NCBI RefSeq assembly: GCF_003367705.1
Contig: NZ_CP031425.1
Span: 2,976,001-3,040,000 of the forward strand
DNA: 64,000 bases
Direction of reading: 5' to 3'
Origin: Microbacterium foliorum
GTDB taxonomy: Bacteria > Actinomycetota > Actinomycetes > Actinomycetales > Microbacteriaceae
Shown here: in pieces, positions 1-64,000 of the stretch
Position numbering within the stretch: position 1 is the first letter of the stretch
How the letters are laid out: each line of letters begins with the position of its first letter
Notes under the pieces: generated by a model
Database searches by the model: none
What the model saw: the letters and a program-made list of their open reading frames with translations, nothing else
What the model was told of the DNA's origin: nothing
Position numbers and translations under genes: made by a program

Positions 1-307
1 CCCGCAGCTCCTCCCCGGTGAGGCTCTCGATCTCGACGTCGCCGCAGCGGATCGACCCCGACACGATGCGGCCGTTGCCGCCGAGCAGCTTGAGGATCGC
101 GTTCGCGATCGTGCTCTTGCCGCTTCCGGATTCTCCGGCGAGGCCGAAGGTCTCCCCCCGGCGGATGGAGAAGGACACGTTCTCGACGGCGGTGACGGAT
201 CGGCCGTTCCCCTCGTAGGCGATCGTGAGATCGCGGACGTCGAGGATGACATCGGCCGCGTCGGGTGCCTGCGTGCTGCTCGCGGTCGCGCTCGGTGTGG
301 TGGTCAT
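1..307 (-). CDS. Peptide/oligosaccharide ABC transporter ATPase (DppD/OppD type), partial
   Basis: This is the N-terminal 102 residues of an ABC ATPase; the rest lies beyond the left edge of the window. The Walker A motif GESGSGKST is visible near residue 40, preceded by the A-loop region [13 protein letters not shown], as in DppD/OppD ATPases. Its ATG overlaps the stop of the preceding permease by 4 bp (ATGA), so it is the last visible gene of the binding protein-permease-permease-ATPase operon. It would energise uptake at the inner face of the membrane. The family-5 transporter context makes the subfamily call firm. The substrate, peptide or oligosaccharide, cannot be read from this subunit. 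Confidence 0.9.
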
Positions 308-1248
308 CGCCGACGGTCCTTTCTCTTGGTGCGTCCGGCGAGTCGCGGATTGGTGATCTCGTCGACGGCGTAGTTGATGAGAGCGAGGGCGAACGCGACG
401 AGGGCGATGGCGACACCCGACGGGATGAAGGTCCACCAGGTGCCGCGGATGAGCGAGCCCTCGATGCTGGCCCAATAGAGGTTGGTGCCCCAGCTGATCG
501 CCGATACGTCGCCGAGCCCGAGGAACTCGAGCCCCGCCTGGGCGCCGATGCCGAAGATCACGCAGGCGAGGAAGGTGCTCATCACGATCGACGCCATGTT
601 CGGCAGCATCTCGCGGAACATGATCGTCAGCGCCCGCTCGCCCGTCACGACCGCGGCGTCGGTGTAGTCCTTGCCGCGCAGAGAGAGGGCCTGCGACCGC
701 ACCACTCGCGCGGAGCCCGCCCAGCCGGTGGCGACGAGCACGATGACGATGGTCCCCGGTCCGGGCGGGAGGAACGCGGCGAGGATGATCAGCAGCGGCA
801 GCCCGGGGATCAGCAGGAAGATGTTCGTCACGACCGACAGCACGTCGTCGACGACGCGGCCGAAGAAGGCCGACACCAGGCCGACCAGCAGTCCGATGAG
901 AGTGGCCAGAGCGCCGACGGTGAACCCGATGCCGAGCGAGCTCTGGGATCCCCAGATCAGGAGTGCGAGGACGTCCTCCCCCTTCGCGGTCGTGCCGAGA
1001 AGGTGCGCGAGCGACGGCGCCTCGGACCCGGCGACCACCGAGGCGCGGGGGTTGCCGGGTGCCAGCAGCGGCGCGGCGATCGCGACGATCACGAAGATCG
1101 CCAGGATGACCAGGCCGATCATGGCGCGACGGTCCCGCAGCAGACGCGCGAGCAGATGGTCGCGGTACATCGGGCTCTTCACCGGCACGCCGGGGCGCGA
1201 GGTCGTCGCCGTCGAGAGCATGCTCGATCCGGAATTCTGTACGGACAT
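304..1248 (-). CDS. ABC transporter permease, DppC/OppC type
   Basis: This 314-residue integral membrane permease is of normal length for the DppC/OppC family. A cytoplasmic N-terminus is followed by a first membrane segment (residues ~35-60), a periplasmic loop with LLGTTAKGEDVLALLIWG, and the BPD_transp_1 core. The core includes an EAA-type coupling loop (RSQALSLRGKDYTDAAVVTG). It pairs with the DppB-type permease just upstream; only 2 nt separate the two genes. Its stop overlaps the ATPase start. The ATG at 1248 was chosen because it keeps this tight spacing; the longer open frame upstream is simply an out-of-frame reading of the previous gene. Confidence 0.92.
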   Translation of the reverse strand: MSVQNSGSSMLSTATTSRPGVPVKSPMYRDHLLARLLRDRRAMIGLVILAIFVIVAIAAPLLAPGNPRASVVAGSEAPSLAHLLGTTAKGEDVLALLIWGSQSSLGIGFTVGALATLIGLLVGLVSAFFGRVVDDVLSVVTNIFLLIPGLPLLIILAAFLPPGPGTIVIVLVATGWAGSARVVRSQALSLRGKDYTDAAVVTGERALTIMFREMLPNMASIVMSTFLACVIFGIGAQAGLEFLGLGDVSAISWGTNLYWASIEGSLIRGTWWTFIPSGVAIALVAFALALINYAVDEITNPRLAGRTKRKDRRR

Positions 1249-1250
1249 GA

Positions 1251-2225
1251 TTACCTCACTCGCACGCGCGGGTCGAGCCGCACGTAGAAGATGTCGATCA
1301 GGAAGTTGGCGACCAGCACCGCGCCGGTCAGGGTGAGGAAGATGCCCTGCATGAGCGGGTAGTCCAGAGCCTGCACGGCCCGGAGCAGCTGGTAGCCGAT
1401 GCCGGGATAGGCGAAGACGACCTCGGTGAGCAGCGCGCCGCCGACCACGAAGCCGATCGACATCCCGAAGGAGGTCACCGAGGGCAGCATGGCGTTGCGG
1501 GCCGCGTAGCGGTACATGATGCGCCGCTCGGTCAGGCCCTTCGCGCGCGCCATCGTGATGTAGTCCTCGGCGGCGGTGCCGATCATCGTGTTGCGCATGC
1601 CCAGCATCCATCCGCCGACCGAGACCGCCACGATCGTGCCGGCGGGCAGGACGAGGTGCAGCAGCAGGTCGCCGATGAACTCCCCGCTGAAGGAGGGGAC
1701 GGTGCCCAGCGTGAAGGCCTGACCGATCGGGAACCACTTCAGGGTCACGGCGAACAGGTACAGCGCGATCATCGCGATGAAGAAGTAGGGGAACGACCCG
1801 GTGAACACCAGCAGCGGCGGGAAGATGGTGTCCAGCGCACCGCCGCGCCGCCAGGCCGCCCAGATGCCCAGCAGGTTGCCGAGGACGAACGAGATCACCA
1901 GCGCCGTGCCGCCGAGCAGGATCGTGTACCCGAGCTGCGCGCCGATCACCTGCACGACGGGCGTCGGGAACTGCGAGATCGAGAGGCCGAGGTTGCCGGT
2001 GAAGACGTCGCCGATGTACTGGATGTACTGCTGCCACACCGGACGGTCGTCGAGACCGAACAGGTGTCGGAACTGCGCGACCTGATCGTCGGTCAGGTTC
2101 TGCATCTGACCGAGCATGCGGCCGACGGGGTCGCCAGGCATCAGGCGCGGGAGCAGGAAGTTGATCGTGAGGGATGCCCAGAACGCGATCAGGTAGTAGC
2201 CGAGTCTGCGGAGAACGAAAGCCAT
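1251..2225 (-). CDS. ABC transporter permease, DppB/OppB type
   Basis: A 324-residue membrane permease. The N-terminus FVLRRLGYYLIAFWASLTINFLLPRLMPGDP is the hallmark of DppB/OppB proteins: a first transmembrane helix followed by the PGDP motif. The C-terminal half carries the conserved loop MARAKGLTERRIMYRYAARNAMLP, which contacts the ATPase. The ATG at 2225 has a GAGAGG ribosome-binding site 6-8 nt upstream, and a longer in-frame extension has no such support. It follows the binding-protein gene with a gap of about 95 nt and is followed within 2 nt by the DppC-type gene. Confidence 0.92.
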   Translation of the reverse strand: MAFVLRRLGYYLIAFWASLTINFLLPRLMPGDPVGRMLGQMQNLTDDQVAQFRHLFGLDDRPVWQQYIQYIGDVFTGNLGLSISQFPTPVVQVIGAQLGYTILLGGTALVISFVLGNLLGIWAAWRRGGALDTIFPPLLVFTGSFPYFFIAMIALYLFAVTLKWFPIGQAFTLGTVPSFSGEFIGDLLLHLVLPAGTIVAVSVGGWMLGMRNTMIGTAAEDYITMARAKGLTERRIMYRYAARNAMLPSVTSFGMSIGFVVGGALLTEVVFAYPGIGYQLLRAVQALDYPLMQGIFLTLTGAVLVANFLIDIFYVRLDPRVRVR

Positions 2226-2320
2226 CAGATGCCTCTCAACGTGGTCGCCGCTGGTCGCGGGCGGGGAACGGATGGAGAAGGGTGCCGGTGGCGGCGCGGA
2301 GGCGCCGCCACCGGGAGCCC

Positions 2321-3988
2321 TCACTCGCGCGGGCGGATGTTCGCCAGCACCATCACGGTGCTCGAGACGCTGGCCGACAGCGTCGCGTAGGGGTCGTCCT
2401 CGCTCGGCCAGCCCACGAAGTTGGTGCTGTTGTAGGCACCCCACTCCGGGCCGGGGAACAGCGGGATGGTGGGCGCGGACTCCGAGTAGACGGCCTGCAG
2501 CTTGTCCATGACGGCCGCCTGCTCCTCGTCGCTGGTGGCCGCGGCGAACTGATCGAGCAGCTGGTCCGCCTCTTCACTGCAGAAGCGCTGGAAGTTCTGG
2601 GTCGCCTCCTCGCCCACGGGCTTCACCGTGCGGCACGACATCGCGCTGCGGTAGTACTCGAACGGCGTGACGCCCGCGCCGCTCCAGGCGATGTTGCCCT
2701 GGAACGTACCGCCGAACAGCGCCTGGTTGATCTGCGACCAGTCCTGCACCTTCAGCGGTGCGCTGATGCCGAGCTCGGTCATGTTGTCGGAGATCACCTG
2801 GGCGACCGCGATCCAGTCGGTCGAGGCGGACCCGACGCCGATGCTGAACTCCAGCGGTGCTCCGTCGGGAGTGACGCGCATGCCGTCGGCCCCGCGCTCG
2901 TAGCCCGACGAGTCGAGCAGCGCATTCGCGGCATCCACGTCGTAGGTGGTCCAGTCGCACTGCGAGACGAGTGCCTCGTCGCGCCACGTGTCGTACGCGT
3001 CGCTCAGGCCGGTGCAGTCGGAGGGGTGCGTGTAGCCGTTCATCCCCTTGGCGACGACGGCCTCGCGGTCGATGCCCATGCTGATCGCCTTGCGGAGGTT
3101 CACGTCGTCGTAGGGCCCCTGCGCGGTGTTGAGCGTCAGGGCGATGGTGGAGCCGACGGCCGGGAACCAGTAGCCGCGGTGCTCGGGATCGACATCCACG
3201 TAGGTCTTCTGGATGTCCTGGATGAAGCCGAGGCCGAAGTCGATGTCGCCGTTGATCGCGGCGATGTTCGCGGCGTCGTTTCCGCCGTAGGCGATGACTC
3301 GGATGCCGGTGTAGTCGGCCTTGTCCTTCTGCCAGTAGTGCGGGTTGCGGAGCAGGTCGAAGGACTGCGCCGAGAAGTTGGCGACCTCGGTGAACGGGCC
3401 CGAGGCGACGGGGTCGGAGTTCTGGAACTTCGCCGGGTCGTCGACGTCCTTCCAGATGTGCTCGGGAACGATCAGCTGAACACCCAGCTCATACAGGCCG
3501 GGCGTGTAGGGACGGTTGAACGCGAAGGCGACCGTCGTGTCATCGGGGGTCGCGACCGAGTCGACGTACTCGTAGGTCGACTCGCCGAGCACCTCGCGGG
3601 CGAGGTCGAAGGAGTACGCCACGTCCTCCGACGTCAGCTCCTCGCCGTCGGACCAGGTGAGGTCGTCGTTGAGCGTGAAGGTGAGCGTGAGTCCGTCGTC
3701 GCTCCACTCGTACCCGGAGGCGAGCCAGGGCACGATCTCGCCCTTGGGGAGGTTCGTCACCATCATCGACTCGTAGACGGCGTTCTTCGACATCGCGACC
3801 GCGGTCGGCGAGAAGGGGTTGAAGTTCTGCACGAACGACGCGTTGCCGATCGCGGCGACGCGGAGCATGTCGGACTTCGCACCGGACATCGCCGGCGCAC
3901 AGCCCGACAGCGCCATGGCGGCCGCGCCGACCACGGCGGTAGCGCCAACTAACGCGCGCCAGAAACGGCGCGAACGAGAAGTGGTCAT
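2321..3988 (-). CDS. ABC transporter substrate-binding lipoprotein, family 5 (SBP_bac_5)
   Basis: This 555-residue protein has an N-terminal lipoprotein signal: positive residues, a hydrophobic stretch, then the lipobox LSGC near residue 30. The mature part is a full-length family-5 solute-binding domain. Visible landmarks are FSPTAVAMSKNAVYESMM, the segment LTFTLNDDLTWSDGEELTSEDVAYSF, and LRKAISMGIDREAVVAKG. Such proteins bind di/oligopeptides or oligosaccharides outside the membrane for Dpp-type permeases. Here the linked LacI regulator and neighbouring glycosidase operon point to an oligosaccharide ligand, but this is inference. The 5' end of the gene (3949-3968) resembles one arm of the inverted repeat found upstream of the LacI gene. 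Confidence 0.9.
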   Translation of the reverse strand: MTTSRSRRFWRALVGATAVVGAAAMALSGCAPAMSGAKSDMLRVAAIGNASFVQNFNPFSPTAVAMSKNAVYESMMVTNLPKGEIVPWLASGYEWSDDGLTLTFTLNDDLTWSDGEELTSEDVAYSFDLAREVLGESTYEYVDSVATPDDTTVAFAFNRPYTPGLYELGVQLIVPEHIWKDVDDPAKFQNSDPVASGPFTEVANFSAQSFDLLRNPHYWQKDKADYTGIRVIAYGGNDAANIAAINGDIDFGLGFIQDIQKTYVDVDPEHRGYWFPAVGSTIALTLNTAQGPYDDVNLRKAISMGIDREAVVAKGMNGYTHPSDCTGLSDAYDTWRDEALVSQCDWTTYDVDAANALLDSSGYERGADGMRVTPDGAPLEFSIGVGSASTDWIAVAQVISDNMTELGISAPLKVQDWSQINQALFGGTFQGNIAWSGAGVTPFEYYRSAMSCRTVKPVGEEATQNFQRFCSEEADQLLDQFAAATSDEEQAAVMDKLQAVYSESAPTIPLFPGPEWGAYNSTNFVGWPSEDDPYATLSASVSSTVMVLANIRPRE

Positions 3989-4005
3989 GATTTCCTTTCA
4001 TCTTT

Positions 4006-4019
4006 GAACAGGACTGTTC
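4006..4019. promoter_or_regulatory. Short palindrome upstream of the family-5 binding-protein gene
   Basis: GAACAG-GA-CTGTTC lies 18 nt upstream of the binding-protein start codon, in the only gap between the LacI gene and the transporter genes. The 6-bp arms are perfect. It could be a regulator site, though its centre lacks the CG typical of LacI-family operators, so the assignment is weak. Confidence 0.3.
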
Positions 4020-4035
4020 GGGTGTCGAAACGGGC

Positions 4036-4052
4036 TCCCGCATCGTGCGGGA
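4036..4052 (-). terminator. Small hairpin after the first LacI gene
   Basis: The sequence TCCCGCA-TCG-TGCGGGA forms a 7-bp stem with a 3-nt loop just downstream of the LacI stop codon. There is no clear U-tract on the transcribed strand, so it may only attenuate or mark an RNA end rather than act as a strong intrinsic terminator. Confidence 0.3.
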
Positions 4053-4062
4053 ACCCTGCGGG

Positions 4063-5067
4063 TCAGGTCAGGATCGAGACCGAATTCCGGGCGATGGGAG
4101 GGCAGGCCACACTCACGTGGGACGGCGGCTCGCCGTCGGCCGCATTCATGAGCAGTTCGGCACCCCGCTCCCCCATCTCGCGGAAGGGCAGGGCGACGGA
4201 GGAGAGGCCGGGTCGCAGCGATCCGGCGATGATCTCCTGGTTGTCGAAGCCGACGATCGAGATGTCTTCGGGGATCCGCAGGCCGAGCTCCCTCGCAGCC
4301 TCGTACGCCCCCATCGCGATGCGGTCGTTGGCGCAGAACAGGCCGTCGACGTCGCCGTCGCGCAGCAGCTCGATCGCGACCCGGTAGCCGTCTTCGGCCT
4401 CGGGTCCGGACCGGACCATGAGCGTGGGGTCGAGGGGGATCCCCGCATCGGCCATGGCGCGGCGATAGCCGGCCTCGCGACCTTCGGCGGCCACGAGATC
4501 GCTCGGCAGATTGATGAACGCCACCCGCCGACGCCGCGCCTCGAGCAGCATCGAGGTGGCGGAGTAGCCGCCGTTCTCCTCGTCGGGAAGGACTGTCGAG
4601 TAGCGTCCGAGCGGGTCGAAGCAGTGCACGAGCACGACAGGAACCCCGTCGAGGGAGGCGGGCAGGTCGATGGGCCGGTTCCAGGTGGTGGCGACGATGA
4701 TGCCGCCGACGCGGTGCTCGAGCATCATCTCGATCGACCGGGCGTCCGGACGCTCGATGTGCGCGGCACCCGCGATGATGAGCGACTTGCCGTGGCGCCA
4801 GAACCAGTCCTGCGCCCCGGCGATCAGATCGCCGCCGAAGGGCGTCGACACGATGTCGGTCACGAGCCCGAACAGGTCGGTCCGCTGTCCTGCGAGCGCC
4901 CTGGCTCCGGCATTCGGGCGATACCCGAGTTCGGCCGCCCGCTCCCGCACGCGGTCACGGGTCTCGGCCGAGACCTGGTTCTCGTCGTTGAACGCGAACG
5001 ACACCGCCGAGCGGGAGAGACCGAGATCTCTGGCTACGTCACTCATGGTGACGGGTCGCTTCGTCAT
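4063..5067 (-). CDS. LacI-family transcriptional regulator
   Basis: A 334-residue repressor of the usual LacI-family length. The N-terminal helix-turn-helix reads VTMSDVARDLGLSRSAVSFAFN, followed by the hinge helix region (YRPNAGARALAGQRTDLFGLV) and a periplasmic-binding-protein-like sugar sensor with CANDRIAMGAYEAARELGLRIPEDISIVGFDN. It is a clear paralogue of the regulator encoded immediately upstream, sharing for example MMLEH, VPDE/LPDE and the GFDNQ region. The ATG at 5067 has no ribosome-binding site and lies 6 nt from a large inverted repeat, so a leaderless transcript is possible; the alternative ATG at 5046 also lacks one. It probably controls the downstream Dpp-type transporter operon and itself. 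Confidence 0.93.
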   Translation of the reverse strand: MTKRPVTMSDVARDLGLSRSAVSFAFNDENQVSAETRDRVRERAAELGYRPNAGARALAGQRTDLFGLVTDIVSTPFGGDLIAGAQDWFWRHGKSLIIAGAAHIERPDARSIEMMLEHRVGGIIVATTWNRPIDLPASLDGVPVVLVHCFDPLGRYSTVLPDEENGGYSATSMLLEARRRRVAFINLPSDLVAAEGREAGYRRAMADAGIPLDPTLMVRSGPEAEDGYRVAIELLRDGDVDGLFCANDRIAMGAYEAARELGLRIPEDISIVGFDNQEIIAGSLRPGLSSVALPFREMGERGAELLMNAADGEPPSHVSVACPPIARNSVSILT

Positions 5068-5073
5068 CGTTGA

Positions 5074-5129
5074 CCGTTCTGTCGCGCGTTAGTACTTGTG
5101 AGACCCCAAGCTAACGCGCGACAGAACGG
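5074..5129. repeat. 19-bp perfect inverted repeat between two LacI genes, probable operator pair
   Basis: The arms CCGTTCTGTCGCGCGTTAG (5074-5092) and CTAACGCGCGACAGAACGG (5111-5129) are exact reverse complements separated by 18 nt. They fill the gap between the stop of the second LacI gene and the start of the first. No U-tract follows, which argues against a simple terminator. Each arm contains a GC-alternating core (TAACGCGCGAC) with approximate dyad symmetry, as LacI-family sites often have, so this may be two operators bound by one tetramer or two dimers. Confidence 0.6.
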
Positions 5130-5155
5130 GTGTCAAGCATTCTCGGTGCAGACGG

Positions 5156-6175
5156 TCAGATCGACGCTCGAAGCACCGGCGGACACCGGACCGGTGTCGG
5201 GTTCGCCACGCCCGGTTCGTCGAGCCCGAGGAGCACTCGGACCCCGGCCGCCCCCATCTCGTAGTGCGGCAGCGCGACCGTGGAGAGCGCCGGACGCAGA
5301 TGCGCCGCGATCACATCCTGATTGTCGAAGCCGATGACGGCCATGTCCTCGGGGATGCGCAGACCCTGCTCGCGCAGCCCGTCGTACACGCCCATGGCGA
5401 CGCGGTCGTTGTGGCAGAAGACCGCCGTGGCCCCCGATGCGATGATCTGCGGCGTCGCACGGTACCCGCCCTCCTGCTCCGGGGATGCCGGGAGCACCAG
5501 GGCGTCGTCGAGGTCGATGCCGGCGGCGGTCAGAGCCGCCCGATATCCGGCCAGCCGACCGCTCCGCGCGGGCGATGGCGTCGTGGTGTTCACGAACGCG
5601 ATCCGCCGGTGCCCGGCCGCGATGAGCTCATCGGTGGCCGTGCGCCCGCCCTGCACCTCGTCGGGCACGACGGCGGGCAGCCCGCTGTCGGGCGCGAAGC
5701 AGTCGACGAGCACCGAGTCCGTCTGAAGGAGGGCCGCGGGCACCGCGATCTCGCGGTGATACCAGCTGGAGTAGAGGATGCCGCGCACCTGATGCTCGAG
5801 CATCATCGCGATCGCATCGTTCTCGACGTCGACGTTGCCGTCGGTGTTGGCCACGAGCAGCACGAACCCGTGCTTCCACGCCTCGTCCTGCGCGCCGTGG
5901 ATGATCTGCCCCGCGAAGGGAGTGGTGGCGATCTGGTCGGCCACGAGGCCGATGAATCGCGACGTGCCCTGCGAGAGGGTCTTCGCGAGTGCGTTGGGAC
6001 GGTATCCGAGCGAGGCGACGGCATCCTGCACACGCCGACGCGCGTCCTCTCCGATCCGTGCGCCCGGCTTGTCATTGATGACGTGCGAGACCGTGGCGAT
6101 CGAGACGCCCGCGACTTTGGCGACGTCTCGCATCGTGACGTTCGGCGGGTGCGCGCCGTTCCCTGCTGTGCTCAT
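5156..6175 (-). CDS. LacI-family transcriptional regulator (paralogue of the adjacent one)
   Basis: A 339-residue LacI-type repressor. The HTH is NVTMRDVAKVAGVSIATVSHVINDKPG, with hinge YRPNALAKTLSQ and a C-terminal sugar-binding domain ending near MAVIGFDNQDVIAAHLRPALSTVALPHYEMG. The ATG at 6175 overlaps the stop of the upstream permease by 4 bp, placing it as the last gene of the GH32/ABC importer operon. A larger open frame extending to 7165 is only the shadow of the permease. It probably represses the GH32 promoter, where two LacI-like half-palindromes flank the -35 and -10 elements. Confidence 0.93.
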   Translation of the reverse strand: MSTAGNGAHPPNVTMRDVAKVAGVSIATVSHVINDKPGARIGEDARRRVQDAVASLGYRPNALAKTLSQGTSRFIGLVADQIATTPFAGQIIHGAQDEAWKHGFVLLVANTDGNVDVENDAIAMMLEHQVRGILYSSWYHREIAVPAALLQTDSVLVDCFAPDSGLPAVVPDEVQGGRTATDELIAAGHRRIAFVNTTTPSPARSGRLAGYRAALTAAGIDLDDALVLPASPEQEGGYRATPQIIASGATAVFCHNDRVAMGVYDGLREQGLRIPEDMAVIGFDNQDVIAAHLRPALSTVALPHYEMGAAGVRVLLGLDEPGVANPTPVRCPPVLRASI

Positions 6176-7083
6176 CCCTTGGTGGCTCCACTCTCGAGGC
6201 CCTGGATCATCGCCTTGTTGAGCACGAGGAAGACGAGCAGCAACGGCGTCACCGAGACGCAGACCGCCGCGAAGGTCGCCGTCCAGTCCGTATTGCCCAT
6301 TGCTCCAATGTAGTTCTGCAGGCCCAGGGGGATCGTCTTCAACCCGTCGGAGAGCACGAAGGTGTTCGCGAAGATGAAGTCGTTCCAGATGAAGATGCTG
6401 TTCACGAGCACGACCGTGATGATCGTGTTGACCGACAGCGGTGAGGTGATGGTGAGGAAGATGCGGTACGGGCCCGCTCCGTCCAGCGAGGCCGCTTCGT
6501 ACGTCTCTCGCGGGATGTACTCGTAGAACGACGAGAACAGGTACACCGCCATCGGAAGGGCGAAGGCGGCCAGCGGGATGATCATCGAGAGGTGGGTGTC
6601 CAGCAGCCCCACCTGCGAGTAGTCGATGAACAGGGGCACCAGCGCGATCTGCACGGGCACGATGATCCCGAGGAGGAACAGTGCGCGCACCATGCCGCTG
6701 AATCGGAAGCCGAGCACCTGCAGCGCGAAGGCGGCCATCATGCCGGCGACGACGATGAGCACGCTGGAGCCGAGCGTGACGATCAGGCTGTTCACGATGT
6801 TCACCCCGAGGTTGCCGGTGGCGAATGCACGCCCGTAGTTGTCGAGCGTGAACTCCGACGGCAGGGCGAACGGGTTGCCGCCGGCGAAGTCCGCCGCGGT
6901 GCGGAAGCTCGTCAGGAACAGCCAGGCGAGCGGATAGATCTGCACGAGGACGATCAGCACGATCGTGACCGTGAGCAGTGTGCGCTGAGCACGCAGTCGC
7001 GACGAGCCGCGCCGTCGGAACGGCGGCCGCGACGGCGACGAAGGCGCTTTCGCCAGGGGCGTGAGGGTGGCGGTGGAGGTCAT
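6172..7083 (-). CDS. Sugar ABC transporter permease, MalG type
   Basis: A 303-residue inner-membrane permease of the carbohydrate ABC family. It has about six hydrophobic segments, beginning with LTVTIVLIVLVQIYPLAWLFLTSF. The EAA coupling loop YIPRETYEAASLDGAGPYRIFLTITSPLS is the contact for the shared ATPase, and the family-typical tail is ALNKAMIQGL-like (VLNKAMIQGLESG). Its start overlaps the stop of the MalF-type permease (ATGA) and its stop overlaps the LacI start. No ATPase gene is present in this operon, so it likely uses a multitask ATPase (MsiK-like) encoded elsewhere, as is common in actinobacteria. Confidence 0.93.
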   Translation of the reverse strand: MTSTATLTPLAKAPSSPSRPPFRRRGSSRLRAQRTLLTVTIVLIVLVQIYPLAWLFLTSFRTAADFAGGNPFALPSEFTLDNYGRAFATGNLGVNIVNSLIVTLGSSVLIVVAGMMAAFALQVLGFRFSGMVRALFLLGIIVPVQIALVPLFIDYSQVGLLDTHLSMIIPLAAFALPMAVYLFSSFYEYIPRETYEAASLDGAGPYRIFLTITSPLSVNTIITVVLVNSIFIWNDFIFANTFVLSDGLKTIPLGLQNYIGAMGNTDWTATFAAVCVSVTPLLLVFLVLNKAMIQGLESGATKG

Positions 7084-8069
7084 GAGCGATCCTTCCGGCG
7101 CAGCACGAGCAGGATGAGGCCGACGGCGACGAGGCACTCGATGACGATGAACACCGAGATCGCACTGGCGTAGCCGTAGTCGGTGTGCACGAACGCGGTC
7201 TTGTACATGTAGGTGGTCAGCAGCTCGGAGGCCTGACCCGGGCCTCCTCCGGTGAGCAGGTAGGGGATGTCGAAGCCTCGGAGCGCGAACGTCGTGGCCA
7301 TGATGGTCGTCGTGATCCACACGGGCCGGATGTAGGGGAACCGGATACGCCAGAACACCTGCCACCAGGAGGCGCCGTCCAGACGCGCCGCCTCCTCGAG
7401 CTCTCGCGGCACGGCCATGAGCGCCGCGTAGATGATCAGCATGTACAGGCCCGTGAAGCGCCATCCTTCGGGGATCGACACCGCGGCGAGCACCGTCTGC
7501 ACGTCGGACAGCCACGCGGTCTGCAGGCCGTCGAGCCCGATCCACGCCAGCGCCTGGTTCAGCAGGCCGACCGGCTCCAACGAGTAGATCCGCTGGAACA
7601 GGATGGCGATGGCCACCGTGGAGATCACGGCCGGCAGGAGATAGATCGTCTTGACGAGCTCTCGCGCCTTGGGAAGGGCCGTGAGCAGCCCGGCGACGAA
7701 GAGGGCGCCGCCGAGCTGCAGCACCAGGCAGATCGCGAGGTATCCGATCGCGTTCCCGAACGCCGTCCAGAAGACATCGTCACGGGTGAGCATCTTCACG
7801 TAGTTGTCGACGCCGACGAACGCCATGTCGGTGATGCCGTCCCAGCGGAAGAAGCTCAGGACGAGGGACTGCACGATCGGCAGCAGCACGGCGATGCCGT
7901 ACAGCAGCAGCGGCGGGACGAGGAACACGAGGACCGACAGTGCGGACCGTCGAGGGAGCATGGCTCCCGACATCGGCCGACGCCGTGCCGGCCTGGACGG
8001 GCCGGACGTGCCCGTCCGGGCCGGGGCCGTCGTCGCCGGGAGGGTCCTCGCCGGGAGGACGTCAGCCAT
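7080..8069 (-). CDS. Sugar ABC transporter permease, MalF/UgpA type
   Basis: A 329-residue permease. A basic, proline-rich cytoplasmic N-terminus (~residues 1-40) precedes the first helix (LSVLVFLVPPLLLYGIAVLLPI). The motif SFFRWDGITDMAFVGVDNYVKM is typical of MalF/UgpA-like sugar permeases, and the EAA loop VPRELEEAARLDGASWWQVFWRIRFP is intact. It overlaps the 3' end of the binding-protein gene by 8 nt and the MalG-type gene by 4 nt, showing one translationally coupled operon. It forms the heterodimeric membrane channel with the next gene product. Confidence 0.93.
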   Translation of the reverse strand: MADVLPARTLPATTAPARTGTSGPSRPARRRPMSGAMLPRRSALSVLVFLVPPLLLYGIAVLLPIVQSLVLSFFRWDGITDMAFVGVDNYVKMLTRDDVFWTAFGNAIGYLAICLVLQLGGALFVAGLLTALPKARELVKTIYLLPAVISTVAIAILFQRIYSLEPVGLLNQALAWIGLDGLQTAWLSDVQTVLAAVSIPEGWRFTGLYMLIIYAALMAVPRELEEAARLDGASWWQVFWRIRFPYIRPVWITTTIMATTFALRGFDIPYLLTGGGPGQASELLTTYMYKTAFVHTDYGYASAISVFIVIECLVAVGLILLVLRRKDRS

Positions 8070-9402
8070 CGCTGTTCTCCGCGAGCGCCTTGTCCATGGT
8101 CTCGATGAACTGGTCCGGTGTGATCTCCCCCTGCACGAGCAGGGTGAGCTCCTGCTGGAGTCGCGTGTTGGTGGCCGGATCCAGCTGGGTGTCCCACGGC
8201 ATGGCGATCGCCTCGCCGACGCCGTCCGCCTGCTCCACGGCCCGGCCGTAGAGGGAGGTCGCAGTGTCGGGGACGGTCGTGGTCGCCGAGGATGTCGGCG
8301 ACAGCGCGCCGGTCGCTGCGTAGAGCTCCGGATACCGCTCCAGCGCGAACCCGAGGAAGTCGCGCACCAGGGGGTCGTAGGTCTTGGCGTTCACCGCCAT
8401 GCCGATGCCTGAGGGCGTGACGTACTCGTTGTCGGCCGTCGCCGCGTCGTCGATGGTCGGCAGCGTGAAGTAGTCCACGTCGTCACGGACCCCGGGATCG
8501 AGGGCGTCGGTGGCGAGGTTGCCGAGCTCCCACGTGCCGATGTTGTACACGGCGGCATCACCCGAGGTGAACTGCGCCTGGGCGTCGGCGTAGCCCGTCG
8601 CGGAGAAGCCCTCCGAGAAGCATCCCGCCTGTCCGAGCGAGTACAGCCATTCGGCCGCTGCGCGCCCGGCGGGATCGGAGAACGAGGCGTCGCCGTTCTT
8701 GAGGTCCTGCACGTACTCGGGACCCGCCATGCGGAAGGGGTAATAGGCCATGTACCGCTCGAGAGGCCACTGGTCCTGGCCGTCCAGCGCGATGGGCGTG
8801 ACGCCCGCGGCGCGGAGATCCGTGCACATCTGCGGGAAGTCGTCGAGAGTGGCGGGCACGGTCGCTCCGGCATCGTCGAACAGCGCCTTGTTGTACCAGA
8901 AGAACTCGAGCTGGAACTCGAACGGCACCATGTAGAGCGAGCCGTCGTCGAACCGCTGGTAGTTCAGCGCCGCCGGGCGGTAGTCCTCGGTCAGGCCGAG
9001 GTCGTCGAGGAGGAGGTCCACATCGACCATCCGTCCCTGTTCGGCGAGCTTCTGGGCGAAGGGGGTCGCATCGGTGTCGAAGAGCTCGGGCAGCTTGTTC
9101 GCCGCGGCGAGCGTCTCGTACTTCTGGATGTACGAGGGACGATCGGGGGTCGTGATCAGGTTGAGCGCGAATCCGGGGTGGTCCTCGGCGTACTCGTCCG
9201 CGATCTTCTCCATCGTGGTGATGACACCGCCGTCCGCCGGACGCGAGAGCAGCCAAGAGATCTCGCGGGGCACGACCTCTCCCTCGGGATCGACGTCTGT
9301 CGGGTCGGCTGCGGGGGATGCTCCCCCGCACGCCGTGAGCATGAGCGCGGTCGTCGCGGCTGCGGCGGCGAGAAGCACGATCCTGCGTGCGGGTCGAATC
9401 AT
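8062..9402 (-). CDS. Sugar ABC transporter substrate-binding lipoprotein, family 1
   Basis: A 446-residue extracellular solute-binding lipoprotein. The signal peptide (RRIVLLAAAAATTALMLTAC) ends in the lipobox LTAC. The mature domain has the family-1 layout, with SWLLSRPADGGVITTMEKIADEYAEDHP at the start and FWYNKALFDDAGATVPATLDDF, a conserved segment of maltose/oligosaccharide binders. A good ribosome-binding site (AAGGAGATTCACC) precedes the ATG at 9402. Placed between the GH32 gene and two sugar permeases, it most likely captures a fructose-containing oligosaccharide or sucrose analogue for the cytoplasmic GH32 enzyme; the ligand is inferred from context only. Confidence 0.93.
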   Translation of the reverse strand: MIRPARRIVLLAAAAATTALMLTACGGASPAADPTDVDPEGEVVPREISWLLSRPADGGVITTMEKIADEYAEDHPGFALNLITTPDRPSYIQKYETLAAANKLPELFDTDATPFAQKLAEQGRMVDVDLLLDDLGLTEDYRPAALNYQRFDDGSLYMVPFEFQLEFFWYNKALFDDAGATVPATLDDFPQMCTDLRAAGVTPIALDGQDQWPLERYMAYYPFRMAGPEYVQDLKNGDASFSDPAGRAAAEWLYSLGQAGCFSEGFSATGYADAQAQFTSGDAAVYNIGTWELGNLATDALDPGVRDDVDYFTLPTIDDAATADNEYVTPSGIGMAVNAKTYDPLVRDFLGFALERYPELYAATGALSPTSSATTTVPDTATSLYGRAVEQADGVGEAIAMPWDTQLDPATNTRLQQELTLLVQGEITPDQFIETMDKALAENSDG

Positions 9403-9445
9403 GGTGAATCTCCTTCGATGTCCATAGGTGTGTGGAGGGGGATGC

Positions 9446-10915
9446 TCAGGCGTTCGCTGCGAGCAGGTCGGTTCGTCTCGGATCGACGCGGGCGTGGTCG
9501 CGGGTGCGCATCGTGAACTCGCGCACGGTGACCTCTCCCTCGCCGACGAAGACGCCCACCCGGCCTGTCGGGTGGTCGTAGAGACGCGTGCTCAGCACGG
9601 TGGAATCGTCGACTGTCGCCACGCAGAGCTCGCCGTCGACGATCACCTCGAGCTCGTGCTCGCCGGGTGCGAGATCGACGGGACGCTCGAGCTCGATCAC
9701 GAAGGGCACGTCTCCCGAGATCTGCCACTGCTCGGTGCCGGTGGAGCGGCGCGGCCAGCGGTCGAAGACGAGGCGGTCGCGCTGAGGTTCCAGCCTCAGG
9801 CTGTACCCGGATTCACCGTCATCGCCCACCCGGAGCACGATGCCGCACTCCCGGGTGTTCACTCCGATGTCGAATCGTGCGACGAGTCGGAAGGAGTCCT
9901 CGGCGACGTTCTCGGCGAGCATCTGCTCGTACCCGTCCGGGGCGCTCAGCGTCGTCGGCACCGGAAGCGCGGCGGCCGGTGCGACAAACGTGTCGCGCAG
10001 CTCGCGCGTCGGATGGAAGGCCAGCGTTCCATCGGCCCGCTGCGCCGCTTCGATGACCGACATGGTTCCCGCCCACTGCCAGGCTCCGTCGTCGGTGCCG
10101 CCTTCGCGGGTGGCGATCCACCCGAAGAAGAAGCGTCGATCTCCGAGGGCGGCGGACTTCGCGGCGTAGAACGCCCGGGAGTCGAGGGTGTCGTGCTCGG
10201 GGACGACCCAGGGCCCGTCGAGGCTGCGGGCCATCCGGTAGCGGGTCACGAAGGCGTCGCTGAATTCGGAGGAGACCAGGTACCACCAGTCCCCCCACTG
10301 AAAGACTTCGGGGCATTCGTGAGCGACACAGCGGCGCGGATCCCAGAAGGGCGCGGCGGGGTCCCAGTGCTCGAGGTCGCGGGAGATGCACTGCGCGACG
10401 ACGCCCCGACGCCGCTCGGGCCCGGTGTCGTGGCGAGCGGTGATCAGCATCCGCCAGAGGCCCGCACTCTCGTCTCGGAAGACGAACGGATCACGCCAGT
10501 CGGCGGTCTCGTAGCCGACGGTCGCCCCGAACGTGTGCTCCGGATGCCGCTGCCACGAGGCCATGTCGTCATCGCTCGTCGCATGGAGGACCAGTTGCAG
10601 AGGGAGTCCGTCGGGTCCGCTCCGGTCGGGATTCTGTCCGGTGTAGAACGCATGGTGCCGGCCGTCGGCGTCGCGCACGATGCTGCCGGTGTAGATGTTG
10701 AAGTCGTCGGAGGCGGAGCCGCCGGAGGCGATCGCTTCGCCGTGATCCACGAAGTCGACGAGGTTCTCCGTCGAGATGCGGTGCCAGGGCATGCCCTCCT
10801 TCGGCACCTGCCGCGTCTCGTGCAGATAGAACAGGTGGAGCACGCCGTCCTCCTGCCAGGGAATGACATCTCCCACCCATCCGCCGTCCGGCCGGTAGAA
10901 ACCTCGCTGACTCAC
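9446..10915 (-). CDS. GH32-family beta-fructosidase, cytoplasmic
   Basis: A 489-residue glycoside hydrolase family 32 enzyme. The three catalytic blocks are visible: the nucleophile region GWVGDVIPW (Asp; a variant of the usual WMNDPNG), the transition-state-stabilising RDP in YETADWRDPFVF, and the acid/base EC motif in AHECPEVFQW. A C-terminal beta-sandwich follows (~residues 330-489). There is no signal peptide, so it should act inside the cell on imported substrate. The start is a GTG at 10915 preceded by GGACGGG. It heads an operon with an ABC sugar importer and a LacI regulator. The exact substrate (sucrose, levan or inulin oligosaccharide) cannot be decided from the motifs. Confidence 0.88.
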   Translation of the reverse strand: MSQRGFYRPDGGWVGDVIPWQEDGVLHLFYLHETRQVPKEGMPWHRISTENLVDFVDHGEAIASGGSASDDFNIYTGSIVRDADGRHHAFYTGQNPDRSGPDGLPLQLVLHATSDDDMASWQRHPEHTFGATVGYETADWRDPFVFRDESAGLWRMLITARHDTGPERRRGVVAQCISRDLEHWDPAAPFWDPRRCVAHECPEVFQWGDWWYLVSSEFSDAFVTRYRMARSLDGPWVVPEHDTLDSRAFYAAKSAALGDRRFFFGWIATREGGTDDGAWQWAGTMSVIEAAQRADGTLAFHPTRELRDTFVAPAAALPVPTTLSAPDGYEQMLAENVAEDSFRLVARFDIGVNTRECGIVLRVGDDGESGYSLRLEPQRDRLVFDRWPRRSTGTEQWQISGDVPFVIELERPVDLAPGEHELEVIVDGELCVATVDDSTVLSTRLYDHPTGRVGVFVGEGEVTVREFTMRTRDHARVDPRRTDLLAANA

Positions 10916-10934
10916 TGCCCGTCCAATCGTCTTT

Positions 10935-10992
10935 GGTTAATCGGTTACGCAGACAGTAGCGCGCTCTCGGGTTATGGTCAAGCGGTTAATCA
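10935..10992 (-). promoter_or_regulatory. GH32 operon promoter with two LacI-type operator candidates
   Basis: On the minus strand, TTGACC (10981-10976) and TACTGT (10958-10953) are separated by exactly 17 nt, a good sigma-70-type promoter for the GH32 gene. Two LacI-like sites flank it: TAACCGATTA (10947-10938), a near-palindrome with central CG, lies between the -10 and the start codon; a second AACCGCTT core (around 10980-10988) overlaps the -35. This is the expected geometry for repression by a LacI-family protein. Confidence 0.55.
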
Positions 10993-11234
10993 GATTCACC
11001 GCGATCGCGCACCAGGGCACGCTGCCGGACGCGACGGAGGACTTCGCCGTGGCCCGCGGAACCGGCGATGTACCGGGCGGCACTCTCGGACCCCAGCGCA
11101 CGGGGGCGCACTGGTCCGCCCTGATCCGCGTCGACGACTCGCCGATGTTCGGACCCGAGGTCGTGATCGACGAGGCGACGATCGACGACATCATCATCCA
11201 CCTGGCCGCCCAGCACGAGGAGGCAGCAGCATGA
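10974..11234 (+). pseudogene. Possible remnant of an ABC ATPase C-terminus before the ABC-2 permease
   Basis: The frame before the ABC-2 permease is open for up to 86 codons and ends in an ATGA overlap with it, which suggests it was once coupled. The last ~30 residues (FGPEVVIDEATIDDIIIHLAAQHEEAAA) resemble the C-terminal end of the ATPases that partner ABC-2 permeases. No Walker A, Walker B or signature motif is present, and the first ATG overlaps the -35 box of the GH32 promoter. I read it as a truncated ATPase remnant; it might also be a chance open frame. Confidence 0.3.
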
Positions 11235-11869
11235 CGTTCGCATTCACGAAGCTCGACCTGATGTCGTGGTTCCCTCGCCGGCAGACTCTGCTGCCCCTGG
11301 CGTTCATCGTCGTCGTCGGCATCGTCCTGCCCGTTCCGGGGATGGCGATCGCCGCATCCGCCTTCGTGACATCGCTGATGCTCTCGGGGCCGTTCCTCGG
11401 CGACGAGCGCGACCACCTCGACACGCTCTACGGCATCCTGCCGATCTCCCGACGCGTGGTCGTCGTCGGCCGCACCCTCTCGATCCTGATCTACGGCGTC
11501 GTCGCCATGTTCATCGCCACCGTGACGACGCTGAGCGTCGCAGCCGTGCGTGGAACCTCCGTCGCGCCCGAGTTCCTGGGCCTCGGCTACGCGGCGGCGT
11601 TCGCGATCATCGGGATCTCGATCGGTGTGCAGCTGCCGGTGCTGTTCCGCATCGGCTATTCACGCGGTCGACTGATGGTCTATGCACCGACCCTCCTCAT
11701 CGCGGGCGCCGCCTGGCTCGCCCAGACGACCGGCGCCATCGACGGCGATGCCATCGGAGCGATACCGCCCGCCCTCGGGCTCGGCGCATGCGTCGCCGTC
11801 GGCGTGCTCGGCATCGTCATAGGCACGATCACCGCCGTGCGCCTCTATTCGACCCGCGAACTCCGCTGA
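11231..11869 (+). CDS. ABC-2 type transporter permease-like membrane protein
   Basis: A 212-residue protein with about six hydrophobic segments. The central stretch DERDHLDTLYGILPISRRVVVVGR is typical of ABC-2 permeases of the ABC2_membrane_2 group, where a short cytoplasmic loop joins the second and third helices. The neighbouring upstream frame lacks an intact ATPase, so this permease is orphaned here and may be non-functional or use an ATPase from elsewhere. It is the only plus-strand gene between the GH32 operon and the aminotransferase operon. Its transported substrate is unknown. Confidence 0.7.
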   Translation: MTFAFTKLDLMSWFPRRQTLLPLAFIVVVGIVLPVPGMAIAASAFVTSLMLSGPFLGDERDHLDTLYGILPISRRVVVVGRTLSILIYGVVAMFIATVTTLSVAAVRGTSVAPEFLGLGYAAAFAIIGISIGVQLPVLFRIGYSRGRLMVYAPTLLIAGAAWLAQTTGAIDGDAIGAIPPALGLGACVAVGVLGIVIGTITAVRLYSTRELR

Positions 11870-11921
11870 CGCGCTTCACCGCCGGCCATCGGGAGCGGTG
11901 CCGGGATGCGCCGGGATGTAA

Positions 11922-13877
11922 CTATCCACGGTGTGCCGATGACAGCACGTGATCCACGGCATCGACGAAGAAGTCCGCTGCGGCTTCATCGAAGCTGAGC
12001 GGAGGTTTGATCTTCAGCACGTTCATGAGGTTTCCGGTGGGCTGCACGATGATCCCGCGTTCGAGCAGTCGTTCGCAGATCTCCGTCGTCTCGGTGGTGG
12101 CGGGTTCGAGCGTGACCCGGTCGCGCACGAACTCGACGCCGAGATACAGCCCCTCCCCGTGCACCGCGCCGATGATCTCGTGACGGTGCGCGAGTCCCTG
12201 CAGGCGATTCTTCAGGTGTGCGCCGACCCGTCGGGCGTTGCCGGCGAGGTCTTCGTCGGCGATGACATCCAGCACCGTCGAGCCGACGACGCTCGAGACC
12301 GGGCTGCCTCCGGTCGAGGAGAAGAAGTACCCCTCAGCCGCATAGCTCGCGGCGATGGCTCTCGTGGTGACCACGGCACCCAGCGGATGTCCGTCGCCGA
12401 AGGACTTGGCGATCGTGACCAGGTCAGGGATGACGCCCTGCTGCTGGAATCCCCAGAACCACGTGCCGAGCCTGCCGAGCCCGACCTGCACCTCGTCCGC
12501 GATCGTCAGTCCTCCTGCCGCCCGCACCTCGGAGTACACGGTCTTCAGATAGCCGTCAGGAAGCGTCACACCGCCCGCACCTCCGTACACCGGCTCGCAG
12601 ATGAACGCCGCCGGTGGTCGGCCTGAGGAGACGAGCTCTCGAACCACGGCCGCGGCGTCATCTGCGTAGCGGCTCGCGTGCTCACCGCGGTGCCGGCCCC
12701 GGAAGGCGTTCGGCACGTCGAGGGTGTGCACCCACTCGGGCCGGGATTGCAGGGCACGGGGGTTGTCTGCGCTGGAGGTCGACACCGCATCGGCGAGGTA
12801 CGTCCAGCCGTGGTACCCCTCGCGCACCGCCAGCAGATCATCGCGTCCGGTGTGCACGCGCGCGAGGCGCAGTGCGAGCTCGACCGCCTCCGAGCCGGAG
12901 TTGACGAAGAACACCGTGTCGAGGCTCTCGGGGAGCAGCGCGGTCAGCTTCTCGGCGAGCGTGACGATCGACTGATAGTGGAACCGGGAGTTGGAGTTGA
13001 AGGTCCGCCATTGATCGGCGATCGCGCGCGCCACTCTCGGGTGGCTGTGTCCGAGCACGGTGACGTTGTTGACCATGTCGAGGAAGACGCGTCCGTCGTC
13101 GGCGATGAGATGGTGCTTCCATCCGCGATCGATGCGCGGAGGGCGGGCGTAGTAATGCTCCTGCACGTCTGCCAGCACGGCCGCCCGTCGGTCCAGCAGG
13201 TCGCCATCCCCACTGCCGTCGACTGTCGCCTCCCCGTCTGCAGCGACGAGACCGAATACCGCTGCGGGGTTCCCGAGCTGAGAAATCCACCCCACGGCAT
13301 GGTCCGGCAGTACCGCGTCGGGGATCTCGGCGTCGACGTCGGCTGCCGCGACGGAGAGTCGGTAGCGCACCCCCGGCCGCAGCGTCGCGAGATGCTCACC
13401 GACGCCCAGGGACGGAGCCGCGGGGAGACCCGACATGTCCGGATCCGCAGAGATCCGAAGGGTCGCGCTGTCACCGGCGAGGACGATCTGCGTGCCTGTG
13501 GCGGCCACGTTCCCCGACCACGGCGCCAGGATCCGCGTCTCGCCCGACACCCACAGGTCCGTACCCGTGCGCCAGGTGGCCGCAGGATCTGTGGCGAGCG
13601 GACGACTCCGAGTGGCGTCGATCGCGCCGAACGGCGTGACGACGATGTCCGCTCCCTGCGCGAAGAGCGCGTCGACGGCCTCGGAGACGGCGCGACGCGC
13701 GTCCGCGTCGGTCATCCAGGCGCCATCGTCGAGGAGGCGACTGCCCACGCGGAGGTCGAGCTCTGCAGCAGAGGGATCGCCGTCGAACAACCGCGCGGCC
13801 GTGACCTCCACCGGGGAGCCGGGTGGCCGGAGACCCAGGTGCTGGGCGATGATCTCCGTCATCACCGGCGACGGCAC
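11922..13877 (-). CDS. Class-III aminotransferase-fold PLP enzyme with N-terminal M23-like domain (downstream half of a split gene)
   Basis: This 651-residue frame starts at a GTG at 13877. Residues ~60-230 look like a degenerate M23 (LytM) domain: DLWVSGETRILAPWSGNV matches the fold, but the metal-binding His residues are absent. Residues ~240-651 are a class-III aminotransferase fold with VNNVTVLGHSHPRVARAI, NSGSEAVELALRLAR and the PLP lysine in TIAKSFGDGHPLGAV. Related bacterial proteins are single chains of about 1000 residues with an APH kinase in front. That kinase lies upstream in the same reading frame, separated only by one TAG codon (13904-13902). Animal enzymes of this fold include phospholyases acting on phosphorylated amino alcohols. 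Whether the split form is translated is unknown. Confidence 0.75.
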   Translation of the reverse strand: MPSPVMTEIIAQHLGLRPPGSPVEVTAARLFDGDPSAAELDLRVGSRLLDDGAWMTDADARRAVSEAVDALFAQGADIVVTPFGAIDATRSRPLATDPAATWRTGTDLWVSGETRILAPWSGNVAATGTQIVLAGDSATLRISADPDMSGLPAAPSLGVGEHLATLRPGVRYRLSVAAADVDAEIPDAVLPDHAVGWISQLGNPAAVFGLVAADGEATVDGSGDGDLLDRRAAVLADVQEHYYARPPRIDRGWKHHLIADDGRVFLDMVNNVTVLGHSHPRVARAIADQWRTFNSNSRFHYQSIVTLAEKLTALLPESLDTVFFVNSGSEAVELALRLARVHTGRDDLLAVREGYHGWTYLADAVSTSSADNPRALQSRPEWVHTLDVPNAFRGRHRGEHASRYADDAAAVVRELVSSGRPPAAFICEPVYGGAGGVTLPDGYLKTVYSEVRAAGGLTIADEVQVGLGRLGTWFWGFQQQGVIPDLVTIAKSFGDGHPLGAVVTTRAIAASYAAEGYFFSSTGGSPVSSVVGSTVLDVIADEDLAGNARRVGAHLKNRLQGLAHRHEIIGAVHGEGLYLGVEFVRDRVTLEPATTETTEICERLLERGIIVQPTGNLMNVLKIKPPLSFDEAAADFFVDAVDHVLSSAHRG

Positions 13878-13901
13878 AGATGCGGCCCGGTCGAAGATGA
13901 G

Positions 13902-13904
13902 CTA
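13902..13904 (-). other. In-frame TAG codon splitting the kinase-aminotransferase protein
   Basis: The kinase frame ends ...YARDGLARE-TAG and the same frame continues LIFDRAASVPSPVMTEII into the M23/aminotransferase part without a further stop. The joined length would be about 988 residues, as expected for the three-domain family. One base change from TGG, CAG, GAG or AAG would explain the codon. It is either a sequencing error, a recent nonsense mutation, or a site of readthrough or reinitiation at the GTG at 13877. Confidence 0.75.
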
Positions 13905-14888
13905 CTCGCGCGCGAGACCGTCCCGGGCGTACTCGTTGGAGTCGTCCGTGCCGACCTGCTGATGACCACTCGTCACCAGCACCGCCCCGCGCATGATGAC
14001 GAGGGGCCACAGGGCCTCCACCTCGGGGATGCTCAGCGGACGGATCCGGTGGAACTCCCGGACGGCAGGCAGGACCGACGACGCGGACGCGCCGTCATGA
14101 TGCAGGACCGACGAGATCGTCGTCGCGAGCTCCGCGACGCGCCAGGAGAGCATCAGGTCGCCGAAGTCGATCACACCGTCCAAGACCCTGTCGTCGCCCC
14201 GTGATGCGGACCGCATCAGGTTGTCGTCGGTCAGATCGCCGTGCACGACCTGCACAGGCAGCAGCGCAGCCACCCGCTCGACGCGGGCGGCCTCCGCACG
14301 CGCGACCCTCACGAGCCGCTCCCGCAGCACCGCGTCCGGGATGTGCTCCGCGAGGAACTCGACCACTCGCGATCCCTGGCGCAGGTCCCACTGCAGCACT
14401 CGTTCCGCCGGCGTGTGCGGAAGGCTCGACAGCGCGGCGCTCATCTCGCCGCACACTCGCCCCATCGCCGCGACGGAACGAGGCGAGAGAGGCGCGCTCC
14501 CGTGCAGCGTCCCCCCGTCGAGATAGCGGATGAGTCGTACGACGTGAGTGCCGCTCGGCGCCTCCAGCAGAGCGACGTCGCCGATCCGCGTCGGCGCGCG
14601 CAGCCCGGGGACCGCATCGACCGCCCACTGCGCGGCACGATCCTGATCGTCGACCGCCTCGACGTCGAACGCGCTGTTCGAGACCTTCATCACCGCGACC
14701 CGATCACCGCTCACTCCGCCGCGAGCGATGAGGAGGAAGTTCGCATCCTGCTGGCTGCCCAGATCGACGGCATCCACGACGAGGCCGAACGCCTCCTCCG
14801 CCCACCGCTCGGCCAGCGCTGCCGTGACGATCGGCGCCGGCAGCTCCCCCGCCTCGAAGAAGTCGAATCCGAGAGTGTTCTCGTTCAT
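13902..14888 (-). CDS. APH-family kinase (N-terminal part of the kinase-aminotransferase protein)
   Basis: A 328-residue aminoglycoside-phosphotransferase-fold kinase. Visible motifs are the catalytic loop VVHGDLTDDNLM and the metal-binding VIDFGDL, with an N-lobe lysine in RVAVMKVSN. In this family such domains phosphorylate small hydroxylated metabolites such as hydroxylysine, homoserine or choline, not only antibiotics. The ATG at 14888 has only a weak GGCGAG upstream. It is open in frame with the preceding SDR because of an apparent +1 shift there. Together with the class-III aminotransferase fold it suggests phosphorylation of an amino alcohol followed by phospho-elimination; this pathway is inference. 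Confidence 0.75.
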   Translation of the reverse strand: MNENTLGFDFFEAGELPAPIVTAALAERWAEEAFGLVVDAVDLGSQQDANFLLIARGGVSGDRVAVMKVSNSAFDVEAVDDQDRAAQWAVDAVPGLRAPTRIGDVALLEAPSGTHVVRLIRYLDGGTLHGSAPLSPRSVAAMGRVCGEMSAALSSLPHTPAERVLQWDLRQGSRVVEFLAEHIPDAVLRERLVRVARAEAARVERVAALLPVQVVHGDLTDDNLMRSASRGDDRVLDGVIDFGDLMLSWRVAELATTISSVLHHDGASASSVLPAVREFHRIRPLSIPEVEALWPLVIMRGAVLVTSGHQQVGTDDSNEYARDGLARE

Positions 14889-14920
14889 GGTCAATTCTCG
14901 CCGTTCTTTCGTCACGGGTC

Positions 14921-15695
14921 TCAACGCCCGCGTTCTTCGGTGATGGAGTTGCCCCCCGTCGACAGTGATCAACTGCCCGGTGATGTACGACGCCGCCTCG
15001 TCGGCGAGGAACCCGATCACGGATGCGACCTCATCCGCGGTGCCGGATCGCCCGACTGGAGTCGCTGCACCCATGGCCCGTTCGCGATCTGTCGCCGACG
15101 CCGTATCGATCCATCCCGGCGCGACCGCATTCACGGTGATTCCCGCAGGCGCCACTTCGACCGCCGCCGCGCGGGTCAGCCCCACGACTCCCGCCTTCGC
15201 CGCGTGGTACGCCACGTCTCCGACGAATGCAGCGACAGGTCCGGAGACCGACGAGACGTTCACGATCCGGCCATAGCCCCGATCCCGCATCCCGCCGACG
15301 ACCGCGCGGATCACCGAGAACGTGGTGGTGAGGTTCCGTTCCAGCGAGGCGTGCCATCGGTCAGCGGAGAGCTCATCGATCGCACCGGGCTCGTCGGGGT
15401 CCGACACCGAGGTCATTCCGGCGTTGTTGACGAGCACATCCACGCAGCCGTAGGTCTCCTGTGCGCATGCGATGACGGCGTCCACCCCGCTCTGCCTGGT
15501 GAGATCGGCCACGATCCCCACGGCCTCCACCCCGGCCGCTCGCAGCTCGTCGACGCGGCCGAAGATGCGCTCCGTCGTGGAGGTGAGGACCAGACGCATC
15601 CGCTCGGCGCCGAGTCGTCGAGCGACGGCGAAACCGATGCCATGCTCGCTGCCGACCCCCGTGATGAGGGCGACGGGCAGGTGGGGCGACGTCAT
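14921..15695 (-). CDS. Short-chain dehydrogenase/reductase (SDR), C-terminal frameshift
   Basis: A classical SDR of about 257 residues with the cofactor motif TGVGSEHGIGFAVA, NNAG, a catalytic YHAAK (Tyr-x3-Lys) and the C-terminal VDGG. As written, the frame then reads QLHHRRT and runs into the kinase gene. In a run of six G (14957-14952 on the minus strand), removing one G restores DGGNSITEERGR followed by TGA (14923-14921), which is the usual tail of this SDR group. So the apparent SDR-kinase fusion is almost certainly a +1 shift in a homopolymer. Its ATG overlaps the amidohydrolase stop by 4 bp. Confidence 0.85.
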
Positions 15696-17323
15696 GATCG
15701 CCGCTCGCCGGCGTCGACGACGACGCCACCGTCGACGATCGTCAACAGCACCGCGGCCTCGCCCAGGCTCTCGGGATCGACCGTCCGAGGATCACGGTCG
15801 AGCACGGTGATGTCGGCGACGGCGCCCGCCCGCAGAACACCGCCGGTGCGACCGATGGTGCGATAGGGCTCCACCGTCAACCCGCGTAGCGCCGTCATCG
15901 CATCGAGCGCCTGATCCGGGCCGATAGGCGGCGCGGCGGGGTCGTCGTGCGGGCGCCGCAGCTGCGCGTCCGCGAGGATGCCGACGGCGTCGCTCGGAGC
16001 GACGGGCCAGTCCGACCCGAGCGCGAGCGGAATCCCGGCGCTGACGAGATCACGGGTACGGAATCCGCGGCCCGCGCGGGCATGGCCCAGACGTCGCGAC
16101 CAGTTGTCGCTCTCATCCGCTTTGGTGAAGAGCGTGCAGTGGGTCGGCTGCATGCTCGCGGTCGCCTTCGACGACATGAAGACGGCCAGTGCGGCATCCG
16201 TCATCGTCTCGATGTGCTCGATACGGTGCGTCGCCGCGGGCTCCGTCAGACCGTCGATCGCGCGCACCACGAAGTCGATCCCGGCGTCACCGATCGCGTG
16301 CGTCGTCGTGGGGATGCCACGCCGGTCGAGCTCGGTGAGTGCGTTGCGGTATTGGTCGGGGTCGAGCCACAGCGAGGTGGTGGACTCTCCGAGACAATCC
16401 GGCTCATGCAGCCAGGCCGTGCCGTTGTCGATGGTGCCGTCGATCATGAGCTTGACGCCCTCGACCACCCAGTGCCGACCGTGAGCGCCCTGCAGTGCGG
16501 CCAGCCGGACCACCTCTTCGATCGGGGTCCCCGGCACGTACCAGGGCGACATGCGCAACCGGATCGGCAGTTCGCGCGTCTCCTCGATCGCTTTCAGGAG
16601 GTCGATCGCGTCGGGCGCGAGGTCCTGCACCTGTCCGGAGGTGAATCCGCCCCTGGCCATGTTCAGGAGCACATCGTAGAGGGCGTCGACGCGGTGCTCG
16701 AAGCTCAGCGGGGGAAGCACCTTCTCCACGAGGTCGATGGCCTGAAGCTCCAGGAGGTAGCCCGTGGGGCGGCCCTGTCCGTCGGTCACGACGCGGGAGC
16801 CGTCGGTGAACTCTTCGCGACCGGTGACGCCGCCGAGCGCGAGTGCCGCATCGGACGCCAGCGCGGCATGGGCGTCGAAGAAGCGGATGCGGGCGGGCCG
16901 CTCGCCCGCCACGGAATTCAGGACCGCGTGGGAGACGGGCTCTTCACCGAACACGTTCGGGTCGAGCCCCCAGCCGAGCAGCCAGTCGTCGGCTGCCAGT
17001 CCGGCGACCTCGGCCCGGAGCGCCGACTCGACCTGGACGAGTGTGCGGCACCGACTGAGGTCGACTCCGCGGGTGAGTTCGATGCCGAACACCGGATGGA
17101 TATGGCTGTCGACGAACCCCGGGAGGATCACCGCATCGGGAAGATCGATGACGCGAGTCGTCTCGTCGATCCAGGCCTGCAGCGCGGCCCTGCGTCCGAC
17201 CGCCACCACCTCGCCGGAGACGATGGCCACGCCCTCGGCCCCGTCGGAGGTCGTCGGGTCGGACTCCATCGTGACCACCGTGCCCGCGAAGACCACCAGG
17301 TCTGCGATGCCTTCGCGCGTCAT
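15692..17323 (-). CDS. Amidohydrolase family protein, YtcJ type
   Basis: A 543-residue metal-dependent hydrolase. The metal-binding motif is FVDSHIHP near residue 75. The carboxylated-lysine region appears as VVEGVKLMIDGTIDNGTAWL, later metal ligands in THAIGDAGID and HRIEHIE, and the final aspartate in LALGSDWPVAPSD. Length and motifs match the YtcJ/N-substituted formamide deformylase group, cytoplasmic enzymes that hydrolyse amide or formamide bonds. It overlaps the APC permease stop and the SDR start by ATGA junctions, so it is co-translated with them. The substrate is unknown but is probably the amine or amide imported by the permease. Confidence 0.88.
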   Translation of the reverse strand: MTREGIADLVVFAGTVVTMESDPTTSDGAEGVAIVSGEVVAVGRRAALQAWIDETTRVIDLPDAVILPGFVDSHIHPVFGIELTRGVDLSRCRTLVQVESALRAEVAGLAADDWLLGWGLDPNVFGEEPVSHAVLNSVAGERPARIRFFDAHAALASDAALALGGVTGREEFTDGSRVVTDGQGRPTGYLLELQAIDLVEKVLPPLSFEHRVDALYDVLLNMARGGFTSGQVQDLAPDAIDLLKAIEETRELPIRLRMSPWYVPGTPIEEVVRLAALQGAHGRHWVVEGVKLMIDGTIDNGTAWLHEPDCLGESTTSLWLDPDQYRNALTELDRRGIPTTTHAIGDAGIDFVVRAIDGLTEPAATHRIEHIETMTDAALAVFMSSKATASMQPTHCTLFTKADESDNWSRRLGHARAGRGFRTRDLVSAGIPLALGSDWPVAPSDAVGILADAQLRRPHDDPAAPPIGPDQALDAMTALRGLTVEPYRTIGRTGGVLRAGAVADITVLDRDPRTVDPESLGEAAVLLTIVDGGVVVDAGERRS

Positions 17324-18792
17324 CGCCCTTCTCCGTTCTCGATGCGGGCCGTCTCAGGATCGGCACCGCCGATGCGTGCGAACACCTCGGGCCGGCGCGC
17401 CCGGAGGATGAGTGCGTATCCGGCGCCGAGCAGCAGCACCACGGGGACGACGGCGAGGATGATCGCGTTGATCGCGGGGCCGGCCGCCGTCAGGTAGTCG
17501 ATCGTGATCACCAGGACGACGAGAAGCACGGCCATCGCGACCAGCGAGACGATGGCAGCCGGCAGGACGTACCACCGGCGCGCCAGATGCCTGTTGCGCA
17601 TGATGAAGATCAGCACGGCGATCGAGGCCAGGAGCTGCAGCGTGATGATGCCGTAGACACCGGGGGAATTCACGAGGATCACGAGCTGAGTGAGCGGGTC
17701 GAGGCCGGCGGTGCCGAACGCGATGACGACGATGATGGCGACCACGCTCTGAATCACCCCGGCGACCCAGGGCGCACCCCTGCGGTTGGTCCTGGTGAAC
17801 GCCGAGGGAAGGATCCCGTCCCGCGACAGCGCGAAGCTGTAGCGGTTGATCGCGTTGTGGAAGGCGAGCTGGCCGGCGAAGATGCTCGTCACGATCAGCA
17901 CGAACATCACTGACACTCCCCAATCCCCCACGTACGCGCCCATGGCGGTGAAGAAGAAGGCCGCGGGGTCCTGAGCGATCACGCCCTGCACCTCGCTGTC
18001 ACCGAATGCCTGGATCACCAGCCACAGGGTGGCCGTGTAGAAGATCGCCAGGAATGCCACGGCGATGTAGGTCGCCCGCGGGATCGAACGATCGGGGTCG
18101 CGGGTCTCACTGCGGTAGAGGACGGTCGACTCGAACCCCATGAACGCGGCGAATCCGAATCCGAGGATGGCGAACATGCTCGGCGTGAAGATGTTCTCGG
18201 GCGCGAACGTCCCGAACTCGAGCTGCCCGGCGCGCTGGGTGAGGATCGACGCGGCGAGCACCACGAGCAGGATGGTCTCGAGGACCAGGAGCACTCCCAG
18301 CACCTTCGCCCCCACATCTACTCCGGCGACGGCCAGCGCGAAGACGAGCACCGCGCCGACGACCGCGAGGATCCACCACGGCACGTCGATGCCGAAGACG
18401 GTGGCGAACATGCCCTGCGCCATGACCCCGAACAGACCCCAGAGACCGATCTGGAGAAGGTTGTAGGAGATCCAGGCCAGGAAGCCCGCCGCGAGTCCGA
18501 CCACCCGGCCGAGGCCGACCGCGATGTAGGTGTAGAAGCCTCCCATCGCGGTGAGGTTGCGCGCCATGAAGAGGAATCCGACGGCGAACACGGCGAGGAC
18601 GATGCCCGCGACGGCGTAGACGATCGGGGCCGAGACGCCGCCGATCAGGACAGCCAGGGGTCCGATCCCCGCGAGAACGCTCAACGGGGCCGCAGCCGAT
18701 ATGACGAGGAAGACGACCCCCCACGCACTGAGGGCTGCTTTCTTCAGCTGGCCGGTGTGCTCCTCGTTTCGAAGAGACGTCTGCTGGGTCAT
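17320..18792 (-). CDS. APC-family amino acid/amine permease
   Basis: A 490-residue membrane protein with about 12 hydrophobic segments. The first reads ALSAWGVVFLVISAAAPLSVLAG, the usual first helix of APC superfamily amino acid/polyamine transporters. Further landmarks are ARNLTAMGGFYTYIAVGLGR and FMGFESTVLYRSETRDPDRSIPRATY. The ATG at 18792 follows a strong GGAAGGA site. It leads the operon permease-amidohydrolase-SDR-kinase-aminotransferase. It resembles a second APC permease at 41.1-42.6 kb in this window, for instance around FHNAINRY...LTRTNRRGAP-type loops. The substrate is probably a small amine or amino acid derivative. Confidence 0.92.
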   Translation of the reverse strand: MTQQTSLRNEEHTGQLKKAALSAWGVVFLVISAAAPLSVLAGIGPLAVLIGGVSAPIVYAVAGIVLAVFAVGFLFMARNLTAMGGFYTYIAVGLGRVVGLAAGFLAWISYNLLQIGLWGLFGVMAQGMFATVFGIDVPWWILAVVGAVLVFALAVAGVDVGAKVLGVLLVLETILLVVLAASILTQRAGQLEFGTFAPENIFTPSMFAILGFGFAAFMGFESTVLYRSETRDPDRSIPRATYIAVAFLAIFYTATLWLVIQAFGDSEVQGVIAQDPAAFFFTAMGAYVGDWGVSVMFVLIVTSIFAGQLAFHNAINRYSFALSRDGILPSAFTRTNRRGAPWVAGVIQSVVAIIVVIAFGTAGLDPLTQLVILVNSPGVYGIITLQLLASIAVLIFIMRNRHLARRWYVLPAAIVSLVAMAVLLVVLVITIDYLTAAGPAINAIILAVVPVVLLLGAGYALILRARRPEVFARIGGADPETARIENGEGR

Positions 18793-18876
18793 GGCGTGCT
18801 TTCCTTCCGTCGGGTGGCCGACCTGCTCAACACGCCTGCGGGTCGTTGGACGACAGTGTGGCGCACGGAACATCGG

Positions 18877-18896
18877 TTGCGCAATCGATTGGGCAA
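18877..18896. promoter_or_regulatory. 20-bp LacI-type operator between the APC permease and LacI genes
   Basis: TTGCGCAATCGATTGGGCAA is a palindrome with 9 of 10 paired positions and a central CG (CAATCGATTG), a typical LacI-family operator shape. It lies in the divergent intergenic region, 85 nt from the permease start and 44 nt from the regulator start, so one protein could control both directions. Confidence 0.75.
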
Positions 18897-18939
18897 TATT
18901 GATACCCAGCGGCGACATAGGATCGACAGGGAGGTCACG

Positions 18940-19959
18940 ATGTCATCGACACGAGCCGCGACGCTGCAAGACGTCGCCGATCTGTGCGGAATCTCTCGAG
19001 GCACGGCATCCCGCGCGCTCGCCGGCACCGGTCGCGTCTCCGCCGAGACGAGACGTCGGGTACTCGAGGCGGCGCAGGCCCTCAGCTACTCGACGAATAG
19101 CGGAGCGCGCAACCTCCGCCAGGCGCGGGCCGGCTCGATCGGACTCTGGCTGCCTCGCGGCATGAACTTCATGGAGTACTACATGAACTTCGCCGTCGGC
19201 GTCGTGCAGAGCACCGAGGATCGGGAGCTGACGGTGTCTCTGATTCCCGCAGAGTTCCCCGCCGCCAAGGCCCGAGCCCTTCATGTCGACGGATTCGTGA
19301 TGACGGATGTGATCGGCGGCGACGAGCTCGCCCGCGCGATCCTCGAATCCGGGCGCCCTGTGGTGACATCCGAACTCGTCCCCCCGGGGATGCCCGAGCC
19401 CACCGTGGCCCTGGCCGGCGATCACCGCACCGCGATGAATCGGCTGCTCGATCGGCTGCGCGCGAGCGGCGCGACGTCGATCGCCGTCGTCCGGCCACTG
19501 ATAGATCAGATGTGGGCGCGACTCGCGGCCGACGCCGCCGCGGACTGGGCGGACGCCACCGGCATCACCGTGAGGTTCATCGACCTCCATGGTGTGCCCT
19601 CTGCCGAGGAACTCCATTCGATGATCCGAGGCCTGCACGAGGATCACCCCGACGTGGACGCGATCGTGTGCCTCCCCGAGGGCCTCGGCGTCGGCATCCT
19701 GTCCACCCTGCGCGAACTCGGCCACGCCGTCCCCGACGAGGTCCAGCTGGTCGCGTACAACGACAGCCCCGCGCTGCAGATCGTGCAGCCGCCGATCTCA
19801 TCTCTCGATCTGCGCGCTCAGGATGCCGGGATGCGGGCAGGCGCGATGCTCATCTCCCTCATCGAGAAGGCCGATGACTCCGTGCACGGCACGGAGTGGT
19901 TCGACCTGATCTATCGCGAGCGAGCCTCCACCCGCCCCGTCTCACCCGCGCACTCTTGA
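18940..19959 (+). CDS. LacI-family transcriptional regulator of the APC/amidohydrolase operon
   Basis: A 339-residue LacI-type regulator: HTH AATLQDVADLCGISRGTASRALAGTGRVS, hinge YSTNSGARNLRQARAGSIGL, then an effector domain ending with VPDEVQLVAYNDSPALQIVQPPISSLDL. The ATG at 18940 has AGGGAGGT upstream; an in-frame extension to 18757 would run through the operator and is rejected. Divergent orientation to the permease operon plus the 20-bp palindrome between them supports local control of that operon. The effector-binding part is less similar to the two LacI regulators at 4-6 kb than they are to each other. Confidence 0.92.
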   Translation: MSSTRAATLQDVADLCGISRGTASRALAGTGRVSAETRRRVLEAAQALSYSTNSGARNLRQARAGSIGLWLPRGMNFMEYYMNFAVGVVQSTEDRELTVSLIPAEFPAAKARALHVDGFVMTDVIGGDELARAILESGRPVVTSELVPPGMPEPTVALAGDHRTAMNRLLDRLRASGATSIAVVRPLIDQMWARLAADAAADWADATGITVRFIDLHGVPSAEELHSMIRGLHEDHPDVDAIVCLPEGLGVGILSTLRELGHAVPDEVQLVAYNDSPALQIVQPPISSLDLRAQDAGMRAGAMLISLIEKADDSVHGTEWFDLIYRERASTRPVSPAHS

Positions 19960-19990
19960 GTCCGGCCGCACCAGACATCCGGGGTCGCAG

Positions 19991-20464
19991 TCAGCTCACC
20001 CGGTACGCGCGATAACGCACGGCGTTCGCCTGTCGCTGGGCCGCCGAGAGGAACAGCGCACGCTGCAGGTGCGCGAGCTTTGGCGCCGCCGTCTCGATCT
20101 GCACGGTCGTGCGGAAGTAATACGACTCGGGGGCGACCTCGTCGCCTCGACCCAGCCGCTCGAGGATGTCGGCGGTGCCGGTGCGCAGACCTCTCGCGTG
20201 GAGCAGGAGCAGGTCGCCCTCTGCCGTGCGGGCCGAGTAGCGGCCGTCGATCTCGATCGTGCCGTCAGGACGCACGATTTGCCAGTCGGCACCGCCGGGC
20301 AGGATCTCTGCCTCGACCCCGCCGGTGACCCTTCCGCCGAGGATCGGCACCACGCGACGATGACCGACGCTGGTGGCGAGGTGGTCTTCGAGCGGACCGA
20401 GATCGACGGTGACGTCGAAGGCGAACTCGAGGCCGGGAACAGGAAGTGCGTCGTGCGGTGTCAT
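19991..20464 (-). CDS. DUF3237 domain protein
   Basis: A 157-residue protein covering a whole DUF3237 (UPF0311) domain: FAFDVTVDLGPLEDH, GHRRVVPILGGRVTGGVEAEILPGGADWQ, a motif with Asp-Gly-Thr and Tyr-Ser-Ala-Arg, and ESYYFRTTVQIETAAPKLAHLQRALF. The family has a beta-barrel-like fold and no established biochemical activity. It is often found beside aromatic or hydroxylated-compound catabolic genes. Its ATG overlaps the MarR stop by 4 bp, so it is the third gene of the monooxygenase operon. Confidence 0.85.
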   Translation of the reverse strand: MTPHDALPVPGLEFAFDVTVDLGPLEDHLATSVGHRRVVPILGGRVTGGVEAEILPGGADWQIVRPDGTIEIDGRYSARTAEGDLLLLHARGLRTGTADILERLGRGDEVAPESYYFRTTVQIETAAPKLAHLQRALFLSAAQRQANAVRYRAYRVS

Positions 20465-20964
20465 CGGTTCGACTCCTCAGTTGGGGCAGCGCCATCTGCC
20501 GCGTCTGGCGTGGCCGGCGGCGACGCCGTGCCGACGAGCACGGCGCAAAGCCGTTCGAGCACGGGGAGCGCCGCGTCGAGCGCCGCCCGCTCGCCGGGAT
20601 CGAGACGCGCTGTCGCCTGAGCGACGAGCGCGGAGTTCGCCGCGTCGAACCGGTCGAACAGGTCGAGTGCGGCCGCCGAGGCTCTCACCACGACACGACG
20701 ACCGTCGGCCGGAGCCGGGGTCCGCTCGACGAGTCCGTCGCTCTCCATGGCACCGAGCAGGTTGCTCACGGTCGAACGACTCAGACGCAGCCGGTCGGCG
20801 ATCTCGGCCGGGCCGCGCGACGTGCCCCGTGGGAGCGCGCGGATCACGTCGATCTGCGCGTCCGACATCTCGGGCAACCGCGCTTCTGCGCGCGTCGCGG
20901 CGAGCAGGGCGCGACGCAGCGGGGAGATGACGGCGGCGAGCCTGCCCGCGTCGAGATCGCTCAT
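20461..20964 (-). CDS. MarR-family transcriptional regulator
   Basis: A 167-residue winged-helix protein. The recognition region reads RGPAEIADRLRLSRSTVSNLLGAMESDGLVERTPAPADGRRVVVRAS, which includes the beta-wing of MarR proteins. A C-terminal helix and a flexible, alanine-rich tail follow. It is sandwiched in the operon: ATGA overlaps join it to the monooxygenase upstream and the DUF3237 gene downstream. It probably responds to a phenolic or similar substrate and binds the TAGTTTTG palindrome upstream of the monooxygenase gene, controlling itself as well. Confidence 0.9.
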   Translation of the reverse strand: MSDLDAGRLAAVISPLRRALLAATRAEARLPEMSDAQIDVIRALPRGTSRGPAEIADRLRLSRSTVSNLLGAMESDGLVERTPAPADGRRVVVRASAAALDLFDRFDAANSALVAQATARLDPGERAALDAALPVLERLCAVLVGTASPPATPDAADGAAPTEESNR

Positions 20965-22217
20965 GGCGTCACCGCCGAGGCCGGTGTGAGTGAGGGGCGC
21001 TCATTGAGGATCTCGGGAAGGAAGCCCGCTGCGGTCTTGTAGTCGGTGGCGATCTGCTCGCGCTCGGCGTACGGGATCACGTCGTCGATGTCGGCGAAGC
21101 CCTCCGGAGCACGCTCGCGCGCAAGCTGCATCACCCGCTCGGGTCCGGTGGCACGCGTGCCGGCGAGCAGCGCGGTCATCGCCGGACGCCGCGCCTGCTC
21201 GTACGCCGCGAGTCCGTCGTCGATGCTCTCCTCCGTCGCGAGGTGGAAGGCGAGGGTGCGGGCGTCGAGGATCGCCTGCGAGCCGCCGTTCGACCCGTTC
21301 GGATACATCGCGTGGGCCGCATCGCCGAGCAGCGTGGTGCGCCCGAACGTCCACTGCGGCAGGGCGTCGCGGTCGACCATGGGGTACTCGAGGATCTCGT
21401 CCGCGGTGGCGATGGCAGCGGGCACATCGAGCCAGTCGAAGCGCCAGTCGCGGAACAGCTCGGCGATCGGCGCGGGGTCGACGGCGCGGTTCCAGTCCGC
21501 ATCGCCCGAGCCCGAGGTGCGTCGCTCGGCGATGAAGTTCACCGGCATCCGCCCGTCGGGGTCGACGGGGGCGAGCGGGTAGGCGACGAATTTCTGCTCG
21601 CCGTCGCCCGCCATGATCATGGTGCGTCCGTCGAGGAACGCCGGGATCCGGGTCACTCCGCGCCACAGGGTGAGGCCGCTCCACGGCGGCGCCCCCTCCG
21701 CGGGGTATCGCAGCGCACGCAGGGCCGAGTGGATGCCGTCGGCGCCGATGATCACATCTGCCGTGTCCTCGATTGTGCCGCCGCCGGTGGCGAAGCGCAC
21801 GGTCTCGGTGCCGTCGTCGTTGCGAGCGATGTCGATGAGACGGTGATCGAGGCGGATGGGCTCGGCGAGACGAGCCTCTGCGAGGTCGCGCAGCGCGAGC
21901 TGGAGCCGACCTCGATGCACCGACAGCTGCGGCCAGCGGTAGCCCGCCGCGATGCCGCGCGGCTCGCTCCAGATCGGCTGCCCGACACGGTTGTAATAGG
22001 CGAGAGTCCGCGGCTCGACACCCAGCTCGGCTATCGTGTCGGCGATGCCGAGCTCGGTGAGTTCGCGCAGCGCGTGGGGCAGCAGGTTGATGCCGACCCC
22101 GAGGCCGCGGATCGCGGTGGTGCGCTCGTAGACGGTGACGTCACGCAGTCCGGCCTCGTGCAGACTGACGGCGGCGGCGAGTCCGCCGATGCCCGCACCG
22201 ATGATGATGATCTTCAT
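20961..22217 (-). CDS. FAD-dependent monooxygenase (aromatic hydroxylase type)
   Basis: A 418-residue flavoprotein. The Rossmann motif GAGIGGLAAAVSLHEAG opens the protein, the DG motif reads VIIGADGIHSALR near residue 160, and the GD motif TTLLGDAAHAMYPNGSNGGSQAI binds FAD ribityl in class A monooxygenases. These three motifs together define the p-hydroxybenzoate-hydroxylase/salicylate-type family. The ATG at 22217 follows CCAGGAG; the upstream extension to 22286 runs through the palindromic operator and is rejected. It starts a three-gene operon with MarR and DUF3237. The substrate is likely an aromatic or related ring compound, not identifiable here. Confidence 0.9.
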   Translation of the reverse strand: MKIIIIGAGIGGLAAAVSLHEAGLRDVTVYERTTAIRGLGVGINLLPHALRELTELGIADTIAELGVEPRTLAYYNRVGQPIWSEPRGIAAGYRWPQLSVHRGRLQLALRDLAEARLAEPIRLDHRLIDIARNDDGTETVRFATGGGTIEDTADVIIGADGIHSALRALRYPAEGAPPWSGLTLWRGVTRIPAFLDGRTMIMAGDGEQKFVAYPLAPVDPDGRMPVNFIAERRTSGSGDADWNRAVDPAPIAELFRDWRFDWLDVPAAIATADEILEYPMVDRDALPQWTFGRTTLLGDAAHAMYPNGSNGGSQAILDARTLAFHLATEESIDDGLAAYEQARRPAMTALLAGTRATGPERVMQLARERAPEGFADIDDVIPYAEREQIATDYKTAAGFLPEILNERPSLTPASAVTP

Positions 22218-22256
22218 TGATCGCTCCTGGCTGCGACTCACCGTGAGCCGCCCATA

Positions 22257-22275
22257 TAGTTTTGCAACAAAACTA
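22257..22275. promoter_or_regulatory. MarR-type operator upstream of the monooxygenase gene
   Basis: TAGTTTTG-CAA-CAAAACTA is a perfect 8-bp inverted repeat with a 3-nt centre, 39 nt upstream of the monooxygenase start. AT-rich palindromes of this size are typical MarR-family sites. The MarR gene in the same operon is the obvious ligand. Confidence 0.75.
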
Positions 22276-22326
22276 CATGGGCGCAAGGGTACGGATCGCT
22301 CAACGCCGTCCTGAACCGCGAGAGCC

Positions 22327-22896
22327 TCAGAAGTTGATCGCCACCAGGGTGATCACGGTGACGAGGACGACGACGAGCAGCCCTCCCCCGCAGCCGATCG
22401 CGAGCAAGGGCCCGTAGCCGAGTCTCGAGGTTCGCGCACCCGACTGCCGCGCCGCAGCGAGGAATTCGGGTCCTCCCCCCTGCTGGAAGGCGCGCGCAGC
22501 ACCGGCGACGTTGGCGCCTCGACCGAGGTCGGCCCCGATCTCGAGCCCCGGCTTGTCGACGATGTCGGCGACGACGCCGACGACGCCGAGCCCGATGGCT
22601 CTGCCCACCGCGCGGGCGTCGGCGAGCAGCGGATAGCTCTGTCCGCGGACGACCAGCGTGATGCGCTGCGCAGCCGACTTCACCGTGACCTCGTCGGCTC
22701 TGACGCTGAAGTACTGCGTCCAGCCGCTCGGCAGCTCGACCCAGAGGGTGATGAGGCCGTTGCTGACCTCTGCCCGCGCGAGCAGCCAGCCGCCGGAGGC
22801 GTTGTCGCCGAGCATGCCCGAGAACACCGCGTACGGAGCCGGCGGAGGCGACGGATACTGCGGGGGCTGTGGCGGCGGAGGCGGCTGCGTGGTCAT
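22327..22896 (-). CDS. Hypothetical protein with proline-rich N-terminus and C-terminal membrane anchor
   Basis: A 189-residue protein I do not recognise. It begins with a proline/glutamine-rich segment (residues ~4-22). A soluble middle has beta-strand character (GWLLARAEVSNGLITLWVELPSGWTQYFSVRADEV), and a single transmembrane helix sits at the extreme C-terminus (LLAIGCGGGLLVVVLVTVITLVAINF), giving a tail-anchored topology. The ATG at 22896 has GAGGATT upstream. It stands alone between the monooxygenase operon and the zinc uptake genes, with no sign of shared transcription. Confidence 0.6.
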   Translation of the reverse strand: MTTQPPPPPQPPQYPSPPPAPYAVFSGMLGDNASGGWLLARAEVSNGLITLWVELPSGWTQYFSVRADEVTVKSAAQRITLVVRGQSYPLLADARAVGRAIGLGVVGVVADIVDKPGLEIGADLGRGANVAGAARAFQQGGGPEFLAAARQSGARTSRLGYGPLLAIGCGGGLLVVVLVTVITLVAINF

Positions 22897-23039
22897 CGAA
22901 TCCTCGAATCGTGGGAGGTGTTCACGGCATCCGATCGGTCCGGAGCCCGACGGATGCTCGTCCGGAGGAGAACGGGTCAACACTAGAACGCGCGCCCTGC
23001 TCATCCCGAGAGCCACACGCCCCCGAGGCTGCTGGGGCC

Positions 23040-23693
23040 TCAAGCCCCGACGCCGATGCGACCGTCGACCAGCCGGACGGTGTGCTCGGCGTCGCCGATC
23101 ACCGCGGGGTCATGCGACACGCACACCACGGCGACGCCGCGTGCTGACTCCTCGCGGAGCACGGCGCGGATGCGCAGAGCGCTCGACGCGTCGAGGCCCG
23201 TCGTCGGCTCGTCGAGCAGCAGGAGGTCGGCATCCCGCGCGAGCCCCTGGGCGAGCAGCGCCCGCTGCTGCTGTCCGCCGGAGAGCGCGGCGAACGGCGC
23301 GCGGGCGAGGGAGCGGATGTCGAGGCGGTCCATCGACCTCTCGACGAGCTCGCGTGCTGCGGCGTCCATGCGCCGCCACAGTCCGAGCCGGCCCCACGCG
23401 CCCACACTGACGACATCCCTCACCGCTACGGGGAGACCGGCGGGGATCGCGGCCCGCTGCGGAACGAACGCCACGGTGCCAGGCACGGCCCGGCTGCCCG
23501 AGGTCATCGCCCGCGTGCCTCCGAGCACCTCGAGGAGAGTCGACTTTCCCGCGCCGTTGGGCCCGGTGATCACGGTGACCGCGCCTGAGGGGATGTGCAC
23601 GTCGACGCCCGCGAGAGCCGCGCGGTCGCCGAACGACACGTGCACGTCGACGAGATCGGCGGCAGCGCGGCGAGAGAGGGGGGTGTCGGGCAT
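23040..23693 (-). CDS. aztA: Zinc ABC transporter ATPase AztA
   Basis: A compact 217-residue ABC ATPase: Walker A GPNGAGKST, signature LSGGQQQRALLAQGLARDADLLLLDEPTTGLD (Walker B included), and the switch His in CVSHDP. Size and context match AztA of the actinobacterial/alphaproteobacterial AztABCD zinc importer. It reads leftward, divergent from the permease gene. The ATG at 23693 has TATAGT only 6 nt upstream and no ribosome-binding site, so the mRNA is probably leaderless. A Zur-box match covers the promoter region. It would power import of zinc through AztB. Confidence 0.85.
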   Translation of the reverse strand: MPDTPLSRRAAADLVDVHVSFGDRAALAGVDVHIPSGAVTVITGPNGAGKSTLLEVLGGTRAMTSGSRAVPGTVAFVPQRAAIPAGLPVAVRDVVSVGAWGRLGLWRRMDAAARELVERSMDRLDIRSLARAPFAALSGGQQQRALLAQGLARDADLLLLDEPTTGLDASSALRIRAVLREESARGVAVVCVSHDPAVIGDAEHTVRLVDGRIGVGA

Positions 23694-23711
23694 GATCCCA
23701 CTATATGAGTT

Positions 23712-23726
23712 TGATAATCATTCTCA
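23712..23726. promoter_or_regulatory. Zur box between aztA and aztB
   Basis: TGATAATCATTCTCA has the TGA-N9-TCA form and near-palindromic AT-rich core of actinobacterial Zur sites. It sits between the two divergent starts and overlaps the candidate -35 box of aztB (TTGATA at 23711-23716, followed after 18 nt by TAGGCT). Zinc-loaded Zur would block both promoters. Confidence 0.75.
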
Positions 23727-23748
23727 TAAAGCTCTAGGCTCGCTGATT

Positions 23749-24600
23749 GTGACCTCCCATCCGACCGGTGTACTCGCCCCCTTCGCTCTCGACTTCCTGC
23801 AGCGCGGGATGCTCGGCGGTGCCCTGGTCGCGATCCTCTGCGCCGTCGTCGGCACCTGGGTGGTCATCCGCGGAATGGCGTTCCTCGGCGAGGCGCTCGC
23901 ACACGGCATGCTCCCCGGCGTCGCTCTCGCCACGGTGCTCTCGCTGCCCGTGCTCGTCGGCGGCGCGCTGAGCGCCATCGCGATGAGCCTCGGCATCGGC
24001 GCCCTCCAGCGGCGAGCGCGCCTGTCGTACGACACGAGCATCGGCCTGCTGTTCGTCTCGATGCTGGCCCTGGGCGTCATCGTCATCTCGCACTCCGGCA
24101 GCTTCGCCACCGATGCGACCGCGATCCTCTTCGGAGACATCCTCGCGATCAGCGGAACGGATCTCGTGCTGCTCGCCGCCGCCGCGACCGTCGGACTGAT
24201 CGCCGCCGCCGCGCTCCACCGTTCGTTCGTGGCCCTGTCGCTCGATGCGCGGATCGCCGCGGTGCTGGGGCTGCGCCCGCAGATCGCTCAGGCCGCGCTC
24301 GTCGGACTCGTGACCTTGGCCGTCGTCGCGTCGTACCAGGCCGTGGGCTCGATGCTCGTCGTCGGCCTGCTGCTCGCCCCGGCCGTCGCCGCCGGGCACT
24401 GGACCACCCGCATCCCGACCCGCATGGCGCTGGCGGCGATCTTCGGCGTCGCCGCCGTCTTCCTCGGCCTGCTCGCGTCGTGGTACGCGGCGACGGCCGC
24501 GGGCGCCTCGGTCGCGGCATCCGCCATCCTGCTCGCCTGCCTCTCGTGGGGCACGCGCGCAGTCATCGACTCGCTCGGGTCACGCGCGCGACGCACCTGA
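23749..24600 (+). CDS. aztB: Zinc ABC transporter permease AztB
   Basis: A 283-residue permease of the ABC-3 family with about eight hydrophobic segments. Conserved blocks are the N-terminal FALDFLQRGMLGGALVAILCAVVGTWVVIRGMAFLGEALAHGMLPGVA and the later ALSLDARIAAVLGLRPQIAQAAL and SYQAVGSMLVVGLLLAPAVAA, typical of ZnuB/AztB. The GTG at 23749 is chosen because the frame upstream runs into the divergent gene and promoter; with a -10-like TAGGCT ending 9 nt before it the transcript would be almost leaderless. It leads aztB, an aztD-like gene, aztC and aztD. Confidence 0.85.
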   Translation: MTSHPTGVLAPFALDFLQRGMLGGALVAILCAVVGTWVVIRGMAFLGEALAHGMLPGVALATVLSLPVLVGGALSAIAMSLGIGALQRRARLSYDTSIGLLFVSMLALGVIVISHSGSFATDATAILFGDILAISGTDLVLLAAAATVGLIAAAALHRSFVALSLDARIAAVLGLRPQIAQAALVGLVTLAVVASYQAVGSMLVVGLLLAPAVAAGHWTTRIPTRMALAAIFGVAAVFLGLLASWYAATAAGASVAASAILLACLSWGTRAVIDSLGSRARRT

Positions 24601-24671
24601 CGCGCCTGACGCGCCTGAGCCGACGTCCGACACCCGACACCCGACACCCGACACCGACAGGAAGGCACCTC

Positions 24672-25895
24672 GTGCGCTCTCGCATCGCCCTCTTCGCCCT
24701 CGCCGGCGCCCTCACCGTCACGCTGTCCGCCTGCGCCGCGGGCCCCGCCGACCCGGACGCGACGGCATCGTCCGATGGCGGCCACGGCGCCGTCGCCGGA
24801 GCGGAGGAGGTCGCCGAACCGCAGCTCGGACTGACCTCGATCGATCCCGAGGGGGCCGTGACCCACCTCGACCTCCTCGATGAGAGCGTCACGGACATCG
24901 GCGAGATCTCCGCACCGAGCGCACTGACGACCGACGGCCGCTACCTCTTCGCGCAGGTGGCCGACGGTGTCGAGGTCGTCGACAGCGGCGTCTGGACCTG
25001 GGATCACGTCGACCACTTCCACTATTACCGGGCGGACCCCGCCGTGCTCGGCTCGGTGTCCGGCGAAGGCAGGGCCGCGGTCGCGACGACCACCCTGTCG
25101 ACGACCGGCGGCACCGGCATCTCGTTCGCGGGCTCCGGCGACGCCGTGCTGCTCGACACCCAGGCGCTGTCGAAGGGCGAGATCAGTGAGCTCTTCCGCA
25201 TCGAGCGCGAGCCGCACGAGGGGCTCGTCGTGCCGGTCGGCTCGTTCGCTCTGGTCACCGAGGCATCCGACGGCATCGGCACGAGCGTGCGCGGGTACAC
25301 GGCCGCGGGTGAGCCGACCGGTCTCGAGGAGCCCTGCACAGACCCCGCCGGCACGATCACGACACGGGTCGGCGCGGTGATCGGATGCCAGGACGGCGCG
25401 CTGCTCGCGCATGTCGACGGCGACGGACTGCAGGTCGAGCGCATCCCGTATCCGGCCGGGACGACCGCGCCTCCCGCCGCGTCCTTCGACAACCGCGAAG
25501 GGCGCCCCACGGTCGCCGGCCTCGCGGGATCCGAGGGGATCTGGCTCCTCGACACGCGCGCGAGGTCGTGGACGCTGCTCCCCTCCCCTGCTCCGCTCGT
25601 GCACGTGACCGCGGTCGACGACGAAGACGGCACTCTGCTCGCACTCGCCCAGGACGGACGTGTGCTCGTGCTCGATGACGAGAGCGGAGCGGTGATCGCC
25701 GAGACCGCACCTCTCGCCGCCGAGTCCCTCGCCGCGGGCGCTGCTCCGGTGCTGATCGCCGATCAGCACCGCGCCTATCTGAGCGCGCCGAGCGAGCACC
25801 GCCTGTTCGAGATCGACTACGCGGATGCCGCGCGCATCGCCCGCACCTTCGACACCGACACCGCACCGGCGTTCGTCGCCGAGACAGGACGATGA
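24672..25895 (+). CDS. AztD-like secreted lipoprotein with a His-rich HVDHFHYY motif
   Basis: A 407-residue lipoprotein with signal peptide and lipobox LSAC near residue 20. The mature protein consists of repeated beta-blades (for example LTTDGRYLFAQVADGVEVVDSG, EGIWLLDTRARSW, GRVLVLDDESGAVIA), suggesting a beta-propeller like AztD. A cluster WTWDHVDHFHYYR near residue 100 offers several metal-binding His/Asp residues. A cysteine pair (EPCTDP and IGCQDGALL) parallels the pair in the AztD protein downstream. The GTG at 24672 follows GGAAGG. It lies between aztB and aztC and is probably a second zinc-handling partner on the outer surface; the function is inferred. Confidence 0.65.
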   Translation: MRSRIALFALAGALTVTLSACAAGPADPDATASSDGGHGAVAGAEEVAEPQLGLTSIDPEGAVTHLDLLDESVTDIGEISAPSALTTDGRYLFAQVADGVEVVDSGVWTWDHVDHFHYYRADPAVLGSVSGEGRAAVATTTLSTTGGTGISFAGSGDAVLLDTQALSKGEISELFRIEREPHEGLVVPVGSFALVTEASDGIGTSVRGYTAAGEPTGLEEPCTDPAGTITTRVGAVIGCQDGALLAHVDGDGLQVERIPYPAGTTAPPAASFDNREGRPTVAGLAGSEGIWLLDTRARSWTLLPSPAPLVHVTAVDDEDGTLLALAQDGRVLVLDDESGAVIAETAPLAAESLAAGAAPVLIADQHRAYLSAPSEHRLFEIDYADAARIARTFDTDTAPAFVAETGR

Positions 25896-25896
25896 C

Positions 25897-26817
25897 ATGC
25901 GCCCCGCACGCCTCTTCACGACCGCCGCGCTCAGCGCCCTCGCCGCCCTCGTCGCGACCGGACTCGCCGCCTGCTCGCCCCCGGACGACCCGCGCCCGAC
26001 CATCGTGGTCTCGACGAACATCCTCGGCGACGTCGTCGGAGAACTGGTCGGTGACCAGGCGCAGGTCGTGACGCTCATGAAGCCCGATGCCGACCCGCAC
26101 TCGTTCGAGATCTCGGCACAGGAGGCCGCGACCCTGCGGGGCGCCGACCTGCTGGTGTCGAACGGCCTCGGCCTCGAAGAGGGGCTGCAGCAGCACCTCG
26201 ACGCGGCCGACGGAGTGCCCGCGTTCGTGGCCGGCGACGCCATCGAGGTGCTCGACTACAGCGTCGGTGATGCCGCGGGGATGCCGGACTCGCACTTCTG
26301 GACCGACCCCGCGCGCATGATCGACGTCGTCGACGCCCTCGAACCCGTGCTCGCAGAGCTCGAGGGCATCGATACCCAGGACCTCGACGCGACGGTCGAC
26401 GACTATCGCTCACAGCTCCGGGCACTGGATGCGGAGATGACCGAGGCGTTCGCGACTATCCCCGACGAGCGGCGTGCGCTGGTGACCAACCACCACGTCT
26501 TCGGCTACCTCGCCGAGCGCTTCGACTTCGAGATCGTCGGAGCAGTGATCCCTGGTGGCACGACGCTCGCCGCCCCCTCGGCATCCGACCTCGCCGATCT
26601 CGTCGACGCGATCGAGCGGACCGGCGTGCCCGCGGTCTTCGCGGAGTCGTCGTCTCCCGACCGGCTGGTGCAGGCGCTCGCGAGCGAGGCCGACGTGCAG
26701 GTCGAGGTCGTCGAGCTCTTCACCGAATCCCTCACCGGCCCCGACGGGGGCGCCCCCGACTACCTGACCATGATGCGCATCAACACCGAGCGCATCACCA
26801 CCGGTCTCACCCCCTGA
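25897..26817 (+). CDS. aztC: Zinc-binding lipoprotein AztC (cluster A-I solute-binding protein)
   Basis: A 306-residue ZnuA/AztC-type metal-binding protein. The signal peptide ends in the lipobox LAAC. The metal ligands of the family are visible: His in DADPHSFEIS, His in MPDSHFWTDPARM, His in TNHHVFGYLAERF, and a late acidic position in FAESSSPDRL. There is no long His-rich loop as in ZnuA, which fits AztC. It starts 1 nt after the preceding stop (TGACATG). It should bind zinc outside the cell, possibly loaded by the AztD-type proteins flanking it, and deliver it to AztB. Confidence 0.88.
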   Translation: MRPARLFTTAALSALAALVATGLAACSPPDDPRPTIVVSTNILGDVVGELVGDQAQVVTLMKPDADPHSFEISAQEAATLRGADLLVSNGLGLEEGLQQHLDAADGVPAFVAGDAIEVLDYSVGDAAGMPDSHFWTDPARMIDVVDALEPVLAELEGIDTQDLDATVDDYRSQLRALDAEMTEAFATIPDERRALVTNHHVFGYLAERFDFEIVGAVIPGGTTLAAPSASDLADLVDAIERTGVPAVFAESSSPDRLVQALASEADVQVEVVELFTESLTGPDGGAPDYLTMMRINTERITTGLTP

Positions 26818-26840
26818 GACCTCACCAGAGAGAAAGAGGA

Positions 26841-28058
26841 ATGCACATGCGAACCTCCCCCCTTCGTCGCGCGATGATCGGCGCCGCGGCGCTCGGCGCC
26901 GTCGTCACGCTGGCGTCGTGCGCCGCCGGCGGCTCGACCACGCCGGCATCCACCCCCGGCGGCGGCGGATCCGACGCGCAGCCGGGCCCCCGCGTCGCCG
27001 TCGCCTACGAGGGCGGCATCCTCGTGCTCGACGGCGAGACCCTCGACACGCTCGCCGACTTCGACTCCGAGCCGTTCACGCGTCTCAACGCCGCCGGCGA
27101 CGACCGGCACGTCATGATCACGATGAGCGAGGGCTTCCAGGTGCTCGACACCGCGGCCGGATCCACCGATGACCCCGCACTGACCGACACGATCTTCGAG
27201 GCCGATACCCCCGGCCACGTGGTGCGGCACGCCGGCAAGACCGTGCTCTATGCCGACGGCACGAGCGACACGACGATCGTCGACACCGCCGACCTGTCGA
27301 GCACCGACGGACTGCCCGAGGTCGAGACCGTCGAGGGCGTCGAGGCGCACCACGGTGTCTCGGTCGTTCTCGAAGACGGCACCTTCCTGACCACCGTCGG
27401 CAACGCCGACGGTCGCAACGGCATCGTGGCGAAGGATGCCGACGGCACCGAGATCGCGTCGTCCGACCAGTGCCCGGGAGTGCACGGCGAGGGCACCGCG
27501 AAGGACGAGGCCGTCGTCTTCGGCTGCGAGAACGGCGCGCTGATCTACCACGACGGCGAGATCACCAAGGTGAACGCCCCCGACCAGCCGTACGGACGCA
27601 TGGGCAATGCCTACGTCAGCGAGACCAGCCCGCTCGTCGTCGGCGACTACAAGAACGACATCGACGCCGAGGGCTACCTGCTCAGCGCGGTGACCCTGAT
27701 CGACACCGAGGCCAAGACGCTCGAGGTCGTCGACCTGCCCGAGGGCGTCGAGTACACCTTCCGTGACATCGTCCGCGGACCGGACGATCTCGCCTACATC
27801 CTCAGCACCGACGGGTCGATCCACGTGCTCGACCCGGCGTCGGGCGAGATCACCGACAGCTTCCCCGTCGTCGACGCATGGGAGGGTCCCGCCGAGTGGC
27901 AGGACGCCCACCCGGCCATCGTCGTCGCCGGAGACATCGCGTACGTCACCGAGCCCGCGGCGAACAGCGTGCACGCGGTCGACCTGACCACGGGCGAGGT
28001 GCTCGCCAGCACCGAGCTCGACGTGACACCGAACGAGATCGCCCCGGCAGCGGGCTGA
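26841..28058 (+). CDS. aztD: Zinc chaperone AztD
   Basis: A 405-residue secreted lipoprotein (lipobox LASC near residue 28) with the repeated blades of the AztD beta-propeller. The conserved cysteine pair (SSDQCPGVHGEG and VFGCENGALIYHDG) and HH-containing VEGVEAHHGVSVVLEDG are seen in AztD proteins, which pass zinc directly to AztC. It follows aztC by 23 nt with an AGAGAAAGAGGA ribosome-binding site and ends the operon at a clear terminator. Fragments resembling its 3' end plus terminator recur at 29485 and 52184 in this window. Confidence 0.85.
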   Translation: MHMRTSPLRRAMIGAAALGAVVTLASCAAGGSTTPASTPGGGGSDAQPGPRVAVAYEGGILVLDGETLDTLADFDSEPFTRLNAAGDDRHVMITMSEGFQVLDTAAGSTDDPALTDTIFEADTPGHVVRHAGKTVLYADGTSDTTIVDTADLSSTDGLPEVETVEGVEAHHGVSVVLEDGTFLTTVGNADGRNGIVAKDADGTEIASSDQCPGVHGEGTAKDEAVVFGCENGALIYHDGEITKVNAPDQPYGRMGNAYVSETSPLVVGDYKNDIDAEGYLLSAVTLIDTEAKTLEVVDLPEGVEYTFRDIVRGPDDLAYILSTDGSIHVLDPASGEITDSFPVVDAWEGPAEWQDAHPAIVVAGDIAYVTEPAANSVHAVDLTTGEVLASTELDVTPNEIAPAAG

Positions 28059-28078
28059 TCCACCGCGGGTCGCAGGAA

Positions 28079-28116
28079 GAGGGGATGCCGGGAGCTTTCG
28101 CCCCCGGCATCCCCTC
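28079..28116 (+). terminator. Intrinsic terminator hairpin after aztD
   Basis: GAGGGGATGCCGGG (28079-28092) pairs perfectly with CCCGGCATCCCCTC (28103-28116) around a 10-nt loop, 20 nt after the aztD stop. No T-tract follows, but position and strength fit an operon end. The same hairpin is repeated at 29534-29570. Confidence 0.7.
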
Positions 28117-28133
28117 GGCTGCTGCTGCCGTGG

Positions 28134-28658
28134 TCAGTGGATGGACAGTTCGACGGCGAGCACTGCTACGCCGAGCAGGGCGACAGACGCGAGGACGATC
28201 AGCTTCACCCACAGTGCGGCGCGGACCCGGAAGATGGCGATGAGTGTGATCACGACGAGTGTCGCGACGAGCACGATCGCGGTGAGCCGCAGGGCACTGC
28301 TCAAGGACAGTTGACCGAAGGCACTGAATCCCAGGATGATCATGGGGGCGACGATCACCCCGAGTGAGCCGAAGCTGACGAAGAGCATGCGTCTGATCTC
28401 GACGCCGGTCGGAAGCGCCGCCCGCGTCACCATCGAAGCGGTGAGGTCGGCGACGAACACTGCGAGCAGCGTTCCCAGCACGGTGAGGGCAAGCGTGCTG
28501 GCCGCACCCCCGACCGTCTGATGTTCGACATCGCGGGCGGATGCGACGGTGACGACGAGAGCGGTGAAGGTGACGTAGATGCGCTCCTTCAGCGCCTCGG
28601 AGCGGTGGCTGCCGGCTTCACTCCTGCCCGGGCCGGGTGCTCGGCGGTCGGATCCCAC
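28134..28658 (-). CDS. Small four-helix membrane protein, unknown function
   Basis: A 174-residue protein with four predicted membrane helices (LALTVLGTLLAVFVADLTA; MLFVSFGSLGVIVAPMIILGFSA; LTAIVLVATLVVITLIAIF; LIVLASVALLGVAVLAVEL) after a basic N-terminus and the motif LKERIYVTFTAL. I know of similar unnamed actinobacterial membrane proteins but no function. The start is a GTG at 28658 with AGGCGG upstream. It ends 18 nt from the aztD terminator, convergent with aztD, and lies inside the segment bounded by two copies of the aztD-end repeat. Confidence 0.65.
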   Translation of the reverse strand: MGSDRRAPGPGRSEAGSHRSEALKERIYVTFTALVVTVASARDVEHQTVGGAASTLALTVLGTLLAVFVADLTASMVTRAALPTGVEIRRMLFVSFGSLGVIVAPMIILGFSAFGQLSLSSALRLTAIVLVATLVVITLIAIFRVRAALWVKLIVLASVALLGVAVLAVELSIH

Positions 28659-28804
28659 CGGTCACCGCCTGTCGATCATGAGCGCGAGGACGTGGGCCGG
28701 AGTTCTCATGCAACCGATCGTCCCATGGATGGCGCGTCGATACGCCGAGGTTTTCGACGACCACGAGCTCGGTCACTGCGTCATCGTCGCGCTAGCCTGA
28801 TCGC

Positions 28805-29431
28805 ATGACGGTTTACGTTCCCCGCATCGAGACCCCGTTTCGTCCGTTCCCAGAAGACCGCTGGTCGGTGGATCCTGCGTCAGGCAGCATCAGTGTGTCC
28901 AGCATCCCTGGCACCGACATCTTCACCGATCCGGGCGGCGACGACGGCGGCCAGGTCACGTCATCGACGCTGCACAACGCCGCAACGCTTCTCACGGATG
29001 CTCCCGCCGGGGACTTCCAGCTCAGCGCTCGGGTCCGCGTCCGCTTCGCGGGCACGTTCGATGCCGGCGTGCTCTTCCTTCGCCACGACCGTGAGACGTG
29101 GGCGAAGCTCTGCTTCGAGTTCTCGCCGCGCGGGCAGGGCATGATCGTCAGCGTCGTCAACAATCGCGTGTCCGACGATGCCAACGCCTTCACCGTCGAC
29201 AGTGATCACGTGCACCTGCGTATATCCCGCAAGGGGACGGTCTTCGCATTCCACGCATCCGTGGACGGCGAACGATGGGAGCTCATCCGCGCATTCTCGC
29301 TGCCCGATGGACACCAGCCGCTGGAGATCGGATTCGAGGCTCAGTCGCCCCAGAGCGACGGCTGCGACGTCGTCTTCGACGAACCACGCCTCGTGGAGCG
29401 CACGATCTCCGACTTCCGCGACGAGTCGTAA
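28805..29431 (+). CDS. DUF1349 (concanavalin-like) domain protein
   Basis: A 208-residue protein covering one DUF1349 domain. This is a jelly-roll fold related to glycan-binding lectins and named after yeast regulation of enolase protein 1. Landmarks are DIFTDPGGDDGGQVTSS, FQLSARVRVRFAGTFDAGVLFLRHDRETWAKLCFEFSPRG and HLRISRKGTVFAFHASVDGERWELIRAF. There is no signal peptide, so it should be cytoplasmic. The family may recognise sugars, but no activity is established. It stands alone between the two direct-repeat copies of the aztD end. Confidence 0.85.
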   Translation: MTVYVPRIETPFRPFPEDRWSVDPASGSISVSSIPGTDIFTDPGGDDGGQVTSSTLHNAATLLTDAPAGDFQLSARVRVRFAGTFDAGVLFLRHDRETWAKLCFEFSPRGQGMIVSVVNNRVSDDANAFTVDSDHVHLRISRKGTVFAFHASVDGERWELIRAFSLPDGHQPLEIGFEAQSPQSDGCDVVFDEPRLVERTISDFRDES

Positions 29432-29484
29432 ACCACCGTTCGAGTCCCTTCTGAAGGCGTCCTGACAGAGCCGCATTCAGCAAG

Positions 29485-29585
29485 CGAACGAGATCGCCCC
29501 GGCAGCAGGCTGATCCGCTGCTGGTCACAGAGAGAGGGGATGCCGGGAGCACTCGCCCCGGCATCCCCTCGGCTGCTGCTGCATG
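29485..29585 (+). repeat. Second copy of the aztD 3' end plus terminator
   Basis: GAACGAGATCGCCCCGGCAG and the following bases through the stop TGATCC match the end of aztD with very few changes, although no aztD gene precedes them here. The hairpin GAGGGGATGCCGGG/CCCGGCATCCCCTC (29534-29547, 29557-29570) and the tail TCGGCTGCTGCTGC are identical to those at 28079-28130. The copy therefore spans about 100 bp in direct orientation and lies 1.45 kb from the original. Confidence 0.85.
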
Positions 29586-29606
29586 TTCTCCACGTGGCAT
29601 AGGATG

Positions 29607-29622
29607 ATATCCAATCGGATAC
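29607..29622. promoter_or_regulatory. TetR-type operator upstream of the GH78 gene
   Basis: ATATCC-AATC-GGATAC lies 49 nt upstream of the rhamnosidase start. It differs at one position from the perfect palindrome at 36824-36839 in front of the MFS transporter and is the likely target of the TetR protein encoded at 36186-36758. Confidence 0.7.
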
Positions 29623-29670
29623 AGAACCACGGGGCGCGGGAAGATCCTCTTCCAGCTGGAGGCGGCGACT

Positions 29671-32163
29671 ATGGACCAATCATCTGCCCTCGCGAACGAT
29701 CGCATCGCGGGAGGAACGGCTGACGCCAAGGCTTCACGAGAGGCCATCCGCCCGTGGAATGCGGAATGGGTCACAGCACCGGGCGTCGATCTTCCGACCG
29801 GGTCGATACCCGGGATGGACGGGTCGAATAGGCAAGCACCCGCCGAGACCTTGCTTCTGCGGAAGAGCTTCGTGCTGGCGGGCCCGGTGAAAGCCCACCG
29901 GTTGAGGATCGCTTCCGACAGTCGGCATGTCGTGTGGATCAACGGGGTCGAAATACTGAGAGGACCATTGCGGTCTCAGCCTCAGCGACTCGCGGCCGAC
30001 GAGATGGATGTCTCGACTCTCCTCCGCGCGGGGGAGAACACGATCGCGGTGCGCGTGACGTACTACGGAACGCCCAATGCGGTGTGGATGCCGGCCCGCA
30101 GTTCGGGAGGGCTTGGCACATCGGCCGCGATGATCGCGGAACTCTCCGGGCCGGACGGTGAGCCGGTCGTCGTCACCGACCAGACCTGGCTTGTGGCACG
30201 AAGCCATGCGACAACCCGCCTTCCTCGCACCGACGTCGAGGGGATTCCCGCCGAGATCCACGACGGGCGTCTTCTGGACGCCGACTGGATGAACCTTCCG
30301 CGCGACGTCTCCTGGAGCAGAGCCGCGCTGCTTCCCGTGGGCCACCTGTCGGGTGGTGGTCGAGCGCGCCCACCCGCGGAGCCATACGGGGCCCTGCCGT
30401 CCGTGGAACGGACGTACGCCCCGTCTTCGGAAGCGGTCGCGATCAGCGTGAATCACTACCGCGCACGTCTCGGTCGAGAGGCGCAGAGCGATGGCGATCA
30501 CCCCAGTGAGCGGGTTCGTTCCGCTCGGGCCGCCCAGGAGACTGAACCGTCCGACAGCACGTTGATCGTCTACGACTTCGGGCGAATCGTCTTCGGCGTC
30601 GTGGAACTCATCCTGCAATCACCGGCGGGCGTGGCCGTCGACATCGATCTTCGTGAGGATGTTCGCCTCACACCAGCGGCGGTTTCACACGGCGTTCGAT
30701 ACCTGACCTCGGGAGCCGACGACCGATTCGCGACCTCAGAACCCCATGGCTTCCGAGTTGCGACGGTGCTCGTTCACGGACGCGGGTCATCCGACGCAGG
30801 AATACCCACGCTCACGGTCAGAGAGGAGCGGCCGAACCGTCCCGGCGGCGCCGCGTTCTTCAGCAATGACGATGAACTCAACGCCATCTGGGACGCGGGT
30901 GTTCGTACCGTCGCGATCTCGACCACAGACGCCTACATCGACTGCCCCACCCGCGAACAGCGCGCATGGGTGGGAGACGGCGTCGTCCACTTGGAAGTCG
31001 ATCTCTACACGAACGCCGATCGAACGATGGCGAAGCGCTACGTGCAGCTCGCTGCATCGCCGCGACCAGATGGCCTCCTGCCGATGAGCGTGGCGGGTGA
31101 TGTCGAGGACGCCGGCTCAGCCACGATCCCCGCGTGGTCGCTGCACTGGATCCACGGCGTGCACCTCTACGCACAACACGAAGGTATCGACGATGTCGTG
31201 CGGGAAGCGTTGCCCGTCATCGAGCGTGTACTCCGATGGTTCCTGCCCTATCGGGATCGACGAGGGACGCTGCAAGATGTTCCCGGTTGGAATCTGGTGG
31301 ACTGGTCGAGCGTGTACACGGACGGAAGAAGCAGCATCCTGACGGGCCTGTGGGGACGTGCGCTGCGAGAATACGCGACGCTCTGCGAAGCGGTAGGCAA
31401 CGCCGCGTCGGCACGGTGGGCACGAGGGCTCTACGACGCTGCCAGCGTAGGCTTCGAGGACTTCTGGGATGCACGTCGCGGCATCTACCTCGATCGGGTC
31501 GACGACGGTGATCGACGCTCCCGAGCCGCTTCGCAACTCGCCTCCGCGGCGGCCATCGTCTCCGGCTTCGCACCGAGATCACGCTGGATGCCTGTCTGCG
31601 AAGCGATCTCCGACGAACGGGCACTCCTGACCAGAACATGGCTCGGCGATCCCGACCATGGCTTCGACGGTGCGGCACTGGAATCGTGGCTGAGCCGACA
31701 CCCCGACCCCGACTGGAATGTCGACCAGCAGATCATCCGTGCCGAGCCTTTCGGGGCGAGTGTCGTTCACGACGCGCTCGGCTACGCGGGAGCATCCCCG
31801 CAGCTGGTGTCCGCGATCCGAGGGTGGAGCATCTTCCTGACAGACGGGTACGACACCTTCGGGGAAGGCTGGGGATGGGGAACCCACAGTCACGGCTGGA
31901 GTTGCTCCCCCACGCGCGACCTTTTCGCGCACATCATCGGTGCACGCCCCATCGGCTATTCCGCCGAGCGGTGGCGCTTGCGCCCTCGCCTCGGGCTCAT
32001 ACACACAGCAGAGGCTCAGATCGTGACCGGGCGCGGCACCTTGACGGTGAAGGTCACGCCCCCCGAGATCTTCATCGACTCACCGGTCACGCTCGAGGTG
32101 CACGGCGTGGGCGAGCGGCGGATACTCGAGCCCGGCGAGTATCGCCTCGCGCGCGAGAACTGA
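29671..32163 (+). CDS. GH78-family alpha-L-rhamnosidase
   Basis: An 830-residue glycoside hydrolase. N-terminal beta-sandwich domains (LLLRKSFVLAGPVKAHRLRIASDSRHVVWINGVEILRGP) lead to the (alpha/alpha)6 barrel with DCPTREQRAWVGDG (residues ~424-437), the signature holding catalytic carboxylates in bacterial GH78. Later blocks are EDAGSATIPAWSLHWI and TFGEGWGWGTHSHGWSCSPT, and a C-terminal beta-domain follows. There is no signal peptide, so it should act in the cytoplasm on imported rhamnosides. The ATG at 29671 follows GGAGGCGG. It is convergent with the esterase-GH3 gene (28-nt gap) and shares its operator type with that gene and the MFS transporter. Confidence 0.9.
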   Translation: MDQSSALANDRIAGGTADAKASREAIRPWNAEWVTAPGVDLPTGSIPGMDGSNRQAPAETLLLRKSFVLAGPVKAHRLRIASDSRHVVWINGVEILRGPLRSQPQRLAADEMDVSTLLRAGENTIAVRVTYYGTPNAVWMPARSSGGLGTSAAMIAELSGPDGEPVVVTDQTWLVARSHATTRLPRTDVEGIPAEIHDGRLLDADWMNLPRDVSWSRAALLPVGHLSGGGRARPPAEPYGALPSVERTYAPSSEAVAISVNHYRARLGREAQSDGDHPSERVRSARAAQETEPSDSTLIVYDFGRIVFGVVELILQSPAGVAVDIDLREDVRLTPAAVSHGVRYLTSGADDRFATSEPHGFRVATVLVHGRGSSDAGIPTLTVREERPNRPGGAAFFSNDDELNAIWDAGVRTVAISTTDAYIDCPTREQRAWVGDGVVHLEVDLYTNADRTMAKRYVQLAASPRPDGLLPMSVAGDVEDAGSATIPAWSLHWIHGVHLYAQHEGIDDVVREALPVIERVLRWFLPYRDRRGTLQDVPGWNLVDWSSVYTDGRSSILTGLWGRALREYATLCEAVGNAASARWARGLYDAASVGFEDFWDARRGIYLDRVDDGDRRSRAASQLASAAAIVSGFAPRSRWMPVCEAISDERALLTRTWLGDPDHGFDGAALESWLSRHPDPDWNVDQQIIRAEPFGASVVHDALGYAGASPQLVSAIRGWSIFLTDGYDTFGEGWGWGTHSHGWSCSPTRDLFAHIIGARPIGYSAERWRLRPRLGLIHTAEAQIVTGRGTLTVKVTPPEIFIDSPVTLEVHGVGERRILEPGEYRLAREN

Positions 32164-32190
32164 TGGACGTCACCAGCTCACCGGACGGGT

Positions 32191-35100
32191 TCAATCGGGC
32201 AGTGCGATCTCCACGCCTTCATCCTCGGCCGAGCGGGCAACGATGAGGCGAAGCGGACCATCCGGATCGACCCAACCGTTCTTCTCCGAATCCCAGTATG
32301 CGAACGAGCGCCGATCCACCTCCACGGGAACGTGTCGCCTCTCCCCCGCAGCCAGCACCACCCCCTGGAACGCGACGAGCCTCCGGGCGGGAAGATCGAG
32401 CTCTTCCGGTCCGCCCGTAACGTAGACCTGAATGACGTGCCGTCCGTCGCGGTCGCCGGTGTTCTGCACGAACACATCGAGGAGAATCGTCCCCGCGTCG
32501 TCCCCCTCACAGAGTTCCGCACTCATCTCGAAGGTGGTGTACCCCAAACCGAATCCAAAGGGGTAGGCGGGCCGCACCGCGTTTCGCAGCCACGCGCGAT
32601 ACCCGATGTATACGCCTTCGTCGTAGCGAAGCACGCCGTCGCGGGGTGTCACGTCCAGGACAGGAACGTCGTCCATGCCGTCGGGCCACGTCATGGGCAG
32701 GCGCCCGGTCGGTTCACGGTCGCCGAAGAGCACGTCGGCGAGAGCATGACCATACTCCTGCCCGCCGAACCACGAGAGCACGATCGCGTCGACCTCGCTG
32801 CGCCAGGGCAGAAGAACAGGAGCTCCCGAGTTCACGACGACGACAGTGGGCGTACCGGTCGCGGCGACGGAGCGGACGAGTTCATCCTGACGCCCCGGAA
32901 GCGACAAGTCGGTCCGGTCCGAGCCCTCGGCTTCGACCCGGCTGTTGGTTCCCACCACGACCACCGCGACATCGGCATCACGGGCTGCGGCGACAGCATC
33001 CACGATCAGCCGACCGCCGTCGCTGCTCGCGTCCAGACCGTAGGCAAAACTGAAGAAGAGGTCACTCGGGCGTGTGCTCAGGTGATGCTCGTACCGGAGC
33101 AGGACTTTTCCGGGGATCTCATTCAGCCAGGATGCGATGGGCGGACTGAGGAACGAAGCACCCAACTCGATCCCGTCGACCTCGAGGGTCGCGTCCAACA
33201 CGGTGCGCCCGTTCACCGAGAGCACGGTCCGGCCCGCTGCTGCGAAGCCGATCGGCATCCACCCCGTGTCGCCAGGCGTGAATTCGGTCGTCACGACGAC
33301 CATGTCCGCGTCGCTCAGAGGCGCCTCGGGATCTAGGTCCACGAGCATGTTCGCGCCGCGTATTTCGCGATGTATCTCGCGACCGTCCGCCATGAGCTGC
33401 ACGAGTACGCCGTTCTGGGTCGTTCCGGGGACGTTGATGCGCTCCAAGGGAAAGTCGAGCAGGTCATCCGCAATGGCGACCCCTGGTGCATACGTGACGG
33501 ATGCCCCGTGAGCGGCGCGAGATATGCCCTCCAACGGCGATATCACTTCTTCGGGCAGAACAGTGGCGCTCCCACCTCCCTGAATTCGTGGATAGCGGGC
33601 GGCCTGCCCGCAGACCGCGATGCGCGATCCGTGTCGACGGCTCAGGGGAAGGGTCGGCGTCATGTCTCGCACCGCGTTGTGCACGAGGACCATCCCGGAC
33701 GCTGCAGCCTCACGAACGAATGAGATCGAATCCTCGGCAACGTGATCTGCAGCCATGGGAGAGACCGAGTCAAGCGCACCGACCCGCACGGCCAGCAGGA
33801 GAATGCGCAACACCTTCTGGTCGATATCACGCACAGGGATGTCACCTGCACCTACCGCGGCGATGAGAGCAGCACCCCAGGGGCCCTCCGGCCCCGGCAT
33901 GACAAGGTCTTGCCGGCCCCGCGCGGCCGCCACCGATCGCACTGCACCCCAATCGCTCACGACAACCCCGTCGAAGCCCCATTCGTCGGACAGAATCTCC
34001 TGGAGAAGCGGACTTTCGGTCGCTGTCACTCCGTTGATCGCGTTGTACGCGCTCATGACGAGCCACGCCTTGCTGTCGCGCACAGGCCCCTCGAATGCTC
34101 GAAGATACAGCTCTCGGAGTGCTCTGTCACTCACCGTGACAGAGGCTGTCAATCGATCGGTCTCGAAGTCGTTCGCGACGAAATGCTTCGGTGTCGCAGC
34201 GACCCCCCGCGACTGAACGCCATCGACGTAGGCGGCAGCCAGGTCGCCGGTCAGCAGAGGATCTTCGCTGAATGATTCGAAACTCCGGCCGCCGAGAGGG
34301 GATCGGTGGAGATTGATCGTGGGCCCCAGCACGACGTCCACGCCCTTGCGTCGCGCCTCCTTCGCCGCATGTTCGCCATACCGGCGAGCAAGGTCGGTGT
34401 TCCACGACGCAGACAGGGCCGTGGCAGACGGGAAACTCACCGATGGGTCGCGCTCATCCCACCACTCACCGCGGACACCCGATGGGCCGTCGGACAACAC
34501 CATGGAGCGCAGTCCGACCTCCTCGATCGCGGCGGTGCTCCAGAATGTCGATCCGGTCAGCAACTCGACCTTCCGTTCCAGCGTCAGACGCTCAAGAAGG
34601 CAACGTAGGTGCGCGTCGAGAGCATCGCCCCTTGTCGCCGCAGGTCCCTGCGGCCACGGGTGACCCACGACGACCGTCGATGGCCTGCCGTAGACCTTCG
34701 TGACGGAGTCCGCGAGAGTGAACGGGCTCCACGGAGCTCGGCGAGTCTTGATGAAGGTGACGGCGTCGTCGAAGAAGTCCGTTCCGTCCGCGGCGCTTCC
34801 GAGGTGGGTGTCGCCGACGGCGAAGAAAGCGGGCACATCTGCGCAGTGCGGAGTGATGTCATGCCCCATCGGGGGCCGCGCGAAGTCGTAGAGCCAGGTC
34901 TGAGCACCTCGACGTGCGCGCTCACGAGCGATGTGAGCGACCGGCCCGCGGAAGACGAGGTCCGTGACGGCGCGGCCCAGCACACGCGCCGGGCTGTCCG
35001 ACGCATGATCGCGAAGGATACGGGTGGCAGCGTGGTCGCTGATTCCGAGTTCGCGGAGCATGTGCGCGGGGTTCCGCCCGTCGAGGTCGTCGCTCTTACT

Positions 35101-36081
35101 GAAGATGTCGGAGAACTCGCCGTCAGTGGCCCCCAGCAGGAGAGGCTTCTCGGCACCATTCGCAATGCCTGCCGGCCAGAGAGCACCGTGCGGCAGCAGG
35201 TCGCCATCGATCACCGGCGCGAAGGCCATCCCGGGGTCGAGGAAGCTCCGGGCAAGAGCCATGGAGTCCGACCAGTCGATGTCCTCGACGTCGATGCGAA
35301 CGCGCTCTACGACACTCTCATCGATCTGTGAGAAGTCATGGCGCGTGGGAGGGATCCCGAGCGCTGTCGCGACAGTATTCGTGGCCTCCCGCGACCGGAC
35401 GAGCGGCACATCCCCCACGGCGGGCGACAGGGCGATGCCCGCTGAGAACAGTCCCGATGCCTCGGGACAGGCCATCAACGTCAAGACGGCGCCGCCGCCC
35501 GCTGACTGCCCGGCTACGGTCACCCTCTCGGGGTCACCCCCGAAGGAGGCGATGCGATCCCGGACCCACCGCAATCCGGCAACGAGGTCACGCATCCCAC
35601 GATTCGTTGGCGCCCCGTCCAGAGATCCGAAGCCGTCAACCCCCAATCGGTAGGACAGGTTGACCGTCACGATGCCGCGGCGAACGAATTCAGCACCGTC
35701 GTACCAGGGGCTGGCCGGACTCCCACCGATGTATCCGCCACCATGGATCCAGACCATGACCGGGAGGAGTTCGACGCCGTCTCGAACGCTAGGTGTGAAA
35801 ACGGATGCGTTCAAGATCGAGCTTCCCTGCACCGCAGGCTCAGGGATCGAGGTGAACAAGTCCGCCACCTCAGCCCTCAGCGGCGTGGCACCGGGCTCCG
35901 TGGCATCCAGGACATCGCCCCATGGCACGACAGATGACGGTGCCGCCAGGCGCAGCGATCCTGTCGGCGCCTCCGCGTAGGGGATGCCCAGGAAGCGGTC
36001 GGTCATGCCGTCGCTCGTCCCGCGAACCGTCCCAACCGGCGTGGATACTTCAACATGGGTGCGATTCGCGGACTGATCCAT
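32191..36081 (-). CDS. Carboxylesterase-GH3 beta-glucosidase fusion protein
   Basis: A 1296-residue two-enzyme protein. Residues ~1-470 are a type-B carboxylesterase: oxyanion segment WIHGGGYIGG, nucleophile in GQSAGG (Ser193), acid near Glu322 and His near 412 (PHCADVPAFF). Residues ~485-1296 are a GH3 glycosidase: KHFVANDFE, nucleophile in GFDGVVVSDWG (Asp710), the C-terminal alpha/beta domain and a fibronectin-III-like tail (RRLVAFQGVVLAAGERRHVPVEV). Neither part has a signal peptide. The start at 36081 has GGGAGGAAAATC upstream; a longer frame to 36132 would cross the operator. It may de-esterify and deglycosylate the same imported plant glycoside. I see no frameshift between the parts. 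Confidence 0.85.
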   Translation of the reverse strand: MDQSANRTHVEVSTPVGTVRGTSDGMTDRFLGIPYAEAPTGSLRLAAPSSVVPWGDVLDATEPGATPLRAEVADLFTSIPEPAVQGSSILNASVFTPSVRDGVELLPVMVWIHGGGYIGGSPASPWYDGAEFVRRGIVTVNLSYRLGVDGFGSLDGAPTNRGMRDLVAGLRWVRDRIASFGGDPERVTVAGQSAGGGAVLTLMACPEASGLFSAGIALSPAVGDVPLVRSREATNTVATALGIPPTRHDFSQIDESVVERVRIDVEDIDWSDSMALARSFLDPGMAFAPVIDGDLLPHGALWPAGIANGAEKPLLLGATDGEFSDIFSKSDDLDGRNPAHMLRELGISDHAATRILRDHASDSPARVLGRAVTDLVFRGPVAHIARERARRGAQTWLYDFARPPMGHDITPHCADVPAFFAVGDTHLGSAADGTDFFDDAVTFIKTRRAPWSPFTLADSVTKVYGRPSTVVVGHPWPQGPAATRGDALDAHLRCLLERLTLERKVELLTGSTFWSTAAIEEVGLRSMVLSDGPSGVRGEWWDERDPSVSFPSATALSASWNTDLARRYGEHAAKEARRKGVDVVLGPTINLHRSPLGGRSFESFSEDPLLTGDLAAAYVDGVQSRGVAATPKHFVANDFETDRLTASVTVSDRALRELYLRAFEGPVRDSKAWLVMSAYNAINGVTATESPLLQEILSDEWGFDGVVVSDWGAVRSVAAARGRQDLVMPGPEGPWGAALIAAVGAGDIPVRDIDQKVLRILLLAVRVGALDSVSPMAADHVAEDSISFVREAAASGMVLVHNAVRDMTPTLPLSRRHGSRIAVCGQAARYPRIQGGGSATVLPEEVISPLEGISRAAHGASVTYAPGVAIADDLLDFPLERINVPGTTQNGVLVQLMADGREIHREIRGANMLVDLDPEAPLSDADMVVVTTEFTPGDTGWMPIGFAAAGRTVLSVNGRTVLDATLEVDGIELGASFLSPPIASWLNEIPGKVLLRYEHHLSTRPSDLFFSFAYGLDASSDGGRLIVDAVAAARDADVAVVVVGTNSRVEAEGSDRTDLSLPGRQDELVRSVAATGTPTVVVVNSGAPVLLPWRSEVDAIVLSWFGGQEYGHALADVLFGDREPTGRLPMTWPDGMDDVPVLDVTPRDGVLRYDEGVYIGYRAWLRNAVRPAYPFGFGLGYTTFEMSAELCEGDDAGTILLDVFVQNTGDRDGRHVIQVYVTGGPEELDLPARRLVAFQGVVLAAGERRHVPVEVDRRSFAYWDSEKNGWVDPDGPLRLIVARSAEDEGVEIALPD

Positions 36082-36104
36082 GATTTTCCTCCCGACGTCG
36101 GCCT

Positions 36105-36120
36105 GTAACCATTTGGATAC
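36105..36120. promoter_or_regulatory. TetR-type operator upstream of the esterase-GH3 gene
   Basis: GTAACC-ATTT-GGATAC matches the GTATCC-N4-GGATAC palindrome with one change in one arm. It lies 24 nt upstream of the esterase-GH3 start, between that gene and the TetR gene. Confidence 0.65.
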
Positions 36121-36185
36121 TAACGCACCCATCGGACGGCGTCACCCCGTGCACCCGTCGAACGCCGGCGTGCGCGGGGTGACGA

Positions 36186-36758
36186 TCAGTCGACGCGTTG
36201 AGCTCCGACGCCCAGCCCCCGCACGATGCCGTCCAGGGCGCGCATTGCGCGCTCTGTCGAGGCGAGATCCCGTAAGTCCATCTGCCGCCGCACCAGACCA
36301 TCCATTGCGGCGCCGACGAGCACCACCACATCGGGGTCGACCACACCCATACCCTCGAGCTGCTCTCGGACCGCAGACTCGTACCGCTCGTACATCTTCA
36401 CTGCGAGCCCGCGAAGCCGCGGATTCCGCAGCGCCTCATTCAGCACTTCGCGCTGAAACGCAACCGCCCCGCCGTCATCCAGGCCGACCTCGACGAGGTG
36501 GTCACCCAGCTGAGGCCGCGTACCGACCAGACCTGACGGCACCGACCCGGCAAGCGAACGATCGATCGCGTACTCCATCGCCTCTTCGATCAAGCGGTCG
36601 CGTGTGCCGAAATGACGCACGATCAGGCCGTGGGTCAACCCCGCCTGCGCCGCGGCGGCCCGCAACGTGAGTCCACGCATTCCCTTCGAAGAAATCACGG
36701 CGACTGCGGCGCGCACCAACTGGGATCTGGTGCTCTCCTCGGAGGTATCTGAACTCAT
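36186..36758 (-). CDS. TetR-family regulator of the rhamnoside/glycoside cluster
   Basis: A 190-residue TetR-type repressor. The HTH covers RSQLVRAAVAVISSKGMRGLTLRAAAAQAGLTHGLIVRHFGTRDRLIEEAM; the all-helical C-terminal ligand domain follows (residues ~65-190). It lies between the esterase-GH3 gene and the divergent MFS gene. Copies of the same palindrome stand before both of them and before GH78. It is related to the TetR protein at 44354, with which it shares the GLRGMTFRAVAERAG-like HTH and the following helix. It likely responds to a glycoside or its aglycone. Confidence 0.9.
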   Translation of the reverse strand: MSSDTSEESTRSQLVRAAVAVISSKGMRGLTLRAAAAQAGLTHGLIVRHFGTRDRLIEEAMEYAIDRSLAGSVPSGLVGTRPQLGDHLVEVGLDDGGAVAFQREVLNEALRNPRLRGLAVKMYERYESAVREQLEGMGVVDPDVVVLVGAAMDGLVRRQMDLRDLASTERAMRALDGIVRGLGVGAQRVD

Positions 36759-36823
36759 CTTCCGAGACTAGTTGAGGCAACCTTCGGAGCGAATGGGTTC
36801 ACCACGCCCCCTATTGCACGCGT

Positions 36824-36839
36824 GTATCCAATCGGATAC
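36824..36839. promoter_or_regulatory. Perfect TetR-type operator between the TetR and MFS genes
   Basis: GTATCC-AATC-GGATAC has perfect 6-bp arms and lies 66 nt before the TetR start and 102 nt before the MFS start. Two close relatives of it occur at 29607 and 36105, always upstream of genes of the same cluster. Confidence 0.75.
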
Positions 36840-36940
36840 TCTTCGGGAGCTGGACTAAAGAGAACGATGGGATCGAACCGCGCGCCACCTGTACCGCGCC
36901 GAGCTCATCACCCCACGCTTCACCGACCCGAAGGACACAG

Positions 36941-38245
36941 ATGTCTTTATCAATTCCGGGCGAGACCCCCGCCTCGGGTGCCGTCAGCGATCGCCTGTCT
37001 CGCCCCCTCACCGAGGGCGTCAGGACTTCACCCCCCGCGGGAAAAGCCCTGATGCCATCGATCGGCATCGTGAACACGGCACTGATCGCGACCCTCTTGG
37101 GCGTGACAGTGGTCCTCCTGCCCAACCAGGTCGCACTGATCGATGACGCGAACAAGGTCACGAATCTGGCGATCGTCTCGTCGGTCACACTCCTGATCAC
37201 TCTGCTTGCGCAGCCCATCATCGGTGCCTTCAGCGATCGCACCAGGTCCCGCTTCGGCAGACGTGCGCCGTGGATGTTCATCGGACTCCTCGTCATGGCG
37301 ATGTCCACGGTCAGCCTGGGAAGCGTGCAGACGATCGCCTTCCTCGTGGGACTCGTCACGCTTTTCCAGTTGGGCTTCGCGACGATCTCCGCCCCCCTCG
37401 CCGCGCTCACGGCCGATAGGTACCCTCCGGAACGCCGTGGCATGGTGTCCGCCTTCATCGGCTTCGGTCTCAACGTCGGCTATGCGGTGGGCGTGTTCAT
37501 CGCCGGCAACCTCGCGGCCAACGTGAATCTCGCCTACACGATCTTCGGCATCGGCGCTTTTGTCGTCGGGTTCGCCTTCATCCTCGTCGCTCGAGATTCG
37601 AGCAGCCTCGACATGCCGGTCAAGAAGTTCCGCTGGACGACCTTTCTGCTCAGCTTCTGGATCAACCCCCTCAAGAACCCGGATTTCGCGTGGGCGTTCG
37701 TCGCGCGATTCTTGTTCATCCTTGGCTACTACGTCGTCTTCGGCTACCAGTTCTTCATCCTGATCGACTACCTGGCCTTGGACCTGGAAGGAGCGAACTC
37801 CGCGATCGCCGTCTTGGGTCTCGTGGCTCTGCCACCGACACTCATCGGGGCGTACGTCACCGGGTGGCTGAGCGACCGCTGGCACCGCCGCAAGCCCTTC
37901 CTCTACGCCGCGTGCGTCGCGATGGCTGCGGGGTTCATGTCCCAGTACATCGCGCCGACCATGACGGGGCAGGTCATCATGGTGATACTCACGGGAATCG
38001 GATTCGGCATGTACCTCGCCTCCGATACCGCGCTGATGACTCAGGTCCTGCCTGATATCGAGGGGGCGGCTGCGAAAGACCTCGGAATCCTCAACCTCGC
38101 CACCGGTCTGCCGCAGGCTCTGAGTGCAATCGTGGCAGCGACGATCATCACCAGCTTCGGCGGATACAGCGGCCTGTTCATCTTCGCAACGGTCATCGTC
38201 ATCGTGGGTGCGATCGCTGTCATCCCCATCCGCAGCGTCCGCTAG
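36941..38245 (+). CDS. MFS sugar/glycoside transporter (GPH/SLC45-like)
   Basis: A 434-residue transporter with about 12 membrane segments. The loop DRTRSRFGRRAPWMFIG after the second helix is the signature loop of sugar-cation symporters of the GPH/SLC45 type, and a related motif recurs midway (GWLSDRWHRRKPFLYA). The N-terminal ~40 residues are soluble. The ATG at 36941 follows GAAGGACACAG. Placed with a rhamnosidase, an esterase-GH3 protein and an SGNH esterase, all without signal peptides, it probably imports an intact, possibly acylated glycoside for cytoplasmic breakdown. Confidence 0.85.
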   Translation: MSLSIPGETPASGAVSDRLSRPLTEGVRTSPPAGKALMPSIGIVNTALIATLLGVTVVLLPNQVALIDDANKVTNLAIVSSVTLLITLLAQPIIGAFSDRTRSRFGRRAPWMFIGLLVMAMSTVSLGSVQTIAFLVGLVTLFQLGFATISAPLAALTADRYPPERRGMVSAFIGFGLNVGYAVGVFIAGNLAANVNLAYTIFGIGAFVVGFAFILVARDSSSLDMPVKKFRWTTFLLSFWINPLKNPDFAWAFVARFLFILGYYVVFGYQFFILIDYLALDLEGANSAIAVLGLVALPPTLIGAYVTGWLSDRWHRRKPFLYAACVAMAAGFMSQYIAPTMTGQVIMVILTGIGFGMYLASDTALMTQVLPDIEGAAAKDLGILNLATGLPQALSAIVAATIITSFGGYSGLFIFATVIVIVGAIAVIPIRSVR

Positions 38246-38350
38246 GGCGAGGGGCGCACACACGCCATCTCCGTTGGCATTCAGCCTGCCTGATCTTCTC
38301 GAGGGACGACCCGGTGCGACGAGGATCAGGGATCACATGAGGAGGAAACG

Positions 38351-39514
38351 ATGAACCACGATGGCTGGTTCGATCTCCCTTTGACGACCATCGCTGGGGC
38401 CCTTCGAGGAAGCGCGCACGTGAAGACGGGCGAAGGCGGAGTAACACCGTCCCACTTCACGAGCTGGGCAACCGACCGCGTGATGTCACCGGTCTTCACG
38501 GTCGTTGCGTCTGCGGCGGGTGGCGCACGGATCGAACTCGCAACTGATGCGCGCCGCATCCGCATCGACTATTCCGCCCAGCGGACCACGTACGGACCCG
38601 CCGCGCCGCGGGCGCCGTTTGCCGCGGTGTCGGACGGAGTCGTGTGGTCGCTCGGGGAGATCGAGCCAGAGGTCGGGAGCACGCTCTTCATCGATGAGCA
38701 TGATCAGGTCAGTCGAGTCGATGGCCCCGAAGGGCAGGTGCTGCTCGAGCGACCTTCGGGCGCCACGAGCTCCATCGTGGACATCTGCCTTCCGCTCGAC
38801 GCAGCGATAGTGATTCATGGACTCGCGGCGGACGCTCCCGTCGCGGCCCGTCCCGCGGCGGATCGCGTTCGGTGGTTGCACCACGGAAGCTCGATCAGCC
38901 AAGGAGGACATCTGAGGAACCCTCTGCACCCTTGGCCCGTCCAGGTCGCTCGCCGCTTGGATATCGCCTTGACCAATGCCAGCCTGCCGGGAAACAGCCT
39001 GCTCGACCCCTGCGTGGTGGAAGAACTGGCGGGGATCGACGCGGACGTTGTTTCTCTGGAGATCGGCATCAACGTGGCCAACTGGGACTCTCACATTTCC
39101 AGGACCTTCGTTCCCGCAGTGCACAACCTGCTCGATCAGTTCCGGCTTCGGCAACCGAACACGCCTCTGATCGTGATCTCACCGCTCTTCTGCCCTACCT
39201 ATGAGAACCGCGGAGGGGTGATCCAGATGGATGAATCGGGCAGCTTTCACCCTGTGCCGAACGCACGAGATGATGCCCTCAGCTTGACTGATATTCGCGG
39301 TCTGCTGGCATCCGTGATCGCCAGCCGATCCGACGATCTCATCTTTTCGATCGACGGCCGGGAGTTGCTCGGCCCTGACGAAGAACCGACCCTCACCGAT
39401 GGGCTTCACCCTGATCTCCTCGGCACGACTCTGATTGCCGATCGCTTCGCCGAGTTGGCGTCTGGCCCCGACGGGGCACTTTCCGAATTGTTCGGAACGG
39501 ACCGGGATCGATAG
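38351..39514 (+). CDS. SGNH-fold esterase with N-terminal beta-domain
   Basis: A 387-residue protein. Residues ~1-165 form an accessory beta-rich domain. The SGNH hydrolase part (~170-375) shows the nucleophile in HHGSSISQG, Gly in SLPGNSLLD, Asn in EIGINVANW and the Asp/His pair in DGLHPD, the four blocks that define the family. There is no signal peptide. A GAGGAGGAAACG ribosome-binding site precedes the ATG at 38351, 105 nt after the MFS stop, so the two are probably co-transcribed. It likely removes acyl groups from the imported glycoside. Confidence 0.85.
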   Translation: MNHDGWFDLPLTTIAGALRGSAHVKTGEGGVTPSHFTSWATDRVMSPVFTVVASAAGGARIELATDARRIRIDYSAQRTTYGPAAPRAPFAAVSDGVVWSLGEIEPEVGSTLFIDEHDQVSRVDGPEGQVLLERPSGATSSIVDICLPLDAAIVIHGLAADAPVAARPAADRVRWLHHGSSISQGGHLRNPLHPWPVQVARRLDIALTNASLPGNSLLDPCVVEELAGIDADVVSLEIGINVANWDSHISRTFVPAVHNLLDQFRLRQPNTPLIVISPLFCPTYENRGGVIQMDESGSFHPVPNARDDALSLTDIRGLLASVIASRSDDLIFSIDGRELLGPDEEPTLTDGLHPDLLGTTLIADRFAELASGPDGALSELFGTDRDR

Positions 39515-39669
39515 ACCGACACGGCGGAACGGATCGCGAAGTTCCTCCCGGTCAGAGCTCGACGCTCTCCACTCCTCGCACCGCACACGGGACGGAGGTC
39601 GAACTGGTGACGACCGCATCGTGCACCAGCCCGATCCCCGCATCGCGCCCTATCTATCGTTGTCGTGCC

Positions 39670-41079
39670 TTATCGCGAGATCACCTTCGGGGCGGCGACA
39701 GCTTTGAGCCCCGCTACGCCGAATTCCTGGCCGTACCCGGACTGCTTGGTACCTCCGAACGGAACGTGAGGGTTGAGCGCGCCATGCTGATTGATCCATA
39801 CGGTCCCCGCTTGCAGCCGGGCGGCCACGTCCAGGGCTGCGTCGACATCATCAGACCAGACGGAAGCACCGAGGCCCTGCGTGGAACTGTTCGCCCGTGC
39901 GACGGCATCATCGATATCGGAGAAGCGGAGCACAGGAATCACCGGGCCGAACTGCTCCTCCACGACCAGCGAGGCGTCGTCCGCAATGTCGGCGACGACG
40001 GTCGGCCGGTAGAAGAGCGGCCCGAGTTCTTCGGCGGGCGTGCCGCCGGTGACGACAGTGGCGCCTCCGGATCGCGCCTCATCGACGAGGCGGCTCACGA
40101 TCTCGAACTGCTTCTGGTTCTGCAGGGGTCCGAGGACATTTCCCGCCTCGAGTCCAGGTCCCATCGGCGTGGTCGAGGCGAGATCGGAGAGCGCATCGAC
40201 GACCGATTCGTAGAGCGAGTCGTGCACGTACAGCCGCTTGAGTGCAGCGCATGTCTGACCGGTGTTGATGAAGATGCCCCAGAAGAGATCCTGAGCGATC
40301 TTCGACACATCGGTGCCGGGCAGCACGATGCCTGCATCGTTGCCTCCGAGCTCCAGTGTGAGTCGGGCGAGGTTCTGGGCGGAGGACTCGATGATCTTCC
40401 TGCCGGTCGCCGTTGAACCGGTGAACATGATCTTGTCGAGACCTGGATGCTTCGCGATCGCCGCGCCGACCTCGCGGTCCCCGACGACCACGGACAGAAC
40501 ACCTTCGGGAAGGTGGGCGTTGAACACCTCGACGAGCGCCAGCACCGAAAGCGGCGTGTACTCACTGGGCTTCACGACTACAGCGTTGCCCATCCGGAGG
40601 GACGGTGCGATCTGCCAGACCGAGATCATGATCGGCCAGTTCCACGGTCCGATCGCGCCCACCACTCCGAGCGGGTCGTAGTGCACCTCCGCTCGAGAGG
40701 TGCCGTTCTCGAACACGACCTCGGGTTCGAGAACGGTATCGGCGGCGTTTCTCGTCCAGGCGGCTGCAGCGCCGATCTCGAAACGGGCGTTCGGACCGTC
40801 GAGCGGCTTGCCCTGTTCCCGGGACAGGATCACCGCGAGTTCCTCAGAGCGCGCCTCGATGTCGTCGGCGATGCGATGCAGGATTCGGCTGCGTTCCTGG
40901 TGGCCGAGGGCTGCCCAGGCCGGTTGCGCACCCCTGGCGGCACCCACGGCGGCGTCGAGATCTTCGAGCCCGTGCACGGGTGCGTATCCGATCGTCTCCC
41001 GGGTCGCTGCATCCGGAATCGCCCGCCCGTCGGACTCCCGAACAGTGATGGCATCGAGAAGTGTGGTCGCAGTGGTCAT
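39670..41079 (-). CDS. NAD(P)-dependent aldehyde dehydrogenase
   Basis: A 469-residue ALDH of standard length. Motifs are the catalytic Asn in GPWNWPIMISVW, the NAD-binding FTGSTATGRKI, the general base in LTLELGGNDAGIVL (Glu) and the nucleophile in NTGQTCAALKR (Cys). It is the last gene of the cupin-amine oxidase-permease-ALDH operon, with an ATGA overlap to the permease. It would oxidise the aldehyde released by the amine oxidase to the acid, completing an amine-to-carboxylate route in the cytoplasm. Confidence 0.93.
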   Translation of the reverse strand: MTTATTLLDAITVRESDGRAIPDAATRETIGYAPVHGLEDLDAAVGAARGAQPAWAALGHQERSRILHRIADDIEARSEELAVILSREQGKPLDGPNARFEIGAAAAWTRNAADTVLEPEVVFENGTSRAEVHYDPLGVVGAIGPWNWPIMISVWQIAPSLRMGNAVVVKPSEYTPLSVLALVEVFNAHLPEGVLSVVVGDREVGAAIAKHPGLDKIMFTGSTATGRKIIESSAQNLARLTLELGGNDAGIVLPGTDVSKIAQDLFWGIFINTGQTCAALKRLYVHDSLYESVVDALSDLASTTPMGPGLEAGNVLGPLQNQKQFEIVSRLVDEARSGGATVVTGGTPAEELGPLFYRPTVVADIADDASLVVEEQFGPVIPVLRFSDIDDAVARANSSTQGLGASVWSDDVDAALDVAARLQAGTVWINQHGALNPHVPFGGTKQSGYGQEFGVAGLKAVAAPKVISR

Positions 41080-42569
41080 GATGTCTCCTTGTCGGATGTG
41101 GTTGAGATGTCCGTGGTCGAGCGGTGTCGCTCGGTGGCGAACCCGATGATGAATGCGATCGGTACGACCGCGAGAAGTGCGACGGCGGTCGTCACGTCAC
41201 CGCCGATGAGAGAGGTGAAGTTCGTCACGACGAGTGCGAGGACGCCGATCAGCAGCACGGCCGCGGCGGCGGGTGCGACCCTGGTCTGCCACGTTCCGCC
41301 TCCCGGGTGCCGCACCGAATAGGTGATCACGGCGATGGAGCACAGGATGTACAGCGTCACGAGCGCGGCGACGGCGAGTCCGCTGAACCACGAGAACAGG
41401 GTGAGCACGGGATCGAGCCCCCACACGACGAACGGCAGGATGATCAGCACCGCGAGAATCGACTGCACCCACGCGGCCGCGTGCGGTGCGCTCTGGCGAT
41501 TGGTGCGAGCGAGGGCGTAGGGCAGAGAACGCTGTGTCGCCAGCGCGTGAATGTACCGGTTGATGCCGTTGTGGAAGGCCAGGATGCCGGCGAAGAGCGA
41601 GGTGACCAGGAGGACCCCGGCCACAGGCCCCGACCAGGCGCCGAGAATACCGACCAGCGCATTGAAGACGAACACGGTCGAGTCACCGGAGACGACGGCT
41701 TCTTCCGCCGCGGCGACCGCGGCGTCCGCACCGTAGAACGAGATGAACATCCACGACACGAAGGAGAAGAACAGTGCGATGACGCCGACGGAGAGGTAGG
41801 TCGCACGTGCGACGGTGCGACGAGGATCCTTCGCTTCGCCAGAGTAGATCGCCGTGGATTCGAAGCCGAACATCGAGGCGACGGCGAACATGAGAGCGAC
41901 GCCCGGCGCGCCGGACATCACCGCCGCCGGCGAGAAGCTCGAGGCCACATCGATCGATCCCTCGGGGCCCCCGCCCATGATGAGCGTGCCCACCGCGAAG
42001 GCCAGGAGGATCGCCACCTCCAATCCCACGAGCACGGCGAGTACCCGCGCACCCAGCTCGATGTTGAGCGACCCCAGAACCTGTACCAGGACGATGGTGA
42101 CGATCACCGGGACCCACCACGGCACGAAGACGCCGACTGTGGCGAGGAGACCGCTGAAGCTCGCGCCGTAGAGGCCGTACATCGCCGCCTGGACAGTCGC
42201 GTAGGCGACGATCGCGAGCCATGCTGAACCTGTGCCCGTCCGCCGCCCGAGTCCGGCGGAGACGTATGCATAGAAGGCGCCCTTGCCGTCGATCCGTCGC
42301 GACATCGCGATGAACCCCACGGCGAAGATGACGATGATGATGCCGATGAGCAGGTAGGCGCCGGGTGCGCCTGCCCCGTTGCCGAGCAGGATCGTCAGGG
42401 GCAGGGCGCCGGCGATGCCGGTGAGAGGCGCCTGCGCTGAAAGGACGAAGAAGAGGATGCCGAGCACGCCGACGGCACCCTTGCGAAGTGATGTGCGGTC
42501 GTCGGGATCACCTCGCTCCGCGAGGGGCGGGGGGCTCACTTCGTTTTTCGTGGACATGATGATCACCAT
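41076..42569 (-). CDS. APC-family amine/amino acid permease
   Basis: A 497-residue transporter with about 12 helices: GAVGVLGILFFVLSAQAPLTGIAGALPLTILLG opens the membrane part and FGFESTAIYSGEAKDPRRTVARATYLS is the conserved APC segment around helix 6. It resembles the permease at 17.3-18.8 kb. The ATG at 42569 has GAGAGA upstream; a second in-frame ATG 12 nt later without a ribosome-binding site is an alternative. It sits between the amine oxidase and ALDH genes, so it probably imports the amine that the oxidase consumes. Confidence 0.92.
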   Translation of the reverse strand: MVIIMSTKNEVSPPPLAERGDPDDRTSLRKGAVGVLGILFFVLSAQAPLTGIAGALPLTILLGNGAGAPGAYLLIGIIIVIFAVGFIAMSRRIDGKGAFYAYVSAGLGRRTGTGSAWLAIVAYATVQAAMYGLYGASFSGLLATVGVFVPWWVPVIVTIVLVQVLGSLNIELGARVLAVLVGLEVAILLAFAVGTLIMGGGPEGSIDVASSFSPAAVMSGAPGVALMFAVASMFGFESTAIYSGEAKDPRRTVARATYLSVGVIALFFSFVSWMFISFYGADAAVAAAEEAVVSGDSTVFVFNALVGILGAWSGPVAGVLLVTSLFAGILAFHNGINRYIHALATQRSLPYALARTNRQSAPHAAAWVQSILAVLIILPFVVWGLDPVLTLFSWFSGLAVAALVTLYILCSIAVITYSVRHPGGGTWQTRVAPAAAAVLLIGVLALVVTNFTSLIGGDVTTAVALLAVVPIAFIIGFATERHRSTTDISTTSDKETS

Positions 42570-42597
42570 TGATCTCTCGTAGTTGGGTGTTGCTGAA

Positions 42598-43914
42598 TCA
42601 GGCGGACACCAGGCGGGATGCCGTGAGAACCCCGCGTGCTGCCTTCAAGCCGCTCTCGATGGCGCCATCGATGAAACCGCCCCATCCGTCGGCGATATCC
42701 GACCCCGCGAGCCGGACCCGCCCCAGCGGCTGCTGAAGCGCGGGCAGAGAGTCGGAGAGATAGCCGACTCGGTGCATCGGCCACGTCTCTCGGGAGAAGT
42801 CGTCGCCGACCCAGTCGTGTCCGGCGCTGGCGATGACGCGCAGGTCCGGCACGAGGCGGCTCAGTACCCGCTGAATCGCCTCCGGATCGTTGGGGTCGAG
42901 GGCTGATGCGTCAGGGCCGAACCCGATGACGTAAGTGAGGCCGTCGCGCACATACTCCGATTGGAAGAAGTTCAGCGGCCAATCCGCTCCACCGAGCGCC
43001 ACGAACGGACGATGTTCACCCTCGACGGTGAACCAGACCTTGACGCCGAGACCGAGCTGCCCGCGGTCGGCCGCCAAGCGGACCGGTGCGGGAAGAGCCG
43101 GCTCGAAGTGGATGCGCGGCAACGTCTGCAGCGGCACCGTGACGATCACATCACGGGCGGAGTACTCAGACCCGTCGGCCGTCGACACCGCCACGGACGA
43201 CTGCTCCTGCGTTATCTGGCGGACGTCGACCCCGAAGACGAAGTCCGCCGACGTGTCTTGAGAAATCGCTTCGGCGAGAGCGCGCGTACCTCCCGCGATC
43301 TTGTAGGTCGCGCACGCCTCGAAGTTCACCTTCCAATCACCATTGGTCAGCGACACCCATCGCAGCGCCTGCGTGAAGGCGGCATCTGCGATCCGCCCGT
43401 TGAAGTTGAGAGTCCAGAATGACTCGACCAGTGCGCGCCTCTCCGCGCTGATCGGCAGAGCCGCGATCTCGTCGGCGAGCGAGAGAGAGTCGAACGCCTC
43501 GACCGACGCGCTCAGGGGACGGAAAGGCTGAGGGAAGACGTCTCTGGACCGCGCGGTGAGAATCTCATTCGGCTCGTCGAGCAACTCGAGCAGCTCGTCT
43601 GCCGAGCCCGCGACAAGCTTCGAGCCGTCCCACCAGTACGCGTTCTCGGGTACCGGGCTGGGGGCAAGACCGATGCCGTAACGGCTCAGTTCGGCCCAGA
43701 CATGCGGCTGGGTCCAATGCACCCACGTTCCGCCGAGTTCCAGATCCATGCCGAGTCGGCGGTCGAGCCACGTGCGGCCGCCGATCCGATCTCGCGCTTC
43801 GAGGACCAGCACCGACTGCCCTGCACGGGACAGCTCGCGAGCAGCTGTGAGGCCCGAGAACCCCGCTCCCACCACGATGGTGTCGTACGGCTGTTCCATG
43901 TCGATGTCACTCAT
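42598..43914 (-). CDS. Flavin-containing amine oxidase
   Basis: A 438-residue FAD enzyme of the monoamine oxidase family. The N-terminal dinucleotide motif is VVGAGFSGLTAARELSRAG, followed by LEARDRIGGRTWLDRRLGMDLELGGTWVHW, the FAD-binding block shared by MAO, putrescine oxidase and tyramine oxidase. The C-terminal FAD block is VRLAGSDIADGWGGFIDGAIESGLKAA. The ATG at 43914 overlaps the cupin stop. It oxidises a primary amine to an aldehyde, producing ammonia and hydrogen peroxide; the amine (putrescine, tyramine, phenethylamine or similar) is not clear from the motifs. Confidence 0.9.
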   Translation of the reverse strand: MSDIDMEQPYDTIVVGAGFSGLTAARELSRAGQSVLVLEARDRIGGRTWLDRRLGMDLELGGTWVHWTQPHVWAELSRYGIGLAPSPVPENAYWWDGSKLVAGSADELLELLDEPNEILTARSRDVFPQPFRPLSASVEAFDSLSLADEIAALPISAERRALVESFWTLNFNGRIADAAFTQALRWVSLTNGDWKVNFEACATYKIAGGTRALAEAISQDTSADFVFGVDVRQITQEQSSVAVSTADGSEYSARDVIVTVPLQTLPRIHFEPALPAPVRLAADRGQLGLGVKVWFTVEGEHRPFVALGGADWPLNFFQSEYVRDGLTYVIGFGPDASALDPNDPEAIQRVLSRLVPDLRVIASAGHDWVGDDFSRETWPMHRVGYLSDSLPALQQPLGRVRLAGSDIADGWGGFIDGAIESGLKAARGVLTASRLVSA

Positions 43915-44249
43915 GAGTAGACGAAGAACTCGACGGTCGGCTCGAGCACTGTCCACGTCGCGGAGACGCCCTTGTTCATCGACGCGGATCCGCCAGCAGA
44001 GACTTCGAATGCTGCGGAGCCCTCCGGCTCGATTCGCACTCGTCCCTCGATGATGTAGATGGTCTCGTCCGCATGAGCCACGACGACCATCGGACCGGGG
44101 GTCTGCTCCGGGGTGATGAACCAATAGCCGGCCGAGAGCTCGTCGCGCTCGCCCTCTCCGGGGCGGCGCACCCACTGCACCTCTCCGACCTCGAAAGGCT
44201 CACGCTTCGCAGCGTCCACACTTCCAGCGGTGATGAATTGTTCAGACAT
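43911..44249 (-). CDS. Small cupin-domain protein
   Basis: A 112-residue single cupin. The barrel motif region GYWFITPEQTPGPMVVVAHADETIYIIEGRVRIEPEG resembles cupin motif 1 with His and Glu, and SASMNKGVSATWTVLEPTVEFFVY is motif 2, with the usual His absent. The start at 44249 has AAGGAGGACG 5 nt away; an ATG further upstream would place the operator inside the gene. It is the first gene of the amine oxidase operon. Its role could be ligand binding or enzymatic, and I cannot decide. Confidence 0.8.
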   Translation of the reverse strand: MSEQFITAGSVDAAKREPFEVGEVQWVRRPGEGERDELSAGYWFITPEQTPGPMVVVAHADETIYIIEGRVRIEPEGSAAFEVSAGGSASMNKGVSATWTVLEPTVEFFVYS

Positions 44250-44288
44250 CGGCGTCCTCCTTGACGGTCCCGGCGCTTCTGGTGCACC

Positions 44289-44324
44289 TGCGCCCAGACT
44301 AAGCATTTGCTTAGTCTGGGCGCA
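44289..44324. promoter_or_regulatory. 36-bp perfect palindrome between the cupin and TetR genes
   Basis: TGCGCCCAGACTAAGC and GCTTAGTCTGGGCGCA are exact 16-bp arms around ATTT. The palindrome occupies the divergent region (40 nt from the cupin start, 30 nt from the TetR start). Its length exceeds a usual single TetR site, so it may hold two overlapping dimers or lie across both promoters. Confidence 0.85.
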
Positions 44325-44353
44325 AGAGCGGGTTTTTGCGGTTTAGTAGATGC

Positions 44354-44986
44354 ATGGTTCGACAGGTCCCTCATGGCAGCGGTCGCGATCTCTTGGTGGC
44401 GACAACGGTAGGGATCGTCGCGGAGAAGGGCCTCCGCGGCATGACTTTTCGCGCGGTCGCGGAGAGAGCGGGCGTGAACAACTCGCTGATCGCCCACCAC
44501 TTCGGAGACCGAGAATCGCTCCTCGCAGCCGCACTCGACTGGAGCGTCGAGCGATCGATCGAGACGACGGGTCTGCTCGACCTCGCGACGAGCGGCGCAT
44601 TCGCTGATGGCCTGCTCGACTCCGTCGCCGATCGTCCCGAACTGCAGGCATTCCAATACGAGATGATTCTCGAATCCCGGAGGAACCCGCGTTACAAGCC
44701 GTACGTCAGTCGCCTCTACACCCGATACAACGAGGTCGTCCAGGCGAGCCTCAGCGAACACGGTATCGACGATCCTTCCGGCGCGATCGCCCGATCCGCA
44801 TTCGCAACCCTGGATGGCGTCGTCCTGCAATTCATGGCCGGTGTGGATCCTGAGCTCCTGCGAGCGGCACTGCACAACCTCTGGCAAGGACTACTGGGCG
44901 ACGACACGCGCGTTCAGCCCGGCGCACTCGCGACCGACGAGCAGCCCCACTCCAGCAATGACGTGGGTCTGCTCACCGAAACCTGA
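44354..44986 (+). CDS. TetR-family regulator of the amine oxidase operon
   Basis: A 210-residue TetR-type protein. The HTH reads LLVATTVGIVAEKGLRGMTFRAVAERAGVNNSLIAHHFGDRESLLAAALDWSVERSIE, followed by a helical ligand-binding domain and a hydrophilic tail. The ATG at 44354 is chosen over a TTG 18 nt upstream. It faces the cupin-amine oxidase-permease-ALDH operon across the 36-bp palindrome, so it should repress that operon until the amine or its aldehyde appears. It is similar to the TetR protein at 36186-36758. Confidence 0.9.
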   Translation: MVRQVPHGSGRDLLVATTVGIVAEKGLRGMTFRAVAERAGVNNSLIAHHFGDRESLLAAALDWSVERSIETTGLLDLATSGAFADGLLDSVADRPELQAFQYEMILESRRNPRYKPYVSRLYTRYNEVVQASLSEHGIDDPSGAIARSAFATLDGVVLQFMAGVDPELLRAALHNLWQGLLGDDTRVQPGALATDEQPHSSNDVGLLTET

Positions 44987-45246
44987 TGGCTCCGTGCCGG
45001 GGCTATGCCTTTCTGTGCACGCCTCGCTGCGGACGAAGTCATCGAGACCGTCCGGCGCCTCGAGAGAGTTCTGCGCCGTCAAGGTGATCTCCGCGTACTT
45101 CGCTGCTCGACCTCACGAAGAGCGATGATCGCCTGGTGATCCACGCCTGGCTGGCGAAGCGGCGATTCATCGACTGACGCAGCGGAGCCGCGGGCAGCGC
45201 CTCGCGGCGAGATCGGCGCACTCGGCAGCGCCACCACCAGCGTCGT

Positions 45247-46188
45247 CTACTCGACGAGGTTCCTCTCCACCCATTCGCGCAGAGTCATGGTCGGGATGCC
45301 GTGGCGCGCGTTGAACGTGCCTTCCTTCCCCCAGGCCACGCCGCGTCCCTGTGCGAACACTGCGCGGTACTTCCTGGTCATGTTGTCCGGGTCGGCGGCG
45401 AGTTCAGCCATGAGGAGGGGCTCCGACCATACGCGCAGCGCAAACGAGCGCCCCAGACCCTGTTCCAGCGCCTCCGCCAGCTGGCTGTACGTGATCGTGT
45501 CGCCGGCGACGTAGACGATCTCGTTGCGGATCCGCGGCTCGGCGAACAGGATCGCCGCGGTGAGCGCACCGATGTCTTCCGGGGTCGTCACGGTGACGGC
45601 GGTGTCCGGGGTGCCGAGTGCGTTCACGGTGTCGTTCGGCAGGTCGACCATCCCCGACCCGGGCTCGAAGAGGTAGTTCATGAACATGCCTGTGGATATG
45701 ATCACCCACTCGGTGTCGTCCTGTGATCGGAGGAGGTCTCGCACGTCGAGCTGCGAGTCGAAGATGTCCTGAGGGCTCCCCCGCCCGATCACATCGAAGT
45801 CGACTCCGAACTGCCACGGGAAGTACCGCGGGAGCTTCGCCTGCAGCGCGGCCTGCGCGACCTTCATCGGAGTGTCGAGGCCTGCGGTGATCCCCGTGCA
45901 GCCGATGACGGTGTCGTAGCCCGAGAAGATCGCCGCGAGGTCGTCGACGGTGTTCTCGACCAGGTCGCCGGGGACGATCCCGATGCCGAGGGCGCGGATC
46001 TCCGCGACGTCGCGCTGCTTCGCCGGAACGGTGGAGTCGATCGTATGGGCGCGCAGCAGCACATCCACGGAAGTTCCCGGCACATCGGCCGCCCGGCGCG
46101 CGATGTTGCGCAGCACGGGCATCCCGAGTTCACCTGCTCCGATGACGAGGATCTCCCGCGAGGCGCCGTCCCAGCCGCTCACTGACAT
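45247..46188 (-). CDS. NmrA-like/isoflavone-reductase-type NAD(P)-binding protein
   Basis: A 313-residue atypical SDR of the NmrA group. The N-terminal Rossmann motif is LVIGAGELGMPVLRNIA; the body has GYDTVIGCTGITAG and LPRYFPWQFGVDFDVIGRGSPQDIFDSQLDVRDLL, typical of isoflavone-reductase-like proteins, without a classical Tyr-x3-Lys. The ATG at 46188 follows AAAGGAAGA. It is divergent from a MerR-type regulator with a shared inverted-repeat promoter region. It may be a reductase or a redox sensor; the substrate is unknown. Confidence 0.85.
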   Translation of the reverse strand: MSVSGWDGASREILVIGAGELGMPVLRNIARRAADVPGTSVDVLLRAHTIDSTVPAKQRDVAEIRALGIGIVPGDLVENTVDDLAAIFSGYDTVIGCTGITAGLDTPMKVAQAALQAKLPRYFPWQFGVDFDVIGRGSPQDIFDSQLDVRDLLRSQDDTEWVIISTGMFMNYLFEPGSGMVDLPNDTVNALGTPDTAVTVTTPEDIGALTAAILFAEPRIRNEIVYVAGDTITYSQLAEALEQGLGRSFALRVWSEPLLMAELAADPDNMTRKYRAVFAQGRGVAWGKEGTFNARHGIPTMTLREWVERNLVE

Positions 46189-46247
46189 GTGTTCTTCCTT
46201 TCTCCGGCATCTCGAGGATCGGGACGCCGTACGCTCACAAAGCGTAA

Positions 46248-46269
46248 ACTTTGACATCACTGTCAAGGT
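46248..46269. promoter_or_regulatory. MerR-type operator with back-to-back TTGACA boxes
   Basis: ACTTTGACA-TCAC-TGTCAAGGT is an inverted repeat with 8 of 9 paired positions. Each arm contains TTGACA on its own strand, so the -35 elements for the divergent NmrA-like and MerR genes are embedded in one operator. Confidence 0.65.
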
Positions 46270-46303
46270 CAAATCCAGCACCATCGAGGAAGGGCACACC
46301 GCG

Positions 46304-46687
46304 ATGAAGATCAGCGAAGCCGCGGAAGAGATCGGAGCGCCGGCACGCATGCTGCGTTACTACGAGCAGCAGGGACTCATCGCGGCATCACGGTCGGGGA
46401 ACGGGTACCGCGACTACTCCGCCGAACAGATCGATCATGCCCGCCACGTCCGTGCACTCGTCGAAGCGGGACTCTCCACTCGCATGATCAAGATCGTGCT
46501 GGACATCGAGGCGCCTGTTCCGAACCAGCAGTCGACGCACGAGAGCCGAGCCTCCGCCGAAGAGCTGGCGAGAGAGCTGCGCGTGGTCGAGAACCGCATC
46601 GTCTGCCTGCAGAAGAGCCGCGAGGCTGTCATCAGCTATCTCCAGAACTCCGACCATGCGGATCTGCTGACGACCGCACCCACGTGA
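46304..46687 (+). CDS. MerR-family transcriptional regulator
   Basis: A 127-residue MerR-type protein: winged HTH MKISEAAEEIGAPARMLRYYEQQGLI with the RYYEQ(Q)GL signature, a wing SGNGYRDYSAEQIDHARHVRALVEAGLSTRMIKIVL, and a C-terminal coiled coil (ASAEELARELRVVENRIVCLQKSREAVISYLQ). It has no metal-binding Cys cluster, as in drug or redox-cued members. GAGGAAGGG precedes the ATG at 46304. It presumably controls the divergent NmrA-like gene through the TTGACA palindrome. Confidence 0.9.
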   Translation: MKISEAAEEIGAPARMLRYYEQQGLIAASRSGNGYRDYSAEQIDHARHVRALVEAGLSTRMIKIVLDIEAPVPNQQSTHESRASAEELARELRVVENRIVCLQKSREAVISYLQNSDHADLLTTAPT

Positions 46688-46838
46688 CCGGTCCGTGGCA
46701 GTCCGCCTGAAAGGCCTTCCCATGTAAAGTTTTTAGCACATTTGCGCCATGTTCTTTTTACGGCACCTGACGATGATGGTATATTTTTATAACCAAAACG
46801 TGCGGTGCGATTTTTCGAACACAGATGGGGTGGCCACG

Positions 46839-47438
46839 GTGAAGCTGCAGACACCATCAGACCTCGCGCGTATGGTCAAGAACGCCCGCGTCCAGCGCAA
46901 CCTCACCCAGCAGGACGTCGCCGACGCTGTCGGCATCACCCGTCAGTCCCTCGCCCGCCTCGAACGCGGCAACGGCGGCACCTCCTTCGACACGGTGTTG
47001 CTCATCCTCGACCACCTCGGCATCCACCTGGACGCCACCACCGAGCGCCGCATCCCTCGCGCCACGACCGTCGCGACGGGTGCCGCCCAGGCAGCGGCCG
47101 ACGCACTCGCCACGCGCATCACACCGCTGATCGGCTCGGGCACGCTCGGAGCACTCGACAAGCAGCTCCTTGGCTCGCTCCCTCGGATCGCCCCCTCGCT
47201 CCCACCCGAATTCGACACCTCTGGCATCCTCAAGCAGATCGAAGCGAACCTCGGCCCCGCTACGCTCGCCTCCATCCGCGAAGCCTCCCGCGGACTCACC
47301 GAGCGTCTCACCGTCCCGGGCTCCGTCCTCATCGATCCGCCTCGCGCGGTGGAAGCCGGCTCCAGAGCCGCCGCGGATGCCCGAACGGCGGAAGCCCGAA
47401 CGGACGCCGACCCGCATGCCGAGGCAGGTATCGAATGA
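46839..47438 (+). CDS. HipB-like HTH antitoxin
   Basis: A 199-residue protein with an N-terminal Xre/Cro HTH (ARMVKNARVQRNLTQQDVADAVGITRQSLARLERGNGGTSFDTVLLILDHLGIHL), as in HipB, and an unusually long alanine-rich C-terminal extension. The GTG at 46839 with GGGGTGG just upstream is favoured; a GTG at 46830 or an ATG at 46749 are in frame but the latter crosses an AT-rich promoter stretch with TATATTTTTATA. It overlaps hipA by ATGA, as in coupled toxin-antitoxin pairs. It would bind HipA and its own promoter. Confidence 0.8.
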   Translation: MKLQTPSDLARMVKNARVQRNLTQQDVADAVGITRQSLARLERGNGGTSFDTVLLILDHLGIHLDATTERRIPRATTVATGAAQAAADALATRITPLIGSGTLGALDKQLLGSLPRIAPSLPPEFDTSGILKQIEANLGPATLASIREASRGLTERLTVPGSVLIDPPRAVEAGSRAAADARTAEARTDADPHAEAGIE

Positions 47439-48787
47439 TCCGCGCCCTCAACGTGCACCTCTACGACACCCACGTCGCCACGATCACCCGGCGGGGCGAG
47501 AACCTGCAACTGCGCTACCTGCCCGAATACGTCGAATCGGACACCCCAGTCCCCATCTCTGTGACACTCCCCGTCGTAAGTCCCCCCTTCGGGAACGACG
47601 AGACCAAGCGGTTCCTCGACAACCTCATGCCGGACCGCGCTGATGTTCGTTCCCGGTGGGCGCGGCAAGCGAAGCTGACCAGCGACAGCACCTTCGACCT
47701 GCTCTCCGTCTACGGAGCCGATGTCGCCGGCGCACTCGAGTTCTACCCCGCAGGCACATCACCCAGGCAGGAGGAGAACCTGACGCCGCTCACCGACAGA
47801 GAGATCGGCGACCGGATCAGGCAGATCCGTCGAGACGATTCCGATTGGTTGCAGCACCGCGCAGTCGAAGAAGGGTTCTCGCTCGGCGGCGCTCAGGGGA
47901 AGTTCGCGCTCACCCTTCGCGACGATCAGTGGTTCGAGCCGTCTGGACGGCAGCCGTCGACACACATCTTCAAGCCGGGCATCCAGCCGCTGCCCGGCTC
48001 CGACGTCACCGAGCACATCACGCTGCAGGTCGCACGCCTGCTCGGGATCGACACGGCCGCATCCGTGATCGCCGAGTTCGACGGCGAGCACGTCCTCATA
48101 GTGGAACGCTTCGATCGCTTCGAAGACAACGGCGCCATCAGCCGAATCCACCAGGAAGACCTCGCTCAAGCTACCGGGACGTCGCACGTCCAGAAGTACG
48201 AATCCGACGGCGGCCCCGGCTACCGCGACATCTTCACCGTCTTCGACCGCAACCTCAGCGCTGCGGACGCCAGGACCGCCAAGGAGCGGTTCGCGAAGCT
48301 GCACGTCTTCTCCTGGATCATCGGTCACAACGATGGGCACTCCAAGAACTACTCCCTCACCCATGTGCCCGGTCGTAGCGTGCTCGCCCCCTTCTATGAC
48401 CTCAACAGCTCGCTCCCGTTCACGCAGCGAGAGCAAGTCCTCGCCCACGAACCTGCGGTCTTCGACGACGTCGAGCTCGCTTTCGCAGTCGACGGCGCGA
48501 ACACACTCGGCACCTTCAATGGCGACAGTATTCGACGCCTCGAAGCCGACGCAGGGCTCGCCGAAGGGTATCTGCGGGACTTCGCCCTCCAGGTCGCCGC
48601 GGGCCTCCAGCCCGCCGTCGCTGTCGTCACCGAAGCAATCCCCGATCGCCTGAACGAGCTCCCCTCCGTCGCGCTCTACCCGCACGCCACTTACACGCAG
48701 ACCCTGAGAGTCTTTGACGCCCTGAGTGCGATCAGTCATTCAGGTGCACTGCTCGAGGGGACTGCCGCACGGCCTAGGCGACTCTGA
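47435..48787 (+). CDS. HipA-like serine/threonine kinase toxin
   Basis: A 450-residue HipA family kinase. The N-terminal subdomain contains PPFFGND-like and NLMPDRADVRSRWARQA; the P-loop-like region is FSLGGAQGKFAL, the catalytic block HVFSWIIGHNDGHSKNYSL (Asp-x-His-x-Lys-Asn) and the metal-binding YDLNSS. Such kinases phosphorylate glutamyl-tRNA synthetase or related targets and are neutralised by HipB; here the target is unknown. Its 3' end overlaps the convergent quinone-oxidoreductase-like gene by 14 bp, so its coding end is tightly packed. Confidence 0.88.
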   Translation: MIRALNVHLYDTHVATITRRGENLQLRYLPEYVESDTPVPISVTLPVVSPPFGNDETKRFLDNLMPDRADVRSRWARQAKLTSDSTFDLLSVYGADVAGALEFYPAGTSPRQEENLTPLTDREIGDRIRQIRRDDSDWLQHRAVEEGFSLGGAQGKFALTLRDDQWFEPSGRQPSTHIFKPGIQPLPGSDVTEHITLQVARLLGIDTAASVIAEFDGEHVLIVERFDRFEDNGAISRIHQEDLAQATGTSHVQKYESDGGPGYRDIFTVFDRNLSAADARTAKERFAKLHVFSWIIGHNDGHSKNYSLTHVPGRSVLAPFYDLNSSLPFTQREQVLAHEPAVFDDVELAFAVDGANTLGTFNGDSIRRLEADAGLAEGYLRDFALQVAAGLQPAVAVVTEAIPDRLNELPSVALYPHATYTQTLRVFDALSAISHSGALLEGTAARPRRL

Positions 48788-49733
48788 TCGTGGCTTTGCC
48801 CGTCGTCACACCGGCGTGGAGCTTGTTCAGAATCTCGGTGGTCTGCGCCCAGCGACCCGTTCGCGTGAGGTCGACCCGGACCGTTCCTGTCGTGACTGCG
48901 TCGAGCGACCATCGCAGGGAGTGGGTTCCGTGTTCGGGGAATGCGGCGAGCCAGGCGCCGACGTTGAATCCGGCGGTGGTCTTGTTCTGCAGCCAGTGCG
49001 CGAGTGAGCTGATGGTCACGTCCGCTGCTTGCGAGGCGTTGCCGACCTTGATGAGACGTCCACCTGACCGCAACATGCGGAGTGCACGTGTGGCTGCTTC
49101 TCCTCCGACGGGGTCGATGACGAGGTCGTAGGCATCGTCTGGGATGGACGCCAGGTCGGTGCGGAGGTAGGTGTTGTCGTATCCGAGGCGGTGCCCGATC
49201 GTTTGCTTTTCAGGTGTGCCGACGACCGCGTCGATGCGTCCCCCTCCGAGCGTCCGAGCGACCTGGAGGAACTGTGAGCCGAGCCCACCGGCACCGGCGT
49301 GCACGAGCATCGATTCTCCGGGGGTGAACCTGGCCACGGTGGTGAGCGCGAGGTGGGCGGTCACGGTGTTGGTCGGCACGACCGATGCCAGCTCGGGAGT
49401 CAGGCCCTTCGGGAGCGGTACGACGAGCGAGGATGGGGCACAGGCGACTTCGGCCAGTCCGCCCGCATTGGGGAGGAAGGCCGCCACGCGCTGGCCGCCA
49501 TGCAGATTGACGACGTCCTCGCCGACCTCGCGGACAGTTCCCGAGACTTCCAGGCCCGGCACGAATCCGGCGCTGCTCTGCATGAACCCGTTGGCCCAGA
49601 GTGCGTCGATCATGCCGAGACCGGCGTACTGCACGTCAATGCTCACCCGGCCACGGGCTGGACGCGGAATCGGGAGGTCGAGCTCGTGAAGATCGGTGGA
49701 CTCATCGGTGGTTCTGACGGCGTAGGCGCGCAT
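48774..49733 (-). CDS. Quinone-oxidoreductase-like MDR protein
   Basis: A 319-residue zinc-free medium-chain dehydrogenase/reductase. The GroES-like N-terminus includes FVPGLEVSGTVREVGEDV, and the NADPH motif is LVHAGAGGLGSQFLQVA (AxxGxxG type). The catalytic-zinc GHE motif is absent, as in NADPH:quinone reductases. It is convergent with hipA (14-bp overlap) and followed upstream, on the same strand, by an MFS efflux gene 85 nt away, so the efflux pump and this reductase may be one operon under the MarR gene. Confidence 0.88.
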   Translation of the reverse strand: MRAYAVRTTDESTDLHELDLPIPRPARGRVSIDVQYAGLGMIDALWANGFMQSSAGFVPGLEVSGTVREVGEDVVNLHGGQRVAAFLPNAGGLAEVACAPSSLVVPLPKGLTPELASVVPTNTVTAHLALTTVARFTPGESMLVHAGAGGLGSQFLQVARTLGGGRIDAVVGTPEKQTIGHRLGYDNTYLRTDLASIPDDAYDLVIDPVGGEAATRALRMLRSGGRLIKVGNASQAADVTISSLAHWLQNKTTAGFNVGAWLAAFPEHGTHSLRWSLDAVTTGTVRVDLTRTGRWAQTTEILNKLHAGVTTGKATIRVA

Positions 49734-49817
49734 GCTGGAGCCCTTTCAATGCATGGAGGATAAGTCGGGTGCTCGGGGCCGAGGTGTCCGGGGGCAGGCC
49801 CTCGACGCAGTCCTTCT

Positions 49818-51272
49818 TCACTGAGCTGTGTTGAGTGAAGTCGTGGGGACGGGATTCGGAATGACCTGGTCCGCAGGCTTCCCGGGTAGAAGGAACCCGA
49901 GGATGGCAGCGACAAGGAGCGCGATAGCGCCGTTGACGGACATGGCCATGGTCAGCCCCGGCAACATCGCGTTTGCCACTGTGGGGCTGTTGGTTGAGAC
50001 GGATGCGGCGGCGATTGCAGCCATGAGAGGCGTGCCGAGAGCAATGCCCACCTGCTGTGCGGTGGAGGTGAGCCCGGTGGCGAGGCCCTGCTCGTCATCG
50101 GGGAGGCCGCTGGTGGCGGTGACCGTGTACGCGATGATCGATCCGATGTGACCGAGGCTCCCGATGATCAAGAAGACGCCGACGAGGATGAGTGACCATA
50201 GAGCGTCTGAGCTCCTTGATGCGACAAGAGCACCGATCCCTTGGAGGACCAAAGAAGCTACGAGAACGTTCTTCTGCCCGAATCGGCCGATGAGGCGAGG
50301 GACCGCCGAGGCGCCGCCGACCGAGATCACTCCGATGAGGGCGATGATCGCGCCGGTGGCGATTGCAATCAGTTGCAAGACGTCCTGCAGATAGAGGGTC
50401 ATCAGGTAGGTGATGGAAGACATCATCGCGAAGGTGGTGAGTCCGCCAAGGTTGCCAAGAGAGACGGTGCGGCGGCGCAGGGTGCGGATGCTCACGAGTG
50501 GCTGCCGCTGTCGCGATTCTACGAAGGCAAAGATCACCGCAAGGAGTGCGCCGCTGATGAGCCAAGACAGAGCGGTGACGCTCACGATGCCATCGGTTCC
50601 GGCTCGCGTCAGCCCGTAGACGATGAACACCAGAGCGGCGGTGATGAGAATCGCGCCGCGGAAGTCGAGCCTGGTCGCCTTGTTCTTCGGATCAGGGCCG
50701 AAGAAGCGCGGGACGGCGAGGAGGACGAAGAGGGCGACGGGGATGTTGATGAAGAACGCCCAGCGCCAGGAGACGGCGGTTGTCAGGGCTCCACCGACGA
50801 GCGCACCAGTGGTGAATCCGGCTGAGAGGAGGGCGCCGTTCAGCGCCAGGGCGCGGGATCGAAGAGGGCCTTCTTGGAAGGCTGTCGTCAGCATGGCGAG
50901 TGCCACCGGGGCGGCCATTGCGGAGGCGACGCCCTGGACGACTCTGGCGGTGATGAGCAACTCCGGTGTCTGCGCTACACCGCCGAGGACAGAGCCGATG
51001 CCGAGCAGGATCATCGAGACGAGCAAGAGTCTTCGGCGTCCAGTGAGATCACCGAGTCGGCCAAAGAACAAGCTGAGGCCAGCTGCAGGGAGGGCAAACG
51101 CCGTGATGATCCAGTGCAAGTCCTCCACGCTGAAACCGACGTCCCGCCCCATGGCGGGGAGGGCGACATTCAGAACCGAGAAGTCGACTGCCAGGGTGAA
51201 GGTGGCCGTAGCCAGCACCGCCAGCTGCCATCGTTGACGAACGTCGAGCCGGATTAGTGAGGCTGCTGTCAT
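49818..51272 (-). CDS. MFS drug efflux transporter (DHA2, EmrB/QacA type)
   Basis: A 484-residue membrane protein with about 14 hydrophobic segments. The first helix ends with DFSVLNVALPAMGRDVG, the DHA2 motif, followed by FGRLGDLTGRRRLLLVSMILLGIGSVLGG (motif A) and ARVVQGVASAMAAPVALAMLTTAF (motif B). This fits proton-driven export of drugs, dyes or other hydrophobic compounds. The ATG at 51272 has a GGAGTCGCC site. It is divergent from a MarR gene with a TGACAG palindrome between them. Confidence 0.92.
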   Translation of the reverse strand: MTAASLIRLDVRQRWQLAVLATATFTLAVDFSVLNVALPAMGRDVGFSVEDLHWIITAFALPAAGLSLFFGRLGDLTGRRRLLLVSMILLGIGSVLGGVAQTPELLITARVVQGVASAMAAPVALAMLTTAFQEGPLRSRALALNGALLSAGFTTGALVGGALTTAVSWRWAFFINIPVALFVLLAVPRFFGPDPKNKATRLDFRGAILITAALVFIVYGLTRAGTDGIVSVTALSWLISGALLAVIFAFVESRQRQPLVSIRTLRRRTVSLGNLGGLTTFAMMSSITYLMTLYLQDVLQLIAIATGAIIALIGVISVGGASAVPRLIGRFGQKNVLVASLVLQGIGALVASRSSDALWSLILVGVFLIIGSLGHIGSIIAYTVTATSGLPDDEQGLATGLTSTAQQVGIALGTPLMAAIAAASVSTNSPTVANAMLPGLTMAMSVNGAIALLVAAILGFLLPGKPADQVIPNPVPTTSLNTAQ

Positions 51273-51301
51273 GGCGACTCCTGTAATCGTTACCTGTTGA
51301 A

Positions 51302-51317
51302 TGACAGCGATCTGTCA
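51302..51317. promoter_or_regulatory. MarR-type palindrome upstream of the DHA2 efflux gene
   Basis: TGACAG-CGAT-CTGTCA is a perfect 6-bp inverted repeat. It lies in the intergenic region shared by the efflux gene and the MarR gene, 30 nt from the efflux start. Confidence 0.55.
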
Positions 51318-51381
51318 CAGGTGGACAGTAGCAGGGTACGATCACTAAGTCGAGTATTGGCAAGACGTGAACGGGGAATTG

Positions 51382-51855
51382 ATGACGGATGCGGGCGAGG
51401 GGGTCGCGGCTCTCGAGGCGGAGGTGAGCTCTCGGATCGGCACGTTTCTCAAACGTGCGGAACAGGCCCTGATTGCCGAGAAGACTCGGGTTCTTCGGCC
51501 GTTCGACCTGACCGTCGCGCAGTATGCAGCGATGCTGGCCTTGCATTATGCTCCCGGCCAGTCTGCGGCACAGCTGGCCCGCGCGGCCGCCGTCACGCCT
51601 CAGACCATGGCTGCGGTCTTGGGGAGCCTCGAATCCAAACAACTCATCGAGCGGGTCGTGTCCACCTTGCACGCCAAAGTCCTCGTCGTCACCTTGACCG
51701 ACGCCGGGGAGGACCTCGTGATGAAGGCAGATGTCGAAGCGAAAGCCGTTGAAGCCCGACTGAAACGAGCCTTCACCGCACCGGAGTCAATGGCCCTCAT
51801 CTCGTTGCTGGAGCGCAGCATCGACGCGCTGGCCCCGATCGCCGAGGTTCCCTGA
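51382..51855 (+). CDS. MarR-family transcriptional regulator
   Basis: A 157-residue winged-helix protein: RPFDLTVAQYAAMLALHYAPGQSAAQLARAAAVTPQTMAAVLGSLESKQLIERVVSTLHAKVLVVTLTDAGEDL spans the HTH and the wing. The wing carries LHAKVLVV instead of the usual DGRxxxV. The ATG at 51382 with GGGGAATTG upstream is preferred over a GTG 15 nt earlier. It faces the DHA2 efflux gene and probably represses it and itself. Confidence 0.88.
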   Translation: MTDAGEGVAALEAEVSSRIGTFLKRAEQALIAEKTRVLRPFDLTVAQYAAMLALHYAPGQSAAQLARAAAVTPQTMAAVLGSLESKQLIERVVSTLHAKVLVVTLTDAGEDLVMKADVEAKAVEARLKRAFTAPESMALISLLERSIDALAPIAEVP

Positions 51856-52121
51856 CCAGTCTTGGCCGCCGACCCGCCCGCTCGAATCGGCACGACCCTC
51901 TCACTGCATGTTGCAGCAGCGCGTCGCGGCTAGCCGTGCGGGAGGCTGCATTCCGAAGGCGTCGGTGTCTGGTTTCAGGACATCGTGAACGGGTGGCCAC
52001 GCACGAGATCCCCATCACAGCCGTGACCGTGCAACATCGACGACTCCACGATCATCACCCTCGACACCGGCGAAGTCCTCGCCGAGTACATCCTCGACCC
52101 CACGAAGAACTACCAACGGAA

Positions 52122-52160
52122 AACGGCTGAACCCCCGAAACCGGGGGGGGTTCAGCCGTT
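52122..52160. terminator. Strong hairpin terminator after the transposase remnant
   Basis: AACGGCTGAACCCCC (52122-52136) is perfectly complementary to GGGGGTTCAGCCGTT (52146-52160); extra C and G around the loop can extend the pairing. It can work in both directions and follows the transposase-like fragment directly. Confidence 0.75.
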
Positions 52161-52183
52161 CAGGATATCCCGAGACATCACAC

Positions 52184-52320
52184 TCACGGGTGAGGTGCTC
52201 ACCAGCACCGAGCTCGACGTGACGCCGAGCGAGATCGTCCCGGCAGCAGGCTGATCCACCGATGATCGCAGAGAGAGGGGATGCAGAGAGCATTCGCCCC
52301 CGGCACCCCCTCGGTTGCTG
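52184..52320 (+). repeat. Third, diverged copy of the aztD 3' end and terminator
   Basis: The frame reads LTGEVLTSTELDVTPSEIVPAAG then TGA, matching the aztD C-terminus LTTGEVLASTELDVTPNEIAPAAG. The following GAGGGGATGC...GGCACCCCCTC hairpin is a decayed version of the aztD terminator. It carries more changes than the copy at 29485. Confidence 0.8.
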
Positions 52321-52349
52321 CTACTTCTGCAGCCGTCGAGGTCGCTGCG

Positions 52350-53024
52350 TCACGCCGCAGGATAGGGGTGTTCGGCGCCGTCTCGCCGGGTGTAGATGTC
52401 CCAGTAGTGCTCGGCGATGGTGTCGGCCTGACTCTCGGGGCCAGCGGCACCGATCCAGGTAGAGATCGGCACGTGCGCCGCGTACACACCGGTGCCGGCG
52501 GTGACCTGGTTCAGTTTCATCACATAGGCGCGAAGGGCGGCGGTGGCGATGGCGATGTTGCCGAACTCGGGCGGCCCGGCGAGCGGGTTCTTCGAGGATC
52601 CGCCCGTGGTGAAGAGGAGGGCTCCCGAGTCGCGTCCGATCATGTCGGGCAGGACCTGCTGCGCTGCGGCAAGACCGCCGTAGAGGTAGTAGTCCAGTTC
52701 GGGCTGGATGTTCTCCACCGTCGCATCCAGCGGAGCGACCATGGCTTCCGGCGACATTCCGGGCGAGGGCGAGAACTCCAGCACGTCGACGGGTCCGTAC
52801 CGTTCCTCGATGCGGGCGAAAGCCGTGACCAGGGACGGCCTGTCCGTGATGTCGGCGGCGAAGCCGGCGGCGTCGATGCCTTCCTCGCCGAGTTCTGCGG
52901 CGAGGCGGTCGAGCGTGTCCTGGGTGCGGGACACGAGAGCGACGGAGAAGCCGTGGCGGCCGAACACTGTGGCGATGGAGAGGCCCAGTCCGGGGCCGGC
53001 ACCGACGATGGCGATGGTGGGCAT
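52350..53024 (-). CDS. SDR-like NAD(P)-binding protein lacking the usual catalytic motif
   Basis: A 224-residue short-chain dehydrogenase-like protein. The cofactor motif is IVGAGPGLGLSIATVFGRHGF; the rest follows SDR layout (LVSRTQDTLDRLAAEL, ADITDRPSLVTAFARIEERYGPVDVLEFSPSP). However, the place of Tyr-x3-Lys reads PPEFGNIAIATAALRAYV, with neither Tyr nor Lys, so it is unlikely to be a normal dehydrogenase. It is divergent from a TetR gene with a shared inverted repeat. It may be a binding or regulatory protein. Confidence 0.82.
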   Translation of the reverse strand: MPTIAIVGAGPGLGLSIATVFGRHGFSVALVSRTQDTLDRLAAELGEEGIDAAGFAADITDRPSLVTAFARIEERYGPVDVLEFSPSPGMSPEAMVAPLDATVENIQPELDYYLYGGLAAAQQVLPDMIGRDSGALLFTTGGSSKNPLAGPPEFGNIAIATAALRAYVMKLNQVTAGTGVYAAHVPISTWIGAAGPESQADTIAEHYWDIYTRRDGAEHPYPAA

Positions 53025-53053
53025 AAGCGGATTCCTTTCGAGCGAGGCCAGGA

Positions 53054-53110
53054 TAAGTGGAATCTGGGCTCCGGATGATCATCACACAAACGGAGTGAGA
53101 TTTCCACTTA
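53054..53110. promoter_or_regulatory. Spaced inverted repeat between the SDR and TetR genes
   Basis: TAAGTGGAA (53054-53062) and TTCCACTTA (53102-53110) are exact 9-bp reverse complements 39 nt apart. One copy lies near each divergent gene, consistent with two half-sites or a looped operator of the TetR protein. Confidence 0.5.
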
Positions 53111-53127
53111 ATGGGTAGACTGCTGAC

Positions 53128-53712
53128 ATGCCCACCCCGACAGAGAAGACGAGGCCCCTGCGCCTCGACGCGGAACGCAACCGTGCAGCGATCCTCACTG
53201 CGGCGGCGACGGTGTACGCCGAGCGAGGTTCTCACACGTCGTTGGAAGAGGTCGCCACGTTGGCCGGCGTCGGAGTCGGCACGGTGTACCGCCGTTTTCC
53301 GACCAAGGGGCTGTTGATCGAGGCACTTCTCGAGGCCACCATGCGCGACTATGCGGAACGCATCGAAGCGTTCGCCGTGCAGGCCGAGACCGAGCCGTGG
53401 GAAGCGCTCCGGGGGCACGTGATGTCACTCGTGCACATGCAGGCGAAGGACCGGGCGTTCAGCGAGGTGATCGCCGATCCCGCATCGAGCTCGGACGCCT
53501 TCCGGGATCATCATGACCGGGCACTGCGCGCATCACTCGCGCTCACCGCACGGGCGCAGAGCGCGGGCGTCCTCCGTGAGGATTTTCACCACCGCGACCT
53601 GCTGATCCTCACTCGCGCCAGCCACGGCGTCGTGGCTGCGGGAGACCCCGACGGTATCGGCGACCCCGTGCGCCTCGCAGAACTGTTCCTCGACGGGCTC
53701 CGTCGTCACTGA
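53128..53712 (+). CDS. TetR-family transcriptional regulator
   Basis: A 194-residue TetR protein with HTH RAAILTAAATVYAERGSHTSLEEVATLAGVGVGTVYRRFPTKGLLIEALL and a C-terminal domain rich in helices (WEALRGHVMSLVHMQAKDRAFSEVIAD). It is of the type that usually controls a neighbouring SDR gene. The ATG at 53128 lies 17 nt after one arm of the TAAGTGGAA inverted repeat, so autoregulation is likely. Confidence 0.9.
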   Translation: MPTPTEKTRPLRLDAERNRAAILTAAATVYAERGSHTSLEEVATLAGVGVGTVYRRFPTKGLLIEALLEATMRDYAERIEAFAVQAETEPWEALRGHVMSLVHMQAKDRAFSEVIADPASSSDAFRDHHDRALRASLALTARAQSAGVLREDFHHRDLLILTRASHGVVAAGDPDGIGDPVRLAELFLDGLRRH

Positions 53713-53726
53713 CCCTGATCGTCCGC

Positions 53727-54175
53727 ATGCGCGACCCAGGGCGTGACAGGCGGGGCCGCCGACCCACGGACCCGTCGGGGCGGCAGGGCGTACGCGGACA
53801 GGATGTGATCGATCTGATGGATGCCCTCGAGATCGACTGTACGGTCGTGGCCGGCTACGACTGGGGCGGTCGAGCCGCGTGCGTCGCCGCCGTTCTCCTT
53901 CCTGAACGGGTCGACGGGCTGATCACCGCATCCGGCTATCCGATCACGGACATCGCGCGGTATGGCGAACCGGCTGACCTGCCGACGAGAAGCTCGCGTT
54001 GTACCACTACCACTTCCGCTCCGGGGCATGGAGGCGCTTCGGATCGACGCTCCCGCCGAACGCGGAGGTAGAACCTTCACGACCGAAGAGCGCCGACCTC
54101 GTCTTCCTGACGATCACCCGCCCAGACTGGCACGTGGACCAATACCGACGCATCAGCGCGGACCGCGACGGATAG
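53727..54175 (+). pseudogene. Alpha/beta-hydrolase fragment and further unassigned remnant
   Basis: The frame contains QDVIDLMDALEIDCTVVAGYDWGGRAACVAAVLLPERVDGLITASGYPI, the nucleophile-elbow region (GYDWGG) of epoxide-hydrolase/dehalogenase-like alpha/beta hydrolases. The N-terminal third is missing and the frame shifts near 53985. After the shift another frame (DEKLALYHYHFRSGAWRRFGS...DWHVDQYRRISADRDG, ending near 54175) looks protein-like, but I do not recognise it. No intact gene can be made from this region. Confidence 0.6.
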
Positions 54176-54254
54176 CCAAGAACCTCAGGAACCGCGCTCG
54201 AGCACGTCGCAAAAGGTGCACCAAAAATGCACCACGCCCCATCCCGGATACGGG

Positions 54255-54276
54255 AAAACCCCCGATTTCTCGGGGG
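54255..54276 (-). terminator. Intrinsic terminator of the tRNA-Ser gene
   Basis: On the minus strand, CCCCCGA-GAAA-TCGGGGG forms a 7-bp GC stem followed by TTTT (54258-54255), directly downstream of the tRNA 3' end. This is a textbook Rho-independent terminator. Confidence 0.85.
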
Positions 54277-54282
54277 CTTCCA

Positions 54283-54373
54283 TGGCGGTGACGGTGGGAT
54301 TTGAACCCACGGTAGGGGGTTACCCTACACAACTTTTCGAGAGTTGCACCTTCGGCCGCTCGGACACGTCACC
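54283..54373 (-). tRNA. tRNA-Ser (anticodon CGA)
   Basis: A 91-nt tRNA including an encoded CCA. The acceptor stem GGTGACG pairs with CGTCACC; the anticodon stem CAACT/AGTTG encloses CTCGAAA, giving anticodon CGA. A long variable arm (GTAGGGTAACCCCCTAC) identifies a serine tRNA, and GTTCAAATC is the T-loop. It is flanked by debris on its 3' side, where tRNA genes often serve as integration sites, though I see no integrase. Confidence 0.93.
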
Positions 54374-54501
54374 GCGGACTAGCTTACGACAAGCCGCGCC
54401 ACGGCGCGAATCGGAGCGTGGGGTTATCTCCGGCACGGCCCCGAGACCGACAGCGACCGCCGGATTAGGATGGCCTAAGTGACGCGACGGAGGGACGAAC
54501 C

Positions 54502-55278
54502 ATGGGTTTCATCACATCGGAGGCGCTGGCCGAGACCGGTTACGTGGTGCTCGACGACCACGACCAGGCATCCGACCCCGCCGAGTGGCTCGACCTCACC
54601 TACATCCCCTGGCGCTCGTCGGGCGTGACGCGCTTCGCCCCTCTGGCGAGCTACGCCGGCGAGATCGAGTGCAACGGCTTCTGGAACCAGACCCCGCCCC
54701 GCAGCGACAAAGACGGCGTCTGGGTCGAGTCGCAGGTCGCCATCGCTCCCACCCTGCAGCGACGGGCACTCGAGTCGGGCGCGGGAGTCGGACGCTGCCG
54801 GGTCATCGAGCTGCAGCCCAACGAGTATGCGGATGCCGTCTACAACCTGCATCAGGACGACAACAACCGGCTGAACGAAGAGGGCACCGGCTGGGTCGTG
54901 CGGGGGTACTACAACCTCTCCGACGACACCGACTCGCTGCTTCTGCTGCGCTCGGACCGCTTCGACCCGGCGACCGAGATCCGTCTGCCGCTGCGTCAGG
55001 GGTCGCGGATCATCGTCGACACCCAGCGTTTCTGGCATGCCGTGTGGCACCGGGGCACGGCGCCGCGGTTCGCGCTGATCACCTCGTGGACATCGGGTCC
55101 CGAACTCGACGCCTACATCGCCGCGAACCATGGCGACCCGCATCCCCCGACCGTCGACCTCGACCCGCGCCTCGTCGATGACGCACAGGTCGAACTGCAC
55201 CGGCGCATCGAGGAGCGCCGCCGCGTCTTCGAAGCCCAGGGCATCGTCATGGAGCCTCGCGCCGACCTCAGCGTCTGA
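54502..55278 (+). CDS. Conserved hypothetical protein, possible 2OG-Fe(II) dioxygenase-like fold
   Basis: A 258-residue protein without a name I can give with certainty. The segment AVYNLHQDDNNRLNEEGTGWVVRGYYNLSDDTDSLLLLRSD, with His-x-Asp, and the later RIIVDTQRFWHAVWHRGTAPRFALITSW, with a distal His and Arg, are arranged as in 2-oxoglutarate/Fe(II) double-stranded beta-helix enzymes. No signal peptide or membrane segment is seen. It is monocistronic, between the tRNA-Ser and the cyd operon. The catalytic assignment rests on spacing and residues only. Confidence 0.55.
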   Translation: MGFITSEALAETGYVVLDDHDQASDPAEWLDLTYIPWRSSGVTRFAPLASYAGEIECNGFWNQTPPRSDKDGVWVESQVAIAPTLQRRALESGAGVGRCRVIELQPNEYADAVYNLHQDDNNRLNEEGTGWVVRGYYNLSDDTDSLLLLRSDRFDPATEIRLPLRQGSRIIVDTQRFWHAVWHRGTAPRFALITSWTSGPELDAYIAANHGDPHPPTVDLDPRLVDDAQVELHRRIEERRRVFEAQGIVMEPRADLSV

Positions 55279-55310
55279 CCGGCACCACCGCTCTCCGTCT
55301 GCACCCGGTC

Positions 55311-55400
55311 GTTGAGCGAGCGCAGCGAGACGAAACGCGCCCCCGCTCGACGACCACACCGCACCCGTCCGTTGAGCGAGCGCAGCGAGACGAAACGCGC
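55311..55400. repeat. Two copies of a 30-bp GTTGAGCGAG repeat
   Basis: The unit GTTGAGCGAGCGCAGCGAGACGAAACGCGC occurs identically at 55311-55340 and 55371-55400, a 60-bp period, just after the hypothetical gene and at the 3' end of cydC. Related sequence forms the tandem array at 58785-58979, so this is a short interspersed element family in the genome. Confidence 0.85.
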
Positions 55401-55402
55401 GC

Positions 55403-57091
55403 TCACACCGGAACGGTGCGCCCGCCCTCGAGCCGCACGACACGATCGACCGTCCCGTGCGGCGGCTCGACGTGCGAGATGAGCAGCACCGACTGGTCGC
55501 CCGCCGCCTGCAGCAGATCGTTCAGCAGCGCATCGGAGGCATCGGGATCGACACCGGCCGTCGGCTCGTCGAGCACGAGCACGGGGAATCCGCGCAGCAG
55601 CGCCCGCGCCAGCGCGATCCGCTGCGCCTGACCACCCGACACCAGACCGCCGCGATCGCCGACCCGAGCGTCCAGGCCGCCGCGCTCGCGCACCCAGGCG
55701 CCGAGGCCCACGCGGTCCAGCACGGCCAGCAGCTCCTCGTCGGTCGCTGTGTCGCGCGCGAAGAGCAGGTTCTGGCGGATGTCCTCGTCGAACAGCTGCG
55801 GCGCCTGCTCGCACAGGCCGATCGTTCGCCGCAGGGCCGGTCCCGACATCCTCGATGCGTCCATGCCTCCGACGGAATACTCGCCGTCGACCCGCAGAAA
55901 ACCCACCAGAGCCGCCGCCAGAGAACTCTTGCCCGCCCCGCTCGGCCCCGCGACCAGCACCCGCTCCCCCGGCTGCAGGTCGAGATCGACGCCCCGCAGC
56001 GCCGACGTTCCTCCGGGCCACCAGGCTCGCACGTCTCGCAGCCGGAGCGCCGGCACTCCAGGGATCTCGACATCCTCACCGTCGTCGGATCGCAGCTCGG
56101 CGGGTGCCTCGGACGGCAGCACATCGACGATCCGCTCCGCGCTCGAGCGCACACTGCGCCACGACGCCGCGGCGATCGGCACCGCGCCGAACACCTCGAA
56201 CACGACCATCGGAACCAGCACCGCGACCGCGAGCCACGGCCCGTCGATCACCCCGGTCGCGAGCCCGGGCGCGGCGACGGCGAGGGCCCAGACCGACGCC
56301 GCACCCGCGACGGCCGAGACGACCCCGGCGGCGATCGCCTGCGCGAGCGAGGCTCTGCCGACGGCGCGGCGGAGCTCGGCATCCGCCTGCGCGACCCGTT
56401 CTCGCGCCTGAGCCTCGGCGCCATACGCGAGCAGCACGTCGAGCGCACCGAAGTAGTCGGTCAGCGCCGCCGACAGATCGCCGCGACGACGCGAGACCGC
56501 CGCCTCGGCCCGTGATCCGAAGAGCCAGCCGAGCCCGACGGCCGCGGCCGCCGCGATCACCAGGCACGCGAGGAGCGTCAGCGCCGCGGGCACCGACACG
56601 AACAGGAGGAACACGACCGCCCCCGACGCGACGAGGCCCGCGACCGCGAGCGGCTGCACCACCCGCAGCGGCAGGTTCTGCAGGTTCTCGACGTCGTCGA
56701 CGAGCGCGGACTGCACGCGTCCGTGATCGGTGCGCCCGAGACCTGCCGGCGACAGCGGTGTGAGGCGTCGCACCATGTCGGCACGGGTCGAGGCGAGCTG
56801 CCGCAGCGCCGCATCGTGTCCGCTCAACCGTTCGAGATAGCGGGTCACCGCCCGCGAGACGGCGAAGAAGCGCACGCCGACGACCGCGATCGACAGCGGA
56901 ACGAGCGAGTCGACGATCGAGGCGCTGACGATCAGCCAGCCGCTCACCGCGAGCAGGCTGACCGCGGCACCGGCCGAGAGGAACCCCCAGATCAGGCCGG
57001 GCAGGAACCGGCGGGCCGGCGGTTGCGCCAGACGCAGGATGCCGCGCACGCGCGCCTCGACGCTCGGTCCCTGTGCCGGTCGAACGCTCAT
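55403..57091 (-). CDS. cydC: Cytochrome bd assembly ABC exporter subunit CydC
   Basis: A 562-residue half-transporter: six-helix membrane domain (first helices LIWGFLSAGAAVSLLAVSGWLIVSASI and SLVPLSIAVVGVRFFAVSRAVTRYLERLSGHD), then an ATPase with Walker A AGPSGAGKSS, signature VSGGQAQRIALARALL and Walker B VLVLDEPTAGVDP. The ERLSGHDAALR segment near residue 90 is typical of CydC. With CydD it forms a heterodimer that exports thiols needed for assembling cytochrome bd. Its ATG overlaps the cydD stop. Confidence 0.92.
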   Translation of the reverse strand: MSVRPAQGPSVEARVRGILRLAQPPARRFLPGLIWGFLSAGAAVSLLAVSGWLIVSASIVDSLVPLSIAVVGVRFFAVSRAVTRYLERLSGHDAALRQLASTRADMVRRLTPLSPAGLGRTDHGRVQSALVDDVENLQNLPLRVVQPLAVAGLVASGAVVFLLFVSVPAALTLLACLVIAAAAAVGLGWLFGSRAEAAVSRRRGDLSAALTDYFGALDVLLAYGAEAQARERVAQADAELRRAVGRASLAQAIAAGVVSAVAGAASVWALAVAAPGLATGVIDGPWLAVAVLVPMVVFEVFGAVPIAAASWRSVRSSAERIVDVLPSEAPAELRSDDGEDVEIPGVPALRLRDVRAWWPGGTSALRGVDLDLQPGERVLVAGPSGAGKSSLAAALVGFLRVDGEYSVGGMDASRMSGPALRRTIGLCEQAPQLFDEDIRQNLLFARDTATDEELLAVLDRVGLGAWVRERGGLDARVGDRGGLVSGGQAQRIALARALLRGFPVLVLDEPTAGVDPDASDALLNDLLQAAGDQSVLLISHVEPPHGTVDRVVRLEGGRTVPV

Positions 57092-58755
57092 ACGCCCACC
57101 CCCAGGGCGACGACGCGATCGGCGATGTCCCTCGCCGAGCGGCGGTGCGAGACGAGGATGACCGTGGCTCCGGCATCCGCCCGGGCGCGCAGCGACGCCC
57201 AGAGCCGCGCCTCGGTCTCGGAGTCGAGCGCACTGGAAGGCTCGTCGAGGGCCAGCAGGGAGTGCGGGTGACGCCCCTGTCGATACAGGGCGCGTGCGAC
57301 CGCGACGCGCTGCGCCTGTCCCCCCGAGAGGCCGCTGCCCTGCACACCGAGCTCGACCGCCGGATCGACCTCGTTCGCACAGGCATCGTCGAGCGCGTGG
57401 CGGATGCCGTCGGCATCCGGGGCGACGTCGCCCAGCGCGACGTTCTCTGCGACCGTGCCGCGGCTGAGCTGTGGCCGCTGTCCGCTCCAGGCCAGCCAGT
57501 CCGCGGGGGCGAGGGTGCGCACATCGACGCCGCCGACCGTGGCGGTCCCCTCGAACTCGGTCGCACCGCGCAGAGCGGCGAGCAGACTCGACTTGCCGAC
57601 ACCGCTCGGCCCCTCGATCAGGGTGACGGTTCCGGGGGTCGCGGTGAACGAGACGGGCGCAAGGTCGCGCACCCGGAGGCCTGAGACGACCAGGTCTCCC
57701 CCGGCCGCCGTTCGCGATTCAGCATGAAAATCTCCGGGGCCGGACTCACGGCCACCGGCACGCGGTTTCCCGACATCTCGTGCTGAATCGTGAACGCCGC
57801 CCGCCTGAGCCCCTGCCGCGTCGAGCACCTCGAACACGTCCTCAGTGGCCGCGACGCCCTCGGCCGCTGCGTGGAACTGCACGCCCACCTGGCGGATCGG
57901 CAGGAACGTCTCGGGCGCGAGCAGCAGCACGAACAGACCGACCTCGAGCGACAGATCGCCCGACAGCAGCCGGAACCCGACCGCCACCGCGATCAACGCC
58001 ACGGCCAGCGAGGCGAGCAGCTCCATCGCGAACCCCGACAGAAAAGAGAACCGCAGCACCTTCATCGTCTCGCGGCGGTACTCGTCGGCCGTGGCCTCGA
58101 TCTGGGCGGCGGCACGGCGCTCTCGGCCGAACAGCCGCAGCGTCGACAGCCCCTGCACCGTGTCGGCGAAGCGGGCGGCGAGGCGCTGCAGCGTCTGCCA
58201 CTGCGTGCGCTGCACGGTGCGGGTGGCGATGCCGATCAGGATCAGGAAGAGCGGGATCAGCGGCAGGGTGATGAGCGCGGTCAGACCGCTCGGCCAGTCC
58301 TGCCACCACATCACCGCGAGCAGCACCGGCGTCGCGATGACCGTGAGCACCAGCTGCGGGATGTATCGGGCGAAGTACGCGTCGAGCGCCTCGAGCCCGT
58401 GCCCCGCGGTGACGGCGAGACCGGCGCGGTTGCGCTGCGCGAGCCACCCCGGTCCGAGGCGGCCGATCGCGGCGATGAGCGCGGCGCGCAGCTGCATCCC
58501 GGTCTTCGCCGCCGCACGCGTGCCGGCGGCATCCGACCCCGCGATGAGCACCCCGCGCAGAGCGGCGAGCGCGAGCAGCCAGAGCAGCGACGGCATCACG
58601 TCGCGTCCGGCGAGCGCACCGGTGACGGCATCGGTCAGCATCCACGCGAACGCGATGGTGACCGCGGTCTGCGCGACGCCGATCATCCCCGACAGCAGCA
58701 GGAAACCCCGCGCGGCGCTCGCATACCGGATCAGGCGGATGTCGACCGGCTTCAT
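57088..58755 (-). CDS. cydD: Cytochrome bd assembly ABC exporter subunit CydD
   Basis: A 555-residue half-transporter beginning KPVDIRLIRYASAARGFLLLSG, the usual CydD start. The membrane domain is followed by Walker A EGPSGVGKSS, signature LSGGQAQRVAVARALY and Walker B SLLALDEPSSALD. A low-complexity insert (~residues 325-355) precedes the ATPase. The ATG at 58755 has no visible ribosome-binding site because the region upstream is occupied by the 39-bp tandem array, which may affect its translation. Confidence 0.9.
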   Translation of the reverse strand: MKPVDIRLIRYASAARGFLLLSGMIGVAQTAVTIAFAWMLTDAVTGALAGRDVMPSLLWLLALAALRGVLIAGSDAAGTRAAAKTGMQLRAALIAAIGRLGPGWLAQRNRAGLAVTAGHGLEALDAYFARYIPQLVLTVIATPVLLAVMWWQDWPSGLTALITLPLIPLFLILIGIATRTVQRTQWQTLQRLAARFADTVQGLSTLRLFGRERRAAAQIEATADEYRRETMKVLRFSFLSGFAMELLASLAVALIAVAVGFRLLSGDLSLEVGLFVLLLAPETFLPIRQVGVQFHAAAEGVAATEDVFEVLDAAGAQAGGVHDSARDVGKPRAGGRESGPGDFHAESRTAAGGDLVVSGLRVRDLAPVSFTATPGTVTLIEGPSGVGKSSLLAALRGATEFEGTATVGGVDVRTLAPADWLAWSGQRPQLSRGTVAENVALGDVAPDADGIRHALDDACANEVDPAVELGVQGSGLSGGQAQRVAVARALYRQGRHPHSLLALDEPSSALDSETEARLWASLRARADAGATVILVSHRRSARDIADRVVALGVGV

Positions 58756-58784
58756 CGGACAGCAGCGCGTTTCGTCTCGGGCAC

Positions 58785-58979
58785 GCTGCGCGCGGCCTCG
58801 CTCAACGACCGGGACCCGAGCGCGCTGCGCGCGGCCTCGCTCATCGAGCGGGTCTCGAGCACGCTGCGCGCGGCCTCGCTCAACGAGCGGGTCTCGGGCA
58901 CGCTGCGCGCGGCCTCGCTCAACGACCGGGACCCGAGCGCGCTGCGCGCGGCCTCGCTCGATGAGCGGGTGAACGCAGC
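58785..58979. repeat. Tandem array of five 39-bp units between cydB and cydD
   Basis: Five units starting GCTGCGCGCGGCCTCGCT occur at 58785, 58824, 58863, 58902 and 58941, each 39 bp, with small differences in the spacer part. The unit contains the GAGCGAG core of the repeat at 55311 (opposite strand: CGTTGAGCGAG). As 39 is divisible by 3, one frame reads 13-residue repeats, but nothing suggests that it is a gene. Confidence 0.9.
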
Positions 58980-58993
58980 CTCATGCAACCGAT

Positions 58994-60016
58994 TCACGCG
59001 TGGGCCGGAGCCCCCTCGATCGAGCGGCGGGTGACCCGCTTGCGGAAGATCCAGTAGGTCCACGTCTGGTAGGCCAGCACGAGCGGCAGGGCGATCAGGG
59101 CGGTCCAGCTCATGATGGTCAGCGTATACGGCGTGCTCGACGCGTTCTCGATCGTGAGGCTGAAGGCCGGATCGATCGTCGACGGCATCACGTAGGGGAA
59201 CAGCGCCGCGAACAGCATCACGACAGCGGATGCCACGCTCACCGCACCCGCCGTGAAGGCGCGTCCGTCGCGGCCGCGCAGCGAGAACACGACCGAGCCG
59301 ATCAGGGCGAGAGCGGCGACGAGCCCGCATCCGACCACCATCAGCATGAGCGGTGCGTCGCGCTCCCAGGCGATGCCGATCGTCCACAGCACCGTGCCTG
59401 CCGCGGCCAGCACCGTCGGGCCGGCCGCGAGCTTCACCAGACGGCGGGCGTCTTCGTGCACGGGGCCATCGGTCTTCAGCGCGACGAACAGCACCCCGTG
59501 CAGGAAGAACAGCAGCAGGGTCGTGGCTCCGACGAGCAGCGCGTACGGGTTCAGCAGCGCGAAGAACCCGCCCACGTAGATGTGGTTCGCATCGATCGCC
59601 ACGCCCTGCACGATGTTGCCGAAGGCGACGCCCCAGAGCAGCGCGGGCACGGCCGAGCCGATCACGATCATCCGATCGAATCCGGCCTTCCACTGCGCGC
59701 TCTCGCGCTGGTGCCGGTATTCGAACGACACCCCCCGCAGGATCAGCGCGAGCAGGATCAGCAGCAGCGGCAGGTAGAACCCGCTGAACAGTGTCGCGTA
59801 CCACTCGGGGAACGAGGCGAACAGGCACGCGCCGGCGACGATGACCCAGGTCTCGTTGAGATCCCAGATCGGGCCGATCGTGTTGATGACCTGGCGCCGT
59901 GAGACGTCGTTCTTGCCGAGGAACGGCAGCGACATGCCCACGCCGAAGTCGAACCCGTCGAGCACGAAGTAGCCGACGAAGAGGAAGGCGACGATCCAGA
60001 ACCACATGTATTCCAT
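58994..60016 (-). CDS. cydB: Cytochrome bd ubiquinol/menaquinol oxidase subunit II (CydB)
   Basis: A 340-residue membrane subunit with about eight or nine helices. It starts MEYMWFWIVAFLFVGYFVLDGFDFGVGMSLPFLGKND, the highly conserved CydB N-terminus, with the following RRQVINTIGPIWDLNETWVIVAGACLFASFPEWYATLFSGFYLPLLLIL. GAGAGGGAGC precedes the ATG at 60016, 12 nt after cydA. It pairs with CydA to form the high-affinity terminal oxidase used at low oxygen. Confidence 0.95.
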   Translation of the reverse strand: MEYMWFWIVAFLFVGYFVLDGFDFGVGMSLPFLGKNDVSRRQVINTIGPIWDLNETWVIVAGACLFASFPEWYATLFSGFYLPLLLILLALILRGVSFEYRHQRESAQWKAGFDRMIVIGSAVPALLWGVAFGNIVQGVAIDANHIYVGGFFALLNPYALLVGATTLLLFFLHGVLFVALKTDGPVHEDARRLVKLAAGPTVLAAAGTVLWTIGIAWERDAPLMLMVVGCGLVAALALIGSVVFSLRGRDGRAFTAGAVSVASAVVMLFAALFPYVMPSTIDPAFSLTIENASSTPYTLTIMSWTALIALPLVLAYQTWTYWIFRKRVTRRSIEGAPAHA

Positions 60017-60028
60017 GACTGCTCCCTC

Positions 60029-61444
60029 TCAGTACACGACCGACGGCAGCTGGGCCGTCTCCTCGTGGGGCTGCTCTTCGGTGTCGGGGCCCTTCTGGGC
60101 CGCGCGGATGATGAGACGGATCTCGACCACGGCGAGCGCGGCGTAGATCGCGGTGAAGGCGATCAGCGAGATGAGGACTTCGACGCCGCTGACGCCGGGC
60201 GAGACGCCGTCCTGGGTGGTCATCAGCCCGAACACGATCCAGGGCTGTCTGCCCATCTCGGTGAAGACCCAGCCCATGATGTTGGCGACGAGCGCCAGCG
60301 GGAACGACCAGATCGCGAGCTTCCACATCCACGGAGCCGGCGGCTTCTTGGCTCCCTTGCGGGTGAGCCAGAGTCCGACGACGGCGACGAGCGCGGCGGC
60401 CATGCCCAGGCCGATCATCCAGCGGAACGCCCAGTAGGTCACCCAGAGGATCGGGGCGAACTCGGTGAGACCGGTGTCGGCGAAGGTGGTGGCGTACTCG
60501 GCGTTGAGGTCGTTGATGCCGTGCACGCAGGCGTCGAACGTGTGGGTCGACAGCAGCGACAGCAGGTACGGCACGCGGATAGAGAACAACTCGGAGCTGC
60601 CGTCGGGCGTGCCGAGCGTGAAGAGGCTGAAGGAGGCATCCGGTCCGCACACCGTGTTGAAGGTCGCCTCGGCGGCCGCCATCTTCATGGGCTGTGCGGC
60701 GTACATCGCGAGACCCAGCTGGTCGCCGGTGAGTACGACGCCCGCGGTGGAGAAGATCATCGCCCAGAGCCCGAACTTCAGCGAGATGCGCATCGTGTCG
60801 AAGTGCTGTCCCCGTGCCAGGTGCCAGGCCGAGACCGAGATGACGACACCGGCCGCGAACATCAGCGCGCCGAAGATCGTGTGCGGGAACGCCGCGAGGG
60901 CGACGGGGTTGGTCAGCAGAGCCCAGAAGTCGACCAGCTCGGCGCGGTTCGTCACGGGGTTGTACTCGTAGCCGACCGGGTTCTGCATGAACGCGTTGGC
61001 GGCGATGATGAAGTACGCCGAGAGGATGCTGCCGATCGAGACGCACCAGATGGTGGCCAGGTGCAGCTTCTGCGGGAGCTTGTCCCATCCGAAGATCCAC
61101 AGCCCGATGAACGTCGCCTCGAAGAAGAAGGCGAGCAGTCCCTCGAAGGCGAGCGGGGCGCCGAACACGTCGCCGACGAACCGGGAGTAGTCCGACCAGT
61201 TCATGCCGAACTGGAACTCCTGCACGATGCCCGTGACCACGCCCATGGCGAAGTTGATCAGGAAGATCTTGCCGAAGAACCGCGTGAGGTGCAGGTACTG
61301 CACCTTGCCGGTGCGCACCCACGCGGTCTGGAAGATCGCGGCGACGAGCGCCATGCCGATCGTGAGCGGCACGAAGAGGTAGTGGTAGACGGTGGTGAGT
61401 CCGAACTGCCATCGGGACAGGACCAGCGGGTCGAGCCATTCCAT
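60029..61444 (-). CDS. cydA: Cytochrome bd oxidase subunit I (CydA)
   Basis: A 471-residue quinol oxidase subunit with the haem ligands of the family in LSRWQFGLTTVYHYLFVPLTIG (N-terminal His) and AAFPHTIFGALMFAAGV (His), and the conserved GRQPWIVFGLMTTQDGVS block. The Q-loop is short, as in actinobacterial enzymes. GAAGGAGTGG precedes the ATG at 61444. It reduces oxygen with quinol in the membrane without pumping protons. A 13-bp motif upstream (61510) is shared with the promoter of the adjacent regulator. Confidence 0.95.
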   Translation of the reverse strand: MEWLDPLVLSRWQFGLTTVYHYLFVPLTIGMALVAAIFQTAWVRTGKVQYLHLTRFFGKIFLINFAMGVVTGIVQEFQFGMNWSDYSRFVGDVFGAPLAFEGLLAFFFEATFIGLWIFGWDKLPQKLHLATIWCVSIGSILSAYFIIAANAFMQNPVGYEYNPVTNRAELVDFWALLTNPVALAAFPHTIFGALMFAAGVVISVSAWHLARGQHFDTMRISLKFGLWAMIFSTAGVVLTGDQLGLAMYAAQPMKMAAAEATFNTVCGPDASFSLFTLGTPDGSSELFSIRVPYLLSLLSTHTFDACVHGINDLNAEYATTFADTGLTEFAPILWVTYWAFRWMIGLGMAAALVAVVGLWLTRKGAKKPPAPWMWKLAIWSFPLALVANIMGWVFTEMGRQPWIVFGLMTTQDGVSPGVSGVEVLISLIAFTAIYAALAVVEIRLIIRAAQKGPDTEEQPHEETAQLPSVVY

Positions 61445-61509
61445 GAGCCACTCCTTCTTCGCGCCCTGGTGCCACGCTAATGACGGGCCTGCCGCCCCCG
61501 AGGGGCCGC

Positions 61510-61522
61510 CGGCCGTGAATAA
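61510..61522. promoter_or_regulatory. 13-bp motif upstream of cydA shared with the regulator promoter
   Basis: CGGCCGTGAATAA lies 66 nt before the cydA start and recurs exactly at 62222-62234, 42 nt before the start of the HTH regulator. Both copies are in the same orientation to their gene, so it may be a regulator site or a shared promoter element. Confidence 0.6.
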
Positions 61523-61535
61523 GGCAGATGTGCGC

Positions 61536-62180
61536 CTAGGCGGCGGTCATCTCCGTCAGCGTCAGCTGTACGACGCACTCCGCAGGTACAGCGCAGTCCG
61601 CCGGGAGGGCGGAGGTGCGCACGGCCTCGGCGGCGAGCGGCCCACCGGCTTGGGTGAGCACCCCCTGCATGAGGCCGAGGTGCACGGTGCACAGCATCGG
61701 ACGGTCTTCGGCGCGACCCGCGGCGTGCGGGCACGGGCTGAGATCGACGGTGAGCTGCTCGTCATCGACGACGGGCTCGAAGCCGCTCTCTTCCAAGTGT
61801 TCGATCAGGGCGTCCAGCTGGTAGGTCGCGTCGCGACCCAGAGCCGAGGCGGATGCCGGCATCACCCGGCGCAGCAGGTCGCCGCGCTCGGCCGCGGCCT
61901 TGGCCTTGTTCCTCGCGATGGGGCTCGACGCGTCGGCCGTGCCGGTGGCGGCGCTGTACAGGGTGCGCGGGCGGCCGCGGGTGGTGCGGTGCTCGCTCGC
62001 CTGGATCACATAGCCGCCTTCGATGAGGCGCTGCAGGTGCTCGCGCACCGTGTTCGGATGCAGGCCCGTGGCCTGGCAGAGCTCGTCGATCGTGCGCTCC
62101 GCGCGCGTCTGCACGAGATGCAGGAGCTGCACCCGGGAGAACGTCGAGATCGGCCCGCAGACGGGCCCGCCATTGGCCAT
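61536..62180 (-). CDS. Cysteine-containing HTH regulator, likely of cyd genes
   Basis: A 214-residue winged-HTH protein. The HTH is VQLLHLVQTRAERTIDELCQATGLHPNTVREHLQRLIEGGYVIQASEHRTTRGRPRTLYSA, of ArsR/SufR type. The C-terminal part carries PCPHAAGRAEDRPMLCTVHLGLMQGVL, a Cys-x-His and a further Cys resembling the iron-sulfur or redox-sensing cluster of SufR-like regulators. The start at 62180 has CTGGAGTC; a longer frame to 62288 crosses the shared motif. It lies next to cydABDC, so it probably tunes the oxidase to oxygen or redox state. Confidence 0.85.
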   Translation of the reverse strand: MANGGPVCGPISTFSRVQLLHLVQTRAERTIDELCQATGLHPNTVREHLQRLIEGGYVIQASEHRTTRGRPRTLYSAATGTADASSPIARNKAKAAAERGDLLRRVMPASASALGRDATYQLDALIEHLEESGFEPVVDDEQLTVDLSPCPHAAGRAEDRPMLCTVHLGLMQGVLTQAGGPLAAEAVRTSALPADCAVPAECVVQLTLTEMTAA

Positions 62181-62221
62181 GACTCCAGTATCCCGCGGGC
62201 TCCGGACGACTTCGAGGTGTT

Positions 62222-62234
62222 CGGCCGTGAATAA
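62222..62234. promoter_or_regulatory. Second copy of the 13-bp motif upstream of the HTH regulator
   Basis: CGGCCGTGAATAA is identical to 61510-61522. It lies between the HTH regulator and radA, which start in opposite directions, and is nearer the regulator. Confidence 0.6.
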
Positions 62235-62280
62235 TGCTCCCGCTGATAGGGATGTCAGATGCCGGCGATAGCCTGACAGC

Positions 62281-63648
62281 ATGGCCACCCGAAAACCCGC
62301 CCCTCCCGCCTACGTCTGCACCGAGTGCGGATGGACGACGGCGAAGTGGGTCGGCCGCTGCGCCGAGTGCCAGCAGTGGGGCACCGTGCAGGAACAGGGC
62401 GCGCAGACCGGCATCCTGAGCCGGATCACTCCCCTCGCCCCGACAGCGGCGAAGGCCGCCCGCCCGATCACGCAGATCACGACCGAAGACGCCCCTCGCC
62501 GCACGAGCGGGGTGGGCGAGTTCGACCGGGTGCTCGGCGGCGGCATCGTGCCCGGGGCCGCGATCCTGCTCAGCGGCGAGCCGGGTGTCGGCAAGTCGAC
62601 CCTGCTGCTCGAGGTCGCGGCGAAGGCGGCGAGCTCGGGTCGGCGGGTGCTCTACGCGAGCGCAGAGGAGTCCCCGGCCCAGGTGCGGCTGCGCGCCGAA
62701 CGCACCGGGGCGCTGCACGACGAGCTGTATCTCGCGAGCGAGACCGATCTCGCGACGATCCTGGGGCACATCGACGAGGTGCAGCCGCAGCTCGTGATCG
62801 TCGACTCGGTGCAGACGGTGTCGTCGTCGCTGATCGACGGAGCCGCGGGCCAGCCGAGCCAGGTGCGCGAGGTCGCATCGGCGCTGATCCGCGTGGCGAA
62901 AGACCGCGGTCTGCCGATCATCATCGTCGGCCATGTCACGAAAGACGGCCAGGTGGCCGGCCCCCGGGTGCTCGAGCATCTCGTCGACGTCGTGTGCCAC
63001 TTCGAGGGCGACAGGCAGACGTCGTTGCGTTTCATCCGGGCGCTGAAGAACCGATTCGGCCCGACCGACGAGGTCGGATGCTTCGAGATGACGGGCGACG
63101 GCATCTCCGAGGTGCCCGATCCCTCCGGCCTGTTCCTCTCGCAGGGTGCGACCGAGCCGGGGACCTGCGTGGCGATCTCTCTCGAAGGGCGCCGTGCGCT
63201 CCCCGTCGAGGTGCAGGCGCTCACGATCACCACGACCGCTCCGAACCCGCGACGTGTCGTGCACGGTCTCGACTCGTCGCGGGTGGCGATGGTGCTGGCG
63301 ATCCTCGAGCGGCGCGCGGGGATCAAGACCAGCACGCTCGACGTGTACGTGTCGACGGTCGGTGGCGTGCGCTTCACGGAACCGGCCGCCGATCTCGCCA
63401 TCGCGATCGCCGTCGCCGGGTCGATCCAGCAGATATCCGTGCCGCGCACCGTCGCCGCCGTGGGCGAGCTCAGCCTCGCGGGCGAGATCCGCCCCGTGAC
63501 CCAATCGGCTCAGCGTCGATCCGAGGCCGCGCGGCTCGGCTACGAGCAGGTCGTCGATGACCGGTCGAAGACCCTCCGCGCCGCACTCAACGACGTCAGG
63601 GCTCGCAACACGAACCGACGCAGCGACGCGGACATTCCGCCTTTCTGA
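62281..63648 (+). CDS. radA: DNA repair protein RadA
   Basis: A 455-residue RadA/Sms protein. The N-terminal zinc finger is VCTECGWTTAKWVGRCAECQQWG, the RecA-like core has Walker A LLSGEPGVGKSTLL and the KNRFGPTDEVGCFEM motif diagnostic of RadA. A Lon-protease-like domain (residues ~290-455) follows. It remodels branched recombination intermediates with RecA. The ATG at 62281 lies in a short divergent region shared with the HTH regulator; only a weak ribosome-binding site is seen. Confidence 0.96.
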   Translation: MATRKPAPPAYVCTECGWTTAKWVGRCAECQQWGTVQEQGAQTGILSRITPLAPTAAKAARPITQITTEDAPRRTSGVGEFDRVLGGGIVPGAAILLSGEPGVGKSTLLLEVAAKAASSGRRVLYASAEESPAQVRLRAERTGALHDELYLASETDLATILGHIDEVQPQLVIVDSVQTVSSSLIDGAAGQPSQVREVASALIRVAKDRGLPIIIVGHVTKDGQVAGPRVLEHLVDVVCHFEGDRQTSLRFIRALKNRFGPTDEVGCFEMTGDGISEVPDPSGLFLSQGATEPGTCVAISLEGRRALPVEVQALTITTTAPNPRRVVHGLDSSRVAMVLAILERRAGIKTSTLDVYVSTVGGVRFTEPAADLAIAIAVAGSIQQISVPRTVAAVGELSLAGEIRPVTQSAQRRSEAARLGYEQVVDDRSKTLRAALNDVRARNTNRRSDADIPPF

Positions 63649-64000
63649 CCCGCCCGGCTTCGGCCGCCCGCGAGACAGCCGGGGCCACTTTCGCACCGGA
63701 AACGCCGGCGCCCGGCGCCGAACTGACCCCGCCCAGACCCCAGGTGCGGAACTGACCCCGCCCAGGTCCGTTCTGCCCTGCCCTGCCCCGCGAGCGCCCC
63801 GCCCCGCGAGCTGCCCTGCGTCACTTTCGCACCGGGCCGCGAGCTGCCCGGCCCTGCTCTGCGAGCTGCCCTGCCCTGCTCTGCCCTGCCCTGCCCTGCT
63901 CTGCCCCGCCCTGCGAGCTGCCCTGCGGGGTCACTTTCGCACCGGGCCGCCATCCGGGGTCACTTTCGCACCCGAAACGCCCGCATCCGGTGCCAAACTG
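63649..64000. repeat. Repeat-rich intergenic edge after radA
   Basis: No gene is seen in these 352 nt. The phrase CACTTTCGCACC(G/C) followed by G or A occurs four times (near 63688, 63822, 63931 and 63961), and the first and last copies also share GAAACGCC and a CCGAACTG/CCAAACTG end. Between them are CCCTGCCCTGCTCTG runs and GAGCTGCCC units. These look like interspersed elements and simple tandem drift, cut by the window edge. Confidence 0.75.

What the first reader, a model, noticed from the sequence alone, without database searches (positions are those of the whole stretch)
13902..13904. In-frame TAG splits a kinase-M23-aminotransferase protein
The kinase frame (YARDGLARE) stops at TAG, and the very same frame resumes with LIFDRAASVPSPV into the M23-like and aminotransferase parts, giving about 988 residues if joined, the normal size of this three-domain family. 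A single base change explains it. This could be a sequencing error, a fresh nonsense mutation, amber readthrough, or genuine splitting with restart at the GTG at 13877.
Basis: partly seen in the sequence, partly recalled or inferred. Interest (0 to 1): 0.72.

Follow-up and report, generated by a model that had tools for sequence, protein, structure and literature searches.

The report
Enzyme gene cut by stop codon
A bacterium carries a normally single-piece metabolic enzyme gene interrupted by one stop codon, beside a second broken gene, which looks like ordinary recent gene loss or a sequence error rather than a new mechanism.

Summary
The TAG at 13902-13904 (minus strand) is real in the sequence and is the only stop between a kinase start (ATG 14888) and the end of the frame (11922); read through, the frame has 988 codons. 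Relatives are almost always one uninterrupted protein: in 366 genomes of the genus (two candidates scored per genome) 1 of 124 strong matches has an in-frame stop, the window's. The 13 closest full-length homologues (70-82% identical) have Gln (12) or Glu (1) there. None of 45 tRNA genes found reads amber, the frame itself ends in TAG, and no strong Shine-Dalgarno site precedes the restart codons.

The protein has also evolved somewhat faster than its nearest relatives. Two lesions in adjacent genes fit early pseudogenization best. A sequence error is the main rival, though the 646-residue downstream product is recorded on 10 contigs and no near-identical full-length protein is listed. Ordinary; low interest.

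The parts
13902..13904 (-). in-frame TAG stop, position 329 of the 988-codon frame
   Evidence: the only stop inside the frame; Gln in 12 and Glu in 1 of the 13 closest full-length homologues
13905..14888 (-). kinase part (APH/RdoA-like), 328 codons from ATG 14888
   Evidence: PF01636; NF004800 positions 4-324
11922..13901 (-). middle domain plus PLP phospho-lyase/aminotransferase part; restart candidates GTG 13877 and ATG 13862; frame ends in TAG
   Evidence: PF00202; NF004800 positions 327-970; P0015 (646 aa from ATG 13862) on 10 contigs
14921..15695 (-). SDR oxidoreductase gene with a frame slip near its end; in the neighbouring frame it reads GGNSITEERGR and a stop at 14921-14923
   Evidence: (75% identity to the SDR of L039 over 242 residues, alignment ending at the GG)
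14952..14957 (-). run of six G (C6 on the + strand) at which the SDR frame slips by one
15692..17323 (-). amidohydrolase (PF07969), its ends overlapping the neighbouring genes by 4 bases
   Evidence: profile covered 1-472 of 472
17320..18918 (-). amino-acid permease family (APC)
   Evidence: PF13520 1-425 of 427
18757..19959 (+). divergent LacI-type regulator (ORF as listed; true start probably further inside)

Best explanation
The locus holds a normally one-piece bifunctional enzyme (kinase, middle domain, PLP phospho-lyase of class III aminotransferase fold) that has recently been inactivated by a nonsense change at codon 329 in this lineage. Its upstream neighbour, an SDR oxidoreductase, carries a separate frame slip near its end, so the last two genes of an apparent permease-amidohydrolase-SDR-kinase/lyase operon are decaying. 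Shown: the stop, its absence in the relatives examined, the frame slip, and family motifs kept in both pieces. Inferred: that the change is real and not an error, that it is recent, that it abolishes the joined enzyme, the operon, and the substrate class (a hydroxylated amine, phosphorylated and then cleaved).
For: In 366 genus genomes 1 of 124 strong matches has an in-frame stop, the window's; two candidates per genome were scored, and by my count 24 of the 124 matches begin after the place. Of 95 gathered loci 93 span the place in one frame, and only the window's own has a stop. The 13 closest homologues have Gln or Glu there; the column is tolerant further out. The adjacent SDR is broken too. 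The window protein has evolved somewhat faster than its sisters: against P0002, P0003 and P0004, 47:26, 65:34 and 70:37 changes fall on the window side, and its terminal branch is 0.170 against 0.111 for its sister P0002, with the longest root-to-tip distance of the 14 close sequences; an error would not do that. At columns invariant in the other 13 it departs at 12 of 488, the second highest after P0010 with 14 of 490; the other 12 range from 2 to 10. The 646-aa piece sits on 10 contigs as one sequence and the best full-length protein listed is 82% identical. Neither the 597-aa nor the 328-aa upstream product was returned, as if that stretch were annotated as a pseudogene (inference). In this genome 0 of 120 PF00005 and 0 of 9 PF00202 matches have in-frame stops. 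A full-length paralogue (45% identity, 1006-aa open frame) exists, so loss may be tolerated.
Against: No sequencing reads were available; both lesions are kinds that errors also make, and the 10 contigs could be one strain deposited repeatedly. The departures at invariant columns stay within the range of intact relatives in each part (3/148, 4/52, 5/285 against 0-5, 0-4, 0-7), and the faster rate is modest and may predate the stop. The stop counts do not detect frame slips, and no genome-wide check for frame slips was made.
Confidence: 0.66

Rival explanations
1. Sequencing or assembly error: the real gene is uninterrupted, and the SDR frame slip in the G run is an error too.
For: Two lesions about 1.05 kb apart; a homopolymer slip is a classic error type (recalled). 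Another single-contig genome of the genus (G319) shows a frame slip in a C6 run of the same family, and a MAG (L114) is also in pieces. Departures at invariant columns lie within the range of intact relatives.
Against: The downstream piece, starting after the stop, is on 10 contigs and no near-identical full-length version is listed. The window lineage shows a modest excess of changes. 0 of 120 and 0 of 9 family matches in the genome carry an in-frame stop. A substitution to a stop is a less common error than an indel (recalled).
Confidence: 0.2
2. A working split gene: the kinase ends at the TAG (alone, or as an SDR-kinase fusion of 597 aa) and the lyase restarts at GTG 13877 or ATG 13862, giving separate enzymes as animals have (hydroxylysine kinase and phospho-lyase; recalled, only the reference title seen).
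For: The stop lies between NF004800 positions 324 and 327, past the Pfam kinase match. Family motifs of both pieces are kept, with no gross decay. Distant proteins of 335-358 aa at 27-31% identity look like stand-alone kinases (P0282-P0287), and the solved phospho-lyases are chains of 446-499 aa without a kinase (6tor, 5g4i).
Against: Shine-Dalgarno pairing at the restarts is -2.3 (GTG 13877) and +1.7 kcal/mol (ATG 13862), against -5.9 to -9.3 at 6 of 10 other presumed starts; the other four gave -1.3 to -3.6, so GTG 13877 is weak but not out of range. The cut falls inside helix 325-341 of the model of an intact homologue and loses helix 346-356. The SDR loses its conserved last residues. No relative among the loci and genomes examined has a stop at this place.
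Confidence: 0.08
3. Programmed or suppressor-driven amber readthrough gives the joined protein.
For: Frame and most residues downstream are kept. In-frame stops under purifying selection have been reported in bacteria, including a TAG/CAG case in Paenibacillus (PMC7918605; abstract and passages seen).
Against: No tRNA with anticodon CUA among the 45 tRNA genes found. The frame itself ends in TAG. [quoted passage not shown]
Confidence: 0.06

Closest known systems
NCBIfam NF004800 (PRK06149), 'aminotransferase', 972 positions
   Same: the two pieces together match it almost end to end, positions 4-324 and 327-970
   Different: here interrupted by a stop; apart the pieces score 282.6 and 848.6 bits against a curated cut-off of 973
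Ethanolamine-phosphate phospho-lyase (PDB 6tor) and phospholyase A1RDF1 of Arthrobacter aurescens TC1 (PDB 5g4i)
   Same: closest solved relatives of the lyase part by sequence (1.1e-99, 4.5e-77) and, for the intact homologue P0003, by fold
   Different: those chains carry no kinase part; substrate here untested
[quoted passage not shown] abstract and passages seen)
   Same: one in-frame TAG where the closest relatives have Gln
   Different: [quoted passage not shown] this stop is seen in one lineage only
Ordinary young bacterial pseudogene
   Same: isolated nonsense lesion, rest of the frame open, neighbour gene also broken, paralogue present
   Different: no experimental proof of lost function

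Membership tests
NF004800/PRK06149 fused kinase-lyase | kinase and aminotransferase parts in the family's order, together covering the model | tested here: met
   positions 4-324 and 327-970 of 972
NF004800/PRK06149 fused kinase-lyase | one protein over the curated cut-off | tested here: not met
   pieces score 282.6 and 848.6 bits against 973; the read-through frame was not scored
PLP phospho-lyase (6tor/5g4i-like) | class III aminotransferase fold with the PLP lysine | tested here: met
   PF00202; K835 of P0003 invariant in 67 sequences and present in the window as IAKSFG; that this lysine binds PLP is recalled
PLP phospho-lyase (6tor/5g4i-like) | phospho-lyase activity on a phosphorylated amine | not testable with these tools
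   needs an assay
young pseudogene | disabling lesion absent from relatives | tested here: met
   in-frame stop in 1 of 124 matches and 1 of 93 spanning loci, each time the window's
young pseudogene | relaxed constraint | tested here: inconclusive
   modest excess of changes on the window branch (47:26 against its sister; terminal branch 0.170 against 0.111), but departures at invariant columns within the range of intact relatives in each part
amber-readthrough gene | stop conserved across species, or a CUA tRNA | tested here: not met
two-protein split | restart codon with ribosome-binding site | tested here: inconclusive
   -2.3 and +1.7 kcal/mol; weak values also occur at 4 of 10 other presumed starts

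The most novel reading that the evidence does not exclude
The two lesions together re-partition the operon: the SDR frame slip fuses the SDR in frame to the kinase (597 aa) while the TAG frees the lyase, giving a working SDR-kinase fusion plus a separate lyase translated by coupling, a gene fission and fusion caught in one lineage.
Probability: 0.03. Interest if true: 0.6.

Novelty: new member of a known kind. Interest (0 to 1): 0.13.

Why it matters
Mainly as annotation hygiene: the locus should be marked as two adjacent broken genes (SDR and kinase/phospho-lyase), not as an SDR-kinase fusion plus a stand-alone aminotransferase. If the stop is real and shared by isolates it is a clean young lesion in a probable amine-catabolism operon.

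Tried and rejected
Amber suppressor tRNA: sought among the 45 tRNA genes found, none. Consistently split relatives: not found. The 77 proteins (kinase-sized search) end at many different places; homology to P0003 ends within 10 residues of the place in 8 of 77. Of these 8, P0233 and P0236 lie on contigs under 2 kb, P0282, P0284 and P0285 are distant kinases at 28-31% identity, and P0238, P0252 and P0262 (44-45% identity, contigs of 88-652 kb) end there in tails of 33, 17 and 79 residues that do not match. Those three may be independent breaks near the place; they were not followed. Poor assembly as a whole: 0 of 120 PF00005 matches with in-frame stops (150 of 180 candidates scored) and 0 of 9 PF00202 matches (one of them in the window); frame slips are not seen by this measure. 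Kinase relatives among solved structures by sequence: none at E <= 0.001. Literature: 9 papers listed; one read in passages; 0 papers each; no relevant title among the 10 listed; 12 listed; one read in outline and passages. These searches showed no paper on this bacterial fusion; most subscription papers are not held.

A script slip: the column was off by one and gave the neighbouring residues; corrected, and only one search is cited for residues at the place.

Full report
Observation. The minus strand reads a kinase frame that stops at TAG (13902-13904) and continues in the same frame to 11922. Counting from ATG 14888 the frame has 988 codons with this single internal stop. The kinase piece matches NCBIfam NF004800 (972 positions) at 4-324 and the downstream piece at 327-970, so the halves of one family abut across the stop.

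Relatives. In the alignment of the query and the 120 listed homologues the place holds Trp 60, Arg 28, Gln 24, Val 2, Gly 2, Glu 1, Ala 1, Ser 1, one gap (the window's own piece P0015) and the query's X; the 13 closest full-length homologues (P0002-P0014; 70-82% identity) have Gln (12) or Glu (1). Of 95 loci (14, 80, and the window's own), 93 span the place in one frame and only the window's has a stop; of the other two, L111 matches only over the lyase part and L114 is in three pieces in two frames. Some genomes occur twice among these loci, and paralogous subfamilies are included. In 366 genomes of the genus, with two candidates scored per genome, 124 matches at E <= 1e-150 in 122 genomes include one with an in-frame stop, the window's. 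By my count 24 of the 124 matches begin after the place; of these I looked at three (G319, G312, G020). The genus is inferred to be Microbacterium: contig G020:C75 has the same length (7313) as the Microbacterium testaceum contig behind L115. Against this, G313:C23 has the length (194992) of the contig behind L040, whose title reads Planococcus sp. APC 4015, which I take to be a misnomer.

Counter-examples looked for. G319, a single-contig genome, has the same family broken elsewhere, by a frame slip in a C6 run around position 624 of P0003, and L114 is broken near positions 296-324 and again near 570. Three database proteins at 44-45% identity (P0238, P0252, P0262) lose homology within 10 residues of the place and end in unmatched tails; they were not followed. 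So interruptions occur now and then in this family, and none was shown to be a stop at this place. The G312 and G020 partial matches lie at contig edges.

Second lesion. The ORF that ends at the TAG starts at 15695 in an SDR gene. The SDR is 75% identical over 242 residues to the SDR directly upstream of the same enzyme in L039, up to the GG near its end. Six of 109 loci searched hold a match to this SDR, and all six continue DG(G/A)NSI with an acidic pair soon after; in three of them (L041, L067, L074) the SDR is not directly upstream of the enzyme on the same strand. The window reads DGGQLHHRR in the SDR frame, and GGNSITEERGR then stop only in the neighbouring frame. The slip lies in a run of six G (14952-14957). 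Hence the 597-aa 'SDR-kinase' ORF is most likely the product of a lesion, and the kinase has its own start at ATG 14888.

Readthrough and restart. Among the 45 tRNA genes found by the Rfam model, ARAGORN finds no CUA anticodon. The frame itself ends in TAG, so general TAG reading is unlikely. Duplex energies with the anti-Shine-Dalgarno are -2.3 (GTG 13877) and +1.7 kcal/mol (ATG 13862), against -5.9 to -9.3 at 6 of 10 other presumed starts; the other four, among them ATG 14888 at -3.6, gave -1.3 to -3.6, so this alone does not exclude restart. In the AlphaFold2 model of the intact homologue P0003 (mean pLDDT 89.2, 67 sequences) the place, residue 335, is inside helix 325-341, followed by helix 346-356. 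A kinase ending there would lose part of one helix and all of the next; whether those helices belong to the kinase fold was not determined.

Age and reality. At columns invariant in the other close homologues the window departs within the range of intact relatives in each part (3/148, 4/52 and 5/285 against 0-5, 0-4 and 0-7), but in total at 12 of 488, second only to P0010 with 14 of 490. Against P0002, P0003 and P0004, with the majority of P0005-P0014 as reference, 47:26, 65:34 and 70:37 changes fall on the window side, in all three parts. In a maximum-likelihood tree of 18 sequences P0002 is its sister, with terminal branches 0.170 and 0.111, and the window has the longest root-to-tip distance of the 14 close sequences. 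This modest speeding up fits relaxed constraint, though it may predate the stop. The 646-aa downstream piece is recorded as one sequence on 10 contigs, the longest of 3,568,138 bases, the size of this genome; the best full-length protein listed is 82% identical. A contig without the interruption would most likely have given a longer protein, so the split is probably not confined to one contig; whether the contigs are independent isolates could not be seen. Neither the 597-aa nor the 328-aa upstream product was returned. Across the genome 0 of 120 PF00005 and 0 of 9 PF00202 matches have in-frame stops. A full-length paralogue at 45% identity remains.

Function (inferred). By sequence and fold the C-terminal part is closest to ethanolamine-phosphate phospho-lyase and to phospholyase A1RDF1. 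With a fused APH-type kinase the intact enzyme most likely phosphorylates a hydroxy-amine and then eliminates phosphate and ammonia; the neighbouring permease, amidohydrolase and SDR fit uptake, deacylation and alcohol or aldehyde handling of an amine. This is inference from family knowledge, not shown here.

Verdict. It is ordinary.

Noticed in passing
window 14921-15695, slip at 14952-14957 (-): The SDR gene upstream is itself frame-slipped in a G6 run nine codons before its normal stop, fusing its frame to the kinase frame.
   Followed up: yes
window 32191-36132 (-): A 1313-aa ORF joins a carboxylesterase and a GH3 glycosidase in one frame. In the listed matches from 38 relative genomes (list cut short) the halves are matched separately, except one in G011 (C12:390222-391739, query 367-887, 1269-aa open frame) that spans part of both. 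A natural fusion, a lost stop or a frame slip.
   Followed up: partly
L199 (G319:C1:729500-737500), 3504-3509 (-): Another genome of the genus has the same kinase-lyase family broken by a frame slip in a C6 run inside the lyase domain.
   Followed up: partly
L114 (Microbacterium MAG), 1329-4178: A further family member in three pieces in two frames, broken near residues 296-324 and shifting frame again near 570.
   Followed up: no
G000:C1:1153529-1156444 (own genome, outside the window): A full-length paralogue of the broken enzyme, 45% identical, with a 1006-aa open frame.
   Followed up: no
proteins P0238, P0252, P0262: Kinase-only database proteins at 44-45% identity whose homology ends close to the same place, with unmatched tails; possibly independent frame slips in other species.
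   Followed up: no
window 46805-48787 (+): A HipA-like ORF carries about 214 residues before the HipA N-terminal domain; possibly a wrong start or a fused upstream partner.
   Followed up: no
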